Positions 1-64,000 of a stretch of 64,000 bases of DNA are shown one piece after another. The DNA comes from Candidatus Poribacteria bacterium (GTDB lineage: Bacteria > Poribacteria > WGA-4E > WGA-3G). The notes beneath the pieces were generated by a model. It worked only from the letters and a program-made list of their open reading frames with translations. It had not been told where the DNA came from and searched no databases. Both the position numbers and the translations under genes were made by a program. The stretch is taken from assembly GCA_009841255.1 (NCBI GenBank), contig VXMD01000082.1:62001-126000 (forward strand), in the 5' to 3' direction. How positions within the stretch are numbered: position 1 is the first letter of the stretch; each line of letters opens with the position of its first letter.

Positions 1-470
1 TTAAGGTAGTAAGAAGCGAGCGAACCGAGGGTTGGGTGTTTGACTGCCCCCCCAGGGGCATACCCCGTATGCAGCAAATAGCGTGCGCGTTCATGATTGC
101 CTTCACGTGAAACCATGGATCGGATAACAGAGAGATGGTGCGCCTGTTCTGCAACATGCGGGAGATGTTCGGAGACCTCTATGCCTTCAACGTTTGTGGG
201 AATCGCCGCAAAGGGGCCTCCATTTTTAGTGCCGGGTTTCGGATCAAACGTGTCCAATTGACTCGCGCCACCGCTCATGAATAGCACGATACAGTGTTTG
301 GCGCGCGGCACAATATCTTCAAGCTGTGCAAGACTCTTTGAACTGAAGTGTTGCATCGCGATGAGTCCCAGAAAACTGCTGACACCGCTCTTGACGAAAC
401 AGCGGCGTGAGATTTCTGTATGCCACAATTCGGGTGTGTCGTATTCTGGTACCCATAATTTCGCGTCCAT
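1..470 (-). CDS. DUF1501 family protein, C-terminally truncated by window edge
   Basis: The first 156 codons of a minus-strand gene run off the left edge without a stop. The start ATG at 470 is preceded by GAGGAGAG. Near the N-terminus a twin-arginine-like stretch (SRRCFVKSG) is followed by a hydrophobic segment, as in Tat-exported members. The motif FMSGGASQLDTFDPKPG around residues 70-85 is typical of DUF1501 proteins, a sulfatase-like family common in Planctomycetes and Poribacteria with no assigned reaction. It is divergent from the RiPP locus to the right and probably not part of it. Confidence 0.85.
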   Translation of the reverse strand, partial: MDAKLWVPEYDTPELWHTEISRRCFVKSGVSSFLGLIAMQHFSSKSLAQLEDIVPRAKHCIVLFMSGGASQLDTFDPKPGTKNGGPFAAIPTNVEGIEVSEHLPHVAEQAHHLSVIRSMVSREGNHERARYLLHTGYAPGGAVKHPTLGSLASYYL

Positions 471-772
471 GTCCACTCTCCTCGTTTATCATGCTCACAC
501 TATTCTAACATGCCTATATCTTTTTAAACAAGGAAAAACCAAAGCGTTAGGGTCAGTGTGTGTGCGTCCGATCGCTGCAGTTAGCGTGATTCTCCATTGG
601 ATTTCGTCATCTCAACAAGGTCGCACTGACTGGCGAATTTTAGAGGCAAATTCAGCTTTTTTCCATTTTTTTCAATCCTGCACGTTTTCCGCCGAAAAGT
701 TAAGTCTTTAAGTATGGCAATGTGGGTTTTCCCTATCTATCACTACAGCACACATTGCGGAAGGAGGCTGAA
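471..772. other. Divergent intergenic region
   Basis: No credible gene lies between the leftward DUF1501 gene and the rightward sigma-like gene. An open frame at 277-711 on the plus strand is mostly the antisense of DUF1501. The stretch is AT-rich and holds the conserved upstream element at 666-710. Confidence 0.6.
666..710 (+). promoter_or_regulatory. Shared upstream element, copy 1 (candidate ECF-type promoter)
   Basis: It reads TTTTTTTCA, then TGCACGTTTT, then AAAA, then AGTCTTT, in the same order and spacing as the reverse complements of 25290-25333 and 17807-17850. It lies 62 bp upstream of the TTG start of the sigma-like gene. The blocks TGCACGTTTT and AGTCTTT could be the -35 and -10 of an alternative sigma factor; that role is inferred. 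Confidence 0.5.
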
Positions 773-1273
773 TTGTCGGATGAGAGCCGAAGCGTTGATG
801 ATGAAGTCTCAACACTTCTCATGGTTCATGAGCCATTGCTGCGACACATCATCAGTTTGAATGTTGACAACCCAACTGATAGGGATGATGTTTATCAAGA
901 AACGGTGGTTGCGATCCTCGAACATTTTCGTAAGGGCAAATCGGTGGAACACCCGAAAGCGTGGATGGTACGGATTGCGAAAAACAAGTGTGCTGATTTT
1001 CATCGTCGGGATAAAAGAGACACAAACCGAGATATTGATTTCGGATCAATTATCAATCATGCTGCGTTCGGTGGCGGTGTGAGTATCGCTGACGATCAGC
1101 ATCAGGCGGTCATCGTCCAAGAGATTCACACTGTGATTTCAGAGAGGATACGCCTGGATTGGATCTTGCCAGTGTCAAAGATAAACTTGCTGATAACGAA
1201 ACGCGCCTCCCTCTCCGAAGATCTTTACCCTCAAATATGCCAGAAGTTTCACGTGAAAATAATCCCACTGTGA
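773..1273 (+). CDS. ECF-type sigma factor, apparently truncated after region 2
   Basis: The TTG start at 773 is chosen because AAGGAGG lies at 761-767, although the frame opens at 722. Region 2 of a sigma-70/ECF factor is clear at about residues 20-85: LLRHIISL, then DRDDVYQETVVAILEHF, then WMVRIAKNKCADFHRR. The region 4 helix-turn-helix is not recognisable. The remaining 75 or so residues look unlike a sigma factor and end at 1273, just before the next gene. This may be a truncated or frameshifted gene. It sits at the head of the RiPP locus, so a regulatory role for that locus is plausible but not shown. Confidence 0.6.
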   Translation: MSDESRSVDDEVSTLLMVHEPLLRHIISLNVDNPTDRDDVYQETVVAILEHFRKGKSVEHPKAWMVRIAKNKCADFHRRDKRDTNRDIDFGSIINHAAFGGGVSIADDQHQAVIVQEIHTVISERIRLDWILPVSKINLLITKRASLSEDLYPQICQKFHVKIIPL

Positions 1274-1293
1274 AAGGTCAAGCTTTTTCATGG

Positions 1294-2409
1294 ATGAAAC
1301 GGGTTGTTGTCTATCCTTATGACAGGAAAACTCATCCAATACTTGCATTCTCGGATGCTTTTGATTTTCGAGTCGATGGTGTTGTAGATCCGATTCATCC
1401 ATCTGCTCATGGAAAGGATGCTGGTATGGTCTACGATCAAGAACTTTTTAATATACCAGTACTGGCTGAATTTAGCGATATTCCAGACAATGTAGACACA
1501 CTAATTATTGGCAACACTGAAGATATTTCGATAGGTAAACGCGAAGATGCCTTATTAGAGGCTCTAACTTGGGCAGTTGCAAACGGTAAGAATGTTTTTA
1601 GTTTTTGTCCTGCTGAACCATACATTTATGGAAATCTTTACGAATTGGCTCGTCAGAAAAACTTGGTCTGGTATAGCCCTTCAAATTTCCTCTCTACCAC
1701 TTGGAATACCAATACCCAAGAATTGGAGCAAGATATTGATTCTCCTGTTATAGGAATCTTTGGTACCTCATATAATCAGGGAAAATTGCTGACGCAGCTC
1801 GCATTGAGAAAATGGTTAGGCAAAGAGGGGTATGAAGTCGGATGTATTGGGACAAATCCAATTCATGCGCTTTTAGAAGAAGGGAACTGTGTTGTGCAAG
1901 ATAAAAGAATTCCACAGTACATTTCCGTGGGTGAGCAAATCTCTTATTTGCGAGTTTCAATGGCAGAAGTATTCCGCCGTAGGCCACATCTCATTCTCGC
2001 GAGTAGCCATGGTGGTATTATTCCGCCGAATTTATATAACCTAAATACTCCAAACTATCCGGACGATTATACGTTACCTGCGCTGGCTTTCCTAATGGCT
2101 TGCAGGCCTGACGCTATGATATTAACAATCAATACAATTGATGATGAAGATTATATCCAACGTAGCATGACGACCTTAGAGACGATTAGTGGTGGAACGG
2201 TTATTGCGTTAACATTTGCGGACAAATTGGTTCAGAAAGATGCCTATTCATATAAGCAGCGGTGGGGACGGCGGCTGCGTCCCGAAGAGATCTCTCGTTT
2301 GAGAGAACGATATGCGTCAAAATTTGATTTGCCTATTTTTTGTTTTGATGTCCCAGAGCAACAGGAGCAACTTGCTCAACACGTGATTGAGGTTTTCTCT
2401 ATTGATTAA
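1294..2409 (+). CDS. Peptide maturation system P-loop protein (TIGR04066-like)
   Basis: The product starts MKRVVVYPYDRKTHPIL and is 371 residues from the ATG at 1294. The frame is open from an upstream ATG at 1159, but that part overlaps the sigma-like gene and looks non-native. The N-terminal half (YPYD, VDGVVDP, GKDAG, IPVL) and the length resemble, from memory, the TIGR04066 peptide-maturation proteins that accompany Cys-rich peptide radical SAM enzymes in clostridia. The C-terminal half has a P-loop-like GTSYNQGK, followed by L instead of S/T, and resembles DUF1611/DgcN-type nucleotide-binding domains. Its position before a radical SAM maturase and precursors supports a RiPP role. The exact reaction is unknown. 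Confidence 0.65.
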   Translation: MKRVVVYPYDRKTHPILAFSDAFDFRVDGVVDPIHPSAHGKDAGMVYDQELFNIPVLAEFSDIPDNVDTLIIGNTEDISIGKREDALLEALTWAVANGKNVFSFCPAEPYIYGNLYELARQKNLVWYSPSNFLSTTWNTNTQELEQDIDSPVIGIFGTSYNQGKLLTQLALRKWLGKEGYEVGCIGTNPIHALLEEGNCVVQDKRIPQYISVGEQISYLRVSMAEVFRRRPHLILASSHGGIIPPNLYNLNTPNYPDDYTLPALAFLMACRPDAMILTINTIDDEDYIQRSMTTLETISGGTVIALTFADKLVQKDAYSYKQRWGRRLRPEEISRLRERYASKFDLPIFCFDVPEQQEQLAQHVIEVFSID

Positions 2410-2467
2410 TCAATTTTGACGAGCTTCAATCTCTTATTTATACTGTAAGGAGGTTTTTGTATTTCTT

Positions 2468-4177
2468 ATGAAATTGCCTATTCACGAATCTCAGGAATTT
2501 TCTCCATCTAAAGAAGACAGCAATCTGATTCCGCTTGAGCAGCTTCAGGTTTCAGATTCACAAGAATCAGGCTGCTCTTCATGTTCAAGTGGTTGTGGTA
2601 CTCCTTCAATTTCGTCTGTTATTGAAAAGGAATCCTCTGGTGGTTTCTCAGGCGAACTTGGTGACCGAGAGCGAGATTTACGTCGTCCTTTCACTCACAA
2701 GTTCAAAACAGAAAAACAAAGTTACGTTTATGATGTCAACACTGACCGAATTATCCAGGTCAGTCCGGTTGTTTACGACATCATTGATGATTTCGGTGTT
2801 CTTTCTGTGAAGGATATGATTGAGAAGTATGGTGTTCAGTACACAGCAGATGAAATTCGTGTCGCTTATGACATGATTGAAACTGCCAACCGAGACGAAA
2901 ATCTGTTCTCTAACAATCATCCGAGTGAAATTTTGTATCCACTTGATGCCCAGTCGCTTCAGCGTTTGTACGATGAGGATGTCCGGACGCTTTGTCTTGG
3001 GGTAACGGAGCAGTGCAATCTACGATGTTCTTATTGTACTTTTTCGGGCACTTACGAATTCCATAGAGCACACAACTCAACTTTTATGGACTTTGATACA
3101 GCCCGCCGGGGAATTGATTTTTTCAAGCAACATTCAATACTTTGCGATTACGTCAACCTTGCTTTCTACGGCGGCGAACCGCTATTGAATGCTTCGCTGA
3201 TAAAACAGTCTGTCGAATATGCGAATAGTATCTTTGGACGGAAACGTGTTGAATATCATATGACGACCAACGCCACATTGATTAATGATGAGATCTGTAA
3301 GATGTGGATTGACAACGATTTCAAGATCATGGTGAGTCTTGATGGTCCGAAGGAGATGCATGATAGGTACCGACTCAATGGTGCTAACAGGGGCAGTTTT
3401 GATAAAATTGCGCAGAACCTGAAGAAGTTACGTGACATGTCTCCCGATTATTATCGGAACAATCTGAAATTTAGCGTTGTACTTTCGCCTCCCTACGATT
3501 TTGAAAATCTCAATAATTTTCTCACTCAAGATCCTTTGACCGATGTCAGAACCATGCGTGCGTCTGGCGTTGATACCCAAGATACAACCTTCTTTCAGGA
3601 TTTCACTGAAGAAGAATTGGACAATAAAGGAAGGGATGAACTGAAGGATAAGTATTTTAGTGATCTGATTCAGAACAAGATTAGACACGATCAACCGGAA
3701 CGGGAGCACAGATTTATGTATGCCCTTTTCGGAGAGGGTTTGGCACAATTGATTCCCACAATTAAGGCGACGAACCCATTCCCTGAAGTCTATCATCCGG
3801 GCGGAATTTGTGTGCCGGGGTTAAAGACGCTGTTTTTGACACCAGAAGGGGATTTTTTCACGTGCGAAAAGAGTAGTACTGCCTCGGATCTCCTACGTTT
3901 GGGAAATCTTGATACAGGTTTGGATGCAGTCAAGGGGATAGCGAATATCGAAAGTTATTCACATGCTCACGATGGGTGTCGTTATTGTTATGCCTCTCGA
4001 CATTGTGGGACTTGCTTCGTCAAGGCATCTGCTGGCGAGGAGTTTGATGGTGCCATTAAGATGGACAATTGTAATAATCACCGCGCCGGGTTCCGTCAAA
4101 ACCTTACTGATATGATGACAATCATGGAAGAAAATCCAGGGGCGTTTGACCATCTCAAGGATGTAACACTTATCTGA
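2468..4177 (+). CDS. Radical SAM/SPASM peptide maturase
   Basis: At 569 residues, this is a typical RiPP-modifying radical SAM enzyme. Residues about 75-140 resemble a PqqD-like leader-binding domain (YVYDVNTDRIIQVSPVVYDI). The radical SAM cluster motif CNLRCSYC is at 183-190, followed by FYGGEPLL and the SLDG strand. A SPASM region near the C-terminus has GGICVPG, FFTCEK, then C-x2-C-x5-C-x2-C (CRYCYASRHCGTC) and DNC, enough for two auxiliary Fe-S clusters. An unusual extra GCSSCSSGCG lies at 35-44. AAGGAGG at 2447-2453 precedes the start. It probably forms thioether or related crosslinks on the Cys-rich peptides encoded just downstream. It resembles CcpM-type Cys-rich peptide maturases; that assignment is from memory. 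Confidence 0.85.
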   Translation: MKLPIHESQEFSPSKEDSNLIPLEQLQVSDSQESGCSSCSSGCGTPSISSVIEKESSGGFSGELGDRERDLRRPFTHKFKTEKQSYVYDVNTDRIIQVSPVVYDIIDDFGVLSVKDMIEKYGVQYTADEIRVAYDMIETANRDENLFSNNHPSEILYPLDAQSLQRLYDEDVRTLCLGVTEQCNLRCSYCTFSGTYEFHRAHNSTFMDFDTARRGIDFFKQHSILCDYVNLAFYGGEPLLNASLIKQSVEYANSIFGRKRVEYHMTTNATLINDEICKMWIDNDFKIMVSLDGPKEMHDRYRLNGANRGSFDKIAQNLKKLRDMSPDYYRNNLKFSVVLSPPYDFENLNNFLTQDPLTDVRTMRASGVDTQDTTFFQDFTEEELDNKGRDELKDKYFSDLIQNKIRHDQPEREHRFMYALFGEGLAQLIPTIKATNPFPEVYHPGGICVPGLKTLFLTPEGDFFTCEKSSTASDLLRLGNLDTGLDAVKGIANIESYSHAHDGCRYCYASRHCGTCFVKASAGEEFDGAIKMDNCNNHRAGFRQNLTDMMTIMEENPGAFDHLKDVTLI

Positions 4178-4224
4178 TAACGATTTAGTGTTTAACGCTT
4201 TGAGATTTGAAAGGAGGTGAAGAG

Positions 4225-4413
4225 ATGAAAAAACTTGCCAAAGTGCTCAAGCCCCAATATAGAGGGATTTCGCCAGTATCCTTGCCAACACAAGAAAAGT
4301 CTATTACATCGTACGGGTGTGTTTGTAGTTGCCTCTGTTCGAACGGCGATGTTACAGCGATGGTTTCAAATGCTGTGGGTATTGCGACGAATGCCCAAAC
4401 TGATAATAGTTAG
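4225..4413 (+). CDS. Cys-rich RiPP precursor peptide 1
   Basis: A 62-residue peptide directly after the radical SAM gene. The start at 4225 follows a strong AAGGAGG at 4211-4217. The leader begins MKKLAKVLKPQYRGISPV and contains a PT turn. The core starts with alternating cysteines at 32, 34, 36 and 38 (CVCSCLC), followed by an Ala/Val/Asn/Gly-rich tail. The two sister peptides downstream have cysteines at exactly the same positions, which makes this a confident precursor family. The product is probably a thioether-bridged peptide made by the upstream maturase and possibly glycosylated. Confidence 0.85.
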   Translation: MKKLAKVLKPQYRGISPVSLPTQEKSITSYGCVCSCLCSNGDVTAMVSNAVGIATNAQTDNS

Positions 4414-4422
4414 GAGTGGATA

Positions 4423-4606
4423 ATGAAGACGCTTTCAACAGTGCTCAAGTCCCGATACCGGGGGTTGTCGCTGGTACCTATGACGACGAACACAGATACT
4501 ATCATCGTATTCCTGTTCCTGTACATGTATCCGCCAGATAGGTGATAATGCCGGAGCCGTATCAAATTATGTAACTAATGAGATCAGTAATGCACAAAAT
4601 AGCTAG
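4423..4606 (+). pseudogene. Frameshifted fourth RiPP precursor copy
   Basis: The ATG at 4423 begins MKTLSTVLKSRYRGLSLVPM, clearly the same leader as its neighbours, but the frame stops after 40 codons. Adding one base near 4500 restores a reading frame that gives SSYSCSCTCIRQIGDNAG and runs to the TAG at 4604-4606. That matches the core and tail of the sister peptides, except that the fourth Cys is replaced. A single-base deletion has therefore inactivated a duplicate precursor. A weak AGGAG precedes it, unlike the strong sites of the intact copies. Confidence 0.8.
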
Positions 4607-4672
4607 ATTGAAAAGGCCTTTTCAACTTATTACCGGTTTTATTTTTTCTTTTTGTGGAAAGGAGGTGAAAAA

Positions 4673-4858
4673 ATGAAGAAACTTTCAAAAACCCTCAGGT
4701 CCCGATACCGAGGATTGTCACCGGTACCTATGCCGACGAAGGCAGACACCATCAGTTCCTACGCGTGTGCTTGTAACTGTAGCTGTAGGAATGATGATGT
4801 AAAGGGTGCTGTAGCCAATGCTGTCGGTGATGCAGTGGGTACATCAATGAATAATTAA
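4673..4858 (+). CDS. Cys-rich RiPP precursor peptide 2
   Basis: A 61-residue peptide with start at 4673 after AAAGGAGG. The leader is MKKLSKTLRSRYRGLSPVPM followed by PT. The core motif CACNCSC places cysteines at 32, 34, 36 and 38, then a tail rich in Ala, Val, Asn and Gly. It is a paralogue of the peptides at 4225 and 5020. The leader is far better conserved than the core, as expected when one maturase serves several substrates. Confidence 0.85.
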   Translation: MKKLSKTLRSRYRGLSPVPMPTKADTISSYACACNCSCRNDDVKGAVANAVGDAVGTSMNN

Positions 4859-5019
4859 ATATGGGAAGGTCTCTGAAGTTAGGAACTTCTGATGGCTTTC
4901 ACATCAGTCTCGTCCCCATTTACTTGAGTCTGGGTTTCTGGATTCAGGCTGGGAACCCAGATTCAACGTGTCGATAATAATGATTTCGTTTATTTGCTTC
5001 GTAGAAAGGAGGTGAAAAA
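4859..5019 (+). other. Spacer with inverted repeats between precursor genes
   Basis: This gap holds two small inverted repeats: GAAGTT-AGG-AACTTC at 4874-4888, and an 8-bp stem TCTGGGTT/AACCCAGA at 4929-4961. No T-run follows the second, so it is more likely a processing or stabilising hairpin, or a degenerate copy of a genomic palindrome, than a terminator. Confidence 0.4.
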
Positions 5020-5205
5020 ATGAAGAAACTTTCAAAAGCACTCCGTCCCCAATACAAGGGACTTTCGCCGGTACCTATGCCGACCCATAGAGAAAGTATC
5101 ACCGCTTACAATTGCGGCTGTCCATGTATTTGCGTCAACAATGATGCAGCGGGTGCAGCGGGAAATTCCGCAGGGGTTTCTGTTGGTAACCAAGCGAACA
5201 AGTAA
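5020..5205 (+). CDS. Cys-rich RiPP precursor peptide 3
   Basis: A 61-residue peptide with start at 5020 after AAAGGAGG. The leader is MKKLSKALRPQYKGLSPVPM followed by PT. The core is CGCPCIC with cysteines at 32, 34, 36 and 38, then a Gly/Ala/Ser/Asn-rich tail. It is the last of the tandem precursors and the closest to the first glycosyltransferase gene. A strong stem-loop lies about 100 bp after it. Confidence 0.85.
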   Translation: MKKLSKALRPQYKGLSPVPMPTHRESITAYNCGCPCICVNNDAAGAAGNSAGVSVGNQANK

Positions 5206-5307
5206 TATACCGGAAATCAAATTTTTGGTAAGATTGATGAGAGGTATGGTGCCCTCACAATTAGCATTGGCTCCCCTAAGTCCTCTCCTCGCGTTTACTT
5301 TTCACTC

Positions 5308-5336
5308 AATATGGGCAGGTAATGCCTGCCCATATA
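5308..5336 (+). terminator. Stem-loop after precursor genes
   Basis: A perfect inverted repeat, ATATGGGCAGG / CCTGCCCATAT, with a 5-base loop. It has no clear T-tract, so it may be a partial terminator or a 3' stabiliser that keeps precursor mRNA more abundant than the downstream glycosyltransferase and transporter mRNA. Confidence 0.5.
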
Positions 5337-5478
5337 TTCCTGTTAGATTATTAATGCACTCGTTTGAGTTATGATGAGAATGTTCGTGTCACCTCCGCAA
5401 TAAAATAAGTCCGACCTATAGGAACCTTGATCTCAGGTTTTATTTGTTGTTTCTGCAACAGTAAGGAATTGTTTAAGA

Positions 5479-7098
5479 ATGGTAATTGCAAGTCTATATC
5501 CGTTTACGAAGGCTCAAGATGAGTTAACTCCTATTTTCGATTGGGTTTTCATTGAATCCTTGCAAGCTCACTTTGATACAACTCCTGAATATTATGTGTT
5601 TTTGCCATACGGTTGTCAGCCTCCAGATTCAATTATAGGGACAAACTTACACATCAGGAGTACACTGGAACTCAGAGATTTTTTTCAAGAGTCTCAAGTT
5701 GATGTTTGGCATGACTTTGGATATACACCGGCATCTTCTCTTGCGTTACTCCGTCGTTTGAGTGGTCAGAATTTTCCAATTACGATGAGGGTTACTCCGT
5801 CGTTTTGGGTAAATTCACATCCAAGTGCCTATGGTGCCTTATCTGACAATGATGCCCTAATTTGTTCAAGGGGGTCGATTCATAGAATTATCGAAGTTGC
5901 TCAGAATCAAGCTGAAGACGCGGCAGCTCTGGAATGCAAGGTACCGCAGATACATACGATTCCGCTTGGCGTGGATCCTAAGCAGGTTGACTCACATAAG
6001 AGAAGGGATGCTCGCCACCTTCTTCGTCTTCCAGAGAAGATGACAATTGTCTTATGTTTGGCAGATTTTAGCCCAAGCAATAGTATGGATTTATTTCCAC
6101 TTATTCGTGCTTTTCAAACAGTTTTGGACGACTATAAGGATATTATACTGATCGTCAGTGGATCCGACGAGACTGGCTATGGCGATAGACTGAGGGAATA
6201 TCTTAACCATTTTCCATTGGGTCGTCAGATCGTATTATGGCCAAATGTAGGTGAATCTGCCACATCTCTGTTATTAGCCGCTGCAGATATATTTATTTCG
6301 CCTTCCGACACGTTTTACAATGATAACCAACGCCAAGTTCTTAGAGCGATGGCAAATGGGTTAGCCGTCATTGCCACTGATGATTATAAACATGGTTATA
6401 TTGAACAAGGTAAAACAGGTCTTAAACTAAACATGAGTGCTTTTCCATCAAGTTATAAGGCACTTAGCAATTACTTTCCATTTATCTCAGGAGATGATAG
6501 GTCGCTTATTATTTCCCAAGGGATTGCCGTTGATATTCGACAGACAGTTGCGTACTTGGATCTATTGATTAGAGATCTGTCGTTTCGTCAAACCCTTGGA
6601 AAATCGGCATCTGAATATGTGTCAAAATATCACGATATGGCATTAATTATGGGAAAATACGAAAACTTATGGTGCAACTTACGTGAAAAGATGTCTGCTA
6701 TACCTCCTCAAACAACAGTAACAGGGCATGAATTAAAGGATGACTGGTTCCCCTTAATATTATCGTCTATACCTCAAACGGTTGAGGAAAATATGCCTCT
6801 ACAAATTACCTCCTACGGTAAAGCACTACTTGAAAAACAAGATCCTATCATTTATGAACAAATGAGTGAAGTGCTTTTTCCACCAGTTATTCTCGAGATT
6901 CTCAGTTTATCAGAAAATACGACCTGTATATCTGAGATAACTCGTTCACTGTTGGAAGTGTCTGCCGAAGAGGATGTTACAGACTTAGCACCGAATATTG
7001 CTTATCATACGATGTGGTGTATAAAACAGGGGTTAGTGGCGTTAAAAGACCCTGATTCTAAAAACGTTTCGACGCGTAATGTAGGGGGGCGTACTTAA
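5479..7098 (+). CDS. GT4-like glycosyltransferase with degenerate active site and C-terminal wHTH-like domain
   Basis: A 539-residue protein with a GT-B fold pattern: IPLGVDP in the middle, then ADIFISPSD. In the usual E-x7-E position it has NDNQRQVLR, so both donor-binding glutamates are missing. The last 80 or so residues resemble a winged-helix-like module that is also present at the end of the next protein. The start ATG at 5479 follows AAGGA. Its stop overlaps the next start (TAATG), so the two are translationally coupled. Loss of the glutamates suggests a non-catalytic partner, or a changed donor site. It probably acts on the precursor peptides or on a carrier in this locus. Confidence 0.75.
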   Translation: MVIASLYPFTKAQDELTPIFDWVFIESLQAHFDTTPEYYVFLPYGCQPPDSIIGTNLHIRSTLELRDFFQESQVDVWHDFGYTPASSLALLRRLSGQNFPITMRVTPSFWVNSHPSAYGALSDNDALICSRGSIHRIIEVAQNQAEDAAALECKVPQIHTIPLGVDPKQVDSHKRRDARHLLRLPEKMTIVLCLADFSPSNSMDLFPLIRAFQTVLDDYKDIILIVSGSDETGYGDRLREYLNHFPLGRQIVLWPNVGESATSLLLAAADIFISPSDTFYNDNQRQVLRAMANGLAVIATDDYKHGYIEQGKTGLKLNMSAFPSSYKALSNYFPFISGDDRSLIISQGIAVDIRQTVAYLDLLIRDLSFRQTLGKSASEYVSKYHDMALIMGKYENLWCNLREKMSAIPPQTTVTGHELKDDWFPLILSSIPQTVEENMPLQITSYGKALLEKQDPIIYEQMSEVLFPPVILEILSLSENTTCISEITRSLLEVSAEEDVTDLAPNIAYHTMWCIKQGLVALKDPDSKNVSTRNVGGRT

Positions 7099-8840
7099 TG
7101 CGCATATTTGGGACATTTTTACCACCCGATGTGAGTATGAACGATCTAAGTCATCAGAAAGGATCTAGCCGCGGCATATATGGTGCTGGGGTTGCGACGC
7201 AGCAATTTATGATCAACCTGTTGCAGCATGGAGATTTTGATGAGTACCATCTTTTTGATCCGAATCGTCATACAACACCACAGGAAGGTGAGGCGGAATC
7301 CTGTTTTGGGCTAATTGAGCCGGATGCGCGCCTAAAACTGCTGATGGTTGAAGAGTTTGAAGAGGCTTTAAAAAAAAATGATTACTTAGCGTTCCACAGA
7401 CCGCGAGGTCCCGCTATTGATCCGTGGATTTACCTCCGGAACCAATTGGGTAGAAAAAATGTTCCAATCACGGGTGTCACGCATACGCTTAGCTACCACG
7501 TGCAATTAATTGATTTCCTTACATTTTTGATGATAGGCGCTCGTCCATGGGATTCAATTGTGTGTCTTGAAGAACCTGCCCGTCGGGTCGTGGAAAATCT
7601 TTTTCAGCATTTGCAGACGCGTTTGTACCAGCAGTTTGGTATTAATATAAAATATGAAGGTCGATTGGACAACATTCCGCTTGGGGTTGACACACAAACT
7701 TATCGTCCACGCGATAAGGAGGCATTAAGACATCAATTTGGCTTACCGCTGGATAAAGTCATGCTTCTCTGGGTGGGTCGGTTTTCGCATTACGATAAGA
7801 TGGATCTACGTCCGCTACTTCTGGCTTTCAAAATTGCCTTGGGGAAATGTCAGGAAAATAAAGCTGTGCTTGTATTGGCTGGAGACGATAGCCGGCACAA
7901 TTATGCGGAGAGAATCAAAATCCTTGCGACTCAATTAGGAATTGAAGAGCATTTGATTATACTGACAGATCGACCACGAATTGACTTTCCACTTCTCTAT
8001 TCATCGGCAGATATTTTTGTCTCACCGAGCGATAACATACAAGAGACATTTGGTCAGACAGTTTTGGAAGGTATGTCTTCTGGTATGCCGGTTGTATGTT
8101 CAGATTGGGAAGGTTACAGTATTTCAGTGCTCCACGAGAAGACTGGATTTCGCATTCCTACGTATTGGATGGAGTGCGATGGCGGTATCTGTGATTATGC
8201 GCCGACATCTCCGTGGTTGCTTAATCAATTTTATTTAAGCCAATCTATCTGTTTTGATGTTCAACAGATGGCAGATGCGTTATCCTTGCTGATTGAACAT
8301 GATACCCTACGATTAAAGATGGGATTGGCAGCGCGTCAACATGTCCTTGAAACTTACGACTGGAAGGTTATCATTCACCGCTATATTGGATTGTGGGAGG
8401 AATTGCATCAGATAGCCGCCTCCTACCCGGTTCCCGACCCCATATCATTGTCTTGGTTTCGTCCGCAATACTTTAAAACTTTTGAACACTATGCTACGTC
8501 GACGATTCAATCAACAACAGAAGTAAAAGGCACTGATTGTGCTTGGGCGACTCTCGGTGAGGATAATTGCCGACCATGGTATGAAGAATTGGATATTAAG
8601 GTTGATCCAGAGATTTTCGATCATATTCTCAATTTGGCGAACGATTGGATCACAGTTGCGGAATTGGAGAAGAACCTTTCTAATTACCTGAAGATATCCA
8701 CCGAAAAATTTCGATATCATCTTCTCTGGTTGCTGAAATACCATCGGCTTACCCTTAATGTGGACACCATCGGGGAGATGTCCAAAGAATTAGCGGCAGC
8801 GATTGTTAGCAAGGCATCGGATTTTGAGGCACAGACTTAG
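7098..8840 (+). CDS. GT4-family glycosyltransferase, catalytically intact
   Basis: A 580-residue GT-B enzyme. The donor-site motif E-x7-E is intact (ETFGQTVLE), preceded by ADIFVSPSD and followed by GMPVVCSDW. IPLGVDTQTYRPRD marks the interdomain linker. The C-terminal 80 residues (VDPEIFDHILNL onward) match the winged-helix-like tail of the upstream protein. It overlaps that gene by one base. It is likely the active half of a glycosyltransferase pair that decorates the Cys-rich peptide. Sugar and acceptor cannot be read from sequence. Confidence 0.8.
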   Translation: MRIFGTFLPPDVSMNDLSHQKGSSRGIYGAGVATQQFMINLLQHGDFDEYHLFDPNRHTTPQEGEAESCFGLIEPDARLKLLMVEEFEEALKKNDYLAFHRPRGPAIDPWIYLRNQLGRKNVPITGVTHTLSYHVQLIDFLTFLMIGARPWDSIVCLEEPARRVVENLFQHLQTRLYQQFGINIKYEGRLDNIPLGVDTQTYRPRDKEALRHQFGLPLDKVMLLWVGRFSHYDKMDLRPLLLAFKIALGKCQENKAVLVLAGDDSRHNYAERIKILATQLGIEEHLIILTDRPRIDFPLLYSSADIFVSPSDNIQETFGQTVLEGMSSGMPVVCSDWEGYSISVLHEKTGFRIPTYWMECDGGICDYAPTSPWLLNQFYLSQSICFDVQQMADALSLLIEHDTLRLKMGLAARQHVLETYDWKVIIHRYIGLWEELHQIAASYPVPDPISLSWFRPQYFKTFEHYATSTIQSTTEVKGTDCAWATLGEDNCRPWYEELDIKVDPEIFDHILNLANDWITVAELEKNLSNYLKISTEKFRYHLLWLLKYHRLTLNVDTIGEMSKELAAAIVSKASDFEAQT

Positions 8841-8939
8841 ATTGATAGTTTCTACGTACGAGACCGTATTGATATTGTAGCGTAAATGCTTCGCGCTTGA
8901 ATGCCTTAGGTTTCGTACGTATTTCGGTAAAAAAATGGA

Positions 8940-10835
8940 ATGATATACCGCTTTAGCGAGACCTTCAGAAATTTTACAAGTTTTCTGACGGATACCATGA
9001 ACCCCCTTTCCGAAATTGGCAAAACAGTTAGGCATTACCCAAGAGCCATTGGACTGATATGGCGTGCTAGCCCGAAAGAGACGGTTGTATTTTCCTTCTT
9101 TAATTTGCTATCAGCTGCTATCACACCCTTGCAGATATGGCTTTCAAAGTACATCGTTGATGAGGTGATTGCTGCGGTACAGGCGACTGAAGGCACCTCA
9201 ACGACGCATCTCCGGATGATTGCTATTCTTGTCGGATTGCAACTTCTCATTTGGGTGGCAAGCAACGCTATCACGAGTATTACAAACATGCTCTTATACC
9301 CACTTAATCTCAGAGTCACGTACTACACTGAAAAACTGATTTTCCAGAAACTGTCAAGGTTAGACTTGGCTTTTTTTGAATCTCCGGTCTTTTTCGACCA
9401 GATGATGCATGCGCGAACACAGTCCGTTCAACGTATTCCAAATTTCGTTGGTAATTTCGCAGGGCTGCTGTCAAGTATATTGATGCTAATTAGCCTGTTA
9501 ATTATGGTAGCGAATCTCCATATTCTGGCAATGTTGGGCATAGTTTTTCTATCAGTTCCGCATCTGGTTGTAACCAGTTATTTCGGCAAACGCTGGTTTC
9601 GCCTCCTGTTCCGACAGACCGCCGAACGACGTTTGGCAGACTATCTCTCAAATCTACTTAGCACCCGCGAGTCAGTGAAAGAGATTAAGCTTTTTGGACT
9701 CCATAAGGTGCTTATTAACCGTTTTCATGTGTTAAGCCAGAAATTCGTGCGTGAAAATCATACGTTGTCGCTCACACAAGAAATATCCCAAGTTGTTCTA
9801 AACCTACTTTCAACAGTTAGTACTGCTGGTGTCTGGCTGTATGCGGCACTTCGTGCGATAGGACAGCATATTACAATAGGTGATATGATGCTTTATTTTC
9901 AAGCCTCAGAAAGAGCTCGATCTACGATTGTGAATGTATTTAGGTCTAGCGGCACGTTTTATGAAAACAGTCTATTCCTTGAACATCTGTTTGGTTTTTT
10001 AGACTTGGATCCTAATGCGGTTGAAGGCACACTCCAACAACCCGAAAACCAGACCGAACTGAAAAAAGTCGATCATCCAATCCGGAAGGGTATTATATTT
10101 GAAGATGTCTCGTTCACATATCCAGGAACAGAAGAATCGGTTCTGAAAAATGTCAGTTTCACGATTGCGCCCGGCGAGTGTATTGCGATTGTCGGACGAA
10201 ACGGTGTGGGTAAAACAACTCTTGTCAAACTGCTTACCCGTCTCTATGATCCGAGTAGTGGCAATATTCGCCTTGACGGAATTGATCTCAAGGCATATCA
10301 TCTTGAAAATCTTTACAGCCAATTTAGTGTTGTCTTTCAGGATTTTCTCCAGTACCACTTCAGTGTTCAAGAGAACATAGGATTTGGGCAAGTGGATGCC
10401 GGTAATGATATGGAGCGTATTCGTACTGCAGCAGAGAAAGCAGGGAGCCTGGCGCGTATTGAGAAGTTACCAAAAGGGTTTGATACAGTATTGGGGAGGA
10501 CACTGGAGGAAGGGGTTGATCTTTCTGGGGGTGAATGGCAGAAAATTGCCTTAGCACGTGCTTTTATGCGGGATGCTCAGATTTTAGTCCTTGATGAACC
10601 GACTGCGGCACTTGACGCGGTAGCGGAAGAAGAGATTTTTCAGCGTTTCAATGAATTAACTACTGGTAAAACGTCAGTGATAATTTCACACCGTTTCTCT
10701 ACAGTGAAAATGGCGGACCGAATTTTGGTATTAGAAGATGGTCGGTTGGTTGAGCAGGGAACGCACGATGAATTAATGAAACGTAACGGCATTTACGCGG
10801 AGATGTACACGCTTCAGGCACAGCGTTATAGTTAA
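8940..10835 (+). CDS. ABC transporter, fused membrane and ATPase domains (peptide exporter)
   Basis: A 631-residue half-transporter. About six membrane segments fill residues 30-330, then an ATPase with Walker A GRNGVGKTT, signature LSGGEWQK, Walker B ILVLDEPT and the H-loop ISHRFST. There is no N-terminal C39 peptidase domain, so the leader must be removed by another protein. It probably works as a homodimer and exports the modified peptide. The start at 8940 is weakly supported; an ATG at 8997 (MNPLSEIG) is an alternative. Confidence 0.85.
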   Translation: MIYRFSETFRNFTSFLTDTMNPLSEIGKTVRHYPRAIGLIWRASPKETVVFSFFNLLSAAITPLQIWLSKYIVDEVIAAVQATEGTSTTHLRMIAILVGLQLLIWVASNAITSITNMLLYPLNLRVTYYTEKLIFQKLSRLDLAFFESPVFFDQMMHARTQSVQRIPNFVGNFAGLLSSILMLISLLIMVANLHILAMLGIVFLSVPHLVVTSYFGKRWFRLLFRQTAERRLADYLSNLLSTRESVKEIKLFGLHKVLINRFHVLSQKFVRENHTLSLTQEISQVVLNLLSTVSTAGVWLYAALRAIGQHITIGDMMLYFQASERARSTIVNVFRSSGTFYENSLFLEHLFGFLDLDPNAVEGTLQQPENQTELKKVDHPIRKGIIFEDVSFTYPGTEESVLKNVSFTIAPGECIAIVGRNGVGKTTLVKLLTRLYDPSSGNIRLDGIDLKAYHLENLYSQFSVVFQDFLQYHFSVQENIGFGQVDAGNDMERIRTAAEKAGSLARIEKLPKGFDTVLGRTLEEGVDLSGGEWQKIALARAFMRDAQILVLDEPTAALDAVAEEEIFQRFNELTTGKTSVIISHRFSTVKMADRILVLEDGRLVEQGTHDELMKRNGIYAEMYTLQAQRYS

Positions 10836-10853
10836 TGATTGGAGGGTCTTGGT

Positions 10854-11666
10854 ATGAAGTATCTACTTGGTTATGGTGCACTTCTTTCTCTGATATTTGT
10901 CACAGTTGGATATACTGTGGCGGATTTCACTGATAATCTCGTCTTTTACTTTACATTCGACAATGTGGAAGGCAAGCGGGTTCTTGATGAATCCGAAAAT
11001 GGTCTGGATGCCGAGGTTATCAAAAATACCAAATTTGTCAAAGGTAAATATGGTGCTGCAATTCAAATCACCCGTGAGACAGAAGATTGCGTGAATATCC
11101 CCGCCACTGATGAACTGAAAATCAGCGATGCAATCACGATGATGGCATGGGTGTATTATGAGGAGTGGACGGGGAGTTCTTCCCAGTGGCTTGATAAAGG
11201 GTGTTATTCTAAGGGACTTAAATCTTACGGCATGGCGGTCTTTGGTAAAAAGCATTTTCCCGAACTTGGAGCTCTTGAGAATGGCTCAGGGATCTCGCTA
11301 ATTTTGGCGAACGATACGGCGACGCATATATCTATGGTTCCTAATGAAATGGAAAATAGAACATGGCATCACATCGTTGGAACTTATGACGATAAAGCCA
11401 CGAAAATCTACCTTGATGGAGAAGTAATTCTTGAGTCCCCATCAGGATTCGAGTTTTCTGGTACCAACGACGAGGATGTTCGAATTGGCTGTGCTAAAGG
11501 TGAACCCGAGTATGCTTTTGAAGATGGTTTTATTGACGAGATCGGGCTCTGGAGTCGTGCCCTCAGCGAAAAGGAAATCGGTGATGCCATGCGAAGTCCC
11601 TTGTTCTCTGTTTCCCCAAAAGATAAGATTGCTACGACATGGGGAGACATTAAGTCTCAACGATAG
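10854..11666 (+). CDS. Secreted LamG-domain protein with C-terminal WG motif
   Basis: The start at 10854 follows GGAGG. The product is 270 residues: a signal peptide (MKYLLGYGALLSLIFVTVGY), then a LamG/concanavalin-like jelly roll (FYFTFDNVEGKRVLDES, then WHHIVGTYDD, then IYLDG, then DEIGLWSRALSEKEI). The tail VSPKDKIATTWGDIK matches the ends of the proteins at 59441 and 61100. It lies 18 bp after the ABC exporter, on the same strand. Whether it belongs to the RiPP locus or is a passenger is unclear. Confidence 0.8.
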   Translation: MKYLLGYGALLSLIFVTVGYTVADFTDNLVFYFTFDNVEGKRVLDESENGLDAEVIKNTKFVKGKYGAAIQITRETEDCVNIPATDELKISDAITMMAWVYYEEWTGSSSQWLDKGCYSKGLKSYGMAVFGKKHFPELGALENGSGISLILANDTATHISMVPNEMENRTWHHIVGTYDDKATKIYLDGEVILESPSGFEFSGTNDEDVRIGCAKGEPEYAFEDGFIDEIGLWSRALSEKEIGDAMRSPLFSVSPKDKIATTWGDIKSQR

Positions 11667-11693
11667 AGATTCAAGCAAGCGTGTAGTATTTAC

Positions 11694-13151
11694 TTATTTC
11701 AAGTCGCATTTAAGGAACGATAATTGTGCCATGATAAAGAACAGGATGTTGAAAACGATCAACAGTCCGAGCGGAAAAATCACGCTCTGATGCGAGATGT
11801 GTTCTTTAAACCTCGGCACAGCGTCGGGATTCACCAATTTTTGAGATAACCCCTCCCTCACAGGATAGATGTGGAGACTGTTCGGGTCATCTCTATCCTC
11901 CGTTTTGATAAAATCTATAAATGTGTCTCTATAACGGCGCACCTGTTTAACGAAATCCATATAACTGACGATTCCGGTGTTCGCGAGTCCTTCCATGGCG
12001 TATTGGAAACAGACCGTTGGAGAGATTTGGGTGAGTTCGCGGGCGAATTGCACCTGCCGCAATTGCTGATCTACACGCGCATCTGCTATGCGAGTTCTCG
12101 TTTCAGACCTTCTCCTGAAGTAGGTCGCCCATTGCCGCGTTGCTGATGGATTGTTGACGGAAGGGGCTTCGCTGAGTTTTGTTATTTTCAGCATTTCCGT
12201 CGGTTGAAATTCATCATCTATGTTTGCTAATTGCAAGCGTTTTTCCGCGGATATCCTTTCTATTGATGGGATTGGATCAAGGGTTCCGACGAAGAGTCCA
12301 AGTAAACTCGGAAAGATAAATGCTAAACAGACCCATGTTAACAACAGCCAGACTAAACTGGTGCTGGCGTTTGAGACGCGACTTGAGAAAAACAGTCCCA
12401 AAAAAATGAAGATAGAGATATGCAACGCGAAGAGTCCGATCATCCCTAAAATCCGAAGCCAACTGCCTGAATCAAAGGGAATGCTCCCTGACAGGTAGGT
12501 GATGAGAAGATTCATGAGGACTCCAATCAGGAGTGGGACGATGAGGGTTGCAAATGTCCCCAAGTATTTCGCGAATAATACCTGTCCACGAGAGATTGGG
12601 TTGGACATCATGAGACTGAGTGTTCCCCGAGCGCGTTCCCCGGCGATGGCATCGAAAGTGAATAAAATGACAAAGAAACTCATGAAGACCCCGATAAATA
12701 CCCAGTCAATTTTGATGAGCGTAGTTGCGGCCCCACCATGATTTGAGGGTAGATATTCTAAGGACCACAACTCCCGCCACCTATAGTTTTCAACCACACC
12801 CCCGTTGTCTCCGCCACGTCCCCCGCGCGCGCCTGCGATCGTGATAGAACGGGGTATGAAGGCATCAGCTCCATCAGCACAGAACTTCAACTGGGGCGGA
12901 CGTTTGGGTATCTCTGCTGGACCGATCATCCCTAACTCTCCTAAACCCTTGGCAGCGTATTCTTCAATATGAGATAATCCTTGGGTTACCTTGCGGTTAT
13001 AATCACGTATTTCCGCTGCATACCCATTATCACCGAATCCGTATATGAGGGCATTGGCGATCATCAAGATAGGCAGAAGGATTATCATCAAAACGAATCG
13101 CAGCGTTGTGAGATTGTGATATATCTCTTTTTTTCCAATATGCCAAATCAT
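11694..13151 (-). CDS. ABC-2 type permease subunit (GldF/DUF3526-like)
   Basis: A 485-residue membrane protein. One N-terminal membrane segment (MIILLPILMIANALIYGF) is followed by a soluble loop of about 120 residues, four to five segments, a second large loop, and a final segment near the C-terminus. The sequence GERARGTLSLMMSNPISRGQVLFAK is the hallmark cytoplasmic loop of ABC-2 permeases. It is the last gene of a unit with the next permease and a sigma/propeller fusion. No matching ATPase gene is seen in the window. Confidence 0.8.
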   Translation of the reverse strand: MIWHIGKKEIYHNLTTLRFVLMIILLPILMIANALIYGFGDNGYAAEIRDYNRKVTQGLSHIEEYAAKGLGELGMIGPAEIPKRPPQLKFCADGADAFIPRSITIAGARGGRGGDNGGVVENYRWRELWSLEYLPSNHGGAATTLIKIDWVFIGVFMSFFVILFTFDAIAGERARGTLSLMMSNPISRGQVLFAKYLGTFATLIVPLLIGVLMNLLITYLSGSIPFDSGSWLRILGMIGLFALHISIFIFLGLFFSSRVSNASTSLVWLLLTWVCLAFIFPSLLGLFVGTLDPIPSIERISAEKRLQLANIDDEFQPTEMLKITKLSEAPSVNNPSATRQWATYFRRRSETRTRIADARVDQQLRQVQFARELTQISPTVCFQYAMEGLANTGIVSYMDFVKQVRRYRDTFIDFIKTEDRDDPNSLHIYPVREGLSQKLVNPDAVPRFKEHISHQSVIFPLGLLIVFNILFFIMAQLSFLKCDLK

Positions 13152-13204
13152 CTTCGTCTATTCGCCTCAAGAGCGTCTAACGGGTGGTTAGATTGTTGTG
13201 TTGT

Positions 13205-14728
13205 TTAGCTTATTTGATATCGAAGGAATGATACATACACGCCTATAAACAGGACGACATTCCACGCCAACAGGATCAAGATATCGCTTGATGCCCGGGA
13301 AAGACTCTGAAATAGAGAGGTGTGTGGGTTCTGAAAAACAGGGAGATCTTTAAACTCTGCCGCCCCTTGATCGCTGGAAAACCATGCTTTCGCGGAAAAG
13401 GCGTTTTTACCGGTGAGATAGTTGACAACTTGACGTTTATAACTCCTTGCCCCTCTAATAAAGTCTTGGTAACTTTCCGTGTCTGTATCAGTTATCGCAC
13501 CAACGGCAAATCGGTATGCGTCTGCGAAAGAAAATCGGGAGATATCTTTGGCGAACCGTCCGTTGCTTTTTTCAACTTCTTCTCTCTGTTTGAGGAGTGC
13601 TTCTGCCCGGTTTGCGTAGTCAATGCGTAGCGGTTCTTGGTAGCTCAATACTTCCTGAAGTTTGGAGACATCCACGATGTGGATCGGCTTGATCTCATAG
13701 AATTCACTAAAGCCAAGTTCGCCCGGTGAACTCGAATTCCAAGATATTGCCAAAGCACCATCACTTATCTGAGAAATCGCGCTAATTGGGTATTTATATC
13801 CCCATTTTTTCATAAGGTAGGCATCCCGTTCTTCCCTGAAATCTTCCCATCTCTGCTGAATATGCTGCAGGATCTCCTTTTCAGCTTGTGGTTGATAGGG
13901 CGAGAATTTCATGACTGCGAAGGTTGCTATATTGGAATGTAGGATTGTTAGAATTCCCCAAATAAACATTGAAAGGATGAGCGTGGTGGTTGCTTCCTTT
14001 GTCCATACGGATAGGAGCATCCCTAACAGATAACACGTTGACACGTAAAATAGGGAAAGGATAAGCACAGCAACGAGTCGTAACAGATCAGCACTATTGA
14101 AATTGGTCGCAGGAGAAGCGTAAGCGATAAAGATTCCAACAATAAAACTAACAATCACAATCGGGAACAGGGATAACATGCCGCCGAGGTATTTCCCTAT
14201 CACGAGGGTGTCCCTGGGAATCGGATTGGATAATACTAATTTGAGTGTGCCATCCTCGCGTTCCCCTGAAATCGTGTTGTAAGCGAACAGGATGGTCAAT
14301 GCGCTGAGGACAATTTTAAAGACGAAAATAACATCGATGGAAAGAAAGATAGAGAGGAACGGGTTATCGGATCCGTGTTTCTGTGCGGCTTTTTCCCAGA
14401 TAGGTGTTGCGAGTTGAATACTCACCATATCGGCACCGGATTTCTCCATACCGACGTTGAAAATACTCAGTGAGTTAGGTTTTCTGTGTGCCTTGGGATT
14501 AACTTGGCTGTAAAGGTCCCATGTCCGGACTGTTTCTTGATGTTCCTGAACGGCGGTGTGGTATGCTGCGAGTCGTTTTTCATAATCTTCAACCTGAACG
14601 AAAACGGCAGCAGCAGTCGACATCAGGCAGATGAGAAAACCGATCATGAATCGGGATGTCAATACGTTTGAAATCCATTCTCGCTGAATAACCAACCAAA
14701 GTATTGCCAAGGGAACAGTTCCTACCAC
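13205..14728 (-). CDS. ABC-2 type permease subunit (GldF/DUF3526-like)
   Basis: A 507-residue paralogue of the following permease with the same layout: N-terminal segment, soluble loop, membrane core, second soluble loop and last C-terminal segment. GEREDGTLKLVLSNPIPRDTLVIGK is the conserved ABC-2 loop. The open frame starts at a GTG (14728) only 7 bp from the upstream stop; an internal TTG at 14710 has a better-spaced AGGA, so the start is uncertain. The two permeases may form a heterodimer. Confidence 0.8.
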   Translation of the reverse strand: MVGTVPLAILWLVIQREWISNVLTSRFMIGFLICLMSTAAAVFVQVEDYEKRLAAYHTAVQEHQETVRTWDLYSQVNPKAHRKPNSLSIFNVGMEKSGADMVSIQLATPIWEKAAQKHGSDNPFLSIFLSIDVIFVFKIVLSALTILFAYNTISGEREDGTLKLVLSNPIPRDTLVIGKYLGGMLSLFPIVIVSFIVGIFIAYASPATNFNSADLLRLVAVLILSLFYVSTCYLLGMLLSVWTKEATTTLILSMFIWGILTILHSNIATFAVMKFSPYQPQAEKEILQHIQQRWEDFREERDAYLMKKWGYKYPISAISQISDGALAISWNSSSPGELGFSEFYEIKPIHIVDVSKLQEVLSYQEPLRIDYANRAEALLKQREEVEKSNGRFAKDISRFSFADAYRFAVGAITDTDTESYQDFIRGARSYKRQVVNYLTGKNAFSAKAWFSSDQGAAEFKDLPVFQNPHTSLFQSLSRASSDILILLAWNVVLFIGVYVSFLRYQIS

Positions 14729-14735
14729 CTTTCAA

Positions 14736-17681
14736 TTATTTACGAGACAGAGCGTAATTTTCTTCCTCAAGTGAGATGTGGAACATCCTACGCTGTTGGG
14801 TCAGAATATGAAGCCTATTGCGGTCGACGGCAAGCGAGAGAACCTTACCCGGAACGCTTGGAGAAATCTGTTCCAATTTATTATCAGCATCCAAATGGTA
14901 GACTCCCGTATCACCGGCACCATACACACGGGTGTGATCTATAGCGAATCGGTCTATGACGATACGCTCACCTGTTCCATCGGTTAGCACTCGCCAGTGT
15001 GCGCCGGTTTGGGAACTCAAGACCCCTTTATCTGTTGCAATGTAAACCGTCGAGCCTGTAAAGACGATCTCCTTGAAACGGGTAAAGGAAAATGGAAGGC
15101 TTGACGTAACGTCTCTCCAACTATCCCCGCCATCAAGCGATTGAAACAACTTGCCATCTTGTTTGCCTACATAGACGACTTTCCCTGAGGCCGCTAACTT
15201 GAATCCATTTTTCAAATCCTTATCCACCTGTTCGTTGGTGTCTACCAATCCAGTATCTTTCCACTCTGCATCGCCGGGTTGCCATTTGAGAAGTTTTCCC
15301 TTATATTCGGCGTAAAACGTCTTGTCACTGATGGCAAACGATCCAACTTCTGTAAAGTCGGTAATCGTGTTCAACATGGTTGTCAATTGGTCGCCTTTTT
15401 CTACGCTATTGGGTCGAGTTTCTCTATCAAAAGCAGGAATACCGTGAACCGGAATAAATTCATTGCGCTTCGCGGATAAATAAAAGACGCGCACATTTTC
15501 CGCTTCAGGCACAATTTCATAAAGAACACCATCTGCAACGACTAACCTTGAATCAAATGAGAAATCAACGAGAAGCTGTTCCTCCGCTATGGGTTCAAGC
15601 GTGCGGTCATTAACAACTGAACCAATGCCTTTCCACGACACACCACCATCGGTTGATTCGGCAATAGCACTACCAGTATGTGCATAAAGTCTATTATTGT
15701 GTACAACCAAATTCAGTACCCTGGTTCCTACCATCCCATTCATAAAGGAATGCCACGATTTTCCGCCATCAACCGTGCGCTGAATACCGAACCCACCCGC
15801 TTTATAAAACGTGTTCTCATCTACAGCCACAACTGGAAATCTACTCACCATAAATGAATTCGGGTCAAACCCAAGGCTTATCCACGTTTGTCCCCGATCT
15901 GTTGAGTAGAAATTGGAGGCACCTGTCACCAGAAGTGCTTCGCCAGCAACCGAAATCTTCATACCAGATGGTACCCTCATAAACGAGGATTTACTCGTAG
16001 GCGTTATTTCAGTCCATGTCGCTCCTAAGTCAGCTGAGCGGAAAATCCTCTTTGAATCTAAATCTTTGACGCGTACCACTGGTCTTCTCTCGCGTGGACT
16101 TAATTCATGTGGTTTTACAATAGAAAGATCAGGGGCTGTTGCAACATAGAGGTCGTTTTTCATGACCTCCAAGGAATGAATGGCTTGTGATGGGGTCACA
16201 GGTAATTGTTGCCAAACACCTAAGCCAAAACGATAAAGCCCTCTGTTTGTACCAGCGAATAGTGTATTTCCAATTGTTGCCACTGCTGAGATTTTTTTCT
16301 CGGTCAATCCATTGTTAATAGGGGTCCAATGTGTGCCAGCATCCGTAGAGCGGAATACACCTTTGTTTTGAAGGGCAAGATACATCGCAATATCTGTTCG
16401 CGAGTTATCCGATCGTGTTTCATTCATCACAATGAGTCCTACGGCATGTCCCTTTGGCCGCGGGCAAAATACCTTCCACGTCTTACCTTCATCGGTAGAA
16501 GCAAATATCTCATCAGTAGCGACGATATAGGAAGTGCCTGCATACTCCGCCATAGGCATTCGGTTCCCTTTGATTGGAGCACTTATGTTGACTGGCATCC
16601 ACGTGGTTGTATCTGCTGGCAACCTATAGACTCCTGTTGGTGAAGCAGCGTAAAGCATTCCCGTGGACGTGGCAAAAATGTCAAATATAGGACCGGTTTG
16701 CGGTGCAATTGTCTGGGTCCATTGCAAGGTAGAAGACTTGGAGAAATTTACCCCCTCAGTGGGTGTTAGGACGGTATTAGAAATCTGCGCGCCGGTGCTG
16801 ACGTTTTTATCGGTGGTAACAGCACGTCCGACCTGATTTCGCACATTCGGTTTTGATTCAATATCAAGAACAATAGGTGCGTCAATAATTTCAATTGTGG
16901 GTTCAGATTGTGCCTCGAAACTATACGGCTTCTGAAAATAGTTAAGGTATTGATTGCTCAAACCCAATAGGAGCAGTGTCACCAAAACCACGGCTGCACC
17001 GAAAGCCGCCCACGGGAGTAGCGGCTTTCCAGCCGTAGGTGGCGTTAATTTAATATCGGCGACTTTCTGAACAATGCTCTCTGTTAGGCTGGCTGGTAAT
17101 GGCACGCTTCCGAGGACCTCTTGAACTAAGAGTTCTTCATCCTGTTTTAGACGTTCTCGTGCCCGCTGGAGTCGACTCGTGATTGTATGCACCGAGACCC
17201 CTAAAAATTTGCTAATTTCCTTTGTCGTCATTTCACCGAGATAGTAGAGCGTCATGACAGTGCGTTCGCTCTCGGGCAGTTTTTCCAGAAGTTTCTTAAC
17301 GAGTTCGTGACGATGCTCTCGGGCGTCCGTTTCGTGTTGCTCCGAAATATAGCGTTCATAAGACGTTCTGTGTACCTCTGCCACGGGGACATCCTCCAGT
17401 GATCCTATTAGAGATTTGTTGCCTTGGAGCCAAGTATTACAGAGTCGGTTTGTGATGACATAAAGCCACCCAGAGAACTGATTGGGGTCCTTTAGCTTTG
17501 GGAGATGCTTGTATACTCGAACAAAGGCGTCCTGGGTAATCTCTTCGGCATGATGAAAATCACCGATCCTCCGCCAAGCCAAAGCGTGAACACCTTTTTG
17601 ATGTTTTTTGACTAAAGCAGTGAATGCTTCGCTGTCGCCTGACAAAATCCTGCGGATGAGTTGAACATCATCTTCTACCAT
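14736..17681 (-). CDS. ECF sigma factor fused through a membrane helix to a beta-propeller
   Basis: A 981-residue protein. Residues 1-185 form a complete ECF sigma factor: region 2 (HAEEITQDAFVRVYKHL, then FSGWLYVITNRLCNTWL) and region 4 (ERTVMTLYYLGEMTTKEISKFLGVSVHTITSRLQRARERL). A single membrane helix spans about 221-241. The rest is a BNR/Ycf48-like beta-propeller with repeated F-x-S-T-D-x-G-x-T-W motifs (STDEGKTW, STDAGTHW, SADLGATW, STDRGQTW). The propeller is expected outside the cytoplasm with the sigma part inside, making a one-piece membrane sensor. It heads a unit with the two ABC-2 permeases. Confidence 0.85.
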   Translation of the reverse strand: MVEDDVQLIRRILSGDSEAFTALVKKHQKGVHALAWRRIGDFHHAEEITQDAFVRVYKHLPKLKDPNQFSGWLYVITNRLCNTWLQGNKSLIGSLEDVPVAEVHRTSYERYISEQHETDAREHRHELVKKLLEKLPESERTVMTLYYLGEMTTKEISKFLGVSVHTITSRLQRARERLKQDEELLVQEVLGSVPLPASLTESIVQKVADIKLTPPTAGKPLLPWAAFGAAVVLVTLLLLGLSNQYLNYFQKPYSFEAQSEPTIEIIDAPIVLDIESKPNVRNQVGRAVTTDKNVSTGAQISNTVLTPTEGVNFSKSSTLQWTQTIAPQTGPIFDIFATSTGMLYAASPTGVYRLPADTTTWMPVNISAPIKGNRMPMAEYAGTSYIVATDEIFASTDEGKTWKVFCPRPKGHAVGLIVMNETRSDNSRTDIAMYLALQNKGVFRSTDAGTHWTPINNGLTEKKISAVATIGNTLFAGTNRGLYRFGLGVWQQLPVTPSQAIHSLEVMKNDLYVATAPDLSIVKPHELSPRERRPVVRVKDLDSKRIFRSADLGATWTEITPTSKSSFMRVPSGMKISVAGEALLVTGASNFYSTDRGQTWISLGFDPNSFMVSRFPVVAVDENTFYKAGGFGIQRTVDGGKSWHSFMNGMVGTRVLNLVVHNNRLYAHTGSAIAESTDGGVSWKGIGSVVNDRTLEPIAEEQLLVDFSFDSRLVVADGVLYEIVPEAENVRVFYLSAKRNEFIPVHGIPAFDRETRPNSVEKGDQLTTMLNTITDFTEVGSFAISDKTFYAEYKGKLLKWQPGDAEWKDTGLVDTNEQVDKDLKNGFKLAASGKVVYVGKQDGKLFQSLDGGDSWRDVTSSLPFSFTRFKEIVFTGSTVYIATDKGVLSSQTGAHWRVLTDGTGERIVIDRFAIDHTRVYGAGDTGVYHLDADNKLEQISPSVPGKVLSLAVDRNRLHILTQQRRMFHISLEEENYALSRK

Positions 17682-17806
17682 TAGAATTCTCCATCATGAA
17701 CAGATTTGGGAAAACTTCCCTTGTGGGTACCGACAAATTCTCCAGATTCCTTTGCTTTCCTCGCAAATAGTATACCAAACACAATAGTGAACCGAAACCC
17801 TTAATT

Positions 17807-17850
17807 AAAGACTGCATTTTTTAACAAAAAACGTGCATAATCTGAAAAAA
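17807..17850 (-). promoter_or_regulatory. Shared upstream element, copy 2
   Basis: It differs from the element at 25290-25333 at only about five of 45 positions and has the same block order as 666-710. It lies about 125 bp before the sigma/propeller start. The regulatory role is inferred from conservation in front of three separate units. Confidence 0.55.
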
Positions 17851-17930
17851 ATTGAAAAAATAGTTCAAATTCCCATTTTTCAAGCAGATTTTTCAAATTC
17901 CCATGTCATACGCCCGGAAGATGTCAAGAT

Positions 17931-19838
17931 TCATTCGCAAGGTGTTCCGCTCGCCCGGAAGAGTTGATTCGCTCGAAATTGATGTCCATCCACTAAGATC
18001 GTCGGGGAGGCTTTAATGCCTAATTCCGCGGCGCGCGTGATGTTCTCTCGGAAGAGTTGTTCCGCTTCCGGACTGTCAAACAACGCCTGAATCTTCGCGA
18101 CATCAATGCCGTGTTTCTCTGCACAGTTCTCCCAGCTCTTATCCAGTTTCTTACCCCGGCATAAGATATAGTCGAGGTACCGATTCGGGTATTCTTGTGC
18201 TATGAGGAGCTGCCGAATATTCTCCGCCACTTCCGGATAGCCGTGAAGACTCGTAAACGGCGTTATGTCTTGTGCAGAAGATTCCTTCTTCTCTCGGGCA
18301 ATAAACTGGAGCTTGAATTCGATCTCATCGCCAAATTCCTTCACGATTGGAAGCAGTTTCTCTTCGGCTTGAACGCCATACGGGCAATAACTCATCACAA
18401 AGAGTTCGAGTGTCGGTTTCCCCACCCGTGCGATGCGGGAGGTCAGGAGTTCTTCCAAGTTCATCGGCTCGCGGCTATGATCGATGTCCTTGGCATGCAA
18501 TGCCACTACTTCAACGAATCCGGGCGAATGTTTTGTGTCGTGGCATTCCAAACAGAGCGAGGTGTCGGCACCGCTGCGGATATTGCTCTTTTTCGGGTTG
18601 CCGACGTGCTGCTTGCCGGGACCGTGGCAGGTCTCACATTGCACCCCTTTGAATGCGGAATCTTGGGCACCTATCTGGAAACCCGTTGGATACCCAAAAC
18701 CGGTGGTATGGCAGGAGACACATCCTGCGTCAAAGTATCGTTCCTTTTTCAAGAGTGTTTGATAGGCGAAAGCGTGACGCGTCGCGGACCATTGAAGATA
18801 CTCTTGTTCATGGCATCGCTGACACGCCGTCGCTGAGACGTACCCGTTTTCCTGTTGTTGTTCTAATGTCTGTTCGGCAAACAGGAGAGGGACCAGCGTG
18901 CGGTTTTCTTCGGAGCCGTTTTGATAAAAATCTGTGAGCAACTGACGGATGGGTTTCGACTCGCCGACCTCCCCCGTCAATGCTAGTTCCGTGGCGTAAT
19001 GGCGTCCCAATTTTCCGCTCGCATCTATCCAGAGTGCCAACACGCCCAACGTTTTGCCTTCAGGTTTACAACCGACATAAAGCGTCCTATCTTCGGACAC
19101 CGTCGCGTCAATCTCATCGCGGCAGATGACGACATCGATATGCTCAGTTCCTTCGGGATCGCCCAAAGCGACAATAACATCTGCTGTCGGAGGCACGCCA
19201 TCACGATGATCGTGATCGCGTGACCTCCGAAGTGATGCCATTTCTTTGTCTGCCACACCAGTGACAAAACCGATAGTGTATTGTCCGATCTGTTTAATGA
19301 CAAACGGCTGTGTAAAGTCCTCTCCTGTCGCGCTTGGTGCTAAGAATGGGAACGTCGCAACGGCACGCTGCTGACGTAGATAGGTATCGTCATACGCGAG
19401 ATCCGATTTACTGAGTGCCACGGCGTCGTATTTCATTGTTGACATCGCCACCAAGTTGACCTCACACCGCTTCGCATCTATCTCTGCGTTCCCATCAAAA
19501 ATGTCTCCGGCATCCACCAGAAGCGTTGGGAATCCGAGTTTCCGAATCTGTTCCACAGCGTAAGCACGTCTTGAGAGTCCACCAGACTGCTCTTGATAAC
19601 ACCCGCACGGCTCCAAGTGACTCTTCGTGCCACCCGTATACAAGATAATCACCGAAGGTGGCTCGCCGTTTTTAAGTGCTGATAGCACGGTTTCCAAGCG
19701 ATCTCCAGAAACCGGACGGGCGTGTCGTTTCGTTTCTTGTATCTGTTTTAGCCTTTGAGATTCTGTCCATTGTGAGTAAAGAGGCGGTAACGTTACCGCC
19801 ACTGTTAAAAGTATTAAAACTAAGACTGCACGTTTCAT
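17931..19838 (-). CDS. Nucleotidase-like / tetraheme cytochrome c / thioredoxin-like fusion, exported
   Basis: A 635-residue protein with an N-terminal signal sequence (MKRAVLVLILLTVAVTLPPL). Residues about 50-290 resemble a metallophosphatase fold with EPCGCYQEQSGGLSRR and VDAGDIF. Four haem-binding CxxCH motifs follow at 339, 373, 401 and 429. From about 475 a DsbA/thioredoxin-like domain has SYCPYG and a cis-Pro-like SPTILVDG. Residues 204-218 (RRSRDHDHRDGVPPT) come from a 45-bp palindromic insertion. It is the last gene of the operon encoding a six-Cys peptide, so a role in redox or disulfide chemistry of that peptide is plausible. A sulfur-cycle role is an alternative. Confidence 0.7.
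   Translation of the reverse strand: MKRAVLVLILLTVAVTLPPLYSQWTESQRLKQIQETKRHARPVSGDRLETVLSALKNGEPPSVIILYTGGTKSHLEPCGCYQEQSGGLSRRAYAVEQIRKLGFPTLLVDAGDIFDGNAEIDAKRCEVNLVAMSTMKYDAVALSKSDLAYDDTYLRQQRAVATFPFLAPSATGEDFTQPFVIKQIGQYTIGFVTGVADKEMASLRRSRDHDHRDGVPPTADVIVALGDPEGTEHIDVVICRDEIDATVSEDRTLYVGCKPEGKTLGVLALWIDASGKLGRHYATELALTGEVGESKPIRQLLTDFYQNGSEENRTLVPLLFAEQTLEQQQENGYVSATACQRCHEQEYLQWSATRHAFAYQTLLKKERYFDAGCVSCHTTGFGYPTGFQIGAQDSAFKGVQCETCHGPGKQHVGNPKKSNIRSGADTSLCLECHDTKHSPGFVEVVALHAKDIDHSREPMNLEELLTSRIARVGKPTLELFVMSYCPYGVQAEEKLLPIVKEFGDEIEFKLQFIAREKKESSAQDITPFTSLHGYPEVAENIRQLLIAQEYPNRYLDYILCRGKKLDKSWENCAEKHGIDVAKIQALFDSPEAEQLFRENITRAAELGIKASPTILVDGHQFRANQLFRASGTPCE
19186..19230 (-). repeat. 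45-bp in-frame palindromic element, copy A
   Basis: It lies inside the nucleotidase/cytochrome gene and matches 23206-23250 at 44 of 45 bases. The ends GGAGG and CCTCC and the centre pair to form a long imperfect hairpin. It is exactly 15 codons and is read in the same frame in both genes, giving RRSRDHDHRDGVPPT. This is comparable to Rickettsia palindromic elements. Confidence 0.9.
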
Positions 19839-19912
19839 AAAATTAATTAAATCAAAAGTTCTTGATTTGTAATCCTTTTTTTAAGTTATCAGTTACCAGT
19901 GTCCAGTTAAGA

Positions 19913-19939
19913 GTAGGGGTTGGGTAACCCAATCCTTAC
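19913..19939. repeat. 27-bp GTAGGGG palindrome
   Basis: A degenerate copy of the family GTAGGGGCGAGGT-N-ACCTCGCCCCTAC. It lies between the cytochrome fusion and the peptidase, next to ATTTTCGTTTAACGA, another short sequence that recurs near 57790 and 63765. Confidence 0.7.
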
Positions 19940-19998
19940 AGAGATTTTCGTTTAACGACGCCTCTTGTGACTGGCCACTGGTTACTTCTTTGCCAAAA

Positions 19999-21135
19999 TC
20001 AAAACAGTTGTATGAGTTTCAGGTAAAAGGGACCTTGGCAAAGAATCGTGAGAAGGGTACCGACAGTGATCACGGGAGCAAAGCGAATCGCGGGTTGAAC
20101 CCTTATCTGATTCCCGAATTCGGCGAGTGCGCCCTCCACTGCGAGGTGCTGCAATTGTGCTATCTTCTCGGTGTCAAGTCCCGCAGGATCGGGTGAGATA
20201 ACGATGTTATCATCGTGGCCGCTTGAAAACTCAACCTGTTTCTTCTCGTAACGGACAGTACCATCGGGTTGTGAAACCCGAACGATCTGTTCAGCGGGAA
20301 TCATACCGATTTGGAGATCCTTTACATCAACGGCATGCTCTAACGTCAGACGTGCTAAACTCAACACCAACTGCTTCGTAACCACGAAAGCAAGGAGATA
20401 GAGTCCTAAGAAGAAGGCAAAACCGGAGAGAAGTGCTGGCACAGACGGGCTTGACCGCACTGCGAGCCAGACACATGCAAACCCGACACTCGCGTAATAG
20501 ACCGGCGTTTTGGGCACGGGTGATAGCAATTTCTGTATTAAAACGAATGTCACTAAAACCGAGACCAGACGCAGAAACGGGTCGGGATGCCATCCAAGCA
20601 GCGCCAACAAGGGAGTCAATGCGGTTCCAACACCTATGAAGAAAAGGACATTGAAAAGTTTTTCAAGAAGGGATGCTTTTTGGAAGTTCACCATCAAGAA
20701 ACCGCGGAAAAGCGCCAATTTGTTTGGCACCGATACAAATCTGAAAAGTAGGTACCCCAGCATCCCAACTGAATACGGAATAATAATATTCAGGGCAAGG
20801 ATCAAAGGTGGAAAACTCAAGGGACCATTCAAGTTTCTGAAAAGCGATAGTGGAAAAATCAGACACAATCCCCAGAAGAGTTTGGAATCTCCGGGTGAGA
20901 AGACCCCGAACCAATAGAGGGCAAAGCCCATAAGCCCACTCCCAAGGAAAAGCGCTAAGATATAGAGCGGTGTTGTTGTGCCGAGATACCACGCCATCAA
21001 TTGACTCAGCGTCCCTCCATAAAGGAGTCCGAGCGAGCAGACGTTGTAGATCTTCTGTGTCTTCAGATCGGTATAACTGGCGTATCCACAGAAAATAAGC
21101 GCTAAAAAAATAAGAAAGTATTCATAGATTGACAT
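19999..21135 (-). CDS. A24 prepilin-peptidase-like membrane protease
   Basis: A 378-residue polytopic membrane protein. The N-terminal part has the two conserved aspartates of A24 aspartic proteases: YTDLKTQKIYN at about 22-32 and SPGDSKLFW near 80, the GxGD-type motif. It lacks the N-terminal cysteine/methylation domain of classical PilD, like CpaA/TadV enzymes, but carries about 200 extra residues with more membrane segments and a soluble C-terminal domain. It follows a gene for a Cys-rich peptide whose leader resembles a Flp pilin, so it may remove that leader. No pilus genes are nearby. Confidence 0.7.
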   Translation of the reverse strand: MSIYEYFLIFLALIFCGYASYTDLKTQKIYNVCSLGLLYGGTLSQLMAWYLGTTTPLYILALFLGSGLMGFALYWFGVFSPGDSKLFWGLCLIFPLSLFRNLNGPLSFPPLILALNIIIPYSVGMLGYLLFRFVSVPNKLALFRGFLMVNFQKASLLEKLFNVLFFIGVGTALTPLLALLGWHPDPFLRLVSVLVTFVLIQKLLSPVPKTPVYYASVGFACVWLAVRSSPSVPALLSGFAFFLGLYLLAFVVTKQLVLSLARLTLEHAVDVKDLQIGMIPAEQIVRVSQPDGTVRYEKKQVEFSSGHDDNIVISPDPAGLDTEKIAQLQHLAVEGALAEFGNQIRVQPAIRFAPVITVGTLLTILCQGPFYLKLIQLF

Positions 21136-21437
21136 CTTACAACAAAAACCTCTCGTTTAACTCAAAGTCAGTGAACATAAGGCAATCTTGATTAATAGAC
21201 GCTAAAAATCGCGAGAGTTCGCAACATTTCAAAATTGCGTCTTTTCGCTGACTTGCGTAAAAAAGGGAATTAATTAAGCGAGGATAGTCGGCACAGGACG
21301 AAAACCACAGTCCTGATAGCCTTCAACACCGGTAGGGAGCTCGCTGTGGAAAGCAAACACCGACTACACGCTATGCGAGTTGGTGAAAGGTCGGTCCCAC
21401 ACTGAGGAACGGTGAGACCAACTGAAATGAATTAATG
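21136..21437. other. Intergenic region with possible peptide remnant
   Basis: On the minus strand an open stretch of 27 codons around 21283-21368 ends in YQDCGFRPVPTILA but has no convincing start or ribosome-binding site and is preceded by an in-frame TAG. It may be a decayed second peptide or the lost tail of the precursor. Nothing else is recognised. Confidence 0.3.
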
Positions 21438-21704
21438 TTAGAGATCCATGCATTTAGAGCTCCATGTCCCCAAACAGGTCCCATAATCGATTGGACCACT
21501 ACAGGTATAGAAACAACCTTCTCCTGAATCACAGTCACTGTCGTCCGCGCACTCAAATCCAGCCTGAACGGGTGAGGGGACCATCGTCTGTGCTAACAAA
21601 ACACTCCCTGTCGCTACACCGAGTGCAAGGGGGGCTTTGGCACTGACGCGTCCATCTTCGGACTCAAGGAACCGCTTGATTTTACTGCGGATGTTATTCT
21701 TCAT
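21438..21704 (-). CDS. Six-cysteine secreted peptide precursor with pilin-like leader
   Basis: An 88-residue peptide. The leader has a basic start and KRFLESEDGR, then a hydrophobic stretch of about 20 residues (LALGVATGSVLLAQTMV). This resembles Flp-type prepilins, where A24 peptidases cut after the Gly, but VQA-GF at 47-51 also fits a signal peptidase I site. The core has six cysteines at 52, 58, 64, 68, 77 and 85, enough for three disulfides, and many Ser/Thr that could be glycosylated. The ATG follows directly on the stop of the upstream glycosyltransferase (TAAATG) with AAAGGAG inside that gene. The best guess is a secreted glycosylated Cys-rich peptide. Confidence 0.7.
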   Translation of the reverse strand: MKNNIRSKIKRFLESEDGRVSAKAPLALGVATGSVLLAQTMVPSPVQAGFECADDSDCDSGEGCFYTCSGPIDYGTCLGTWSSKCMDL

Positions 21705-23504
21705 TTATGCCTTTTCTCCTTTCTGCTGGTGCTCCACTCCAGCGAGATTGATTTCCACACGGTTAGGAGGAAACCCATTTCCAGCACGAATTGCCTCGCA
21801 AGTGGGAGTAGAGCCCTCCCGCTGGAAATGCTTAAAAACCGATTCTACTTCAGCAGGTGTGTGCTTCTCAGCTAACACACTTGCCAAAGCCGTTTTAAGG
21901 CTATCATATCTGTTGATTCCCAACCGATACGTGCAGGACCTTAAGGTACCCGTATCGGGCTCGTACCGACGACAGAAAATCGGTGGGTAGGGGCTGGGTG
22001 ACCCAGCCCGTAGGGGCGAGGTAACCCCGCCCCTACCATCGTCTGTTTTTCGTTGGAGACTCTCCTCAAACACTTTGACGAGTTCTCGCGCAGCGTCCTT
22101 CCGGGTATGTCGTTGAACAGTCTGATCTGTAAATCTTTCACGCAGTCCGTGCCTTTTGGAAGGCTGCAACCATTGGTGTATTGTTCTCGATAACTCCGCC
22201 ATCGGCACATGAAAATTGCCGAAGTTATCCCAGTCCGACTTCACGGCAACCCCAGCCTCCGCGACTTCCGTTGGCATCCCATACTTCGTCATTACGACAC
22301 AAGCGGCACCGTATGCCATCGCCTCCAAAACGATCGAAAGCGGCGTCCCTGGCATTGCGGGGAAGCACACCAGATCCAGTGCCTGAAAGAATATCGGTAA
22401 AACCGACCGAGTCTCCTCATCGTCAGCACTGAAAATCACCACGTTTTCCGGCAGATGGTAGGGGTTAGGTGACCCAGCCCCTACTAACATCGTGTCATAG
22501 ACAAAAATCGCGAGATGTCGGTTGGCGCGTGCAAATTCAGATATCCATGCTGCACCACGATTCGGTTCAAAACCAGAGATCAGTCCAACAATGGGTTGCT
22601 TTGTGAACATCGGCTTCTCAAAAATAGCGGCAGTATGCTGCTTCGCCAATGTCTTGTCACCCATCGGCGCAACGACATCTATTCCATCGGGAATCACTCG
22701 CACGTTTTCCGTAGACACCCCCAATTCAGCGAGCCACTCCTTCATCCACGAGGCTTTGACCACCAGTGTATCTATTGAACGCTGGAACGCACTGAGCGTC
22801 AGAAGGATTTTCGGCAAAGCGTGGCGCAACTGCTGGACACCGTCTATGCAGTGGACAACTGGGACATCAGGAACCCGGTAGTATAACAGGTCATCCGTCA
22901 AGAATTGTGAGAGGAGTAGGATACCGTCGTAATTATCCATCGCATACCAAGGCATCATCAAGGTGCCCTTGTCGGTTCCGTGTAAATTCCGAACCTGAAC
23001 GCTATCGAAAGTCTGAAGATCCTGCTTTTCTGCTTGGGAAAAAGCCAATGTTTCCAACTCAGCGAACTCTGAGAGGTTCGTCAAAAGTTGGTAGCGGTTC
23101 AATCCCGTAAAGTAGTCCAACGCTGACTTTTCCCTCGTAAAATGGAAGGGGACCAACACCTTCGGCTTCTGATTTGTAGTGGTTGGTTTCACCGCCTCTA
23201 CTTTTGTCGGAGGCACGCCATCGCGATGATCGTGATCGCGTGACCTCCGAGGGCGCAAAATGGAACCTTCCCTTCCGAGTCGTTCCAAACGTTCAATCCC
23301 GTCGAAGATAGCAGTTAATTTGTATTCCTGCTTCAATTCTTCTACGATTTGGTACCGCGTCTGTGCCTGATAACGGGACAGAACCTCCCATTCCACGTCG
23401 TTTACCTGAATGATGTCGCCCGTTTCAAGATCCGCGACATATTTGCGATCGTCTCGTTCAAATTTATGATGATGCCCCAAGTGGTAATGGGTGTGAGATA
23501 CCAT
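21705..23504 (-). CDS. Glycosyltransferase with PqqD-like N-terminus, degenerate donor motif
   Basis: A 599-residue protein. A His-rich start (HTHYHLGHHH) is followed by a PqqD-like domain at about 15-85 (YVADLETGDIIQVNDVEWEVL), the type that binds RiPP leaders. Residues 86-100 are the 45-bp palindrome insertion, lying at the domain junction. The GT-B part has VIPDGID and then GTPLSIVLE, so the first Glu of E-x7-E is Gly. Two more palindromic repeat sites (21987-22036, 22458-22484) are read through in the C-terminal third. It is 21 bp downstream of its paralogue and adjoins the peptide gene. Confidence 0.75.
   Translation of the reverse strand: MVSHTHYHLGHHHKFERDDRKYVADLETGDIIQVNDVEWEVLSRYQAQTRYQIVEELKQEYKLTAIFDGIERLERLGREGSILRPRRSRDHDHRDGVPPTKVEAVKPTTTNQKPKVLVPFHFTREKSALDYFTGLNRYQLLTNLSEFAELETLAFSQAEKQDLQTFDSVQVRNLHGTDKGTLMMPWYAMDNYDGILLLSQFLTDDLLYYRVPDVPVVHCIDGVQQLRHALPKILLTLSAFQRSIDTLVVKASWMKEWLAELGVSTENVRVIPDGIDVVAPMGDKTLAKQHTAAIFEKPMFTKQPIVGLISGFEPNRGAAWISEFARANRHLAIFVYDTMLVGAGSPNPYHLPENVVIFSADDEETRSVLPIFFQALDLVCFPAMPGTPLSIVLEAMAYGAACVVMTKYGMPTEVAEAGVAVKSDWDNFGNFHVPMAELSRTIHQWLQPSKRHGLRERFTDQTVQRHTRKDAARELVKVFEESLQRKTDDGRGGVTSPLRAGSPSPYPPIFCRRYEPDTGTLRSCTYRLGINRYDSLKTALASVLAEKHTPAEVESVFKHFQREGSTPTCEAIRAGNGFPPNRVEINLAGVEHQQKGEKA
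21987..22036. repeat. Two tandem GTAGGGG palindromes inside a gene
   Basis: GTAGGGGCTGGGTGACCC and GTAGGGGCGAGGTAACCC type units lie back to back. Together they add an in-frame Pro/Gly/Arg-rich linker to the C-terminal part of the glycosyltransferase. Confidence 0.85.
22458..22484. repeat. GTAGGGG palindrome inside a gene
   Basis: A 27-bp unit read in frame in the GT-B core of the glycosyltransferase, as part of LVGAGSPNPYHLP. It is the third copy in the same gene. Confidence 0.8.
23206..23250 (-). repeat. 45-bp in-frame palindromic element, copy B
   Basis: It has one mismatch against 19186-19230 and encodes the same 15 residues in the same frame. It joins the PqqD-like domain to the glycosyltransferase domain. 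Confidence 0.9.
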
Positions 23505-23525
23505 AATTTTATTCCTGTTCTATTT

Positions 23526-25238
23526 TCAGACAGTTCCATCGATTAAACCGCGAACCCTTTTAAGAATTGCCTTTGCTTCGGTTGCATCGGGAACCAGTTC
23601 GGCAAGAAGTGCTTCCGCTTCTCTGGTGGTATGGTCCTTCAAAATGCTCAGCACCAGTCCATCTTCAACGCGCAACGGGTACATCGAATCTCGGATAAGA
23701 CACTGCTCGTAATGCGCATTCATACTCAGGACAAATGACCTATATTTCCGGTCCTGTTGTCCTTCTTCTAAGGGTTCTGCGGGTGCAAACACATTTAAGA
23801 GTCTGTTTGGATTGCGAAGTTTCTTTTTCCGATGAAGTTCCTCAAACAACTGCACAATGCGGTGTGCAGTCTTATCCCAAGTGAACAGTACAGCCCGTTC
23901 TCTCGCTTTCTGGGAAAGCGTCTGCCACAGTTCACGGTTGCTCAATAACGAGTTAATCTTCTTGGAAAAATCCATTGGACACGGATAACTCACAAGGGTT
24001 GCTATGTCTTGGTCGAAATTCTCGGCAGCGGCAACCAATCCGGCATCTCCGACAACCGATGGGACACCATCGAAATTTGGGACGACCGGTGGAACTCCGC
24101 ACGCCATTGCCTCAAGCACCGTCAACCCAAACGTCTCCTCACCTGACATCGACAGAAAACAGTAAACATCGAACGCGTTGTAGATGAGCGGTAGTTTCTC
24201 ACGGGGATGGAATCCTACGTAGACGAGGTTATCAGGAAGTTTCCGGGAGGCATATCGTCCCATATCGGGTCCTGCAATCAAAAAAATCAGATGTGGATTC
24301 AGCTCCGCCAATTTTAAGTAGACAGATGCTCCTTTTTCCGACTGCACTCTGGAGAGATACCCGACAGTCGGTGCCACCTCAATGCGATCGTCTCCGACCG
24401 CTTTTGCAATTTTACGCTTTGCCGCCGTTTTATCCATCGGCTTAAACAATGCGGAATCCACGCCGTTGGGTAATGTATTGAAGAAACTCGGATCCCAGAC
24501 ATAATCGGCATAAAAGTCTCGGACGTAATCTGACGGCGCGGTAAACCCATCACAATCTCGCATTGCGGCATAATGCCGAAGAATGGAATTCATTGCCTGC
24601 CCGCCGTGTCCACGTGGTGCATGACTCTGAACCAGGATCGGTGGAAACTCCGGGTATCGGTAAAGTGGAAGCAGCCACTTCTCATGCTCCAGATGCAAGG
24701 TCAGAATGCCGTAATACGTTTCTGCTATTTTCGACCGAAGGCGGACCAAATCATCAACACCGATATCGACTTCATACACCCCATTCGTGATCTTCCTGTT
24801 TCGGCAACCCGCGAAGTGGAGGTCTGCGTATTTGGTGAGATGCTGAATCATATAGGAAAGTGCCATGTTGGTGCCGGCGGATAACGTTTCAATATCAAAA
24901 AACGAATCCACGGTAGCACTGGGTATCACAACAAGCAGCTTTTTCCACTTGCTTTCCGTCGCGAGACTTTCCCGTAAGTCTTCACCGCGATTGAAGAGCA
25001 AGCCTTCTTTCTCAAGTTCCGCGAATCTCTCAAACGCCTCAGCAATGTCGTCTGCTTCATAGGCGGCACTCAGTACCTGGACAATTGCCTCGTCCGTCTG
25101 TGTTTCTGCGAGTTTTAGGATGTCCGCCATGACAGGGGAGAGTTCGACGACGCGCGCTTTCTCGAGATCTGCGGCATAAAATACACCCTCCTCTTCAAAG
25201 AGATGGAGTTGGTGCAACATCTTTGGAAAATTGAGCAA
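23526..25238 (-). CDS. Glycosyltransferase (GT4) with PqqD-like N-terminus, intact
   Basis: A 570-residue protein and the first gene of the second peptide operon. Residues about 10-95 form a PqqD-like module (FYAADLEKARVVELSPVMADIL), then a GT-B enzyme with LPNGVDSALFKP, IFLIAGPDMGRY and an intact E-x7-E (ETFGLTVLE), followed by AMACGVPPVVPNFDG. A leader-binding domain fused to a glycosyltransferase suggests that the acceptor is the ribosomal peptide encoded downstream. The catalytically weaker paralogue follows after 21 bp. Confidence 0.8.
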   Translation of the reverse strand: MLNFPKMLHQLHLFEEEGVFYAADLEKARVVELSPVMADILKLAETQTDEAIVQVLSAAYEADDIAEAFERFAELEKEGLLFNRGEDLRESLATESKWKKLLVVIPSATVDSFFDIETLSAGTNMALSYMIQHLTKYADLHFAGCRNRKITNGVYEVDIGVDDLVRLRSKIAETYYGILTLHLEHEKWLLPLYRYPEFPPILVQSHAPRGHGGQAMNSILRHYAAMRDCDGFTAPSDYVRDFYADYVWDPSFFNTLPNGVDSALFKPMDKTAAKRKIAKAVGDDRIEVAPTVGYLSRVQSEKGASVYLKLAELNPHLIFLIAGPDMGRYASRKLPDNLVYVGFHPREKLPLIYNAFDVYCFLSMSGEETFGLTVLEAMACGVPPVVPNFDGVPSVVGDAGLVAAAENFDQDIATLVSYPCPMDFSKKINSLLSNRELWQTLSQKARERAVLFTWDKTAHRIVQLFEELHRKKKLRNPNRLLNVFAPAEPLEEGQQDRKYRSFVLSMNAHYEQCLIRDSMYPLRVEDGLVLSILKDHTTREAEALLAELVPDATEAKAILKRVRGLIDGTV

Positions 25239-25289
25239 TTTTTATTTTTTACCTTTCCGTTTCTAATAAAATTTCTGACTGTCTCTTTT

Positions 25290-25333
25290 AAAGACTGCAT
25301 TTTTTGTTGAAAAACGTGCATAATTTGAAAAAA
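25290..25333 (-). promoter_or_regulatory. Shared upstream element, copy 3
   Basis: It ends about 51 bp before the start of the first glycosyltransferase of the peptide operon. On the minus strand it reads TTTTTTTCA-AATTA-TGCACGTTTTT and later GCAGTCTTT. It is almost identical to 17807-17850. Confidence 0.55.
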
Positions 25334-25525
25334 AAAGAAAATTTATTTTTTATTTCCCAGTTTATAGCAGGACGCGAATACTTCACGAATGCCCACACCG
25401 TAAGACTTAGATACATTTTCTATTGTGGTTAGCGTAAAATGATGTGGAATGCAAAATTTTGCACGTTCTGAAGCCTACCCGTGTGGAACTGGCGACAGTG
25501 CTTTAAAAGTGGGAATATTCTGAAG

Positions 25526-25560
25526 GAAAAAAAAGAGGGTGGCATACACCACCCTCTTTC
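25526..25560 (-). terminator. Rho-independent terminator
   Basis: On the minus strand GAGGGTGG-TGTATG-CCACCCTC is followed by eight T residues. It terminates the HTH/coiled-coil gene that ends at 25603. Confidence 0.9.
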
Positions 25561-25602
25561 GTAATTTCTGTAAAGGAAAACTGACGTGTATTATCCCTAG
25601 CT

Positions 25603-26046
25603 TTACGATTGCGGATTGGTCCGTCTCGCCTCTACCAAGATTTGGAAGCCTTCTGTAATTATCCGAAGCAGTTGCGTCTGGTTTTCCGCGATGATGTGTT
25701 GAAGGTCCCTGCTGTTTTCAAGGACCATTTTGTGATTCTCAAGAATTTGCTTGTTTTGTTCTGCCAGTGCTCTATTTTCCTGTCTTAAAATAGCGATAAC
25801 GAGGTTTTTGCTAAGGGCGCGGGGTATGTTGTGAGGATCTTCGAGACTGTGTTCCAAGATTTCTAAATCTTATGTATTGAAATCGCCGTAGACGGCTTTA
25901 ATGTCTTCAATCTCTAAGATGAATTTACCCCCTGAATCCTTCTGCGGCGTGATAATCCCCTTCTTGATGTCGGCATAAATTTTGGATACTGAGATCCCTA
26001 AGAGTTCTGCCGTTTGGTTTATTGTTAATGTTTTTACAGTTGCCAT
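25603..26046 (-). pseudogene. HTH (MerR/excisionase-like) coiled-coil protein interrupted by an in-frame stop
   Basis: From the ATG at 26046, 58 codons encode a small helix-turn-helix protein (LTINQTAELLGISVSKIYADIKKG), ending in TAA at 25870-25872. The same frame is then open for 88 more codons to 25603, giving a coiled-coil-rich segment (LRQENRALAEQNKQILENHK). HTH followed by coiled coil is a normal layout for MerR-like regulators, so one nonsense mutation probably split a 146-residue gene. Two separate small genes, the second starting at TTG 25857, are the alternative. The 58-residue part has AGGAG upstream. Confidence 0.65.
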
Positions 26047-26837
26047 AAAAAATATTTGCTCCTACTGTTTGTTTGGTGATATGAACGTGACGTTTTAGAC
26101 ATCCGTGATGTCCAGATTTTTGATGTGGATTTCTACTTCCTTCCACTTTGAAGAAAAAGCAAATAGAGAAACGCTTGACTGGTTTTTGATTTGTCCTAGG
26201 ACAGACCTGCATTTCTCCTTATGATCATATAAATATTGTAGACGCGTCTGCAAAAATTATTGCCGCAGCAGCGATTTTGAGCAATAACATTCCCTCCGGT
26301 TAGTCTTTTCCATCTATATTGATACCCTGAAACCGCTGATATCGCAGTGGGAAATTCATGGCGTGCGGAGCGAAACTTCTCTACACACTTGCAATAGAGC
26401 CGGAGAAGCCGAAACTGCTGAGGTTGTCTGAGTCTGGAATGGGGGAGAAAAATGAGAGAGGAAAAAGAGCAGTGGATGCTACTTTTTCCCACTTTCCTTG
26501 GGTCGAAATCTCAATCACTATGTTTCAATATAAACATAGACGCTATTACCAAACCTGAAGTGGTATGAACCCTTGGTGTGATGGGAAAAAAAGATGAGAA
26601 ACCCTGTAAGTTAAGTATAGGCTACCTCAATAAATGGTTCCCCAGATCAAACCCTCGGTAGTCAGGTCAAATGATTACCCCTGATTGCGTTAGTATCTAC
26701 CATAATAGGACTTACGCAGCAGCGATTTTTATCGTAGAAGATTTCAGTTGTTGACAAAGATATCCAGAAAGTAATCCATGTTTGACTTGGTAAAGCCTTT
26801 GATCTGTTTCATAAGCTTCCCGCATCAAGCGAACAGC
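26047..26837. other. 790-bp region without a recognisable gene
   Basis: Short open frames here have no ribosome-binding site or recognisable motif. The 15-mer CGCAGCAGCGATTTT occurs twice, near 26266 and 26716, the second after GGACTTA, which suggests remnants of a repeat or an old mobile element. Confidence 0.4.
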
Positions 26838-27608
26838 TCAAATGTTTGAATGCGACTGACACCCATCAACGTTCACACAGGCACCCGTTACAAGACTTGC
26901 GCGTTCCGATGCGAGAAAGACGACGACGTTCGCGATTTCTTCGGGCTTCCCGAACCTACCGAGCGGCATATCGCTTTTTACAAAGGCCTCCATCGCCTCT
27001 GGATCTGCCGCGATACGGCGCGCCCAACCGCCACCCGGAAAGAGAATCGAACCCGGGGCGACGCTATTGACCCGGATATTGTCCGGTGCGAGTTCCCTTG
27101 CCAACGACTTTGTCATACTGATCTCGGCGGCTTTTGCAGCGTTATAGGTGATGTGCCCGCCGCCTTCTCTACCGTAGATGGAGGTTATCATCAGAATCAC
27201 ACCGCTTCCCCGCTTTTTCATTTCAGGAATCGCGCGTCGGTTCACCCGTGCCCCAGATACAAGATTCAGGTCGAGGATCTCGTGCCATTCGGTATCCGAA
27301 ATCTCTTCCAGAGGGGTCCACCGACTGCCACCGACGTTGTTCACAACGACATCAATTCCACCATACGTTTCGATTGTTTCCGATATGAACGCGTCAACCT
27401 GTTCGCCATCCGTCACATCTGTGAGTTTGGCGAAGACTTCGGCACCTTTTGCTGACAGTTCATCTGTTACATTTTGGAGTGTATCTTGCGTCCTACCACA
27501 GATGCTCAACCGTGCCCCTTCTTCAGCAAAACCGTGCGCGATCGCACGTCCGATCCCGCGACTCGCACCCGTTACAACGACCACTTTGTTCTTGAGTCCT
27601 AAATCCAT
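26838..27608 (-). CDS. SDR-family oxidoreductase (FabG-like)
   Basis: A 256-residue classical short-chain dehydrogenase. The NAD(P) site TGASRGIGRAIA is at about 14-25, NNVGG follows, and the catalytic Ser and Y-x3-K are in ITSIYGREGGGHITYNAAK. The C-terminal VTGACVNVDGC is typical of the family. AGGGAG precedes the ATG. The substrate cannot be inferred; the gene stands alone on the minus strand. Confidence 0.9.
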   Translation of the reverse strand: MDLGLKNKVVVVTGASRGIGRAIAHGFAEEGARLSICGRTQDTLQNVTDELSAKGAEVFAKLTDVTDGEQVDAFISETIETYGGIDVVVNNVGGSRWTPLEEISDTEWHEILDLNLVSGARVNRRAIPEMKKRGSGVILMITSIYGREGGGHITYNAAKAAEISMTKSLARELAPDNIRVNSVAPGSILFPGGGWARRIAADPEAMEAFVKSDMPLGRFGKPEEIANVVVFLASERASLVTGACVNVDGCQSHSNI

Positions 27609-27799
27609 TAGATCTCCCTATTCCCTTTTGGAGTATCGGCTTAAAAAAAGCCCTAATATTTCTACGCTGCCATTATAGTGGATACTCCCGAAAATATCAA
27701 CGAGATAATTATGCCATCAGCCATCAGCAATCGTCAGTCAGCAAAGAGTGTTCCTCCTACAACAAAGAACTGAATGTCCTATTTAAAATGAAAACACGC

Positions 27800-27828
27800 T
27801 TGACAATTCCCAAAGATTATGGTAAAAT
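27800..27828 (+). promoter_or_regulatory. Sigma-70-type promoter for ferredoxin
   Basis: TTGACA and TAAAAT are separated by exactly 17 bp, about 85 bp before the ferredoxin start. The upstream part of this 300-bp gap holds a short CAGTCAGCAAAGAG repeat also seen near 44515. Confidence 0.75.
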
Positions 27829-27912
27829 ATATGTATTGAGCGTATTAGAAGGATTCTGCCCGATTTTAGAATAGAAAGTTTTGGCTTGCACGCCAAAAAT
27901 AGGAAAAGATTC

Positions 27913-28371
27913 ATGGCATACTACATTACTGACGAATGTATCGGGTGTATGGCGTGTTTGACGAACTGCCCGGTTGACGCAATAACAGGCGATCGGAATA
28001 TGCTACACATCATCGATCCGAATATTTGCATTGATTGCAGCGCATGCGGGATGGTCTGTCCCGTCGAGGCAATCCGTGACCAGTTCGGAGAGGTGTGCAA
28101 ATTCATTCGTCGACCTACACACCGACCCGTCGCCGTTATCTACGAAGAACTCTGCTCCGGCTGCGACTTCTGTGTCCATATTTGTCCATGGGATTGTCTT
28201 GAACTTAAGGACCCAGAGACCGGCGAACACGCCGAAAGCTTCTTCGGTATCTGCGAATTGGTCAAACCCAAAGACTGCGTCGGTTGCAAGCTGTGCGAAG
28301 AGGTCTGCATCAAGGACGCTATCCGCGTTGAATCCCCTGTGCTTGTGGAACTTGCTGAAGCCGCAGACTAA
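27913..28371 (+). CDS. Polyferredoxin with four 4Fe-4S motifs
   Basis: A 152-residue protein from the ATG at 27913, preceded by AGGAAAAG; the frame opens further upstream. Four C-x2-C-x2-C-x3-C motifs are seen: CIGCMACLTNC, CIDCSACGMVC, CSGCDFCVHIC and CVGCKLCEEVC. It is a soluble electron carrier or a subunit of an oxidoreductase. No partner enzyme is next to it. Confidence 0.9.
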   Translation: MAYYITDECIGCMACLTNCPVDAITGDRNMLHIIDPNICIDCSACGMVCPVEAIRDQFGEVCKFIRRPTHRPVAVIYEELCSGCDFCVHICPWDCLELKDPETGEHAESFFGICELVKPKDCVGCKLCEEVCIKDAIRVESPVLVELAEAAD

Positions 28372-28597
28372 TTTTAATTTTACCTTGCGGATTTTTAATC
28401 ATACCTTGCGGAAAAACAACGGGGTTGGTGCTGGAAAGGTTGCTTCTCAAATCCGCGCTCCACTTCGTTACGCGCTACGGGTTTGTTTAAAGAGCAGATA
28501 GTTCGTAATGAAATGGAGAACGGATATACGGAAACACATTGTATGCATCAAATCCACTTGACCGAACCGCAAGGAACGCTTAAAAATATTGTTGCAG
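28372..28597 (+). repeat. Mosaic leader repeat, copy 1 (226 bp)
   Basis: It is almost identical, in opposite orientation, to 52171-52398, with only a handful of differences. It contains two CCTTGCGG units, a block with GCGCTCCACTTCGTTACGCGC, a block CGGATATACGG, and the end unit GAACCGCAAGGAACGCTTAAAA. It fills the gap between the ferredoxin and gmk. Confidence 0.9.
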
Positions 28598-28679
28598 GCT
28601 ACGTCTGAGTATCACCAGAAACCTGCGCGTAAGCGAAGCGGAGCGCAGAGCGAGAACCTAATAAATTAAAACGCTTCCA

Positions 28680-29333
28680 ATGGCGAACACACACCTCTAT
28701 AAACCGCACCTCGTCATCGTCATCTCTGGACCCTCCGGTTCAGGAAAAAGTACCGTCATTGATACCCTCTGCAAAGCGGATGAAACGCTACAACTCTCTG
28801 TCTCTGCAACGACGCGTAAGCCACGTCCCCGTGAAGTAGATGGTGTTGATTACCATTTCCTGTCAAAAGCGGAATTTAAAAAATATATTCAGCAGGACAA
28901 ATTCTTAGAATGGGCAGAATATGGCGACAATCTCTACGGGACGCTCACATCTGAAATCGCCGCCGCACGTGATGCCGGAAAAGACGCTATCTTAGAGATT
29001 GAGGTAAAGGGTTCCTTGCAAATCCGAGAACAAGATCTCACGCCGGCAAGAAGTATCCTCATCTTTATCGTCCCGCCATCGCTCGCCACCTTGGAGAAAC
29101 GTCTCCGCCGCAGAAACACAGAATCGGAGACGGAACTGAAACAACGATTGGATATAGCGAAATCCGAAGTCCGCGAGATTCAGCACTACAATTACTGGGT
29201 AAGCAACCCACAGGGCGGCGTCCAACAAGCAGTTCAACAAATCCAGACGATCATTAGTGCCGAACGATCTCGCATTGACCCCAAACTCATAGAGACAATC
29301 AACCCCTTACTCGGCATTGATGGTGTAGATTAA
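28680..29333 (+). CDS. gmk: Guanylate kinase
   Basis: A 217-residue protein that converts GMP to GDP using ATP. The P-loop GPSGSGKST is near residue 18. The GMP-binding region has SVSATTRKPRPREVDGVDYHF and EWAEYGDNLYGT. Length fits the family. A mosaic repeat lies directly upstream, and coaBC and rsmA follow on the same strand, each after another repeat copy. Confidence 0.95.
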   Translation: MANTHLYKPHLVIVISGPSGSGKSTVIDTLCKADETLQLSVSATTRKPRPREVDGVDYHFLSKAEFKKYIQQDKFLEWAEYGDNLYGTLTSEIAAARDAGKDAILEIEVKGSLQIREQDLTPARSILIFIVPPSLATLEKRLRRRNTESETELKQRLDIAKSEVREIQHYNYWVSNPQGGVQQAVQQIQTIISAERSRIDPKLIETINPLLGIDGVD

Positions 29334-29393
29334 ATCCAAATTTGGTATTCCAAAAGAGCTGTCAGCAATTAGTAAAAAGGTTTCCTTAGCCCG

Positions 29394-29490
29394 AAACATG
29401 TAGCCTGCAACAACAGCGCAGGCGGATAGAAGTGTTGCCCCAGATAGTTCAAACAACCTTTATTACTCCGCAAGGGACAATTAAAAATGG
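29394..29490 (+). repeat. Mosaic leader repeat before coaBC
   Basis: It contains GTAGCCTGCAACAACAGCGCAGGCGGAT and ends in CCGCAAGGGACAATTAAAAATG, which includes the ATG of coaBC. The AAGGGA in the repeat is the likely ribosome-binding site. Confidence 0.75.
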
Positions 29491-30719
29491 AATTTAGAGA
29501 GCGGACGATCATCTTAGGTGTTACAGGCGGCATCGCCATCCATAAATCGATTGACGTGGCAAGCCAACTTGTCAAAGGCGGCGCATCCGTCCACGTCGTC
29601 ATGACGGAAAACGCCACGCGTCTCGTGCAGCCATTGCAATTCCAAGTCATCTCACGGAATCCTGTCCTCCTGAACCTATTTGATACCGGAACAGACTGGA
29701 AACCCCCGCATATCGATCTCGCCGACCGTGCGGATCTACTCGCAATCGTCCCTACGACGGCGAATATCATCGGTAAAATGGCGAACGGCATCGCTGATGA
29801 TGCGCTTTCCACCGTTGCGGTTTCGGTTCACTGTCCAATCCTCCTCACACCCGCAATGAACGGACACATGTATCACAATCCGTTTGTGCAACAGAATATC
29901 GACACCTTGAAAACACACGGGATTCATTTCATTGAACCCGCTAGCGGTGACTTAGCATGCGGCTATGAAGGGACGGGACGGCTGAATACAGTAGAGGCAA
30001 TTCTACAACGGATGCGTGATATGCTCGCTGCGAGGTCAGACACCGTACCCGAGGTCGAAGCACAAGATTTACGCGGGACCCGCGTTCTTGTCACGGCAGG
30101 AGCAACGCGCGAGTATATCGACCCGGTCCGATTTATTACCAATCGCTCCAGCGGCAAGATGGGATACGCTATTGCCGAAGCGGCTGCACAGCGCGGCGCA
30201 ACGGTACGCCTCATCAGTGGTGCCGCCACTGTCCCTGCCCCCATCGGCATTGAAACCCAGCACATCGAGACGACGCTTGAGCTGTACGATGCAATGCTGC
30301 AAGCCTTCAACGAAACAGACATTGTTATCATGGCGGGCGCGCCTGCCGATTATCGACCGAGCGAATTTACACCCCATAAAATCAAAAAAACTGCTGAAAC
30401 CTTGACACTTTCACTCGAAAGGAATCCGGACATCGCGCAGACGCTTGGCAAACAGAAAACGAATCAAATCCTCGTTTGTTTTGCCGCCGAAACGAACGAT
30501 CTCCTTGAGAACGCGAAAAAGAAGTTGATCCGCAAAAATTGTGATCTCATTGTCGCGAATGACATCCTTGCGGAAGGCGCCGGATTCGGAGTCGATACGA
30601 ATATCGTAACCTTGCTCGACCAAGACGGCACCTGCGAACAACTCCCACGTTCCTCAAAGCGCGACGTGGCGGATGCTATTCTGAACAAGGTTGTTTCCCT
30701 CAGGAAGCGAAAGAAGTAA
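29487..30719 (+). CDS. coaBC: Bifunctional phosphopantothenoylcysteine decarboxylase/synthetase
   Basis: A 410-residue enzyme for two steps of coenzyme A synthesis. The N-terminal flavoprotein half has GVTGGIAIHKS, the substrate-binding PAMNGHM and ASGDLACGYEGTGRL. The C-terminal synthetase half starts near residue 193 with VLVTAGATREYIDPVR, then TNRSSGKMG. Length and motif order are typical. Its ribosome-binding site is part of a repeat copy. Confidence 0.95.
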   Translation: MEFRERTIILGVTGGIAIHKSIDVASQLVKGGASVHVVMTENATRLVQPLQFQVISRNPVLLNLFDTGTDWKPPHIDLADRADLLAIVPTTANIIGKMANGIADDALSTVAVSVHCPILLTPAMNGHMYHNPFVQQNIDTLKTHGIHFIEPASGDLACGYEGTGRLNTVEAILQRMRDMLAARSDTVPEVEAQDLRGTRVLVTAGATREYIDPVRFITNRSSGKMGYAIAEAAAQRGATVRLISGAATVPAPIGIETQHIETTLELYDAMLQAFNETDIVIMAGAPADYRPSEFTPHKIKKTAETLTLSLERNPDIAQTLGKQKTNQILVCFAAETNDLLENAKKKLIRKNCDLIVANDILAEGAGFGVDTNIVTLLDQDGTCEQLPRSSKRDVADAILNKVVSLRKRKK

Positions 30720-30769
30720 ATCCTTTGAGAATAAGGATTTACCATCTCTTCTGAAAAATCAATCAAATC

Positions 30770-30933
30770 CAGCCGTGAATTAATCGGAAACCTACCTGTA
30801 ATGAAATAGGACCGGGATTTACAGGGTTTCAGAATAGTAACGAAACCATAGCCCGTAACGGAGTGGAGGGCGGATCTACGGAGCGGCATGTGAACACACA
30901 GACTCGCTTCATCGAACCGCAAGGTAAATTAGA
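30770..30933 (+). repeat. Mosaic leader repeat before rsmA
   Basis: It contains GTAACGGAGTGGAGGGCGGAT and the end unit GAACCGCAAGGTAAATTAG, just before the rsmA ATG. AAGG is again placed as a ribosome-binding site. Confidence 0.7.
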
Positions 30934-30936
30934 AAG

Positions 30937-31782
30937 ATGAATCACCGACAGGTCCGCGACTTCTTTGCACTACATCGTACCCGCCCCAAAAAACAATTAG
31001 GACAAAACTTCCTCGTTAACCCCGAAGCCCTCGAAATTATTCTCGCAGCAGGAGAACTCACCGAGACCGACATCGTCATAGAAATCGGTGCCGGTTTAGG
31101 GTGCCTCACGGACGTTTTAGTGAGACGTGCCAAACGTGTAATTGCCGTTGAAGTGGACGAACTGTTATACAAGGCGTTAGTATCGCAATTCTCGACAGAC
31201 TCACGCGTTCAACTCCTCAACGCCGACATCCTTAAACTCGAACTCTATCGATTATTGGAATCCAACAGCACACCGTCCACTTACAAAGTTATAGCGAACC
31301 TACCTTATAGTATTACGACCCCAATCTTGTGGAAACTGCTCGATCATCACACACAAATTCATAGCTGCGTATTGATGATGCAGAAGGAGGTCGCTGAAAG
31401 GATTGTTGCTGAACCTGGAGGAAAGGACTACGGTGCATTGACGATCGGTGTCGCGTATTGGACGGATGCGACACTCATCGCTACGCTGTCGCCGGAAAAC
31501 TTTTATCCGGCACCCAAAGTAGACTCGGCACTCCTAAAGCTGACGATGCGTCAACATCCAAAGGTGAGGGTTGAAAATGAGGAATTCTTCTTTAAACTCG
31601 TACGGACGGCGTTTCGGACGCGGCGGAAGATGCTAAAAAATACACTCGTTAGGAGTCGACTGACATCAGCGAAAGTATTGGAGACGGCTTTTGAGGAACT
31701 CGGTATCGCGCCAGAGCGGCGTGCTGAAACATTGGATATCACAGAATTTGCAGCGCTCGCAAATTTTTTGTTTTTAAATTAA
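30937..31782 (+). CDS. rsmA: 16S rRNA dimethyladenosine transferase
   Basis: A 281-residue member of the KsgA family that dimethylates two adjacent adenines near the 3' end of 16S rRNA using SAM. LGQNFLVN is followed by the SAM site EIGAGLGCLT, the acidic residue in VIAVEVDE, and the catalytic ANLPYSI. It ends 7 bp from a convergent lipoprotein gene. Confidence 0.95.
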   Translation: MNHRQVRDFFALHRTRPKKQLGQNFLVNPEALEIILAAGELTETDIVIEIGAGLGCLTDVLVRRAKRVIAVEVDELLYKALVSQFSTDSRVQLLNADILKLELYRLLESNSTPSTYKVIANLPYSITTPILWKLLDHHTQIHSCVLMMQKEVAERIVAEPGGKDYGALTIGVAYWTDATLIATLSPENFYPAPKVDSALLKLTMRQHPKVRVENEEFFFKLVRTAFRTRRKMLKNTLVRSRLTSAKVLETAFEELGIAPERRAETLDITEFAALANFLFLN

Positions 31783-31789
31783 GGTAAAC

Positions 31790-32569
31790 TTAAAGACGGA
31801 TATCTAATTCGAAAAGTTGCCAATACACAATCTTCCAATCCCTTCCTTCACGCCGGAATTCAAACTTACAACTGGCTTCGATTTCCCGTAAGTCTCGTTC
31901 CTCCCCTTTTTCTGCGTCAACATCCAGTTGAAGCGTCGCCGCCGCCTTTCGGGCATGCGTTATATCCATTTCTATATCTTGGAATAGGAATTGAAGCGAG
32001 ACATATTCCTCAAAAAGTTGTGTCATCGCCGGAACGACACCCGCATAATTTTCAGGAATAATCCCCGACGCCACACCGAAAAGTGTGGCTGGATCGTCCG
32101 CTGCGACATAGGTTTCCGAGAAAAACGCTTGAATCGCTTCGATGTTTTCCATATCCACCGATTCAAGCAACGCTGCAAAATTTGCAAAGAATTCCTGTAA
32201 CTCGACCCCTGGATCCTTCAGCGGTGTCAACACAATATCGGCAATCAACCGTTCTTGTCCAAGTACAAGGGGTTGACTATACGGCTTATAATCTGGATCC
32301 GCAACGGTCAAAGTATGAACATCTCCGTAAAGCACACCTTGAAAAGTGTAATTGCCATCTACCCCAGTTTCAAAGGATAGCCCGATTAGCGTCACATTTA
32401 CCCCAGGAATAGGATTTCCCGTTCCAGCATCGGTGATAGTTCCAGAGACCGTGCCGTATTCAAGGGTTGCCGGTTTTTCAGATTCCGATTCAGTTGTCTG
32501 TTCTACCTCTCCACACGCGAAAAGGCAAGCCACCAGTAGGAGAAGCGAGATATTTATTTTTAGCGTCAC
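31790..32569 (-). CDS. Lipoprotein with carboxypeptidase-regulatory-like domain
   Basis: A 259-residue protein with a lipoprotein signal (LLLLVACLFACG, Cys at about 19). Residues about 38-115 form a CarboxypepD_reg-like beta-sandwich (GTVSGTITDAGTGNPIPGVNVTL, with DGNYTFQGV). The C-terminal half, with FFSETYVA and REGRDWKIVYWQL, resembles an NTF2-like fold. It is probably anchored in the outer or inner membrane facing the periplasm. Its function is unknown. Confidence 0.75.
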   Translation of the reverse strand: MTLKINISLLLLVACLFACGEVEQTTESESEKPATLEYGTVSGTITDAGTGNPIPGVNVTLIGLSFETGVDGNYTFQGVLYGDVHTLTVADPDYKPYSQPLVLGQERLIADIVLTPLKDPGVELQEFFANFAALLESVDMENIEAIQAFFSETYVAADDPATLFGVASGIIPENYAGVVPAMTQLFEEYVSLQFLFQDIEMDITHARKAAATLQLDVDAEKGEERDLREIEASCKFEFRREGRDWKIVYWQLFELDIRL

Positions 32570-32658
32570 GGTTTACTTACCATCCTTTTTCTCAAATCTT
32601 TTTCATCTACTTTAAGTCGCATTTGGGGTGCAAAGTTTTCGCGTCTCGTTAGTGCCCC

Positions 32659-34107
32659 TTATTCACTAAAAAATTTTTCAAGCGTTTGTAATTTTGGCGG
32701 CTTCGTGAGCAAAGAAACAATTATCAGTGCGACAGACGAGGCAACGACCAGAATTGCGGCAGGCATAATCCCGACACCACCGACACTATACCCGGGTGTC
32801 TGCCAGTTTCGGAGAAAAAAATAGAGCCATAATAGAATAACACTTATGATTGCGGCGAACACGCCCTGTTTCGTGCTACGCCGCCAGAACAACGCCGCAA
32901 CGACAATCGGAAAGAGCCCCGCAAATCCAGTGAATGACCAAACAGCGAGCCTAAAAATGCTCGGTGTCGCGATGAGCGAGATGAGATAGGTAACGCAAAG
33001 CACGCCACTCACAAATAACCGCCCTACCCACACCCGCTGCCTCTCTGAAAACGCCTCCCGACGATAATGTCCAACAATATCGTGTGTGAACATACTCCCG
33101 ATAGCAAGCGATTGTGAATCCAATGACGACATAATCGCCGCGAAGACCCCTGCACCTAAAAATCCAGCTAAAACGCCAGGGGCGTGTATATGAATCATCT
33201 GGATCAATACATTGTTCGCCTGTGCTCCCTGCAAACCTGGCACATCCACGTTCCCCAGTATTCCCAGTAGCACACTCGGAATCCATACAACCGCAATACA
33301 CAACGGATAGAGAATAATTGCATAACGGAACGTCCCGACATCTTTCGCCGTCAGAAAATGCGAAAAGATATGGGGAAACATGCCGACACAGAGTGGAACA
33401 CAGAGATACGTCAAAAGTTCCAACGGCTTAATATGCTCCGCCTGCATTAATAAACCTGTGTCCACCTTAGCGATAGCATTTGAAAACCCGCCCATCCGAT
33501 GCGTGATGACAAAAAAGGTGATGCCGCCGAGGGTCATGAAAACGAGCGTTTGGAACGTGTTCACCCAGGCGGTGCCTCGCATACCGCTGTAGGTCACATA
33601 ACACAGAACGACGGCACAGATGAGTAGACCGCCTATCCACTGTGGAATCTTGCCATCTGTAAGCGTCGCCAATGTCCCACCGCCGCCCATCATACCGATC
33701 AGCAGATACGGGATAAGCAGCAACACAAATACAACGAACAGGAGCAACCCCACACCATCGGATTCCCACCGATCGCGGAAGTACTGGACCTGTGTCACAT
33801 AACCAAATCGCTTCCCAAGCCGCCAGAGACGCGTCCCAATAAAGAGGAATATACACGGAATGACTATCGCCGAAGAAGACGCCATCAGGGCAAAAACACC
33901 GATTCCCCTATGGTAGGCTTCACCCGACGCACCGAGGATCGAGAATGCCGTCATGTTCGTGCCGAAAAGCGTCATTAATAGGATAAACCAATTGATCGTC
34001 CGACTCGCGACAAAGTAATCTTCCCCGGTATTTCGGAAAAGTTTATGGCTCAGCACACCGAGAACCAAGACTGCAGCAAGATAAATAAAAATGATCGCAA
34101 GGCTCAT
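32659..34107 (-). CDS. Sodium:solute symporter (SSS family)
   Basis: A 482-residue membrane transporter with about 13 helices. The start is taken at the ATG 34107 (MSLAIIFIYLAAVLVLG), which overlaps the stop of a small upstream gene (ATGA). An in-frame extension to 34236 only reads that small gene in another frame. LGVLSHKLFRNTGEDYFVASRTINWF, GTNMTAFSILGASG and AAIMSSLDSQSLAIGSMFTHDI are SSS signatures, similar to the pantothenate/proline branch. The substrate is unknown. Confidence 0.9.
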   Translation of the reverse strand: MSLAIIFIYLAAVLVLGVLSHKLFRNTGEDYFVASRTINWFILLMTLFGTNMTAFSILGASGEAYHRGIGVFALMASSSAIVIPCIFLFIGTRLWRLGKRFGYVTQVQYFRDRWESDGVGLLLFVVFVLLLIPYLLIGMMGGGGTLATLTDGKIPQWIGGLLICAVVLCYVTYSGMRGTAWVNTFQTLVFMTLGGITFFVITHRMGGFSNAIAKVDTGLLMQAEHIKPLELLTYLCVPLCVGMFPHIFSHFLTAKDVGTFRYAIILYPLCIAVVWIPSVLLGILGNVDVPGLQGAQANNVLIQMIHIHAPGVLAGFLGAGVFAAIMSSLDSQSLAIGSMFTHDIVGHYRREAFSERQRVWVGRLFVSGVLCVTYLISLIATPSIFRLAVWSFTGFAGLFPIVVAALFWRRSTKQGVFAAIISVILLWLYFFLRNWQTPGYSVGGVGIMPAAILVVASSVALIIVSLLTKPPKLQTLEKFFSE

Positions 34108-34283
34108 CGCTCTCCCCAATCCCCTCGCGCTTTGACGAAAGCCGCCATCAGCAACATTGCTGCGAGGCAGAACCCTATATGATAGAGCAACCCTACCGGC
34201 AGTCCTAAAACCAGCTGCGGGGTTTCCCAGAGCCAAAAATCGTTGTGAAGCAGGAATAACAGCACCAGTAAAGCGTATAACAA
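34104..34283 (-). CDS. Small DUF3311-like membrane protein
   Basis: A 59-residue membrane protein starting at a TTG (34283), with AGGAGG upstream. Its sequence, LLHNDFWLWETP then LGLPVGLLYHIGFCLAA, fits DUF3311, the small partner encoded next to SSS symporters. Its TGA overlaps the symporter ATG by two bases, so the two are co-translated. Confidence 0.8.
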   Translation of the reverse strand: MLYALLVLLFLLHNDFWLWETPQLVLGLPVGLLYHIGFCLAAMLLMAAFVKARGDWGER

Positions 34284-34319
34284 TTTTTTAATTTTTCCTC
34301 CTGACTGCTAATTTTTCAA

Positions 34320-34440
34320 GACAGCAGCCTGCAACAATACGCAGAAATACTTTCTTCGCATTGGATTTCAGCGTTCGCAAAAACACGCAGGCGACTCCAG
34401 AGCGAAAACCTTCAACATTTATACTATGTCATTACTCCGC
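34320..34440. repeat. Mosaic repeat
   Basis: The block at 34327-34394 (GCCTGCAACAATACGCAG ... CACGCAGGCG) is almost identical to 44741-44813. It ends in CCGCAAGGTAAAATTAAAA, which overlaps the last codons of the TRAP permease on the opposite strand. Confidence 0.8.
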
Positions 34441-36515
34441 AAGGTAAAATTAAAATAGAAAATCGCAACACTTGTAAGTACGACTATCGCATGAATCCAG
34501 ATAAATTGTATACCCGTTGGCGCAAAAAAGAGAATGAGTGCCGCAACAAATAGGATACAGCGCGCCCACAGCGATAATCTGTTAAAGATATAACCGGCGA
34601 TAGCAGTTGACAAGATAACTGTTCCGATGAGCGTCAGCGAAAAATTCACGGAAACCGTCGATATCGTTGGCGAACCACCCCCCTCACTCAGCCAGAGCAA
34701 GGCGGGTCGCAAAACGAACGCGTAAGGGAGCGCAAAACCGACGAGCGCGAACCTGAACGCCGCGAATCCCGTTGCCATGATCCCTGAACCCGCGATGGCA
34801 GACGCAGCATACGCCGCTAATGCGACGGGTGGGGTCACCATCGACATCATCCCGAAATAGAAAATGAAAAAGTGCGCCGCAAGCGGAACGACTCCCAAAT
34901 CCAGAAGCACGGGACCTACTAAGATTGCCATCAGTAGATAGCAGACCGATGAAGGCAACCCCATCCCCAGAATAATTGTTGAAATCATGAGGAAGAACAG
35001 TGCCAACATCAGGTTCGTAGACGCAATCGGTAAGAGTACCGACGGCAACTTGCCACCGATGCCCGTCAGTGTCACCACACCTAAGATAATACCGACACAC
35101 GCCGCAGCCGCAATCAACGACACACCGCTTTGTGCCGCCCGCTCACAAGGCGATATTAAGAAGTTCACCCCTTGTCGTAGGGGCGAGGTTCCCTCGCCCG
35201 CTTCCGACACACCAATACCGGTAGACGTGCTCTCCGAATCGCGATGCCTTTCAGTTGCCGAATGCCGTCCGCGGATTCGGCGGACCAAGAAGTCCAACAG
35301 GCTTATCGCGAGGATCACCAGTAAACTCCAACTCACGGCGCGGAACGCCGTAGCTCCCATTAGCAAAACCCCAATGAGCGTAACAAACGCCGCGAGAAAG
35401 ATACCCCCTTGCAATGTCAAAAATTTTCCGTGTTTCTCTTCCTGTGTAGAAGGGGTTTCTAATGCTTCTTCAGAACTGTGAACGGCACCCAGCGTGTGTC
35501 TACGACTCTTCGCCGCACTTTCGACAGCAAGTTTTCGGCTTGCAAGCTGCGCCGAAAAATGCACCATACACAGCATTCCGGTGTAGTAAAGAACTGCTGG
35601 GAGCAGTGCCGCCTTGATAATCTCGAGATACGTAACGGCAGGTTCTACGATCTCCAGCATCATATACGCCGCCGCGCCCATAATCGGCGGAACCAACGCA
35701 CCCCCAGAACTCGCCGCGGCTTCAATGCCGCCCGCTATTGCGGGTTGAAACCCGGCGCGTTGCATCAACGGAATCGTGAACGTTCCAGTCGTTGCCGTGT
35801 TTGCCACAGCCGAACCCGACAGCGATCCCATCATGCCGCTACTCAGGACAGCGACCTTCGCAGGTGCCCCCGTACTCGAACCAAACACACGCCTTGCTAA
35901 ATCCAAGACATAATTCGTTGCTCCGGTTCGCTCCAACAACGTCCCAAACAAGACAAAGAGAAACACATAGGCGAACATCACCCGAAGTGCGATACCAAAC
36001 GCACCTTGACTGTGTAAAAATGTCTGACTCACGATGCGTTGGATGGAATAACCACGATGCGGGAACAGCCAATCCGGCATAAACTGCCCAAAACCGGCAT
36101 AGAGCAGAAATGCGAGCGAGAGCAGTGGGAGTGTTACACCAATAGAACGGCGGGTCGCCTCTAAGATTAAGAGAAGTCCGAGCCCACCGATGATGTAATC
36201 CAGTGGCACCTCCGCTCCCGCCCGGTCGCCGAGGGATTTACCGTCTAACCAGAACACCTGAAAAACCGGTTCCGTCTGGATCAGAACGTAGCCGAAACAG
36301 ACAATCACATTCCCTATCAACACAACATCCAGAAACCGAAAAGCACGATTGTTCGCAAAACGCGGATGAACAGGGTATCTCAGAAATACCACCATTAACC
36401 CCAGCATCGCGAAGAGTGCTAACTCCGATTGCGGTGTAAGCTGCGGATAGTTGACCTCGGCTAAGATAAAGAGGCACAGCAGCACCGAAACTGAAAGAAA
36501 GATGTAATTTTTCAA
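34419..36515 (-). CDS. Fused TRAP transporter permease (DctQM-like)
   Basis: A 698-residue membrane protein combining small and large TRAP permease domains. The DctM part has SSGMMGSLSGSAVANTATTGTFTIPLM and EAAASSGGALVPPIMGAAAYMM. A hydrophilic insert at about residues 340-460 holds a GTAGGGG palindrome read as GEGTSPLRQG. No periplasmic binding protein gene is next to it. The start is a TTG at 36515. The usual substrates are organic acids or related solutes, taken up with sodium. Confidence 0.85.
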   Translation of the reverse strand: MKNYIFLSVSVLLCLFILAEVNYPQLTPQSELALFAMLGLMVVFLRYPVHPRFANNRAFRFLDVVLIGNVIVCFGYVLIQTEPVFQVFWLDGKSLGDRAGAEVPLDYIIGGLGLLLILEATRRSIGVTLPLLSLAFLLYAGFGQFMPDWLFPHRGYSIQRIVSQTFLHSQGAFGIALRVMFAYVFLFVLFGTLLERTGATNYVLDLARRVFGSSTGAPAKVAVLSSGMMGSLSGSAVANTATTGTFTIPLMQRAGFQPAIAGGIEAAASSGGALVPPIMGAAAYMMLEIVEPAVTYLEIIKAALLPAVLYYTGMLCMVHFSAQLASRKLAVESAAKSRRHTLGAVHSSEEALETPSTQEEKHGKFLTLQGGIFLAAFVTLIGVLLMGATAFRAVSWSLLVILAISLLDFLVRRIRGRHSATERHRDSESTSTGIGVSEAGEGTSPLRQGVNFLISPCERAAQSGVSLIAAAACVGIILGVVTLTGIGGKLPSVLLPIASTNLMLALFFLMISTIILGMGLPSSVCYLLMAILVGPVLLDLGVVPLAAHFFIFYFGMMSMVTPPVALAAYAASAIAGSGIMATGFAAFRFALVGFALPYAFVLRPALLWLSEGGGSPTISTVSVNFSLTLIGTVILSTAIAGYIFNRLSLWARCILFVAALILFFAPTGIQFIWIHAIVVLTSVAIFYFNFTLRSNDIV
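35177..35199. repeat. GTAGGGG palindrome inside the TRAP permease
   Basis: GTAGGGGCGAGGTTCCCTCGCCC is read in frame in the variable loop between membrane segments. Confidence 0.8.
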
Positions 36516-36679
36516 TGCATTGAGTGAGTTTGTTATCCGAGATGAAGTGTTTTAGCGGCACCCACAAGTACGCGCGAAACGAAAAGCAAATGATGAACTA
36601 TCCCATAACCGCTTTAAGTTTAACAGGAAATGAAAGGAAAATCAAGGAAAAGGGACAGCACAGCAGTAGTATCCAATTC

Positions 36680-36745
36680 TCCTGTAGGAGGGAACTCCGA
36701 TTCCCGACACTCCTGTAGGAGCGAGTTCCCGCTCGCGATTTCCTT
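36680..36745. repeat. Two CTCCTGTAGGAG palindromes
   Basis: CTCCTGTAGGAGGGAACTCC and CTCCTGTAGGAGCGAGTTCCCGCTCG lie in tandem in the gap before the TRAP permease. A relative is at 43793-43820. Confidence 0.75.
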
Positions 36746-36840
36746 CACAAATTCACGAGAATGTCGAAAACCGAGTGCTGTTTGCTATGAAAAGGTCCGG
36801 AATTGCTGAGTTAGATCGATTTCTTAACCAAAAAATAAAA

Positions 36841-36981
36841 TCATATTTCTTGCATCAGGCGGGTTGCAATACCTTGTCGGCGCAGGTCCGGGGCAACAAA
36901 AACATCCGTAACCTCTCCGAACTTCTGGACCCTTCCTTCAATAAAGAGTGTCGTGCATTCCCCCATTACATGTCCAAGGAT
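36841..36981 (-). pseudogene. GNAT acetyltransferase remnant
   Basis: An open stretch of 46 codons after the cydB remnant reads ILGHVMGECTTLF, then GEVTDVFVAPDLRRQGIAT and RLMQEI, the central beta-strand and acetyl-CoA loop of a GNAT enzyme. Both ends are missing and there is no start. Confidence 0.7.
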
Positions 36982-37197
36982 TCACGCTGAGTCGTCTTGG
37001 TAAGTATCAATCTTCTTTTCAGTCTGCCTTGTCTTCCGAGCTGTCCCCTTAAACACGGTATAAAGATACCAGAATGCGGGGACCAGCAGGACACCGCCCG
37101 CCCCCAATACAATCAGCAGGGGACACAGCACTGTATCCGGAGCTGCTGTATTTGAAAAGGTCAAGTCCGGCGTGACCAGATACGGATACTGCGCCAG
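36982..37197 (-). pseudogene. cydB: cydB remnant (cytochrome bd oxidase subunit II, C-terminal end)
   Basis: About 70 codons read LAQYPYLVTPDLTFSNTAAPD, followed by a membrane segment (LLIVLGAGGVLLVPAFWYLYTVF) and a hydrophilic tail. This is the typical last segment of CydB. An in-frame stop precedes it and the rest of the gene is absent, so it is a fragment. A complete copy may exist elsewhere. Confidence 0.75.
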
Positions 37198-37249
37198 CTA
37201 CACACCGGTGGGCGGGTAGAGGACCCACCCACTTAACTACAAAACATCA

Positions 37250-38068
37250 TTACGCATTCCACGATTCGAGTCCAAGAAGTTTCTTTCCTAAAGGGCTCAA
37301 CTCGGCTGTCTTACCGTGGTAATGCTCTTTCTCTTTTGTTTCTCTTCCGAGTCCCGTTAAACGTTCACGCCATCCTTGAATCCGGGACTCAGCATTGCCA
37401 TTCTCTGGTGCTGGCGACATCGTGATGTATTGCGCCATTCGGGGACGCTCAGCGGAGTTCGGACTACTACCGTGCGGCAATGCGCTGTGCCAGATGACCA
37501 AGTCTCCGGCTTTCCCCGCAACCGGAACCGCCTCTGCTTGGTAGTCTCGGACGACTTTCCGCGGCTTTGCATCATCAGGTAGGTCGTTCAACCACCTTTC
37601 CAACTTCCGATGGAAACCCGGAATACAGGTAAACGCTCCTTGATTCCCAGGGGTATCCGCCAGATACAGAACGCCCTGCACCTTTAAACGCACCGGCATA
37701 TTGTCCAACGACATATCCCAATGTAAAAACGGACCGGTGAACTCGTAATTCGGGCGTTCAGGGGGGTTCATACTTGCCCGATCGAAACTGACCCAGAGTT
37801 TCTCAGTCTCCCAAATCTCTGAGAACGCCTGATGCACGCGCGGGTATTGACGATTGTCCCACAACGCTTGGTGCTGATAAATCTCTACCATAATACTTCG
37901 GCGCGGTGGATCAGGATACCAACTGTCGGGATCCTCGCGGTCCATTTCAAGAAAATCCCAGACCGCCTGTTCCGCGGCTCGGCAATTCTCAAGGGGTACC
38001 GCTTCCGGTACAACGACGTAACCGTTCTCTTCCCAAAATTCTAAGGCTTCTGCGTCAAAAACTGGCAT
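37250..38068 (-). CDS. Phytanoyl-CoA dioxygenase family protein (PhyH)
   Basis: A 272-residue Fe(II)/2-oxoglutarate oxygenase. The start at 38068 (MPVFDAEALEF) follows AAGGAGAA; the frame is open upstream to 38269 but that part has no ribosome-binding site. The metal site is HWD (FLHWDMSLDN) with the distal His in LPHGSSPN, and the 2-oxoglutarate Arg is probably in ERPRMAQY. The actual substrate of bacterial PhyH proteins is mostly unknown. Confidence 0.9.
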   Translation of the reverse strand: MPVFDAEALEFWEENGYVVVPEAVPLENCRAAEQAVWDFLEMDREDPDSWYPDPPRRSIMVEIYQHQALWDNRQYPRVHQAFSEIWETEKLWVSFDRASMNPPERPNYEFTGPFLHWDMSLDNMPVRLKVQGVLYLADTPGNQGAFTCIPGFHRKLERWLNDLPDDAKPRKVVRDYQAEAVPVAGKAGDLVIWHSALPHGSSPNSAERPRMAQYITMSPAPENGNAESRIQGWRERLTGLGRETKEKEHYHGKTAELSPLGKKLLGLESWNA

Positions 38069-38222
38069 GGGTTTCTCCTTATCAATCACTTCAGTTTTGA
38101 GGTACTCTGTGAACAGAGCAAGGTCTTGACTACTCAATATAGTGTTAAGAATATCACAAAAGATTGCGAAAATCAAACTTTTCGATAATACACGAGCGTC
38201 ACCGACGTTTGAAAAAATTTTC

Positions 38223-38251
38223 TTGCAATTGATTGCGTCTTGTGCTAAAGT
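38223..38251 (+). promoter_or_regulatory. Sigma-70-type promoter
   Basis: TTGCAA and TAAAGT with a 17-bp spacer, about 55 bp before the Gfo/Idh/MocA gene. It lies in the divergent gap with the PhyH gene. Confidence 0.65.
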
Positions 38252-38306
38252 ACGGATACTCCGACTCACAAAATTTAGGGAACATTGAGACGAAGGAGAA
38301 ATTATA

Positions 38307-39260
38307 ATGCTTAAAGCAGGATTTATCGGTGCGGGGGGCCGCAGTCAAGGCGCACACTATCCAAACGTGAATCGGCTGGAAGATGATGTCGAGATGCTCG
38401 GAGCCTGTGAACTCGACGAGGAGAAACTCGCACAGGTTGCCCAGAAATATGAGTTTCCACATACCTTCACAGACCATCGGAAGATGCTGGATACCTTAGA
38501 CTTAGATGTCGTTTATTGTGTGATGAACGAGAAATGGATTTTGCAACCCGCTCTGGATTGCCTTAACGCCGGCAAGCATCTGTTCATCGAAAAACCACCG
38601 GGTGCGAACAGCGATGAAACGCAACAACTCCTTGAGGCGGCAGTCGCTAACGATGTCTATTGCATGGTCGGGTTTCAGCGCAGGTATGCCGCTGTTACGC
38701 GTGAAGCCATGCGGCGCGTTGCAGAAAAGGGGCCTGTCACGTTAGCCGTCACCACCTTTAATAAGCAAATGATCGGGCAGAATCGAGAATTTACGACAAC
38801 GCTTTGGAACGATGTCTGCCACGTCGTCGATCTCCTCCGCTATATGGCAGGGGGTGAGCCCGTGGAAGTCACGGCGCATCGCGACACATTCGGTGCAGAA
38901 CAACGCAACTTCTACACCGCCTTCGTCCGTTTCGATAACAACGTCACAGGTGTGCTTTTTGGAAGTCGCGCATCGGGCGGGCGCGTGCTGCGTTCCGAAT
39001 TGCACGGTGTCGGTATCGGTTGTTACATGAAAATCCCAGAAGAAATCGAAATTCATGAAGACAATAACAGAAGTGTTATGGGAGGTTGGGAAGTTGACGG
39101 TGTAGACGAGCGCGACACGCCCAACTACGAAGGCGTCTTGACCATGCATCGCCACTTCGTCGATTGTGTCCGCAACCGGCAAGTCCCGCTCACAGACCTC
39201 CGTGATGTTATAAATTCTATTCGTTTTGTTGATCAGATAGAGGGTCCACTACCGGATTAA
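38307..39260 (+). CDS. Gfo/Idh/MocA family oxidoreductase
   Basis: A 317-residue NAD(P)-dependent dehydrogenase. The Rossmann start is AGFIGAGGRSQGAHY; the usual EKP motif is present (LFIEKPPGANSDET). The C-terminal domain has WNDVCHVVDLLRYMAGG with the likely catalytic His. GAAGGAGA precedes the ATG. It is followed closely by a PhyH gene on the same strand, suggesting joint metabolism of a sugar or cyclitol-like compound. Confidence 0.9.
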   Translation: MLKAGFIGAGGRSQGAHYPNVNRLEDDVEMLGACELDEEKLAQVAQKYEFPHTFTDHRKMLDTLDLDVVYCVMNEKWILQPALDCLNAGKHLFIEKPPGANSDETQQLLEAAVANDVYCMVGFQRRYAAVTREAMRRVAEKGPVTLAVTTFNKQMIGQNREFTTTLWNDVCHVVDLLRYMAGGEPVEVTAHRDTFGAEQRNFYTAFVRFDNNVTGVLFGSRASGGRVLRSELHGVGIGCYMKIPEEIEIHEDNNRSVMGGWEVDGVDERDTPNYEGVLTMHRHFVDCVRNRQVPLTDLRDVINSIRFVDQIEGPLPD

Positions 39261-39306
39261 CCGATGCGTGCCCTTGGATAAACATCACACATTGGAGACT
39301 GAACCT

Positions 39307-40170
39307 ATGCTTGACGAACGCCATCTACAACATCAGATTACTGACGAGCAACTCCGTGAACTGAACGAAAACGGGTATTTTACCGTTGAAGACGCGCTCC
39401 CGCTAGATCTCGTCGAACGGCTTGAGACAAAGGTAGACAACATCTACCAAAACCATCTTGACGCGGGTTACGATCCATACAGCAAGAGCCCGCTCACTGC
39501 GCATAACAACTTCTTCTATCCGAATTTTCTCGGCACAGACCAGGTTTTCGTGAATATTTTGGACTGGTATAAAACGTTCCCGAAGGTCTGGGGAATCTTG
39601 GGATGGAATATTTACTCCTACCACAGTCATTTCATCATCACACCGCCACGCCCAGATAAGGTGCGTGGGAAACCGACCCCACTCGGCTGGCATCAGGACA
39701 GTGGTCGTGTTAACTTTGAGATCGAAAGTTCACCGCGACCCCGCCTTTCCATAAAAGTTGTCTACTGGCTATCCGACTGCTCTGAAACGGGACGCGGAAA
39801 TTTTTACGTCATACCGGGAAGCCATCTCTGGGATAAACTCGATCGACCCGAAGACGACTCAATGCCCAACGGCGCAACACCGGTCTGCTGTAAGCCCGGG
39901 GATGCAGTCTTCTTCGACCGACGGATATGGCACGCCCGTAGCGAAAACGATTCAGACATCACCCGAAAGGGACTCTTCTACGGATACGGCTACCGATGGC
40001 TACGGAGTAAGGACGACATGACCATACCCGCCGAGATGTTTGAGCGGAATGATCCGATTCGACAGCAACTTCTTGGGGGTGGCACCAACGCAAACGGCCA
40101 TTTTACACCCAAAGATGCAGATGTGCCGTTGAAGACATGGCTTGAAGAAAAAGGTATCATTTCTAACTGA
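39307..40170 (+). CDS. Phytanoyl-CoA dioxygenase family protein (PhyH)
   Basis: A 287-residue oxygenase from ATG 39307 ([16 protein letters not shown]), preceded by GGAGA; a GTG at 39268 is also in frame. The iron site is HQD in GWHQDSGR with the distal His in IWHARSEND, and the probable 2-oxoglutarate Arg in [12 protein letters not shown]. The core [10 protein letters not shown] is typical. It follows the Gfo/Idh gene by about 45 bp. Confidence 0.9.
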
Positions 40171-40221
40171 AATCGCAAGTCATTGAAGTCCAAACCAGTG
40201 GTATGCTATACGCCAATTTGC

Positions 40222-40250
40222 TTGACATTCGTAGCAAAATGGCGTATAAT
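40222..40250 (+). promoter_or_regulatory. Consensus sigma-70 promoter for the selenoprotein gene
   Basis: TTGACA, a 17-bp spacer and TATAAT match the consensus perfectly, 37 bp before the peroxiredoxin start. Strong constitutive expression is expected. Confidence 0.85.
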
Positions 40251-40286
40251 TTTATTAACTCATGTATTTACTGGAGGCATAACGCG

Positions 40287-41297
40287 ATGTTTCAAACGCG
40301 ACTGAATACAAGCGTCTGGGCTGTTATCCTCATAACAGCTATCTTGATTCCAACAGCTTCAGGGGAGGAAGCAGTGACAACGCCAAATACACTAAAAGTG
40401 GGCATGGTCGCCCCAGATTTCACACTGAAAGATGAAGAAGGCGTTGAGCGGAGTCTCAGCGACTACTTCGGGAAAAAAAATATCGTTCTCGCTTTTTATC
40501 CAAAAGATTTTACAGGCGGATGAACAACTGAACTTTGCTCGCTCCGGGATAATTTGAGCGAGATAGAAGCCACCGGAAGTGTCCTTTTCGGGGTCAGCGT
40601 TGACGATGTTGAATCGCATCAGCGGTTCAGAGCAGAACAAAAATTCGGATTTTCACTCTTAGCCGACACCGAGTTTGAGGTGAGCAATCAGTACAGTGGT
40701 ATCATTGAAAACTTCAATGCCTCAAAACGGACAACTTTCATCATTGATAAAGCGGGATACATCCGTGCCATTGATACAGATGTCAATGTAAAAACACACG
40801 GTGAAGATGTCGTGGCACTGCTTAAGGAAGTCCTACCCAAAATAGAGATTGGGCAACCCGCTCCAGATTTTATCGCAACCGACGGAACCGGTAAAACGCA
40901 CCAACTCAGCGAATTGCATCAGCAAAAGAACGTCGTATTAGCATTCTACCCACGTGATTTTGGGCGTGGCTGAACGGCTCAAGTTTGCTCACTCCGTGAT
41001 GAGTCGAGTAGTTTTGCAAAATACGATGCCCAAGTTTTTGGGATTACGTCGAACGATGCGGATTCCCACCAAAAATTTTCGGAAGAAAATCAGTTGAACT
41101 TCCCGCTTTTGGTAGACACCGGACGGAACCTCGCACTCCTCTTTGGCGCGACGAATGCCCTAGATGGAAAGATTCAACGGTTAGCTGTTATTATTGATAA
41201 AACAGGAAAAATCCTCGAAATTGATAAAGAGGTCAACGCAAGCACACACGGTGCGGACTTAGTTGATTTCTTCAAAACTTTGGAAACGTCAAATTAA
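40287..41297 (+). CDS. Two-domain peroxiredoxin with two predicted selenocysteines
   Basis: One frame runs from ATG 40287 (after TGGAGG) to TAA 41297, broken only by TGA at 40521 and TGA at 40971. It would give 336 residues: an N-terminal signal peptide (to about TASG) and two BCP-like peroxiredoxin domains. Domain 1 reads [13 protein letters not shown]79-TTELCSLRD; domain 2 reads [13 protein letters not shown]229-TAQVCSLRD. In normal family members the residue at each U is the peroxidatic Cys, and the Cys five residues later is present in both. Both TGA codons are followed at the same distance by a hairpin. Other genes here use TGA as stop. A standard gene caller breaks this gene into three fragments. 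It is expected to reduce peroxides in the periplasm or at the cell surface. Selenocysteine machinery is not in the window. Confidence 0.9.
40537..40563 (+). promoter_or_regulatory. bSECIS-like hairpin 1
   Basis: A perfect 7-bp stem, CTCGCTC (40538-40544) with GAGCGAG (40556-40562) and an 11-base loop, starts 14 bases after the first TGA codon, in the usual position for a bacterial SECIS element. Confidence 0.7.
40987..41008 (+). promoter_or_regulatory. bSECIS-like hairpin 2
   Basis: ACTC-CGTGAT-GAGT extended by CTC/GAG with one bulged C. It starts at the same distance from the second TGA codon as hairpin 1 does from the first. Confidence 0.65.
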
Positions 41298-41300
41298 TTG

Positions 41301-41915
41301 ATGGAGTATAGCGACTTATCAACAATTCCGGCACGTATCGCGTGGGGTACCTCTGTTCTTTTTAGCCCATTTTTGGTCCCAATTGCAACCGCTGTGGGTG
41401 TTATTCAAAAACACGCGGCTCCGCAAAATGCACTCCGCTGGTTGGCAATTGTTGTCCTATTTGTTACCGTGCTACCGGTACTCTCAATTGCGGTGATGGC
41501 GCGGTATGCTAAAGTCAGCGATCTGCACTTGCATAACAGGGAAGAACGACTCCTTCCTCTATGCTTTACACTCATCAGTATGGTTGTAGGGACTGTCCTA
41601 CTGCATCAACTGGGTGCGGCACGGGAAATCGTCTGGGCAGGCATTGCTTATATTGTAAACAGTGTAATTTTTTCCGCAATTACCCCGATGTGGAAAATAA
41701 GTTTTCACAGTAGTGTCGCCACGGGTTGTGTCACCGTCCTCGTCATGCTCGTCAATCCGCAATTCGGTTGGCTCTTTCTGCTGACGCCGCTAATCGCTTG
41801 GGCGCGGGTTTACCGAAAGCGACACACACTTCTCCAAACCGTCGTCGGCGCAGTGCTCGCTGTGGGCAATACGGTCCTCATTTTGTATATGGCAAAACTG
41901 GGGGGGCACAGTTAA
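41301..41915 (+). CDS. PAP2-like membrane phosphatase
   Basis: A 204-residue membrane protein with about five helices. HSSVATGCVTVL followed by ARVYRKRHTLLQTVVGA resembles the second and third motifs of the PAP2 phosphatase superfamily, with His in each; the first motif is weak. The ATG lies 3 bp after the stop of the selenoprotein gene, so it is probably co-transcribed. It may act on a lipid phosphate, but the assignment is moderate. Confidence 0.6.
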   Translation: MEYSDLSTIPARIAWGTSVLFSPFLVPIATAVGVIQKHAAPQNALRWLAIVVLFVTVLPVLSIAVMARYAKVSDLHLHNREERLLPLCFTLISMVVGTVLLHQLGAAREIVWAGIAYIVNSVIFSAITPMWKISFHSSVATGCVTVLVMLVNPQFGWLFLLTPLIAWARVYRKRHTLLQTVVGAVLAVGNTVLILYMAKLGGHS

Positions 41916-41989
41916 AAGATAAGAACATCCATCTTTACTATAGAAGCGCGTCTACGCTATCAAATGTTAGTCCACACTTCAGGCTCACA

Positions 41990-42772
41990 TCATCGCGGAT
42001 GTTTTAGCGGTGGTAGGTTATCCCAATCACACTCAAGGCAGAAAATGCCTTCCCTGCCGAGTTGGCGTACACGCCCGCCACACTCTGGACACTTTATAAG
42101 GCGAACGGAGTTCGCTTCTTCGGTACTCGGTGGAAACATGAGCAATTGCTCTATCGGCACAGCTTGCCCCTGTTCCCCCACGAGTTCCAATTGTACATTT
42201 TCAATTATATCGCGGGTATCCAGTTTAAACGGTGGCGGTGAATTTCGAGTGAGATTGATAAAATCGCTACGGTAGACCCGAATTGTGTCATCCTCCCGTA
42301 CTTGCCGTATAAAGAGCGTATATTTATCCGGTGCTACCAAATAAGCTGCAGTATCCAAAATGTATCTGCGCGGTTTGATTGCTATTTCGTATCCCCCGTA
42401 GTGCAGGATAGAAGGACTTGTATCAGGCTGCATCTGGCAGATTTCAAAGAGCTCGTGAGATCTCGACGCTGAAAGAATCAAGGCATATTGTCGACAAGGA
42501 TATTGGGAGAGAGGTCCAAACGGTAGAAAAGCCGCTGGTTCCGCATTATCGCGGAGGAACCCAACAAAAGTTGTATAAGCGTTCTCAGTGGCTTCCTGCA
42601 AGATTAATTGACTTAACCGCCGAGGCTGCGCAGCCCGCTCTATGTCGGTACGGCCAATTTCCCGCGCGTAAAGCTCTACCTGTACATCGACATCAACAGA
42701 CTGGTTTTCAGCATTGATACGTTGTAGACGTTCCACCGGTTGGTCCGCGATTTTTAAAATAAAAGGTAACAT
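41990..42772 (-). CDS. Unknown protein with C-terminal zinc ribbon
   Basis: A 260-residue soluble protein. The last 40 residues hold a zinc-ribbon pattern CPECGG then CLEC. The rest is not recognised; it has mixed alpha/beta character and no signal peptide or membrane segment. It is convergent with the PAP2-like gene. No function is assigned. Confidence 0.7.
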   Translation of the reverse strand: MLPFILKIADQPVERLQRINAENQSVDVDVQVELYAREIGRTDIERAAQPRRLSQLILQEATENAYTTFVGFLRDNAEPAAFLPFGPLSQYPCRQYALILSASRSHELFEICQMQPDTSPSILHYGGYEIAIKPRRYILDTAAYLVAPDKYTLFIRQVREDDTIRVYRSDFINLTRNSPPPFKLDTRDIIENVQLELVGEQGQAVPIEQLLMFPPSTEEANSVRLIKCPECGGRVRQLGREGIFCLECDWDNLPPLKHPR

Positions 42773-43008
42773 AGCAACCTATACAGACTCCTTAAACGAA
42801 GGATGTAACAAGTTTAGCACACATTCTGATTTTTGTCCAATCAATTGTAACGGATTTACGTTTAACTGAGACTGAAACAGCCGTCTATCGCAAACAGCTA
42901 CAGAGGACGAGCGTGACACCTATGAACTTTTAGTAGCACAGATTCACGTTGTATCTCTTTTCGTCCTATGTTATACTAATTCAACCAGAAATAGAAAGGA
43001 TACACACC

Positions 43009-43755
43009 ATGTCAGGACACTCCAAATGGTCAACAATCAAACATAAAAAAGCAGCAAACGATTCCAGACGCGGCAAACTCTTCTCAAAGTTGGTGAAAGA
43101 GATTACCGCCGCAGCGCGCACCGGTGGTGGGGACGTGGACATGAACCCAAGACTCCGCACCGCAATTGCGACAGCAAAATCAAGCAACGTCCCCAATGAT
43201 AACATCGAGAAAGCTGTACTTCGAGGTACCGGTGAACTTGAGGGTGAAACCTACGAGGAAATCCTTTATGAGGGCTACGGACCCGGGGGCGTCGCAGTCA
43301 TGATAGAAGTTTTGACCGACAATCGCAATCGGGCGGTCGCAGACATTCGACACGCCTTCACTAAACACGAAGGAAGAATCGGTGAGCGTGGATGTGTCGC
43401 ATGGGGCTTTGATAAATGCGGATTGATCGTCGTTACGCCTGATAGTATTGATGAAGAAGAACTGTTCCTCATCGCCGCTGAAGCTGGTGCTGACGATGTA
43501 ATCGCCTCTGAAACAGGTATGGAAATCGTTACACCCTTTGATATGTTCGATAGCGTCTTAACCGCAGTTCAGGAAACATCCGCTGAACTCCAACTCGCTG
43601 AAATTAGTATGATTCCGCAAAACACCGTACAACTTGATGGTAAAGAAGCGGAACGGATGCTTCGTCTTATGGATGCTCTCGACGAACTCGATGATGTCCA
43701 GAAAGTCTACGCCAATTTCGATATTCCTGATAACCTTTTAGAAGCCGCAGCTTAA
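43009..43755 (+). CDS. yebC: YebC/PmpR family protein
   Basis: A 248-residue protein. The start at 43009 ([25 protein letters not shown]) matches the family and follows AAAGGA; the frame is open further upstream. YebC proteins act as translation factors easing ribosome stalling or as transcription regulators, and often sit just before ruvC, as here. Confidence 0.95.
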
Positions 43756-43792
43756 CTGCCGCATATAGCCCGCGACCCTTTAACTATCAGTC

Positions 43793-43820
43793 GTAGGAGT
43801 GAGTCCTGCTCACCATTCTC
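43793..43820. repeat. GTAGGAGTGAGTCCTGCTCACC palindrome
   Basis: A relative of the CTCCTGTAGGAG repeats at 36680, lying between yebC and ruvC. Confidence 0.6.
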
Positions 43821-43861
43821 AAGTTGTTTGGCAATGGTATAATTAAAAATTCTTCACAGCA

Positions 43862-43986
43862 TCAAAAACTTAGTCCGTAATATTGTCCCGCAGGTTTCCT
43901 CTATAGGCTTGCGCCAAGAGGACGGCTCTATGGGAAGGGACATCGAATGCAAAACCCACCTCATCCAACCGCAAGGAACAGTAAAA
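43862..43986 (+). repeat. Mosaic repeat overlapping the ruvC start
   Basis: It contains TCCGTAATATTGTCCCGCAGG and the end unit CCGCAAGGAACAGTAAAAAA. The ATG at 43947 and the first dozen or so codons of ruvC lie inside the repeat. Confidence 0.65.
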
Positions 43987-44495
43987 AAATAATTCTTGGC
44001 ATTGACCCGGGCATTGCGAATACTGGATACGGCGTGGTTGAATCCCACGCCAACCGTCTCATCTTACGCGATTTTGGAAACATAAGGACAAGTCCCCAAA
44101 CAGCATCGGAGATGCGGTTGAAACAGATCTACGATGCTATAACCCGTTTGATTGCCAAATTCGTTATTGAGAGTGTAGTACTTGAGGATGTTTTCTTCAG
44201 CAAAAAGGTAAGCGTTGCATTCACGATAGGCGAAGTTAAAGGCATCGTGAAACTTGCAGCAGCGAACGCGGGCTGCTCGGTCGCACTCTATACACCAACT
44301 CAGGTTAAACAAGCAGTTGTCGGTTATGGGAAAGCCACAAAGTCTCAAATGCAAAAGATGACACAAGCATTGCTTAAACTCAAGGAACCACCGCGCCCAG
44401 ACCACGCTGCAGATGCGCTTGCCCTCGCACTATGCCATGCCCGCTCTTACAAAGTTTTGCAACTCCGCGAAAAATATATGCAAAGGAAAAATTAA
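43947..44495 (+). CDS. ruvC: Crossover junction endodeoxyribonuclease RuvC
   Basis: A 182-residue Holliday junction resolvase. Acidic active-site residues are seen in ILGIDPG, VLEDVFF and DHAADALALAL. The N-terminal residues MQNPPHPTARNS are encoded by a mosaic repeat and precede the normal start of the fold (KKIILGIDPG). No later ATG exists, so the repeat seems to supply the start codon. It forms the RuvABC resolvasome with the downstream products. Confidence 0.93.
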   Translation: MQNPPHPTARNSKKIILGIDPGIANTGYGVVESHANRLILRDFGNIRTSPQTASEMRLKQIYDAITRLIAKFVIESVVLEDVFFSKKVSVAFTIGEVKGIVKLAAANAGCSVALYTPTQVKQAVVGYGKATKSQMQKMTQALLKLKEPPRPDHAADALALALCHARSYKVLQLREKYMQRKN

Positions 44496-44557
44496 AATAT
44501 GGCTATCAGCCGTCAGTCGTCAGCAATCAGCAAAGAGGGAGTGTTAACCCCCAAACC

Positions 44558-44872
44558 CGTAGCCTGCAACAATACGCAGAAACGCCCAAGCAAAACCTCC
44601 AAACAAAAACACGCAGGCGGATTTGAGGATCGCACGTAAAAGTTCAGATGCCCGTTGTTCCTGTGCAAGGTTTTTAATTTATGGTCTTGATACCGCTCCA
44701 CTCCGATTACGCTATGTTCTTTGAGGTTCCTAAACCGTGAGCCTGCAACAATACGCAGAAATACTTTCTTCGCATTGGATTTTAGCGTTCGCAAAAACAC
44801 GCAGGCGGATATACGGGAAAGCACATGAAGATCCCAACCCACCTAACCGAACCACAAGGAAAAATTAAAATA
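44558..44872 (+). repeat. Mosaic leader repeats between ruvC and ruvA
   Basis: Two blocks with GCCTGCAACAATACGCAG, one matching 34327-34394, then CGGATATACGGG and the end unit CGAACCACAAGGAAAAATTAAAATATG, which includes the ruvA start and a well-placed AAGGA. The first 60 bp of the gap hold the CAGTCGTCAGCAATCAGCAAAGAG repeat. Confidence 0.8.
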
Positions 44873-45468
44873 TGATTTCTTATATTAAAGGAGTTCTCGC
44901 AGATAAAGAAACAACACAGGTCATTGTAGATGTAAATGGCATTGGATATACGATCGACGTGCCACCGAGGACCATAACAGATCTACCACGGATAGGTGAT
45001 CCCGTTACGCTTTATACACACTACCATCAAAACCGCGACAACAAAATTACACTTTACGGATTCACTTCAAAGGATGCCCTCAAAGTTTTTGAATTGGCTC
45101 TGACTGTCTCTGGTGTAGGACCAGCCCTCGCACAAAACATCGTTGCACGGTTATCCCCTGCACAATTCCAACGCGCCGTCCAGCGCGGAGATTCAACGAC
45201 CCTCATGCGGGTCCCACGCTTAAGCAAAGATATCGCCCAAATCATTATCACCAAATTGAAAAAGAACATCATGAAGATGCAACTCGAAGGTGCCACCGAA
45301 CTTGGAGAAACTGGATCTCTAAATGTAGAAGTGATCACAATGCTCGTCAACCTCGGTGCATCGGAACTCGAAGCCGAACAAGCCGTTGAAAAGGCACAAC
45401 AGGTCCTCGGTGCGTCAGCACAACGAGAAAACCTAATTGCGCAGGCACTCCGATATATCCGAAATTAA
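44872..45468 (+). CDS. ruvA: Holliday junction DNA helicase subunit RuvA
   Basis: A 198-residue protein with the OB-fold start MISYIKGVLADKE, helix-hairpin-helix segments (LTVSGVGPALAQNIVARLS and RVPRLSKDIAQIIITKLK) and the C-terminal RuvB-binding domain (MLVNLGASELEAEQAV). It binds four-way junctions and loads RuvB. It is expressed from a repeat-borne ribosome-binding site. Confidence 0.95.
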   Translation: MISYIKGVLADKETTQVIVDVNGIGYTIDVPPRTITDLPRIGDPVTLYTHYHQNRDNKITLYGFTSKDALKVFELALTVSGVGPALAQNIVARLSPAQFQRAVQRGDSTTLMRVPRLSKDIAQIIITKLKKNIMKMQLEGATELGETGSLNVEVITMLVNLGASELEAEQAVEKAQQVLGASAQRENLIAQALRYIRN

Positions 45469-45560
45469 ACCAGGATTATTGTGATTTACCATGATACAAT
45501 GAATCATAAAAATCAGAGTTCAGACTTTTTCTGATAACTTGTCCCTATTAGGACCCCAAA

Positions 45561-46577
45561 ATGGATAATCACGAAATACCAGATTTCTCTGAGATGCAAG
45601 ATGAAGAGGATGACTTTGGATATAGCCTCCGTCCGGAGACACTGAGCGAATTTATCGGACAGGAACAAGCCAAAGAACAGCTCCGCATTCACATCGAAGC
45701 CGCCAAAAAGCGTGGCGATGCGTTGGAACACGTTCTCCTTGTCAGTCCACCGGGGCTTGGGAAGACGACGCTTGCCAAAATTATTGCTAATGAAATTCAG
45801 AGTAACTTCAAACAGGCGATCGGTCCCGTTATGGAACGCCTTGACCTTGCCTCAACCTTGACGAACCTTGAGCGGACTGACATTCTCTTTATTGATGAAA
45901 TCCACCGGATGAAAGGGCATGTGCAAGAATCGCTCTACCCAGCGATGGAAGACTATAAACTCGACTTAACGATTGGTCAGGGACCCGCATCAGATGTTGT
46001 GCAACTTCAACTCAAGCCCTTTACACTTGTCGGGGCAACGACGCGCGAAGGATTGCTTGCCGGTCCCTTCCGAGATCGATTCGGCATCCGTATTCACCTC
46101 AATTACTACGAGGCAGAAGATATCCAGCAAGCCATCCGCATTAATAGTGCGAAACTCAACATTGATATCGATGAAGACGCAGAATACGCCTTAGCTTGCC
46201 GCTCGCGTGGCACGATGCGAATCGCAAATAAACTCCTCGCCAACGTTAGAGACTATGCCCAAGTCAAAGGCGGTGGTACACTCTCGCTTGAAGTCGCAGA
46301 GACAGCACTTGAATTCTTTGGCATTGATGAACGCGGATTAAACGCACAGGATTACGCCTATTTTCAGACGCTCATCCAGAAATTCAACGGTCGTGCGGGG
46401 CTGAAAGCTCTCGCTGTTGCCCTGAGTGAGGATGAACGCACGATCGCAGAGGTTTACGAACCTTACTATATCAAAGAGGGGTTTTTGATGCTAACGCCGG
46501 GTGGGCGTGTCGCGACGGATGCCGCTTATGTGTATTTCGACTATCCTGTAGGATCACAAACATCGCTGTTCCATTAA
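45561..46577 (+). CDS. ruvB: Holliday junction DNA helicase subunit RuvB
   Basis: A 338-residue AAA+ motor. RPETLSEFIGQEQAKEQL opens the domain; Walker A is SPPGLGKTT (usually GPPGLGKTT), Walker B LFIDEIHR, and the arginine finger region is GPFRDRFG. The C-terminal winged helix ends in GRVATDAAYVYF. It drives branch migration with RuvA. Confidence 0.95.
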   Translation: MDNHEIPDFSEMQDEEDDFGYSLRPETLSEFIGQEQAKEQLRIHIEAAKKRGDALEHVLLVSPPGLGKTTLAKIIANEIQSNFKQAIGPVMERLDLASTLTNLERTDILFIDEIHRMKGHVQESLYPAMEDYKLDLTIGQGPASDVVQLQLKPFTLVGATTREGLLAGPFRDRFGIRIHLNYYEAEDIQQAIRINSAKLNIDIDEDAEYALACRSRGTMRIANKLLANVRDYAQVKGGGTLSLEVAETALEFFGIDERGLNAQDYAYFQTLIQKFNGRAGLKALAVALSEDERTIAEVYEPYYIKEGFLMLTPGGRVATDAAYVYFDYPVGSQTSLFH

Positions 46578-46668
46578 TAGCCATCGGTTATCAGTTAAAA
46601 GGTTTTCCTTTGGCAAAACCCTCTTGTGACTCTCACTGCGAGGCAAACTGAAAACTGAAAACTCTAAT

Positions 46669-47697
46669 ATGAAACTCACGGATTTTGACTACCATCTACC
46701 GCCTGATCGGATCGCGCAAAGCCCACTTCAACAGCGTGATGCGTCACGACTCTTGGTAGTCGATCGCGATACCCGTGCTTTTCATCATACGCAGTTTTCG
46801 CAGATTGGGAAATACTTACCCGACGACGCGTTGTTAGTTCTGAACGACACGAAGGTAATTCCGGCACGATTAATTGGGAACAAAAGCGGAACGGGCGGAA
46901 AGATAGAACTACTGCTCATCCGCGAAAAAGGTCCAGACACATGGGAGGTACTCGCCAAACCGCGGCGAAGTCTCCACATCGGCACACAGGTTGTATTTGG
47001 CAACGGAACCCTAACAGCAGAGGTACTCGCCAAACCGGATGACGGACACTGTATCGTCGGTTTCAACTATAACGGTGAGTTCTCAGCCATTCTTGCAGAT
47101 GTAGGTACGATGCCTTTGCCGCCTTATATTCGCCGTCTACCGAATGCTGAAGATAAGGTCCGTTATCAGTCAGTCTACGCCGCCACTGAAGGCGCAATTG
47201 CAGCCCCGACGGCAGGTCTGCACTTTACACAAGAATTGTTAGAGAAATTAAAAAACAGCGGGATAGAAACAGCACTACTAACGCTACACGTCGGACCTGG
47301 AACGTTCCAACCGGTGAAAGCGGAAAATATTCAGACACATAAGATGCACGCCGAATACATCCACCTCGCCGAAACAGTAGCGAACCAGATCCGCAGCGCG
47401 CGGGAGGCAGGAAGGAAAATCGTTGCCATTGGGACCACAGTCGTACGTTCCTTAGAAACCGCAGGCACAACAGGCACTGTCCGCCCCTATAGCGGCTACA
47501 GTGAGCTTTTTATTTATCCCGGACACCGATTTAATGCGGTAGATGCGTTGGTTACCAACTTCCATCTCCCCAAATCAACCTTACTTATGCTCGTGAGTGC
47601 CTTCGCTGGAAAGAACTTGATCCAGCAGGCTTATCGAGAGGCACTCGAACATAAATACCGTTTCTACAGTTATGGCGATGCCATGCTAATTCTTTGA
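46669..47697 (+). CDS. queA: S-adenosylmethionine:tRNA ribosyltransferase-isomerase
   Basis: A 342-residue enzyme of queuosine synthesis in tRNA. LTDFDYHLPPDRIAQSPL starts the protein, with TKVIPARLIG, APTAGLHFT, LHVGPGTFQPV and NFHLPKSTLLMLVSAF as family signatures. It lies in the conserved ruv-queA-yajC order. Confidence 0.95.
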   Translation: MKLTDFDYHLPPDRIAQSPLQQRDASRLLVVDRDTRAFHHTQFSQIGKYLPDDALLVLNDTKVIPARLIGNKSGTGGKIELLLIREKGPDTWEVLAKPRRSLHIGTQVVFGNGTLTAEVLAKPDDGHCIVGFNYNGEFSAILADVGTMPLPPYIRRLPNAEDKVRYQSVYAATEGAIAAPTAGLHFTQELLEKLKNSGIETALLTLHVGPGTFQPVKAENIQTHKMHAEYIHLAETVANQIRSAREAGRKIVAIGTTVVRSLETAGTTGTVRPYSGYSELFIYPGHRFNAVDALVTNFHLPKSTLLMLVSAFAGKNLIQQAYREALEHKYRFYSYGDAMLIL

Positions 47698-47707
47698 TTT
47701 TTTAAGA

Positions 47708-47734
47708 GTAGGGACGAGGTAACCTCGCCCCTAC
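47708..47734. repeat. GTAGGGA palindrome
   Basis: A near-perfect 27-bp unit (GTAGGGACGAGGTAACC TCGCCCCTAC) between queA and yajC. Confidence 0.85.
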
Positions 47735-47767
47735 GGCAAGCTACATTAAAAGAGAAGGAGACACTTT

Positions 47768-48070
47768 ATGGACCAGATAACAGGTTTGCTTGTTCCGTTC
47801 ATCGCGATGGGTGCTATTATGTATTTTTTGTTATGGCGTCCCGAACAGGCCAAACGCAAAAAACATCAGAATATGCTGGAAAATCTGACCAAGGGCGATG
47901 AAATCGTAACGAATGGCGGGTTGCACGGTAAAATTCTCGGGCTTAGCAACGATAAGAACGTTATTCTCATCGCTGTTGGAGAAGTGAATAGCCAAGAGGT
48001 AAAGGTTCAAATCTCACGGAGTTCTGTCGCGTTTCTCAAAAAGGGCGGCGAACTCATTGAAGGTGAATAG
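47768..48070 (+). CDS. yajC: Preprotein translocase subunit YajC
   Basis: A 100-residue protein with one N-terminal membrane helix (LLVPFIAMGAIMYFLLWRP), then QAKRKKHQNMLENLTKGDEIVTNGG, the conserved YajC motif. It is an accessory part of the SecDF complex. AAGGAG precedes the ATG. secD and secF do not follow here. Confidence 0.93.
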   Translation: MDQITGLLVPFIAMGAIMYFLLWRPEQAKRKKHQNMLENLTKGDEIVTNGGLHGKILGLSNDKNVILIAVGEVNSQEVKVQISRSSVAFLKKGGELIEGE

Positions 48071-48108
48071 CACTGGATTCATTTCAGCGGTGTCGGTATC
48101 TGGTCTTC

Positions 48109-48804
48109 TTAGAAGTCGGGCTGCATCCACAACTGGTAACCAACCCCTTCGGAAGTCAATGCCACAATGTTATCCTGTTCTGGAATCGCTAATACATCGT
48201 TGTGATACAACTGCACGCGTGCCGTCTCTACGGTGCGCGTGATATCGAAAGTAGCAACGCCTTGCGCATCTCGAAATCTATGTAGACAGATTGCTTCCTC
48301 TTCCGTAAGCATCACGTGAGCGTCCTCTGCGCTTACACCTGCCTTCCCCGATAAGGTATTTTCCCGAATTCTGAGGTGTGTCTCCCCCTCATCAATCGCC
48401 TCTCCTGCCTCTAAAATAATTGCAGCGGATTCGGCATAGGATGGGACTTTGCAAACTGCGACTTCAATTCCTGCTTCGCCTGCGAGCATCTCATAAGTCG
48501 TGTGATGCGGAATATACGCCACACACGCCTCGCCGTGGAAAACGCTCGGACGCTCGCCCAAAATTCCGTTCGCTTTGTTGCCGTTATGTCCGACCAGCAA
48601 AGTACAGTGTCCGCCTAACGCAATCAACGCGACTTCAGTATCATCAGAATGGTCAAAAAAGGTTGCTTCAGGGGTGAGATTAAGAATTCCGAAATGGAGT
48701 TTGGTGATGCCCATTTCGCCGGGCGTTACAATTTCAGTGTAGCCCTCAGTAGGCGTGTAATTTTTAGTTCTTTTAATTATGGCTTTTTGGGCCGCTGCGT
48801 TCAT
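48109..48804 (-). CDS. IolB-like 5-deoxy-glucuronate isomerase
   Basis: A 231-residue cupin-type protein. YTEIVTPGEMGITKLHFGILNL, then FHGEACVAYIPHHTTYEML and AVCKVPS, fit the IolB/KduI isomerase family of inositol breakdown. It is shorter than usual IolB (about 270 residues), missing the C-terminal end. No other iol genes are nearby. A repeat-like segment with CCGCAAGG units lies just before its start. Confidence 0.65.
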   Translation of the reverse strand: MNAAAQKAIIKRTKNYTPTEGYTEIVTPGEMGITKLHFGILNLTPEATFFDHSDDTEVALIALGGHCTLLVGHNGNKANGILGERPSVFHGEACVAYIPHHTTYEMLAGEAGIEVAVCKVPSYAESAAIILEAGEAIDEGETHLRIRENTLSGKAGVSAEDAHVMLTEEEAICLHRFRDAQGVATFDITRTVETARVQLYHNDVLAIPEQDNIVALTSEGVGYQLWMQPDF

Positions 48805-48811
48805 TGTGCTT

Positions 48812-49018
48812 GCGGATTTTTAGGCGTACCTTGCGGAAAAATAACGGGGTTAGGATTTTAGGGGTTTCTTCTCAAATCCGCGCTCCACTTCGTTACGCGC
48901 TACGGTTTTGAATTATGAGGAAGACAGCCGCCTGCAACATCGGCGCAGACGGATATACGGCAAGACACCTTATGCATCAAACCCACTTGACCGAACCGCA
49001 AGGAAAGTTTAAAATATG
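48812..49018 (+). repeat. Mosaic leader repeat, copy 3
   Basis: It shares with 28372-28597 the CCTTGCGGAAAAA unit, the GCGCTCCACTTCGTTACGCGC block, CGGATATACGG and the end unit GAACCGCAAGGAAAG. It overlaps the last 13 codons of maf. Confidence 0.85.
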
Positions 49019-49633
49019 TTCAACGAGGCTCGCCAATGGAAGTCCAACGACATTAAAATAGCATCCCTCAACGCGTCGCACGAAAGCCGCGCCGCGCCCC
49101 TGGATGCCATACGCACCCGCTTTATCTGATGGTTCTCCGCTCGCAATATAGGCAGCTATCTCGGTATGATGCAACTCCCGAAAGTAGACTTGCGTTGTTT
49201 CAGCCCAGACGATTTCGTGTCCTGTCTCGGCATTAATCAAGGCTACACCTGTAACAACCTCGTGACAGGTGCCACTTAGGCGTGTTAACATCTCAAACGC
49301 GTCTGCATCGTCAGTCGGCTTACCGAGAAGTTTTCCATCCAGCGATACCAAAGTATCTGCACCGATAACTATGGCTTCATCAAAGTGCTGTGCAACAGAT
49401 GATGCCTTCAGCAAGGCAAGTTTCTGTGTTACCTGACTGGCGGTATCGGGGTGTTTTCGCTTGGGTGGCTCCGCAGAAACTCCTGCTATATGCATGTTGT
49501 ATGGTGGTTCCGCAACATCACTTGGATGTACCTCAAACGTCAGTCCAATCTGTGATAACAGAGCGGCACGGCGAGGAGACGCAGAGGCTAATACCAGACG
49601 CGGGATTTTTAAAGTAGGTTCGCGCGTTCGCAT
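48977..49633 (-). CDS. maf: Maf-like nucleoside triphosphate pyrophosphatase
   Basis: A 218-residue house-cleaning pyrophosphatase for non-canonical nucleotides. LVLASASPRRAALL is at about 12-25 and VIGADTLVSLDG follows; GAYGIQGRGAAFV is also typical. The last 13 residues (HILNFPCGSVKWV) are encoded by a mosaic repeat copy. Its start lies next to the stop of a small winged-helix gene. Confidence 0.92.
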   Translation of the reverse strand: MRTREPTLKIPRLVLASASPRRAALLSQIGLTFEVHPSDVAEPPYNMHIAGVSAEPPKRKHPDTASQVTQKLALLKASSVAQHFDEAIVIGADTLVSLDGKLLGKPTDDADAFEMLTRLSGTCHEVVTGVALINAETGHEIVWAETTQVYFRELHHTEIAAYIASGEPSDKAGAYGIQGRGAAFVRRVEGCYFNVVGLPLASLVEHILNFPCGSVKWV

Positions 49634-49634
49634 G

Positions 49635-49943
49635 CTATTTCAGGTAGTATAACCGTGAACCTCGTTCTGTGCGGATTTGCAACAAGTCCACCTGGACCAG
49701 CTCTTGTAACGCGTTCCTAAGACTCTGCTTAGAAAACCCGATATTTTTAAGACGCTGGTCGGATTCTGGTACGCGAAACCACCCCGGTTCTTCACCAGAA
49801 CAATATTCCTTTTTAAAAACCGCCAACGCGCTATACAAGCGCAATGTCTTGGGAGGCAACCCGACAAGCGGGTTAATTTTAGCAAAGGATTGAAGTGATC
49901 CATTCCGCATTGCTTCAGTCCCTAAAAATACAAAATTACTCAT
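49635..49943 (-). CDS. Small winged-helix-like protein
   Basis: A 102-residue protein with a replication-initiator or DnaD-like feel: KTLRLYSALAVFKKEY, then SDQRLKNIGFSKQSLRNALQELVQVDLLQIRTERG, a typical winged-helix recognition region. It is immediately before maf and probably co-translated. Its function is unknown; DNA binding is likely. Confidence 0.6.
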   Translation of the reverse strand: MSNFVFLGTEAMRNGSLQSFAKINPLVGLPPKTLRLYSALAVFKKEYCSGEEPGWFRVPESDQRLKNIGFSKQSLRNALQELVQVDLLQIRTERGSRLYYLK

Positions 49944-50038
49944 ACTTTGAATAACGTCTTTATTTACGGGGCGGTTACAAAAAATAAACTTATGGTATTT
50001 TTACTTTGATATAACGCAGCAATCTTGTCAAGTTGCAT

Positions 50039-50067
50039 TTGACGATTCTTGGACATTGTGATAAAAT
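50039..50067 (+). promoter_or_regulatory. Sigma-70-type promoter
   Basis: TTGACG and TAAAAT with a 17-bp spacer, 30 bp before the DUF6785-like gene. Confidence 0.75.
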
Positions 50068-50097
50068 CTATCAAATTTCATATAGGACAGTTCAATA

Positions 50098-52050
50098 TTG
50101 CTTCCTACACACGAAAATCGTCTCTCAGGACGTTCCTTCCTGCTCGGCATCTGTTTCGTCATTGCCATATGTTGTATCGTCTCCTACGCCGAATTAGTAA
50201 TTACCTACATCCAAATCGGATTTTTACAACTGCCCCCTGTAGTTATCGGGCTTTTCTTCTTTCTGGTATTAGGGAATCGAGTGCTTGAAAGACTGAATAA
50301 CCGATTCGGGTTGTCACCCCGTGAATTGATGTGCCTTTACTGTATGATGCTCGTTGCATCGATGATTTCATCGCGCGGGGTCATGGAAAAACTCATCCCC
50401 GCCCTCATTGCAGTCAACTACTTTACCAACGAAACCAACAGCTGGGACACCCTCTTTTTTCCACACATCAAGCCGTGGTTGATTCCGTTTTCACCCGAAC
50501 AAAAAGGACAATCCGCTATCGCCATCAGTTTCTATGAGGGCATACAAACAGGGGACAGTCTCCCGTGGCGCGCATGGATAGAGCCGCTATGTGTCTGGGG
50601 TGTGCTCGTCTTTTTGGTATTCACGGCGTTCCTCTGTTTAGCAGCAATTCTACGCAAACAGTGGATTGAGAACGAGAAACTTACCTTTCCATTAGTCTCA
50701 CTACCACTTGAGTTTGTCCACGAAGGACGTGGTTTTCTTCGGAACCGACTTATGTGGTTAGGGTTTGCACTGCCCGCTCTCATCTTTACATTGAATGGAC
50801 TTCATGAAATTTGGCCCCAAATCCCGAATCTATCGTTGAGATATATACTCAATCAATACTTCACAGAACGTCCCTTCAATGCTATGGTTTACACACCGAT
50901 CTTCCTGTCCTTCGCGGCGGTAGGGTTCTTTTATCTACTCCCCACCCAACTCCTTTTTAGCCTATGGTTCTTCTTTTTCCTCACGCGGTTCCAAGATGTT
51001 GTCGCGGCGATGTTTGGTTGGCGGGTAAGCACCATGCCGCTTTATCCAACGCGACTCTATATCGGTTACCAAGTCGCCGGAGCCTATATTGTACTCGTAA
51101 TTTCGTTTATCTATATGGGGTTCCCACACTTTCGGCAGGTACTTCGTCGCGCCTTTACCGCAACGAAAGCGGATGATACGGAGGAACTTTTGCCTTACCG
51201 CACCGCAGTTTGGGGACTCATTATCAGTTTGATCCTCGCGATAGGGTGGTGTTACACAGCAGGACTGAATTTAGGCTTCGCAGCGTTTGAGATACTGGTT
51301 TATATAGGCATTGTGGCTGTGGTGATGGCACGCAGTACGGCGGAAGGTGGACTGTTAATGACAGAAACATCGTTCCGACCCCTGGATCTCTATCAACTCA
51401 TCTCAACCAAAGCCGCGCTGGGAGCGCAGAGTCTTACTGTGTTGTCATTCCTTGATGCGATCTTCACACGCGATCAGCGTGGACTCATCCTCACAGGTTT
51501 CTTAGACGGTTTAAAAATTAGGGATCGGGTGGGAATGTCTTATCGCTCGTTGGTAGGGGTGTTCGTATTAGGCAGTACGCTCGCATTTCTATGTGCGGCA
51601 GTCATTCATCTATGGCTTCCGTATACCCACGGTGCCAATTACATGTATAGCTACACCTATCGCGGCAATCCGCTCTGGGCATTTCAGGACAACGTCGCAG
51701 CGATGGAAGGATTCGGAACCGACCTCCGCACGACCGGAGGACTCTTTTTTAGCATTGGCGTATTCGTGACAACAGCCTTAGTCATCTTGAGGATGTTATA
51801 TTGGTGGTGGCCCCTCCATCCACTGGGGTATGCACTATCGGCTTCATGGACACTGATTGTGTTCTGGTTTCCCGTTTTCATCGCATGGAGCATTAAAACG
51901 CCGCTCCTCCGTTACAGCGGTATCCGACAGTATCAGCGGCTCCGTCCCTTCTTCTTAGGCATGGTCTTCGGGGAATTCAGTATGGCGGTTATATGGACGC
52001 TCATCAGTTGGGGTGCGAACGTACCAGCCCCCTTCTTTCCGTGGCCCTGA
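50098..52050 (+). CDS. Large polytopic membrane protein (DUF6785-like)
   Basis: A 650-residue protein with about 14 membrane segments, starting at a TTG after AGGA. LSPRELMCLYCMMLVASMISSRG, then NEKLTFPLVSLPLEF and GFLDGLKIRD, recall, from memory, the DUF6785/DUF6784 proteins of Planctomycetes and Poribacteria, distantly similar to oligopeptide-type transporters. The transport substrate is unknown. Confidence 0.65.
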   Translation: MLPTHENRLSGRSFLLGICFVIAICCIVSYAELVITYIQIGFLQLPPVVIGLFFFLVLGNRVLERLNNRFGLSPRELMCLYCMMLVASMISSRGVMEKLIPALIAVNYFTNETNSWDTLFFPHIKPWLIPFSPEQKGQSAIAISFYEGIQTGDSLPWRAWIEPLCVWGVLVFLVFTAFLCLAAILRKQWIENEKLTFPLVSLPLEFVHEGRGFLRNRLMWLGFALPALIFTLNGLHEIWPQIPNLSLRYILNQYFTERPFNAMVYTPIFLSFAAVGFFYLLPTQLLFSLWFFFFLTRFQDVVAAMFGWRVSTMPLYPTRLYIGYQVAGAYIVLVISFIYMGFPHFRQVLRRAFTATKADDTEELLPYRTAVWGLIISLILAIGWCYTAGLNLGFAAFEILVYIGIVAVVMARSTAEGGLLMTETSFRPLDLYQLISTKAALGAQSLTVLSFLDAIFTRDQRGLILTGFLDGLKIRDRVGMSYRSLVGVFVLGSTLAFLCAAVIHLWLPYTHGANYMYSYTYRGNPLWAFQDNVAAMEGFGTDLRTTGGLFFSIGVFVTTALVILRMLYWWWPLHPLGYALSASWTLIVFWFPVFIAWSIKTPLLRYSGIRQYQRLRPFFLGMVFGEFSMAVIWTLISWGANVPAPFFPWP

Positions 52051-52170
52051 GCGTTTTTTATACTAAAGTTTAGAATTAATGGGAAACGCCGAACCGGCGA
52101 GGTTAGAAACCGCGCCTACCAGGGGAAGTGCAAATGTCTATCTATTTTTCAGTTTTACGACAAAACCAAA

Positions 52171-52398
52171 CCTGCAACAATATTTTTAAGCGTTCCTTGC
52201 AGTTCGGTCAAGTGGGTTTGATGCATACAGTGTGTTTCCGTATATCCGTTCTCCATTTCATTACGAACTATCTGCTCTTTAAACAAACCCGTAGCGCGTA
52301 ACGAAGTGGAGCGCGGATTTGAGAAGCAACCTTTCCAGCACCAACCCCGTTGTTTTTCCGCAAGGTATGATTAAAAATCCGCAAGGTAAAATTAAAAA
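52171..52398 (-). repeat. Mosaic leader repeat, copy 2 (inverted)
   Basis: Almost identical to 28372-28597 in reverse orientation, some 24 kb away. It fills the gap before the convergent D-threonine-aldolase-like gene and ends within its last codons. The preceding 120 bp (52051-52170) hold a degenerate GTAGG palindrome and nothing else recognised. Confidence 0.9.
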
Positions 52399-53498
52399 GT
52401 TCGATTGCGTGCCGTGACCTCCCACGTCCCGCGACAATACCCATCGGTATCTACAAGATAGTAAAAAGGATGTAGCGCAACACACGGACAGATATGTGTC
52501 GGACAGACGTAAATCTCCTGCCCGATGTGCATCGGTGAACTGTCAGGGACGTCAACCGCCCAATGTTCCTCATGCTGCATGGTCACTTCAGCACCATCAA
52601 CATTCAAAACGATTCCACGCACACCCTCAGGATCCGCGGCGATGGCTTTGTGTCCCAAATCGAGCGTAATCCGATGCGGCGTAGGAATACTAATTACACG
52701 GCTCAGGAGCAGTGCTGCGGGCGTAAAACCGAGATCGGGATAGCGGGTCGAGTAACCGTAATCATGAAAAATGAAAGTGCCAGGGGATGTCTCGACACCC
52801 GGCGCCTTCGCATAAATAGGAAAGGTCGGTGTACCGCCCATCACGATCAACGGCACGTCAAGCCCCTTGGAAGCAAGCCTATCCTTCATCTCTTCTGTCT
52901 GTTCAAGGCTTTTGTCGCAGGATGCCTTCCGATCAGCAACATCTTCATCGTGAATATGTCCATCGTAGACGTGTAATCCCCACGGTTGTAACCCTTCTAC
53001 CGCTTCAATCTGGGCATAGACATCCACAGCGGCATCACCGACGGGTATCCCCGTGCGATTCATCCCTACATCCAGATCCAACATAACTTTGACGGTCAAA
53101 CCGTGCTTCGCCGCCGCTGATGAGAGTGCCGCCACCGATTCTTGATGATCGACGACGACCTTGAAATCAGCCCCTGGATATTTTAGTTGTAGCGAAACAA
53201 AACGGTTAACATTGGGTCCTACCATCTGATATGCAATCAGAATATCCTCTATACCGTTCTGCGCCAGCATCTCTGCTTCTCGCAACGTCGCGCACTTGTG
53301 TTTGAGGATACCCGCATCCCGTTCCATCGCGATAATCTCAGCAGTCTTATGCGTCTTCGCATGCGGTCTGAGCTTCGAAACATCTCCACCGACAGTCGCA
53401 ATCGCATGCTCAATGTTATACTGAACCTGCTCGAGATAGACTACCAAGGACGGACTCGGTATCGTTTCAGTGTTCTGAATACGGTATTTTTTATCCAT
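52392..53498 (-). CDS. D-threonine aldolase-like PLP enzyme (DSD1 family)
   Basis: A 368-residue fold-type III PLP enzyme. The PLP lysine is probably in RPHAKTHK, then VMLDLDVGMNRTGI. The C-terminal domain has HEEHW and CPTHICPCVALH, where His and Cys bind the metal in D-threonine aldolase and D-serine dehydratase. AGGGAG precedes the ATG. The substrate is a D-3-hydroxyamino acid. Confidence 0.88.
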   Translation of the reverse strand: MDKKYRIQNTETIPSPSLVVYLEQVQYNIEHAIATVGGDVSKLRPHAKTHKTAEIIAMERDAGILKHKCATLREAEMLAQNGIEDILIAYQMVGPNVNRFVSLQLKYPGADFKVVVDHQESVAALSSAAAKHGLTVKVMLDLDVGMNRTGIPVGDAAVDVYAQIEAVEGLQPWGLHVYDGHIHDEDVADRKASCDKSLEQTEEMKDRLASKGLDVPLIVMGGTPTFPIYAKAPGVETSPGTFIFHDYGYSTRYPDLGFTPAALLLSRVISIPTPHRITLDLGHKAIAADPEGVRGIVLNVDGAEVTMQHEEHWAVDVPDSSPMHIGQEIYVCPTHICPCVALHPFYYLVDTDGYCRGTWEVTARNRTF

Positions 53499-53547
53499 GG
53501 TTCTCCCTTTCCGAAACTTCTGTTGGTATACACCCCCACGTTTTACT

Positions 53548-54969
53548 TTAATTCAAGGTCGCAGTGCGGAGGATAATCCGATCCTCCATCCAATTGTCGC
53601 GATACCACGTACACGCTTCAAAGGTATCGTTAATCGCATTCATGCGCTGCTGCAAGACAATTCGGAATTGATCGCGGAGTCCGGTCGATTCGGGTTCGTC
53701 AATTAGATTACGGGTTTGGAACGGATCAGCGACATTATCGAAGAGTTTCTCACTTCGATCTGGACGATGGATGGCGTAGGTATATCGCTTTGTCCGGAGG
53801 GCACGCCACTCATAACCGTCCTCCCACTTCGCAGTACATCCCATCCCTTGCATGAACGCCGCATCCGGTTCATCAGCGGGTTGGTGAAACGGAACGTTGC
53901 TGAGATCTCTCCCTTCAACCTCCCCGGGAATCGGCAACTCCAGCATAGACAACAACGTCGGCATGATGTCCGGCGTGTTCAAACATGCATCCGAGACATA
54001 CGCTGTCGGTATTTGACCGGGCCACCGGACCAGAAACGGGACACGCACCGCCTCTTCATAAAAGATGTTTTTCGCGCGGCGCCCCTGTGCACCAAACATC
54101 TCACCGTGATCGGAAGTAAACACAAAAATCGTATTGTCCCGCAACCCAAGATTGTCAATAGCATGCAACAACCGCCCGATATTCCGATCCAGATTGGCAG
54201 TCATCGCGTAATAAACACGCATCCACTCAGGGAGCTCGGCACGTTCGGCGGGAGACATAACCGCCCATGTGTCGCCGTAGCGGTCATTCTCATCGCGATA
54301 GTTCGGTGGTAACGGAAAGTCAACGTCTCGGAACATCTCATAATCGGTGGCTGGAACGTTGTCTTGCGTCCACGGATCGTGCGGCGTCCCAATTGAGAGG
54401 AAAAGCGCGAACGGATTATCACCCGTTGAAGCCCGTTGCAGATAATCGATTGCCATATCGGTTTGACCGTCGGGTTCATAACCCGGAAGCACGATTTGTT
54501 CAGGCGAATCCTTGTGATAATACGCGTCAAAATATAAGTGATGGAAATTGTAAGCCGACCACTCGCCATTGAAACCGAGCCGATGGGGTCCCGGCGGAAT
54601 GTAGGAATTCTGCGGGTCGTTGTGCCGCCCCAACTGATTCGCCCACAGATGCCATTTCCCGATGTAGCTTGTCTGGTAACCGTTGCGATGTAAAACATGC
54701 CCGAAACAGTCATGATTCGGGTTCATGCGGAGTTCATTAATCGCCATGCCGGTGCTGCTGGCGTATTTGCCCGTGAAGAGTGAGGCACGATAGGGAGCAC
54801 ACATCGGACTGCCGGAGACAGCGTTACAGAAATCCGCACCCTCTGTGGCAAGCCGATCGATATTAGGGGTCCGTGCGCGCGTGTCGCCAGCATAGCCACA
54901 CGACTGGTAGCGGAGTTGATCGGCGAAAACATAGACGAGATTCGGTCGCTTTTCGACTGAATGAGACAT
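53548..54969 (-). CDS. Sulfatase (formylglycine type)
   Basis: A 473-residue sulfatase from the ATG 54969 (MSHSVEKRPNLVYVFADQLR), with AAAGGAA upstream. The active-site motif C-x-P-x-R is CAPYRASLFTG, whose Cys is converted to formylglycine. Other metal-site motifs are FADQ and FTSDHGEMFG. No export signal is seen. It likely acts on a sulfate ester of a sugar or glycan. No maturation enzyme is in the window. Confidence 0.9.
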   Translation of the reverse strand: MSHSVEKRPNLVYVFADQLRYQSCGYAGDTRARTPNIDRLATEGADFCNAVSGSPMCAPYRASLFTGKYASSTGMAINELRMNPNHDCFGHVLHRNGYQTSYIGKWHLWANQLGRHNDPQNSYIPPGPHRLGFNGEWSAYNFHHLYFDAYYHKDSPEQIVLPGYEPDGQTDMAIDYLQRASTGDNPFALFLSIGTPHDPWTQDNVPATDYEMFRDVDFPLPPNYRDENDRYGDTWAVMSPAERAELPEWMRVYYAMTANLDRNIGRLLHAIDNLGLRDNTIFVFTSDHGEMFGAQGRRAKNIFYEEAVRVPFLVRWPGQIPTAYVSDACLNTPDIMPTLLSMLELPIPGEVEGRDLSNVPFHQPADEPDAAFMQGMGCTAKWEDGYEWRALRTKRYTYAIHRPDRSEKLFDNVADPFQTRNLIDEPESTGLRDQFRIVLQQRMNAINDTFEACTWYRDNWMEDRIILRTATLN

Positions 54970-55235
54970 CAAAATATTCCTTTCGATTCGTGATGCCCAT
55001 AGTATAGTATATTCCAGCAGATCATTCAAGAGGAAAACAGGCTCTCGCGATGCACACAACAGTTAAAAAAGAGAAAACTTTTTGTAACACATTTCGATTA
55101 TTATTAATGAAGTTAATCGCGAAAATTGATAGAATAGCGTACAATTCACTGTTCCATTAGAGCGGAAGGCTCGAAGCACGAGCCAAAAAACGCTAAAATT
55201 TGGTATAACCCAATTATAAGAAGGAGTATTTTTTG

Positions 55236-56276
55236 ATGCCAAACAAGGGATCCTTTGTTTCAAACTTCGTAGGGCGTCGTCTGGGCGCCCACACCACAAT
55301 GATAATTCTTTCTGTTTTACTACTTGTCTCTCTGACGTTAGGCAGTCCGCCTGCCTTCTCCCAGAACGAAGAAAGCTTCACCCTCCAACTGCTCCACGCA
55401 GCAGACATGGAAGGTGGTATTGAAGCACTCGAAAACGCCCCCCGCTTCTCATCAGTGCTGAATGCCCTTAAAGCCGAGGTTGAAAATACACTCATCATCG
55501 GGGCTGGGGATAGCTACATTCCAGGTCCATTTTTCGCCGCTGCCAATAACGGGAGCCTTCGTGAAGTATTGGGAAGAGAAGGTTCAGGGCGCGCCGACAT
55601 TCTGATGCTCAACGCAATGGGCTTCATGGCAGGTGCTCTGGGGAACCATGAATTCGACGCAGGCACTGGCACACTTGCAGGATTGATTGCGACGGACAGA
55701 GATTACGTCGGCTCAGCCTTCCCATTCCTAAGTGCGAATTTAGATTTTGGTCCTGACAGCAATCTTGCACCTTTAGTTGTTGACCCGGGCCAGGAAGCGA
55801 GCACAATTCCGAACAGTATCACCAAAAGCGTGGTTATTACGACGCCTTCAGGCGAAAAAGTGGGCGTTGTCGGCATGACGACACCGCTGCTCGGGAGTCT
55901 CTCTGTACCTGGAAACGTCGGAATCGCACCGGTGGACCCAAACGATATGGCGGCATTGGCAATCATTATCCAAGAATCTGTTGACGCATTGACAGCAACC
56001 GGCATTAATAAGATTATCCTGACGGGACACCTTCAACAAATTAGCCTTGATGAAATCATCGCAATGCATCTGAAAGATGTTGACATTATCATTGCTGGCG
56101 GTTCAAATACGCTCCTCGCAGACGCAACGGACCGCCTCTATCCTGGGGACACTGCGGACCGACCCTATCCGATCTTGACGCAATCCGCTACCAATGAACC
56201 GATTGCAATTGTGGGGACAGGCGGTTTTCTCCACTGTCCCTCAGTGACTCGGTCAATTAGAATACGGGCTTTTTGA
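55236..56276 (+). CDS. 5'-nucleotidase-like metallophosphatase, 3'-truncated
   Basis: A signal peptide is followed by the N-terminal metallophosphatase domain: LLHAADMEGG, GAGDSYIPG, GNHEFDAG, then TGHLQQ. The family normally has 500 or more residues with a C-terminal nucleotide-binding domain. Here the match ends near PIAIVGTGG (about 56217) and the last 20 codons read antisense into the convergent sulfatase. The gene is therefore cut. AAGGAG at 55220 supports ATG 55236. Confidence 0.75.
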   Translation: MPNKGSFVSNFVGRRLGAHTTMIILSVLLLVSLTLGSPPAFSQNEESFTLQLLHAADMEGGIEALENAPRFSSVLNALKAEVENTLIIGAGDSYIPGPFFAAANNGSLREVLGREGSGRADILMLNAMGFMAGALGNHEFDAGTGTLAGLIATDRDYVGSAFPFLSANLDFGPDSNLAPLVVDPGQEASTIPNSITKSVVITTPSGEKVGVVGMTTPLLGSLSVPGNVGIAPVDPNDMAALAIIIQESVDALTATGINKIILTGHLQQISLDEIIAMHLKDVDIIIAGGSNTLLADATDRLYPGDTADRPYPILTQSATNEPIAIVGTGGFLHCPSVTRSIRIRAF

Positions 56277-57622
56277 CTCGCCCGAACCTGCTTCTCAATC
56301 TCAACAGGATCCCACTCCGCTAACAGTTGTGCCTCAAGTTCTCGGCAAATCGCTTGATACGTCTCGTCATTGGCGAGATTCCGAAATTCATTCGGATCTT
56401 CGGCAATGTCGTAAAGTTCCGGTGGGTCGCCGAGGCTATAGTTGAATTTGTAGCGTCCTTTCCGCACCATCGCCATTGGGCGTTCGACGCCGTGGGCGAG
56501 GTATTCGGAGAACGCGAAATCTTTCCAATCGCTTGCGGTATCCTGTATCAAAGGCAACAGACTGTCTCCATCCAACTGATTTAAAGGTGCTACTCCAGCA
56601 ATATCGACAAGCGTTGCCGTTAGGTCCACGAGCGAAACCACATCCTCAATACGTCTGCCTGCGGATAACCGGTCAGGAAACATAATCTGTAGCGGCACGC
56701 GCGCCGATGCTTCATAGAAATTCGACTTGCGCCACATACCGTGCTCGCCGTTCATCTCACCGTGGTCACTGGTGTAGATGACGATTGTATTCTCCACCTG
56801 TTCTGTCTCCTCAAGCGTCTTGAGCAAGTTGCCAATCTTCTCGTCAAGATAGGTAATCAATCCATAATAACCAGCACGACCACGGCGAACCAGTTCTTCG
56901 GGGAAGTCAACACAACCGAACATACGCCGCATCCGTTGATAGACGGGATGCTGGTTTTCAAGGTGTCCCTCCGGAATGTCGGGGAGATCAGTCTCGCCAA
57001 GTGGATAGAGGTCCCAAAACCGTTGTGGCACGATCAACGGAAAATGGGGTGCGATAAACGAGACGTTGAGTGCCCACGGCTGTTCGCGCCGTGTTGGGTC
57101 TCGAAGATACGCCAAAGCCTTTGTCTCTGCGAGATCGTCCACTTCAATCTCCTCTGTTGTTCCCGGACGTGCTTGTGCGAGACCTTGCCACGGGCGCAGG
57201 GCTGGGGGTGTGCCGTTATCCCAGTCTGTAAGTGCGTGCTGTCGTTCTGCGTGCAGATCTCGGGCGAGTTGTGTCCGAAATCCGTGAAGCTGGTCTATCC
57301 CACCGAAGTGCTGCTTCCCAGAAAGCACGACATCGTAGCCTTCCGCCCGTAAGAGATGTGCCCATGTGACAGCATCTGGACGCAAGGGTGCCGCGTTGTC
57401 CCACGCGCCGATGTGGTGGATGTACTTACCCGTCATGAAAGACATCCGGGATGGCATACAGAGCGGTGAATTGCAATAGGCATTGGTGAAGGTAACACCC
57501 TCTTCAGCGAGTCTATCCATGTGTGGGGTTTGGACGAGAGGGTGTCCGTAGGGACCGCTATACATCGGTGCGTGTTCGTCAGACATGATAACGAGAAGAT
57601 TGGGAAGTTGTCCTGAAGGCAT
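56165..57622 (-). CDS. Sulfatase (formylglycine type)
   Basis: A 485-residue sulfatase. LPNLLVIMSDEHAP begins the fold, the active site is CMPSRMSFMTG, and the metal site includes YTSDHGEMNGEHG. The last 15-18 residues run into the cut 5'-nucleotidase gene, so the native C-terminus may be altered slightly. It is divergent from the next sulfatase. Confidence 0.9.
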   Translation of the reverse strand: MPSGQLPNLLVIMSDEHAPMYSGPYGHPLVQTPHMDRLAEEGVTFTNAYCNSPLCMPSRMSFMTGKYIHHIGAWDNAAPLRPDAVTWAHLLRAEGYDVVLSGKQHFGGIDQLHGFRTQLARDLHAERQHALTDWDNGTPPALRPWQGLAQARPGTTEEIEVDDLAETKALAYLRDPTRREQPWALNVSFIAPHFPLIVPQRFWDLYPLGETDLPDIPEGHLENQHPVYQRMRRMFGCVDFPEELVRRGRAGYYGLITYLDEKIGNLLKTLEETEQVENTIVIYTSDHGEMNGEHGMWRKSNFYEASARVPLQIMFPDRLSAGRRIEDVVSLVDLTATLVDIAGVAPLNQLDGDSLLPLIQDTASDWKDFAFSEYLAHGVERPMAMVRKGRYKFNYSLGDPPELYDIAEDPNEFRNLANDETYQAICRELEAQLLAEWDPVEIEKQVRASQKARILIDRVTEGQWRKPPVPTIAIGSLVADCVKIG

Positions 57623-57807
57623 GGCGATTCTATCCTAAGTGTAGTTGGTTTCCTCTAAGATATCACCTCCTTCACATGCCGTCAACGGAAAAAGAGATTG
57701 TGCCCATCTGCACGCCTCTTGAATTATTCCCACCAACGTGCTATGCTGATTTCACCAATACATACAACATAATAGCGGTCAGAGCATTTTGTTAAACGAA
57801 AATTTCT

Positions 57808-57834
57808 GTAAGGGCGAGGTAACCTCGCCCCTAC
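57808..57834. repeat. GTAAGGGC palindrome
   Basis: A 27-bp unit in the divergent gap between two sulfatase genes. It follows GTTAAACGAAAATTTC, a second short repeat also at 19941 and 63765. Confidence 0.85.
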
Positions 57835-57875
57835 AACCGACTACCGATAACCGATAACCAATTAAGGAAAACAGT

Positions 57876-59387
57876 ATGCCTGAAACCAGACCTAATATCC
57901 TACTCATCACCAGCGATCAGCAGCATTGGAACACCTTGGGCTGCCTCAACTCTGAAATCCAGACGCCGCATTTGGACGGCTTGGCGCAACAAGGCACGCT
58001 TTTTAATAGAGCCTACTGTCCGAACCCTACCTGCACACCGACGCGAGCCTCTATTATTACTGGAAAATACCCGAGTCAACACGGTGCATGGTCTCTCGGC
58101 ACGAAACTCTCTGAAGATGAACATACCGTCGGCGAAGATTTCACGGATGCGGGGTATCGGACTGCCCTCGTCGGAAAAGCACATTTTCAACCGCTTCATG
58201 GGACTGATGAATTCCCGTCCCTCGAATCCTATCCGATCCTCCAAGATTTAGACTTTTGGCGGAACTTCAATGAACCGTTTTACGGGTTTGAACACGTCGA
58301 ACTCGCACGCAACCACGCCGATGAAGCACACGTGGGGCAGCACTATGCCATCTGGATGGAAGAGAACGGCTGCACCAATTGGCGCGACTACTTTGCTCCA
58401 CCGACAGGAAACGCACGTGGGCAATACCGAAAATGGCCCATCCCAGAAGAATACCATTACGACACATGGATTGCTGAACGGACCAATGCGCTTATGGAGA
58501 CGTACCAACAGAATGACGAGAACTTCTTCCTTTGGGCAAGCTTCTTCGATCCGCATCCAAAATATCTGGTTCCAGAGCCGTGGGATACGATGTACGATCC
58601 AGCGACGTTGACGGTGCCTACCGTAACAGAAGGAGAACACGATAACAACCCACCGCACTTCCAGCTAACGCAACAGCAAAAGCCCGACTTCTCCGCTTGG
58701 CGTGAAAGTGGAAAAGGTGTCCACGGCTTCAACTCGCATCTACGCGATCAGGATGAACTCGCCAAAGACATCGCTGTTTATTACGGCATGGTGACGCTGA
58801 TGGACAAATATATTGGGAAAATCTTGGCGAAACTCGACGAATTAGGACTGGCAGAGAACACGTTGGTGGTGTTCACATCCGATCATGGGCATTTTTATGG
58901 ACAGCACGGACTGGTTGCAAAGGGAGCATTCCACTACGAAGATGTGATCCGAGTGCCTTTTATTGTGCGGTATCCAGGCGTTGTACCCGCGGGGAAACAC
59001 TCCGATGCATTGCAGACATTGGTAGACTTAGCCCCTTCGTTCCTCAGTGCCACTGGTATCGACATCCCTCTCCCGATGACAGGTGTCAACCAGATGCCGG
59101 TCTGGTCGGGACAAGAAGAGAGTGTTCGCGACCATATCATCGTTGAAAATCACCATGAGCCGACAACGGTCCACGTCAAAACATACGTTGACGATCGTTA
59201 TAAACTTACTGTCTATTACAACCGAGACTACGGAGAATTGTTTGATCTGAAAGCGGATCCTGGAGAGGTCAATAACCTGTGGAATTCCGCTGAACACGCA
59301 GCGTTGAAGGCGGATCTGGTGATGAAGTTGCTATTCGCGGAGATGGGGAAAGAACCCTTGTGGATGCCTCGGACTTCCGGAGCATAA
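57876..59387 (+). CDS. Sulfatase (formylglycine type)
   Basis: A 503-residue sulfatase. RPNILLITSDQQHWNTLG opens it; the active site is CTPTRASIITGKYPSQHG; FTSDHGHFYGQHG binds metal. It has no signal peptide. It is the third sulfatase within 6 kb, which suggests use of a sulfated substrate. Confidence 0.92.
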   Translation: MPETRPNILLITSDQQHWNTLGCLNSEIQTPHLDGLAQQGTLFNRAYCPNPTCTPTRASIITGKYPSQHGAWSLGTKLSEDEHTVGEDFTDAGYRTALVGKAHFQPLHGTDEFPSLESYPILQDLDFWRNFNEPFYGFEHVELARNHADEAHVGQHYAIWMEENGCTNWRDYFAPPTGNARGQYRKWPIPEEYHYDTWIAERTNALMETYQQNDENFFLWASFFDPHPKYLVPEPWDTMYDPATLTVPTVTEGEHDNNPPHFQLTQQQKPDFSAWRESGKGVHGFNSHLRDQDELAKDIAVYYGMVTLMDKYIGKILAKLDELGLAENTLVVFTSDHGHFYGQHGLVAKGAFHYEDVIRVPFIVRYPGVVPAGKHSDALQTLVDLAPSFLSATGIDIPLPMTGVNQMPVWSGQEESVRDHIIVENHHEPTTVHVKTYVDDRYKLTVYYNRDYGELFDLKADPGEVNNLWNSAEHAALKADLVMKLLFAEMGKEPLWMPRTSGA

Positions 59388-59440
59388 ACGGAGTGATGCT
59401 ACATCAAGACGGCTCCTAACGATTGAAAAGGGGGAAACCA

Positions 59441-60148
59441 ATGCGATCTAAAAAATTCAGAGTCTTTCTATGCCTTTTCCATATTGTTCTGTGTGTTATG
59501 GTCTTTAATCAACAGAGTCTTGCTGGTACATGGACAGACGCTTTTGAAGACGACAGGACGCATGAATGGACAATCCTCAACAATATTAACAATCAGAACG
59601 CGAAATGGTGGATTGATAGAGGTGAGGCAGTGTGTGAGACGTTTGCTCCTAATACCCCCAGTACATTGGCAACAGGCGAAATTGATTGGAGAAACTATTC
59701 ATTTTCATGCAAAGCCAAATTAGATAAAGTCAAGGGCGAATCGGCTACCTTCGGAATTATACTTCACCATCGGTGGGAAGAATTTGCTTTCTATGCATTA
59801 CGAATTTTGCACCCGTCGGGGATCGTTCATATCATAAAGTATAACCCAGGCAAAGCATCAATACTTGATGAGTTCGACTTCCCAGCAAAACTTGATACAT
59901 GGTATACCCTTCTCGCTTCTATTGACAGCAGGGGGAAAATTAAATTTAAAATTGACGATGTGGTGTTCACAACTGTTGATGCTGACTCGATAAAAAACGG
60001 GAAAGCGGGACTTGTGGTTTCCAATGCACAAGCCCGGTTTGATGATGTGAAGATCACGGGAGATAATGTTTCGAACGGCGGTCCCGGGACCCTCCCCGTA
60101 GAACCGAACGGTAAACTCGCTATTACATGGGGAAAACTCAAGCGTTAA
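59441..60148 (+). CDS. Secreted concanavalin-like protein with C-terminal WG motif
   Basis: A 235-residue protein from ATG 59441 after AAGGGGGA. A signal peptide is followed by a beta-sandwich of the LamG/DUF1080 type (WTILNNINNQN, then YSFSCKAKLDKVKGESATFG, then GKAGLVVSNAQARFDDVKI). The tail VEPNGKLAITWGKLK matches two other secreted proteins in this window. It may bind glycans. Confidence 0.75.
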   Translation: MRSKKFRVFLCLFHIVLCVMVFNQQSLAGTWTDAFEDDRTHEWTILNNINNQNAKWWIDRGEAVCETFAPNTPSTLATGEIDWRNYSFSCKAKLDKVKGESATFGIILHHRWEEFAFYALRILHPSGIVHIIKYNPGKASILDEFDFPAKLDTWYTLLASIDSRGKIKFKIDDVVFTTVDADSIKNGKAGLVVSNAQARFDDVKITGDNVSNGGPGTLPVEPNGKLAITWGKLKR

Positions 60149-60200
60149 TAACAGGAATAGAAGAGCGTTTGGAAAGCGCGTCCATCGGAGAAAAGGTAAA

Positions 60201-61019
60201 TCAATACCGGCGTTTCCAGTGCCAACTGTCGCTTCCTGAAATAAGTGGACGGATGTCTTCCGGCAATGTCTCAACAAACTCAGGGCTGACTTCGTTGCCG
60301 GGCCATTCGCGCACCATCGGCGGTGTGTAGCCGGAGATGAGGATGACACGCTCTTTGTCACTGCGGATGGCAGTGGTGCTGTGGATCAATGCCTCGGCAA
60401 AAAGCAAGACGGAGCCGGCTGATGCTTCGACCTGGTAGATGAGTTTGTCGTCAGAGAGTGCAGCCTCAATCATTTCTTTGTGATTCCACGTGAGGCGATG
60501 GCTTCCCGGTATAACGCACGTCCCACCATCATCAGGTCCAACATCGGTAAGGTAGGCAAGCGTCTTTACGAAGATACAGTGGAACTTATTCTGCTCCACA
60601 TAGGTGCCCCATCCGTGTTGCGTTCCGCGATGGAAACCCGTTGGGTTATACCGGCGTTTATAGAGTTCGTCTAATTCTATTTCTGGATTACGACTATTAA
60701 TGATCGCTTCGGTTTCCTCAAGGCGGACTGCGCCACCTACGACTTCTTCGACCAGTGGCACGAGCTGTGGATGCGCGGCGTATTCTAAGAGTGCAGGATC
60801 ATACGCAACGAGATTACCGAAAAGCACGTGGTGTTCGCTTCTTCCTCGGGCATAGACCCGCTTGGCATCCAGATCTTCGTCGGCTTTCATCCGGTAGAGC
60901 GCGCCCTTCATACGCGCAATTTCATCGTCGTTCAGAATGTTCTCCAATAACACAAAACCGTAGATGTCAAAATGGAGTCGCTGTGCTGGCGTTAGGCAAA
61001 CTGTTTCACTGTTCTTCAT
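60201..61019 (-). CDS. PhyH-family oxygenase with HxG in the iron site
   Basis: A 272-residue protein from ATG 61019 (MKNSETVCLTPAQRLHF), with GGAGAAAG upstream. The family core YLTDVGPDDGGTCVIPGSHR is present, with a distal His in ALIHSTTAIR. At the place of the usual H-x-D the sequence reads FHRGTQHGWG, with Gly instead of Asp. Similar changes occur in Fe/2-oxoglutarate halogenases, where chloride takes the free site, but loss of activity or another ligand is also possible. Confidence 0.85.
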   Translation of the reverse strand: MKNSETVCLTPAQRLHFDIYGFVLLENILNDDEIARMKGALYRMKADEDLDAKRVYARGRSEHHVLFGNLVAYDPALLEYAAHPQLVPLVEEVVGGAVRLEETEAIINSRNPEIELDELYKRRYNPTGFHRGTQHGWGTYVEQNKFHCIFVKTLAYLTDVGPDDGGTCVIPGSHRLTWNHKEMIEAALSDDKLIYQVEASAGSVLLFAEALIHSTTAIRSDKERVILISGYTPPMVREWPGNEVSPEFVETLPEDIRPLISGSDSWHWKRRY

Positions 61020-61099
61020 TTCTTTCTCCAAGACCAAGAAATATTCCTTACCTGGCGCAAACTAACAGTTTACGCTACAAATACCGAACCTATGTTTTC

Positions 61100-61849
61100 T
61101 TATAACCCGTGCTTGACCTGTCCCCAGAGTGTTGCAAGTTTTCCGTTCGGGTCAACGGCAAGGTCGAGTGGATCTTCCCCTTCATAGATAAGCAAGTCAT
61201 CGACGTAACCGGGTGCAGTCATTCCCCAGACATAGAAAACGACCCACTTGGCAACTGGACCGAGCGCAGCGTTCCGAAAAGGGAGCCCTTTTTCCGCCTT
61301 GGCACCTAAAGCATCGTTTCTATTGTTTCCTACGTAGAAATCGAATTCGCTTTTATCGACGTCGGCAACAACTCGAACGTATTTCCATGTATCGGTTTCA
61401 AAGTCACCGATGGGTTGCCATGCGGCACCATCGTAGAGGCGAACCATATCCGCATTCCAGTTGATGTAGGTGCAACCGGTGTTTTCACCAATATTGTCGG
61501 CAGAGGTGATTTTGAGATTGAAAGACCTACCACCACTCTCAATGTAAATCCAGAATTCAACCGAAATGAGAGAATTCTCGGTCTCTATCGGCACACCAAG
61601 CCCGTCGCCATCTCCTCCGCCCAAGATAGCGAGTGCTTTTTTGTCAGTTTTGACAGTGTCTTTGGTGACTTCAAATTGCCCACCAGCCACTTCCCAATCG
61701 TCGGGCAGTTTACCAACAGTGAATTCCTCAAACCCGGTCTGCATATAAACTTCTTGTGCGATTGTGGTATTCACGACAGCGAAACTCAAAACAACAACGA
61801 GAGTTAGCAAGATATATTTGTAAAAGGTAATCCGCGCCTCCTGAATCAT
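61100..61849 (-). CDS. Secreted beta-sandwich protein with C-terminal WG motif
   Basis: A 249-residue protein with an N-terminal signal peptide (YILLTLVVVLSFAVV, cleaved near IAQ). The body is beta-rich (TGFEEFTVGKLPDDWEV, then LISVEFWIYIESGG, then WKYVRVVADVDKSEFDFYVG), like concanavalin-type domains. The tail VDPNGKLATLWGQVK matches 10854 and 59441. Function unknown. Confidence 0.75.
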   Translation of the reverse strand: MIQEARITFYKYILLTLVVVLSFAVVNTTIAQEVYMQTGFEEFTVGKLPDDWEVAGGQFEVTKDTVKTDKKALAILGGGDGDGLGVPIETENSLISVEFWIYIESGGRSFNLKITSADNIGENTGCTYINWNADMVRLYDGAAWQPIGDFETDTWKYVRVVADVDKSEFDFYVGNNRNDALGAKAEKGLPFRNAALGPVAKWVVFYVWGMTAPGYVDDLLIYEGEDPLDLAVDPNGKLATLWGQVKHGL

Positions 61850-61874
61850 CTTTTATTCCTCCTTCAGGTCTTCA

Positions 61875-62657
61875 TCACGGCATCCAGAGATTCCACTCTC
61901 CTTTTTTTTCCCATTTGCGACATGCGAGGCATAGGCACATATATCGAATTGCGAAACGCGGGGCAGAGTCGACATTCATTGCGCCACAATGCGGCAATAG
62001 GTGGTGGAAAAACAAGACATCTCCCTGTTTGGCAACGACTTCCATCGGTTCGCCTAAATCCATCTTTGGAAATAGTGCACCAACATCGCGAACATGGTTT
62101 GAAAATTCTGGGTTTTTCTTACGGAATTCTCGAATCCGTTGTGTACCTTCGGGCCATATCACAGTCGCTCCGCCGTGCACATTCACGTCCGTGAGGTAGG
62201 TTAAACTGGTTGCTCGGAATGTCCCAGGATCCAACCGTAAATCCCGAAAGCCGCCATCCAAGTGAGGGGACGGACATTTCCACTCGGAACCCGAAACAGG
62301 AAATTGATTGAGTGCCCAGATAGCATCCGGATGTTGACTCTTACAATGCGGAATCTCTGGATATTCGGAGGCGAGTTGCTTAATAATGGTGAGATACTCA
62401 GGTGTACAACACGCTAAGACATCTGGATTCGTAACGCCGTAAAGCTCAACGCGCCTTCCGTCTGCCATTTTCTCCATATAAAAACCGGCGAGCGGCGGAC
62501 GTTTGAAATGTCCCCATGAATCCGGATTATCCGCATCCATGCCCATCATGCGCCACATCGCTGCCTCCGCTTTTGTGACAGTCTCTTTCGGAATCAATCC
62601 GGAAAGCAGTAAATAGCCTTCTTCTTCAAATCGCGTTAATTGTTCCTTTGAGAGCAT
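61875..62657 (-). CDS. Phytanoyl-CoA dioxygenase family protein (PhyH)
   Basis: A 260-residue oxygenase. Iron ligands are HLD in PSPHLDGGFRD and the distal His in HHLLPHCGAMN; the probable 2-oxoglutarate Arg is in PRFAIRYMCL. YLTDVNVHGGATVIWPEG is the conserved core. It is upstream of the secreted WG-motif protein in the same direction. Confidence 0.9.
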   Translation of the reverse strand: MLSKEQLTRFEEEGYLLLSGLIPKETVTKAEAAMWRMMGMDADNPDSWGHFKRPPLAGFYMEKMADGRRVELYGVTNPDVLACCTPEYLTIIKQLASEYPEIPHCKSQHPDAIWALNQFPVSGSEWKCPSPHLDGGFRDLRLDPGTFRATSLTYLTDVNVHGGATVIWPEGTQRIREFRKKNPEFSNHVRDVGALFPKMDLGEPMEVVAKQGDVLFFHHLLPHCGAMNVDSAPRFAIRYMCLCLACRKWEKKGEWNLWMP

Positions 62658-62782
62658 TTTTTAATCTATCGCTCCTAGACTGCCCTCCATTACATTACGG
62701 GCAGGTTTTCGGTTAAGTCTCGACGCTGTTTGGAGATTTTGACGTTTCTTTCATCTTGGAAACATTAAACCAAAATTAGGGT

Positions 62783-62873
62783 AGCCCGTAAGCGTAGCGG
62801 AGGGCGGATATACGGGAAGACACGCCAACATCCAAACACCCCTTATCGAACCGAAAGGTATCATTAAAAATTT
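62783..62873. repeat. Mosaic repeat
   Basis: GTAGCCCGTAAGCGTAGCGGAGGGCGGATATACGG and the end unit CGAACCGAAAGGTATCATTAAAAA, just behind the PPK2 gene on the opposite strand. Confidence 0.75.
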
Positions 62874-63685
62874 CAATCTCCAATTGTGAATTTGGTAATA
62901 TCAACAGAAGGTTCGGGATACTGCATGTCGAGTCTCCTGAGCCTCTCAACAATACACTCCGTGATAACGAGGTTCCGATACCACTTCTTATTCGCGGGGA
63001 TTACATACCAAGGTGCCCAGTCGGTACTACACCTCTCGAGCATCACTTCGTAGGCTTGCATGTAATCGTCCCAATAGGCGCGTTCACGAACATCGGATTC
63101 CTCGACTTTCCAATGTTTCGTCGGATCGCTAATCCGAGATTCAAGCCGCGCTTTCTGTTCATCCTTTGAGATGTTAAGGAAAAATTTCAGGACGACTGTT
63201 CCATTTTCAACGAGCATCTTTTCAAAATCGTTGATCTGTTGATAACGCTGCGACCAGCTCTCCTCTGGCACCAGATTGTGTACCCGAACAACGAGGACAT
63301 CTTCATAATGCGAACGGTTAAAGATACCGATCTTCCCTTTCGATGGAACAGCTCTATGGGCACGCCATAAGAAATCACGGGAAAGTTCATCCGTAGAAGG
63401 GACTTTAAAACTAACAACATCGCAACCTTGGACGTTGATGCCAGCCATTACCCTCCGAATCGTGCCATCTTTGCCACACGTATCCATGCCTTGTAGGATG
63501 ATGAGCAGTGCGTGCTGATTTCCAGCGTAAAGCAGTTCCTGAAGTTTCAGGAGTTGCTTATGGAGTTTTTTCAGCCTACGCTTCGTTTGCCCTTTTTTTT
63601 CGTAAGCCCCCGTAAAATCGGGCACATAATCGTCCAGATTGACGGAATCACCGGGTTTAATAATATTCTTTGTCTCAAGTTCCAT
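62873..63685 (-). CDS. Polyphosphate kinase 2 family protein
   Basis: A 270-residue PPK2 enzyme that moves phosphate between polyphosphate and nucleotides. Walker A-like GMDTCGKDGTIRRVMAGIN, Walker B-like FNRSHYEDVLVVRV, and the lid with RISDPTKHWKVEESD are family signatures. Length fits one-domain class I members. The nucleotide preferred cannot be read. Confidence 0.92.
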   Translation of the reverse strand: MELETKNIIKPGDSVNLDDYVPDFTGAYEKKGQTKRRLKKLHKQLLKLQELLYAGNQHALLIILQGMDTCGKDGTIRRVMAGINVQGCDVVSFKVPSTDELSRDFLWRAHRAVPSKGKIGIFNRSHYEDVLVVRVHNLVPEESWSQRYQQINDFEKMLVENGTVVLKFFLNISKDEQKARLESRISDPTKHWKVEESDVRERAYWDDYMQAYEVMLERCSTDWAPWYVIPANKKWYRNLVITECIVERLRRLDMQYPEPSVDITKFTIGD

Positions 63686-63839
63686 ATTTTTAATAGGTAT
63701 CGGTCTCCGGTTGTTGGTTATCGGTCTTCGGAAGAGCGATTGTCTATCGTCAGTTACAAGAGGATTTCGTTAAACGAAAATCTCTTAACTAAAAACTGAC
63801 TACCGAAAGGGTTGCGTAGCACCCCGAACCGAACACCAA

Positions 63840-64000
63840 TTATTGCGATAAAGACTCATAGTAATTATCAACGAGTCTACGATACTCAGGCGGAACATCC
63901 TCCTTTGCGACCTGAGCGAGTCGTTTTTTCTCCTGTAGCGTATTAAGCCGCTCTTCGAGTGCGGTTTCTAACTTATCGAGGTCCCTAATAACGAATTCGT
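63840..64000 (-). CDS. C-terminal end of an unknown gene, cut by window edge
   Basis: The last 53 codons of a minus-strand gene that starts beyond the right edge, ending at TAA 63840-63842. The peptide is rich in charged residues (RDLDKLETALEERLNTLQEKKRLA) and looks like a coiled coil, ending PPEYRRLVDNYYESLSQ. Such tails occur on large regulatory or surface proteins in Planctomycete-like bacteria; family not assigned. Confidence 0.6.
   Translation of the reverse strand, partial: EFVIRDLDKLETALEERLNTLQEKKRLAQVAKEDVPPEYRRLVDNYYESLSQ

Follow-up and report, generated by a model that had tools for sequence, protein, structure and literature searches.

Paired intact and degenerate GT4 glycosyltransferases beside candidate RiPP precursors in Candidatus Poribacteria

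Introduction

Glycocins such as sublancin and glycocin F are ribosomal peptides that are modified by glycosyltransferases and exported by ABC transporters, and the S-glycosyltransferases of the SunS type are single GT2 enzymes. In the GtfAB complex, GtfB is a catalytically inactive chaperone that serves as the acceptor-binding component (PMC12809243), and transfer is carried out by GtfA (PMC12809243, PMC6973325). Fusions of glycosyltransferases to RREs in putative RiPP clusters have been predicted in silico with RRE-Finder (PMC7470986; PMC12710340), and the second report, from 2025, gives an RRE fusion to PF00535, a GT2 family. A paired form in which one of two RRE-bearing glycosyltransferases is degenerate is not described in the open literature that we searched, outside which most subscription papers lie.

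Here we describe two loci within a 64,000-nucleotide stretch of DNA (the window) from a genome related to those of Candidatus Poribacteria, a phylum consisting largely of uncultured sponge symbionts. An earlier note on this DNA had proposed that it holds two peptide loci, each with a glycosyltransferase pair of which one member is degenerate. We found this to be so, and located all four of the motifs that it quoted.

Results

Two peptide loci, each with a glycosyltransferase pair

Locus 1 lies on the plus strand, where genes for a TIGR04066-like protein, a CcpM-like radical SAM enzyme and three Cys-rich precursors are followed by the glycosyltransferase pair and then by an ABC exporter.

1159..2409, plus strand: DUF1611/TIGR04066-like peptide maturation protein (Pfam DUF1611, E 8.9e-8)
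2468..4177, plus strand: CcpM-like radical SAM/SPASM peptide maturase (TIGR04068)
4207..4413, plus strand: precursor peptide 1, CVCSCLC core (ORF; leader common to the three locus-1 precursors)
4652..4858, plus strand: precursor peptide 2, CACNCSC core (ORF; weak CLI_3235 match, E 0.02)
5020..5205, plus strand: precursor peptide 3, CGCPCIC core (ORF; weak CLI_3235 match, E 0.098)
5479..7098, plus strand: G1A, degenerate GT4 (Pfam Glyco_trans_1_4, E 2e-10; motif comparison; GT-B fold)
6319..6345, plus strand: degenerate motif of G1A, NDNQRQVLR (motif search of the window)
7098..8840, plus strand: G1B, intact GT4 (Pfam Glycos_transf_1, E 6.5e-23; R, K, E and E kept)
8043..8069, plus strand: intact motif of G1B, ETFGQTVLE (motif search of the window)
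8940..10835, plus strand: ABC exporter, permease and ATPase (Pfam ABC_tran, 1e-33; ABC_membrane, 4e-10)

Every match of locus 1 to the CcpM/CLI_3235/TIGR04066 system scores below its curated cut-off, including those of the radical SAM gene to TIGR04068 (362.7 bits against a cut-off of 500) and of the gene at 1159..2409 to NCBIfam TIGR04066 (E 2e-21; 76 bits against 200). The earlier note was attached to positions 5479-8840, which span the locus-1 pair only. A CcpM-like enzyme also occurs in a close relative of locus 1 (L070), together with a pair of similar precursors, and in another region (L071) a locus-1-type pair stands beside a homologue of the asparagine-synthetase-like macrolactam cyclases in place of the CcpM-like enzyme. 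An ORF joining radical SAM and glycosyltransferase parts (L004, 1381-3660) was rejected as a natural fusion, since its contig measures 3.7 kb and the join may have arisen in assembly.

Locus 2 occupies the minus strand, along which the intact member, G2A, comes first and the degenerate member, G2B, second.

23526..25238, minus strand: G2A, intact GT4 with N-terminal RRE (Glycos_transf_1, E 3.5e-24; PqqD, E 9.6e-4)
24984..25220, minus strand: N-terminal RRE of G2A, about residues 7-85 (intact profile against CteB, 5wgg, E 3.1e-11)
24111..24137, minus strand: intact motif of G2A, ETFGLTVLE (motif search of the window)
21705..23504, minus strand: G2B, degenerate GT4 with N-terminal RRE (sub-cut-off GT4 match; GT-B fold)
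23250..23486, minus strand: N-terminal RRE of G2B, about residues 7-85 (degenerate profile positions 11-88 against CteB, 5wgg, E 1.9e-13)
22323..22349, minus strand: degenerate motif of G2B, GTPLSIVLE, with a 2-residue deletion and the first Glu lost (motif search, alignment)
21438..21704, minus strand: 88-aa Cys-rich precursor with prepilin-like leader (member of a 61-ORF family near related pairs)
19999..21135, minus strand: A24 (prepilin-type) peptidase homologue (Pfam Peptidase_A24, E 2.6e-6)
17931..19838, minus strand: neighbouring cytochrome c554 / DsbA-thioredoxin fusion (Pfam; recurs in 18 loci)
14736..17681, minus strand: neighbouring ECF sigma factor fused to BNR/sortilin repeats (Pfam; recurs in 15 loci)
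13205..14728, minus strand: neighbouring ABC-2 permease (Pfam ABC2_membrane_2, E 5e-29; family in 6 loci)
11694..13151, minus strand: neighbouring second ABC-2-like permease (same sequence family as 13205-14728)

The A24 homologue scores above the cut-off of PF01478 (28.3 against 26.5 bits). No sugar-nucleotide genes adjoin locus 2 within the window.

Donor-site residues are missing from one member of each pair

GT4 enzymes such as MshA and PimA contact the nucleotide sugar through both glutamates of the EX7E motif and through an upstream arginine and lysine. All four glycosyltransferases of the window match GT4-type Pfam families, G2B below the curated cut-off (best match E 2e-4, 21.9 bits), and a profile built on G2B-type degenerate members matches GT4 structures. 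When 16 divergent intact relatives are aligned, R297, K302, E368 and E376 are invariant, and the intact profile aligns them with the arginine, the lysine and the two glutamates of MshA. Read directly from the sequences, the EX7E motif and the donor-binding arginine and lysine are kept in both intact members and in neither degenerate member. Gone from the degenerate members are the arginine and lysine of the GR...KG motif and the first EX7E glutamate, with different residues in their place in different degenerate lineages; those of the locus-2 type also have a 2-residue deletion inside EX7E. The second glutamate is retained in most degenerate members: GTPLSIVLE of G2B has it, whereas NDNQRQVLR of G1A is without both, G2B being the less degenerate of the two in EX7E. 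Modelled with AlphaFold (mean pLDDT 71 and 74), the two degenerate proteins both match GT-B structures, for example MshA, BshA, PimB' and HepE. Because most degenerate members keep the second EX7E glutamate, residual nucleotide binding by these proteins is possible.

RREs and small precursors link the pairs to peptides

The modifying enzymes of locus 2 carry RREs on both glycosyltransferase partners, their N-termini matching CteB (5wgg) with the E values listed above; in the predicted model of G2B this region forms strands and then three helices. CteB is a radical SAM maturase of solved structure whose RRE binds the leader. On the glycosyltransferases of locus 1 we found no RRE, and their C-terminal domain, tried as one, had no significant structural-database match.

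Beside almost every locus-2 pair lies at least one member of a precursor family that comprises 61 small ORFs in 35 loci, with the leader consensus MKkNlRgKIreFl.SEeGkVGvKsPLtLGvAtgs.LLAq and then a variable, usually Cys-rich core. Short precursors with a conserved leader and a variable core stand beside the enzymes in both loci of the window, as in RiPP clusters. An A24 peptidase homologue is present in 30 of the 44 loci examined; the GDxK site is kept in 30 of 31 such homologues and the first Asp motif was recognised in 24 of the 31. Other genes that recur near the pairs encode a phosphomannomutase-like sugar-phosphate mutase (13 loci), a sugar nucleotidyltransferase (9 loci), a methyltransferase (14 loci) and ABC-2 permeases.

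Polysaccharide clusters commonly contain GT4 enzymes and sugar-nucleotide genes, and the sugar-nucleotide genes that recur beside some pairs would fit a role in making surface polysaccharide, the nearby small ORFs being incidental. We regard this as highly improbable: the locus-2 partners both have N-terminal RREs, a conserved-leader precursor family accompanies nearly all locus-2 pairs, and locus 1 has a peptide radical SAM enzyme together with three Cys-rich precursors.

Distribution of the pairs

A locus-2-type glycosyltransferase query found matches in 34 of the 84 genomes searched in the phylum, often several per genome, and a locus-1-type query in 8 of the 84, a few of them weak. All 41 tandem pairs in the Poribacteria regions that we fetched combined an intact with a degenerate member, with none of two of a kind, a count that represents neither a probability nor 41 independent events since the regions were picked for matching the queries and many of the loci are related. 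The intact gene precedes the degenerate one in 36 pairs, and the order is reversed in five, which are of the locus-1 type. Two further intact/degenerate pairs (L067, L068) occur in the same genome as the window.

Four intact enzymes have no detected partner, two inside contigs (L074, L075) and two near contig ends (L073 and one in L085). Since the three intact locus-1-type relatives in L073, L074 and L075 stand alone, the first of them at a contig end, the degenerate partner is not universal, nor always needed, in the locus-1 type. The matches listed in a profile search with intact relatives were mostly ordinary GT4s from outside Poribacteria. Latescibacterota proteins that matched the degenerate profile were rejected as degenerate partners, as the intact profile fits them better (about 320 against 180 bits) and the matches begin after the RRE region.

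Two degenerate lineages, both apparently maintained

In a maximum-likelihood tree of 86 glycosyltransferase domains, one with long branches that the program flagged, the degenerate label needs two changes and well-supported branches force two; the degenerate clades are separate, with support of 100/100 for locus 1 and 100/99 for locus 2. The degenerate form therefore seems, from this tree, to have arisen twice, once per locus type. The earlier note had read the pairs as heterodimers of an active and a supporting subunit, a reading that our results support in part. It had argued from the recurrence of one pattern in two non-identical loci, an argument that becomes stronger than its author knew because the two degenerate lineages appear to have arisen separately.

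Among locus-2 types, branching in the degenerate clade mirrors that in the intact clade, and the distance matrices of the two correlate closely (Mantel r 0.979 over 36 pairs; none of 2000 permutations above 0.42). Among close relatives, intact genes have a median dN/dS of 0.093 and degenerate genes one of 0.155; the latter value, about 0.16, indicates that the degenerate genes are under purifying selection and are maintained and, together with their open frames, speaks against decaying pseudogenes. The ratio of RRE to glycosyltransferase-domain divergence is 1.35 (1.24-1.48) in intact and 0.93 (0.90-0.96) in degenerate members, bootstrap intervals that do not overlap, and the divergence of the RRE as such is equal in the two classes. 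At the level of sequence, then, the glycosyltransferase domain is relaxed in the degenerate member and the RRE is held equally in the two partners. The data did not support stronger conservation of the RRE in degenerate than in intact members, as zero falls within the bootstrap interval for this difference.

Purifying selection on both partners, the predicted GT-B fold and the second EX7E glutamate of most degenerate members would also be expected if two active enzymes worked in series, the degenerate one adding a second sugar or using an unusual donor through an altered active site. This seems unlikely to us, given that the arginine, lysine and first glutamate are lost jointly, with replacements that differ by lineage, and that relaxation of the glycosyltransferase domain relative to the RRE is confined to the degenerate members. 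Less probable again is that the degenerate member acts apart from glycosylation, as a leader-binding carrier or regulator that guides the precursor to, for example, the A24 peptidase or exporter. Such a role fits poorly with the strict arrangement in tandem with the intact glycosyltransferase and the co-divergence of the two, with the retention of a GT-B part, though relaxed, and with our failure to detect an RRE in locus-1 degenerate members; what it would explain well is an RRE as conserved as that of the intact partner, encoded by a gene adjoining those for the precursor and the A24 peptidase.

Discussion

We consider it probable that the members of each pair are the two subunits of a peptide glycosyltransferase acting on a RiPP precursor, one a catalytic GT4 and the other a non-catalytic, peptide-holding partner. 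The sugar-phosphate mutase and nucleotidyltransferase genes that recur near some pairs are in keeping with this reading. The intact GT4 would bind the nucleotide sugar and transfer the sugar to the precursor. Its degenerate counterpart, with the GT-B fold kept and the usual donor binding presumably lost, would be inactive on its own account and would hold or present the peptide, probably in a complex with the intact enzyme; the sugar, its acceptor residue and the order of the steps we infer. For locus 2 we propose that the N-terminal RREs of both subunits bind the conserved leader of the precursor; the A24 peptidase encoded nearby probably cleaves this leader before export or in the course of it. 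The locus-1 pair would be an addition to a radical SAM cluster of the CcpM-like kind, in which the N-terminal region of the CcpM-like enzyme itself probably recognises the Cys-rich precursors and the ABC exporter would release the product.

Such a division of labour suggests that peptide-modifying glycosyltransferases may recurrently enlist an inactive copy of themselves as partner, like GtfA/GtfB, and one genome here offers two independent natural cases in which the idea could be tested. If the reading of leader and A24 peptidase is true, the locus-2 type would also be a kind of RiPP that is amenable to study and whose cores are hypervariable.

Glycocins share with the present loci the combination of a ribosomal peptide, a glycosyltransferase and an ABC transporter, but they use a single GT2 enzyme where a GT4 pair is found here. 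The core of locus 1, namely a radical SAM enzyme, a TIGR04066-like protein, CxCxC precursors and an ABC exporter, is shared with the clostridial CcpM / CLI_3235 / TIGR04066 clusters, and in seven clostridial CcpM regions examined there was no glycosyltransferase related to these pairs. The locus-2 leader, in turn, appears to resemble that of Flp prepilins, with a basic start, an acidic-Gly site and a hydrophobic stretch, and it adjoins an A24 peptidase gene as Flp-type prepilins go with TadV/CpaA peptidases. It differs from them in having Lys/Arg rather than Glu at +5, a hypervariable and usually Cys-rich core, and a glycosyltransferase pair with RREs. A review of the proteases that remove RiPP leaders (PMC10885120) makes no mention of prepilin or A24 peptidases. 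The RRE-Finder fusions, in the passages that we found, are named in general and without an intact/degenerate pair, whereas the enzymes here are GT4s with an RRE on both partners. As a tentative, if plausible, extension, the Poribacterial loci may represent an undescribed class of glycosylated RiPPs, in which the catalytic and the pseudo-GT4 half of a heterodimer both recognise a prepilin-type leader through their RREs, a dedicated A24 peptidase then removes that leader, and the pseudo-glycosyltransferase partnership evolved at least twice in the phylum.

The closest functional parallel is GtfA/GtfB, with which the earlier note had compared the pairs. Both consist of an adjacent GT4 enzyme and degenerate glycosyltransferase-like partner directed at a polypeptide, an arrangement seen in all 41 pairs here, and the degenerate enzyme here probably helps to hold the peptide. 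The comparison stands as one of function (PMC12809243) and fails as one of family membership: none of the four glycosyltransferases matches DUF1975 or another GtfA/GtfB-specific family in Pfam or NCBIfam, and their neighbouring substrates are short RiPP precursors, whereas the acceptors of GtfA/GtfB are the serine-rich repeat proteins of accessory Sec O-glycosylation. No SecA2 or SecY2 genes were seen among the annotated neighbours of the pairs. Unlike GtfA/GtfB, moreover, the locus-2 partners carry RREs, and the degeneracy here would be of independent origin. The best reading of this comparison is that the pairs work like GtfA/GtfB while lying outside that family.

Genomic settings of the glycosyltransferase pairs

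Locus-1-type pairs of tandem GT4 glycosyltransferases, one intact and one degenerate, also occur in other genomic regions beside a homologue of an asparagine-synthetase-like macrolactam cyclase, an assignment tested in L071 and made from position only in L072:
L071:10844-12520 (plus)
L072:5275-6951 (minus)
The pair may therefore serve more than one RiPP type.

Two fusion proteins encoded in the window recur near glycosyltransferase pairs, the first, as a family, in 15 loci and the second in 18, and the second may be relevant to the disulfides of the Cys-rich peptides:
14736-17681 (minus), ECF sigma factor and BNR/sortilin-type repeats in a single ORF
17931-19838 (minus), fusion of a cytochrome c554-like and a DsbA/thioredoxin-like domain

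Joined and variant enzymes were seen elsewhere:
L004:1381-3660 (minus), N-terminal part of a radical SAM protein and a degenerate glycosyltransferase in a single ORF
L091:764-1525 (plus), RRE-like N terminus and GT9-like (heptosyltransferase) segment in one Latescibacterota ORF, identified by eye
Because its contig is only 3.7 kb long, the former could be either a fusion or an assembly artefact. In relatives of a Latescibacterota genome (L199-L206), there are relatives of the locus-2 glycosyltransferase that are intact and lack the RRE, and in several loci a second, larger glycosyltransferase-like ORF adjoins them; a long ORF with a cyclic-nucleotide-binding-like segment at its start (by eye) also lies beside them.

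Repeats and precursor leaders

The window holds a dispersed repeat of ~220 bp, its copies 98.7% and 81% identical:
28372-28598 (plus)
52171-52397 (minus)
48809-49020 (plus)

One short ORF resembles the locus-1 precursors in its leader, without a Cys core, and looks like a decayed fourth precursor:
4423-4545 (plus), MKTLSTVLKSRYRGLSLVPMTTNTDT...

The leader of the locus-2 precursor (21438-21704, minus) weakly matches HxsA3 (E 0.061), a sequence likeness hinting that the His-Xaa-Ser system may have the same kind of leader.

Follow-up and report, generated by a model that had tools for sequence, protein, structure and literature searches.

A tetraheme and DsbA-like fusion protein encoded beside cysteine-rich, RiPP-like peptides in Poribacteria, with a possible role in disulfide formation

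Exported thiols are oxidised by the DsbA-DsbB and VKOR-thioredoxin systems, with the electrons passing to respiration, and in the Mia40-Erv1-cytochrome c relay a CxC dithiol oxidant is finally drained by cytochrome c. The fusion protein we describe here, from Poribacteria, hallmark sponge symbionts, would have a role like that of DsbA-DsbB and VKOR-thioredoxin, although it has a one-cysteine site, and haems instead of a quinone-linked DsbB or VKOR. Its proposed scheme resembles the Mia40-Erv1 relay in the CxC dithiol and the cytochrome c drain, but there is no flavin and no sequence relation, and all modules lie on one polypeptide. The fusion also resembles the UshA-like (seleno)protein family NF041198, in which a c554-type haem domain follows an UshA-like domain whose motif is PCGC or, in selenoprotein members, PCGU; forms with CxU are listed as a COG0737 UshA-like protein in PMC2398784 and as NF041198 in PMC13188914. 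It differs in scoring below the family cut-off, in bearing a DsbA/GILT-like domain at its C-terminus, and in lying within peptide clusters.

These clusters share RRE-fused glycosyltransferases and short precursors with a conserved leader and a variable core with the RRE-containing RiPP clusters, for which the available sections of two papers name RRE-glycosyltransferase fusions as candidates for new clusters (RRE-Finder, PMC7470986) and, in an update, PF00535 RRE fusions (PMC12710340). The same sections do not mention Poribacteria, and they do not describe GT4-type enzymes, an A24 protease, a tetraheme-DsbA fusion, or hypervariable Cys cores, all of which are found here. Our literature search, whose coverage is incomplete, found no paper on Poribacteria Cys-rich peptides, such a cluster, or a multihaem-DsbA fusion. 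The peptide family of the cluster is new; RiPP-like clusters and Dsb-type oxidation are kinds known already.

The window, by which we mean the whole 64,000-nucleotide stretch of Candidatus Poribacteria contig VXMD01000082.1 that was analysed, had been reported in an earlier note to contain a fusion of nucleotidase-like, tetraheme, and thioredoxin-like domains. We confirmed the 635-aa open reading frame, which lies on the minus strand (Table 1), and Pfam and NCBIfam domains bear the description out. It is not an assembly artefact, because full-length homologues with 66-80% identity are found in ~30 Poribacteria contigs, and a paralogue family with 37-42% identity is also present; the homologues are conserved phylum-wide. 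A contig scan with exact short peptide patterns, which reach close relatives only, gave fusion matches that were all from Poribacteria. The four CxxCH motifs (residues 339-343, 373-377, 401-405, and 429-433) do lie between the CGC-containing and DsbA-like domains, as the note had it, and 27 of 27 aligned sequences retain the PCGC motif, the eight haem Cys and four haem His, H355, H411, H437, H454, C485, C560, and C634. Judged from these alignments, chance is ruled out as the source of the motif pattern. An AlphaFold model of the whole protein has a pLDDT <50 in the haem part, and its outer domains alone are usable.

Table 1. Features of the fusion gene and its neighbours (positions in the window)
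Feature	Position	Strand	Evidence or remark
Fusion protein, 635 aa: signal anchor, UshA-like domain with PCGC, tetraheme cytochrome, DsbA/GILT-like domain	17931..19838	-	
Hydrophobic N-terminal signal anchor, residues 1-24	19767..19838	-	Sequence; conserved in homologues
PCGC motif, residues 77-80, invariant	19599..19610	-	Alignments
46-bp palindromic repeat, in frame, RRSRDHDHRDGVPPT, residues 204-218 of the fusion	19185..19230	-	15 residues missing from homologues
Tetraheme c554-type domain, residues 338-454, four CxxCH and conserved His 355, 411, 437, 454	18477..18827	-	Pfam, PDB, alignments
DsbA/GILT-like domain, residues 473-634, one-cysteine C485-P-Y-G, cis-Pro motif SPT	17937..18422	-	Pfam, Foldseek, alignments
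A24 prepilin-peptidase-like membrane aspartic protease, directly upstream of the fusion	19999..21135	-	Pfam, alignment
Cys-rich precursor peptide, 88 aa: leader with SEDG/SEEG motif and hydrophobic stretch, then six-Cys core	21438..21704	-	
RRE-glycosyltransferase B, RRE-like residues 1-85; second palindromic-repeat copy at 23205-23250	21705..23504	-	
RRE-glycosyltransferase A, N-terminal RRE (bbb-aaa), GT4/GT-B catalytic part	23526..25238	-	
ECF sigma factor joined via hydrophobic segment to BNR/sortilin-type propeller	14736..17681	-	Same strand, ~250 bp after the fusion

The N-terminal part matches NCBIfam UshA_like_PCGU (NF041198) at 4.6e-63 (213.6 bits, under the curated cut-off of 275), and two-domain Poribacteria homologues score above this cut-off; LE.CGC and the four CxxCH motifs are invariant in 11 members, two-domain ones included. 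The UshA fold is still recognised by Foldseek (E 7.8e-9). The metallophosphatase-like domain of the earlier note keeps its fold and its PCGC, but has lost its metal ligands. The ligands in UshA are D41, H43, D84, and N116. Alignment with E. coli UshA places SKSD opposite the metal-site GNHE; the N116-H117 positions are K/E/Q-S/T/N, DxH reads G/N-T-K/Q, and D84 is mostly N or G in relatives. With these ligands replaced, it is very unlikely that the domain works as a metallophosphatase, and we rejected nucleotidase activity. The existence of a selenocysteine form of the two-domain family suggests that the motif is redox-active.

The central domain matches Pfam Cytochrome_C554 (PF13435; 1.8e-15, 58.1 bits against a curated 20.8) and PDB entry 1bvb (9.6e-9), and c-type cytochrome assembly genes are present. 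Three of the four extra His are common to DsbA-bearing and two-domain forms, and H437 is found only in DsbA-bearing forms and is Tyr in the most distant relative (locus L076); three bis-His haems and one variable haem are therefore likely.

The C-terminal domain matches Pfam DSBA (PF01323; 2.4e-9, 37.7 bits) above the curated cut-off of 25.6, so its earlier description as DsbA-like with SYCPYG (residues 483-488) stands, but the site has one Cys and is not a classical CxxC. It reads C-P-Y/F-G/A in 27 of 27 aligned sequences, save for P-to-S/R changes, and the cis-Pro loop SPT is invariant among them. C560, C572, and C634 are all lost in L076, leaving only C485 as universal. When the DsbA part alone was compared with PDB by sequence, no match was significant; Foldseek places the domain near GILT, with a TM of 0.68 on mouse GILT (6nwx). 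The active site of GILT is CxxC and its signature CQHGxxEC, whereas the fusion, with which it has the fold in common, has CPYG and SLHGYPEV. A longer fusion of 963 aa also exists, which has an additional C-terminal region and an SLCPFA site (L083:6967-9855; G010:C1:2213557-2215296).

On the minus strand the order is RRE-glycosyltransferase A, RRE-glycosyltransferase B, six-Cys peptide, A24 peptidase, fusion, and ECF-sigma/propeller, and this gene set recurs across loci. That the fusion ends an operon for the peptide is roughly right, although the ECF-sigma/propeller gene follows closely; a frequent neighbour of these clusters, it may regulate them. The A24 peptidase scores 28.3 bits against a Pfam cut-off of 26.5, with its two catalytic Asp (D23 and GD83xK) invariant in 16 sequences. 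The glycosyltransferase N-termini are RREs by profile match to the CteB RRE (5wgg, 1.5e-13), modelled by AlphaFold with high confidence as bbb-aaa on a GT4 fold near MshA. The model likewise shows three strands and three helices for residues ~479-569 of glycosyltransferase A, a possible second RRE-like domain.

We collected 75 distinct precursors, which share a Cys-free leader made up of ..F[LI]xSEEGxVG.. and a hydrophobic stretch that in most cases ends in an A-x-A-like motif. Their cores are hypervariable, with 2-10 Cys in even number in 69 of the 75 (56 of 62 after dereplication), as well as Trp and Tyr; single cores are weakly similar to known disulfide modules, EB and WAP among them. The leader shows a weak likeness to that of the His-Xaa-Ser peptide HxsA3 (NF038309), with 10 of 23 peptides matching, the best at 2.5e-5 and far under the cut-off (13 bits for the window peptide against a curated threshold of 65), but the peptides have no HxS repeats. 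A pilin reading, considered for the Flp-style leader and adjacent A24, was rejected, with no pilin Pfam match in 23 peptides. Because RREs are joined to the glycosyltransferases and short precursors combine a conserved leader with a hypervariable core, the cluster appears RiPP-like. Its core machinery is conserved while its predicted disulfide-rich products are many and diverse, the pattern expected of secreted toxins, defensin-like peptides, or host-interaction peptides.

Does the fusion travel with the peptide, as the earlier note had suggested checking? Among 85 Poribacteria genomes both are present in 32, the fusion only in two, the peptide only in eight, and neither in 43 (Fisher p 1.4e-13), and at genus level the corresponding counts are 22, 1, 6, and 9 (p 2.5e-4); both p-values overstate the significance, as the genomes share ancestry and are not independent. 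In the two fusion-only genomes (G015 and G067) the fusion lies on contigs <5 kb, one genome (G055) was scored fusion-positive though its contig stops before the DsbA part, and some of the eight peptide-only genomes are fragmented. One cluster remnant (L069, in G024) has a peptide and both RRE-glycosyltransferases but neither A24 nor fusion, which suggests that the latter two were lost together.

Of 30 adequately sampled fusion loci (at least 3.5 kb upstream and at least 0.5 kb downstream), 29 have a peptide within 10 kb (28 by script, with L047 added from a separate reading). A24 lies directly upstream of the fusion in 23 of the 30, and RRE-glycosyltransferases are likewise present in 23. The fusion and A24 appear to be a core set, as five loci without RRE-glycosyltransferases in the fetched flanks (L039, L042, L044, L077, and L085) keep them with the peptide. 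The association spans families; outside the window's own family the order varies and the members persist. Thus L062 (G051) has A24, peptide, propeller, two RRE-glycosyltransferases, and fusion, then another peptide within ~50 bp, and in L076 (G061) a peptide likewise follows the fusion tail within ~50 bp. Genomes with only the two-domain UshA-c554 form have a peptide in one of seven cases, and no peptide, A24, or RRE adjoins the four two-domain loci, lacking DsbA, that were read (L080-L082 and L084). Sulfur or nitrogen respiration loci, raised in the earlier note as a competing setting, are not where the homologues occur; 29 of the 30 adequately sampled loci have the peptide gene instead.

Our survey of oxidants and thioredoxin folds covered DsbB, VKOR, and Pfam DSBA. 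Profile searches found DsbB in 0 of 85 Poribacteria genomes and VKOR in three, none fusion-bearing, with models that do give matches in control genomes; this absence is also true of peptide-less genomes and is not specific to the cluster. The sole DSBA-family matches in the window's own genome are three fusion paralogues. Across 37 genomes of the genus, 49 of 49 DSBA matches fall on the fusion or on fragments of it, and there is no match in the 15 genomes that lack it.

We favour, with moderate confidence, a reading in which the fusion is a membrane-anchored, exported thiol-disulfide enzyme, wired to cytochromes and dedicated to the leader-bearing Cys-rich peptides. The RREs of the two glycosyltransferases, recognised by homology, would bind the precursor leader where these enzymes are present, and the peptide would be modified in the cytoplasm. 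The adjacent A24 protease would then remove the leader, probably by cutting behind the conserved SEEG Gly, with the core reaching the periplasmic side. There the one-cysteine DsbA/GILT-like domain may capture core thiols via C485, the invariant PCGC pair of the degenerate UshA-like domain could be the redox dithiol that makes the disulfide, and the fused four-haem domain would take the electrons to respiratory acceptors, replacing DsbB or VKOR. Disulfide-linked electron transfer, proposed in the earlier note, gains weight from the even Cys parity of the cores, the near-absence of DsbB and VKOR, and the confinement of DSBA to the fusion in the genus; the oxidative direction, the order of steps, and the transfer from Cys to haem we infer.

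Rather more tentatively, we suggest a possible new disulfide route, in which a multihaem c-type cytochrome, a CxC dithiol, and a thioredoxin-fold domain on one chain replace DsbB or VKOR, are kept only in genomes making these undescribed, hypervariable, RRE-recognised Cys-rich peptides, and form their disulfides. Such a route would offer a testable explanation for the oxidation of exported cysteines in bacteria where neither DsbB nor VKOR is detectable, and the cluster gives a first context for an UshA-like (seleno)protein family without an assigned function so far. Several points speak against the favoured reading: the DsbA-like domain has one active-site Cys, the sole one left in that region in L076; GILT, which it most resembles in fold, is a reductase; it is unusual for electrons to pass directly from thiols to haems; and eight genomes have the peptide with the fusion undetected.

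The main rival has the electrons run in the opposite direction, with the haems feeding the DsbA/GILT-like domain so that it reduces or isomerises wrong core disulfides, in DsbC- or GILT-like proofreading, or keeps thiols free. The association data fit this equally well and the one-cysteine CPYG site and GILT-like fold suit it, but we consider it unlikely, in that an isomerase would need an oxidase, none of which was found in the DsbB, VKOR, and DSBA searches, and the invariant PCGC pair would be left without an obvious job. It is improbable that the peptide is instead an electron carrier for the fusion, or that the fusion has small sulfur compounds or reactive oxygen as its substrates, with the cluster merely housing a respiratory or detoxifying cytochrome. 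The family that joins UshA-like PCGC/PCGU to c554 occurs widely without DsbA and includes a selenocysteine form (PMC2398784, PMC13188914), which points to some other, older redox role for the two-domain core, yet it is the DsbA-bearing form that tracks the peptide while the two-domain form does not, and no sulfur or nitrogen respiration genes were seen in the loci read. Least credible is a DsbA-like domain that does no more than dock or present the exported peptide, with the cytochrome part driving a different modification, a non-disulfide oxidative crosslink. The one-cysteine site and the Trp and Tyr beside Cys in the cores would allow it, but even Cys parity and the weak resemblance of single cores to modules such as EB and WAP favour plain disulfides.

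The gene behind many of the peptides encodes a propeller of the PD40 or BNR type or a laminin-G-like protein. These partners have a common W[GA]xxK tail (for example TTLWGRLK), possibly a sorting tail, in L024:4225-5262, L060:1493-2491, L062:1736-2695, L076:1247-2143, and others, and it is also found on other Poribacteria proteins.

The two copies of the 46-bp palindromic repeat in the window are 98% identical and lie in two neighbouring genes. The genome has nine copies at no more than three mismatches (a reversed control gave 0), four of which read RRSRDH.HRDGVPP in open frames, and the repeat resembles protein-coding palindromic elements. A self-complementary 27-nt repeat family, GGTAGGGGCTGGGTGACCCAGCCCGTA, is found in and around the cluster at 19912, 21986, 22009, and 22457.
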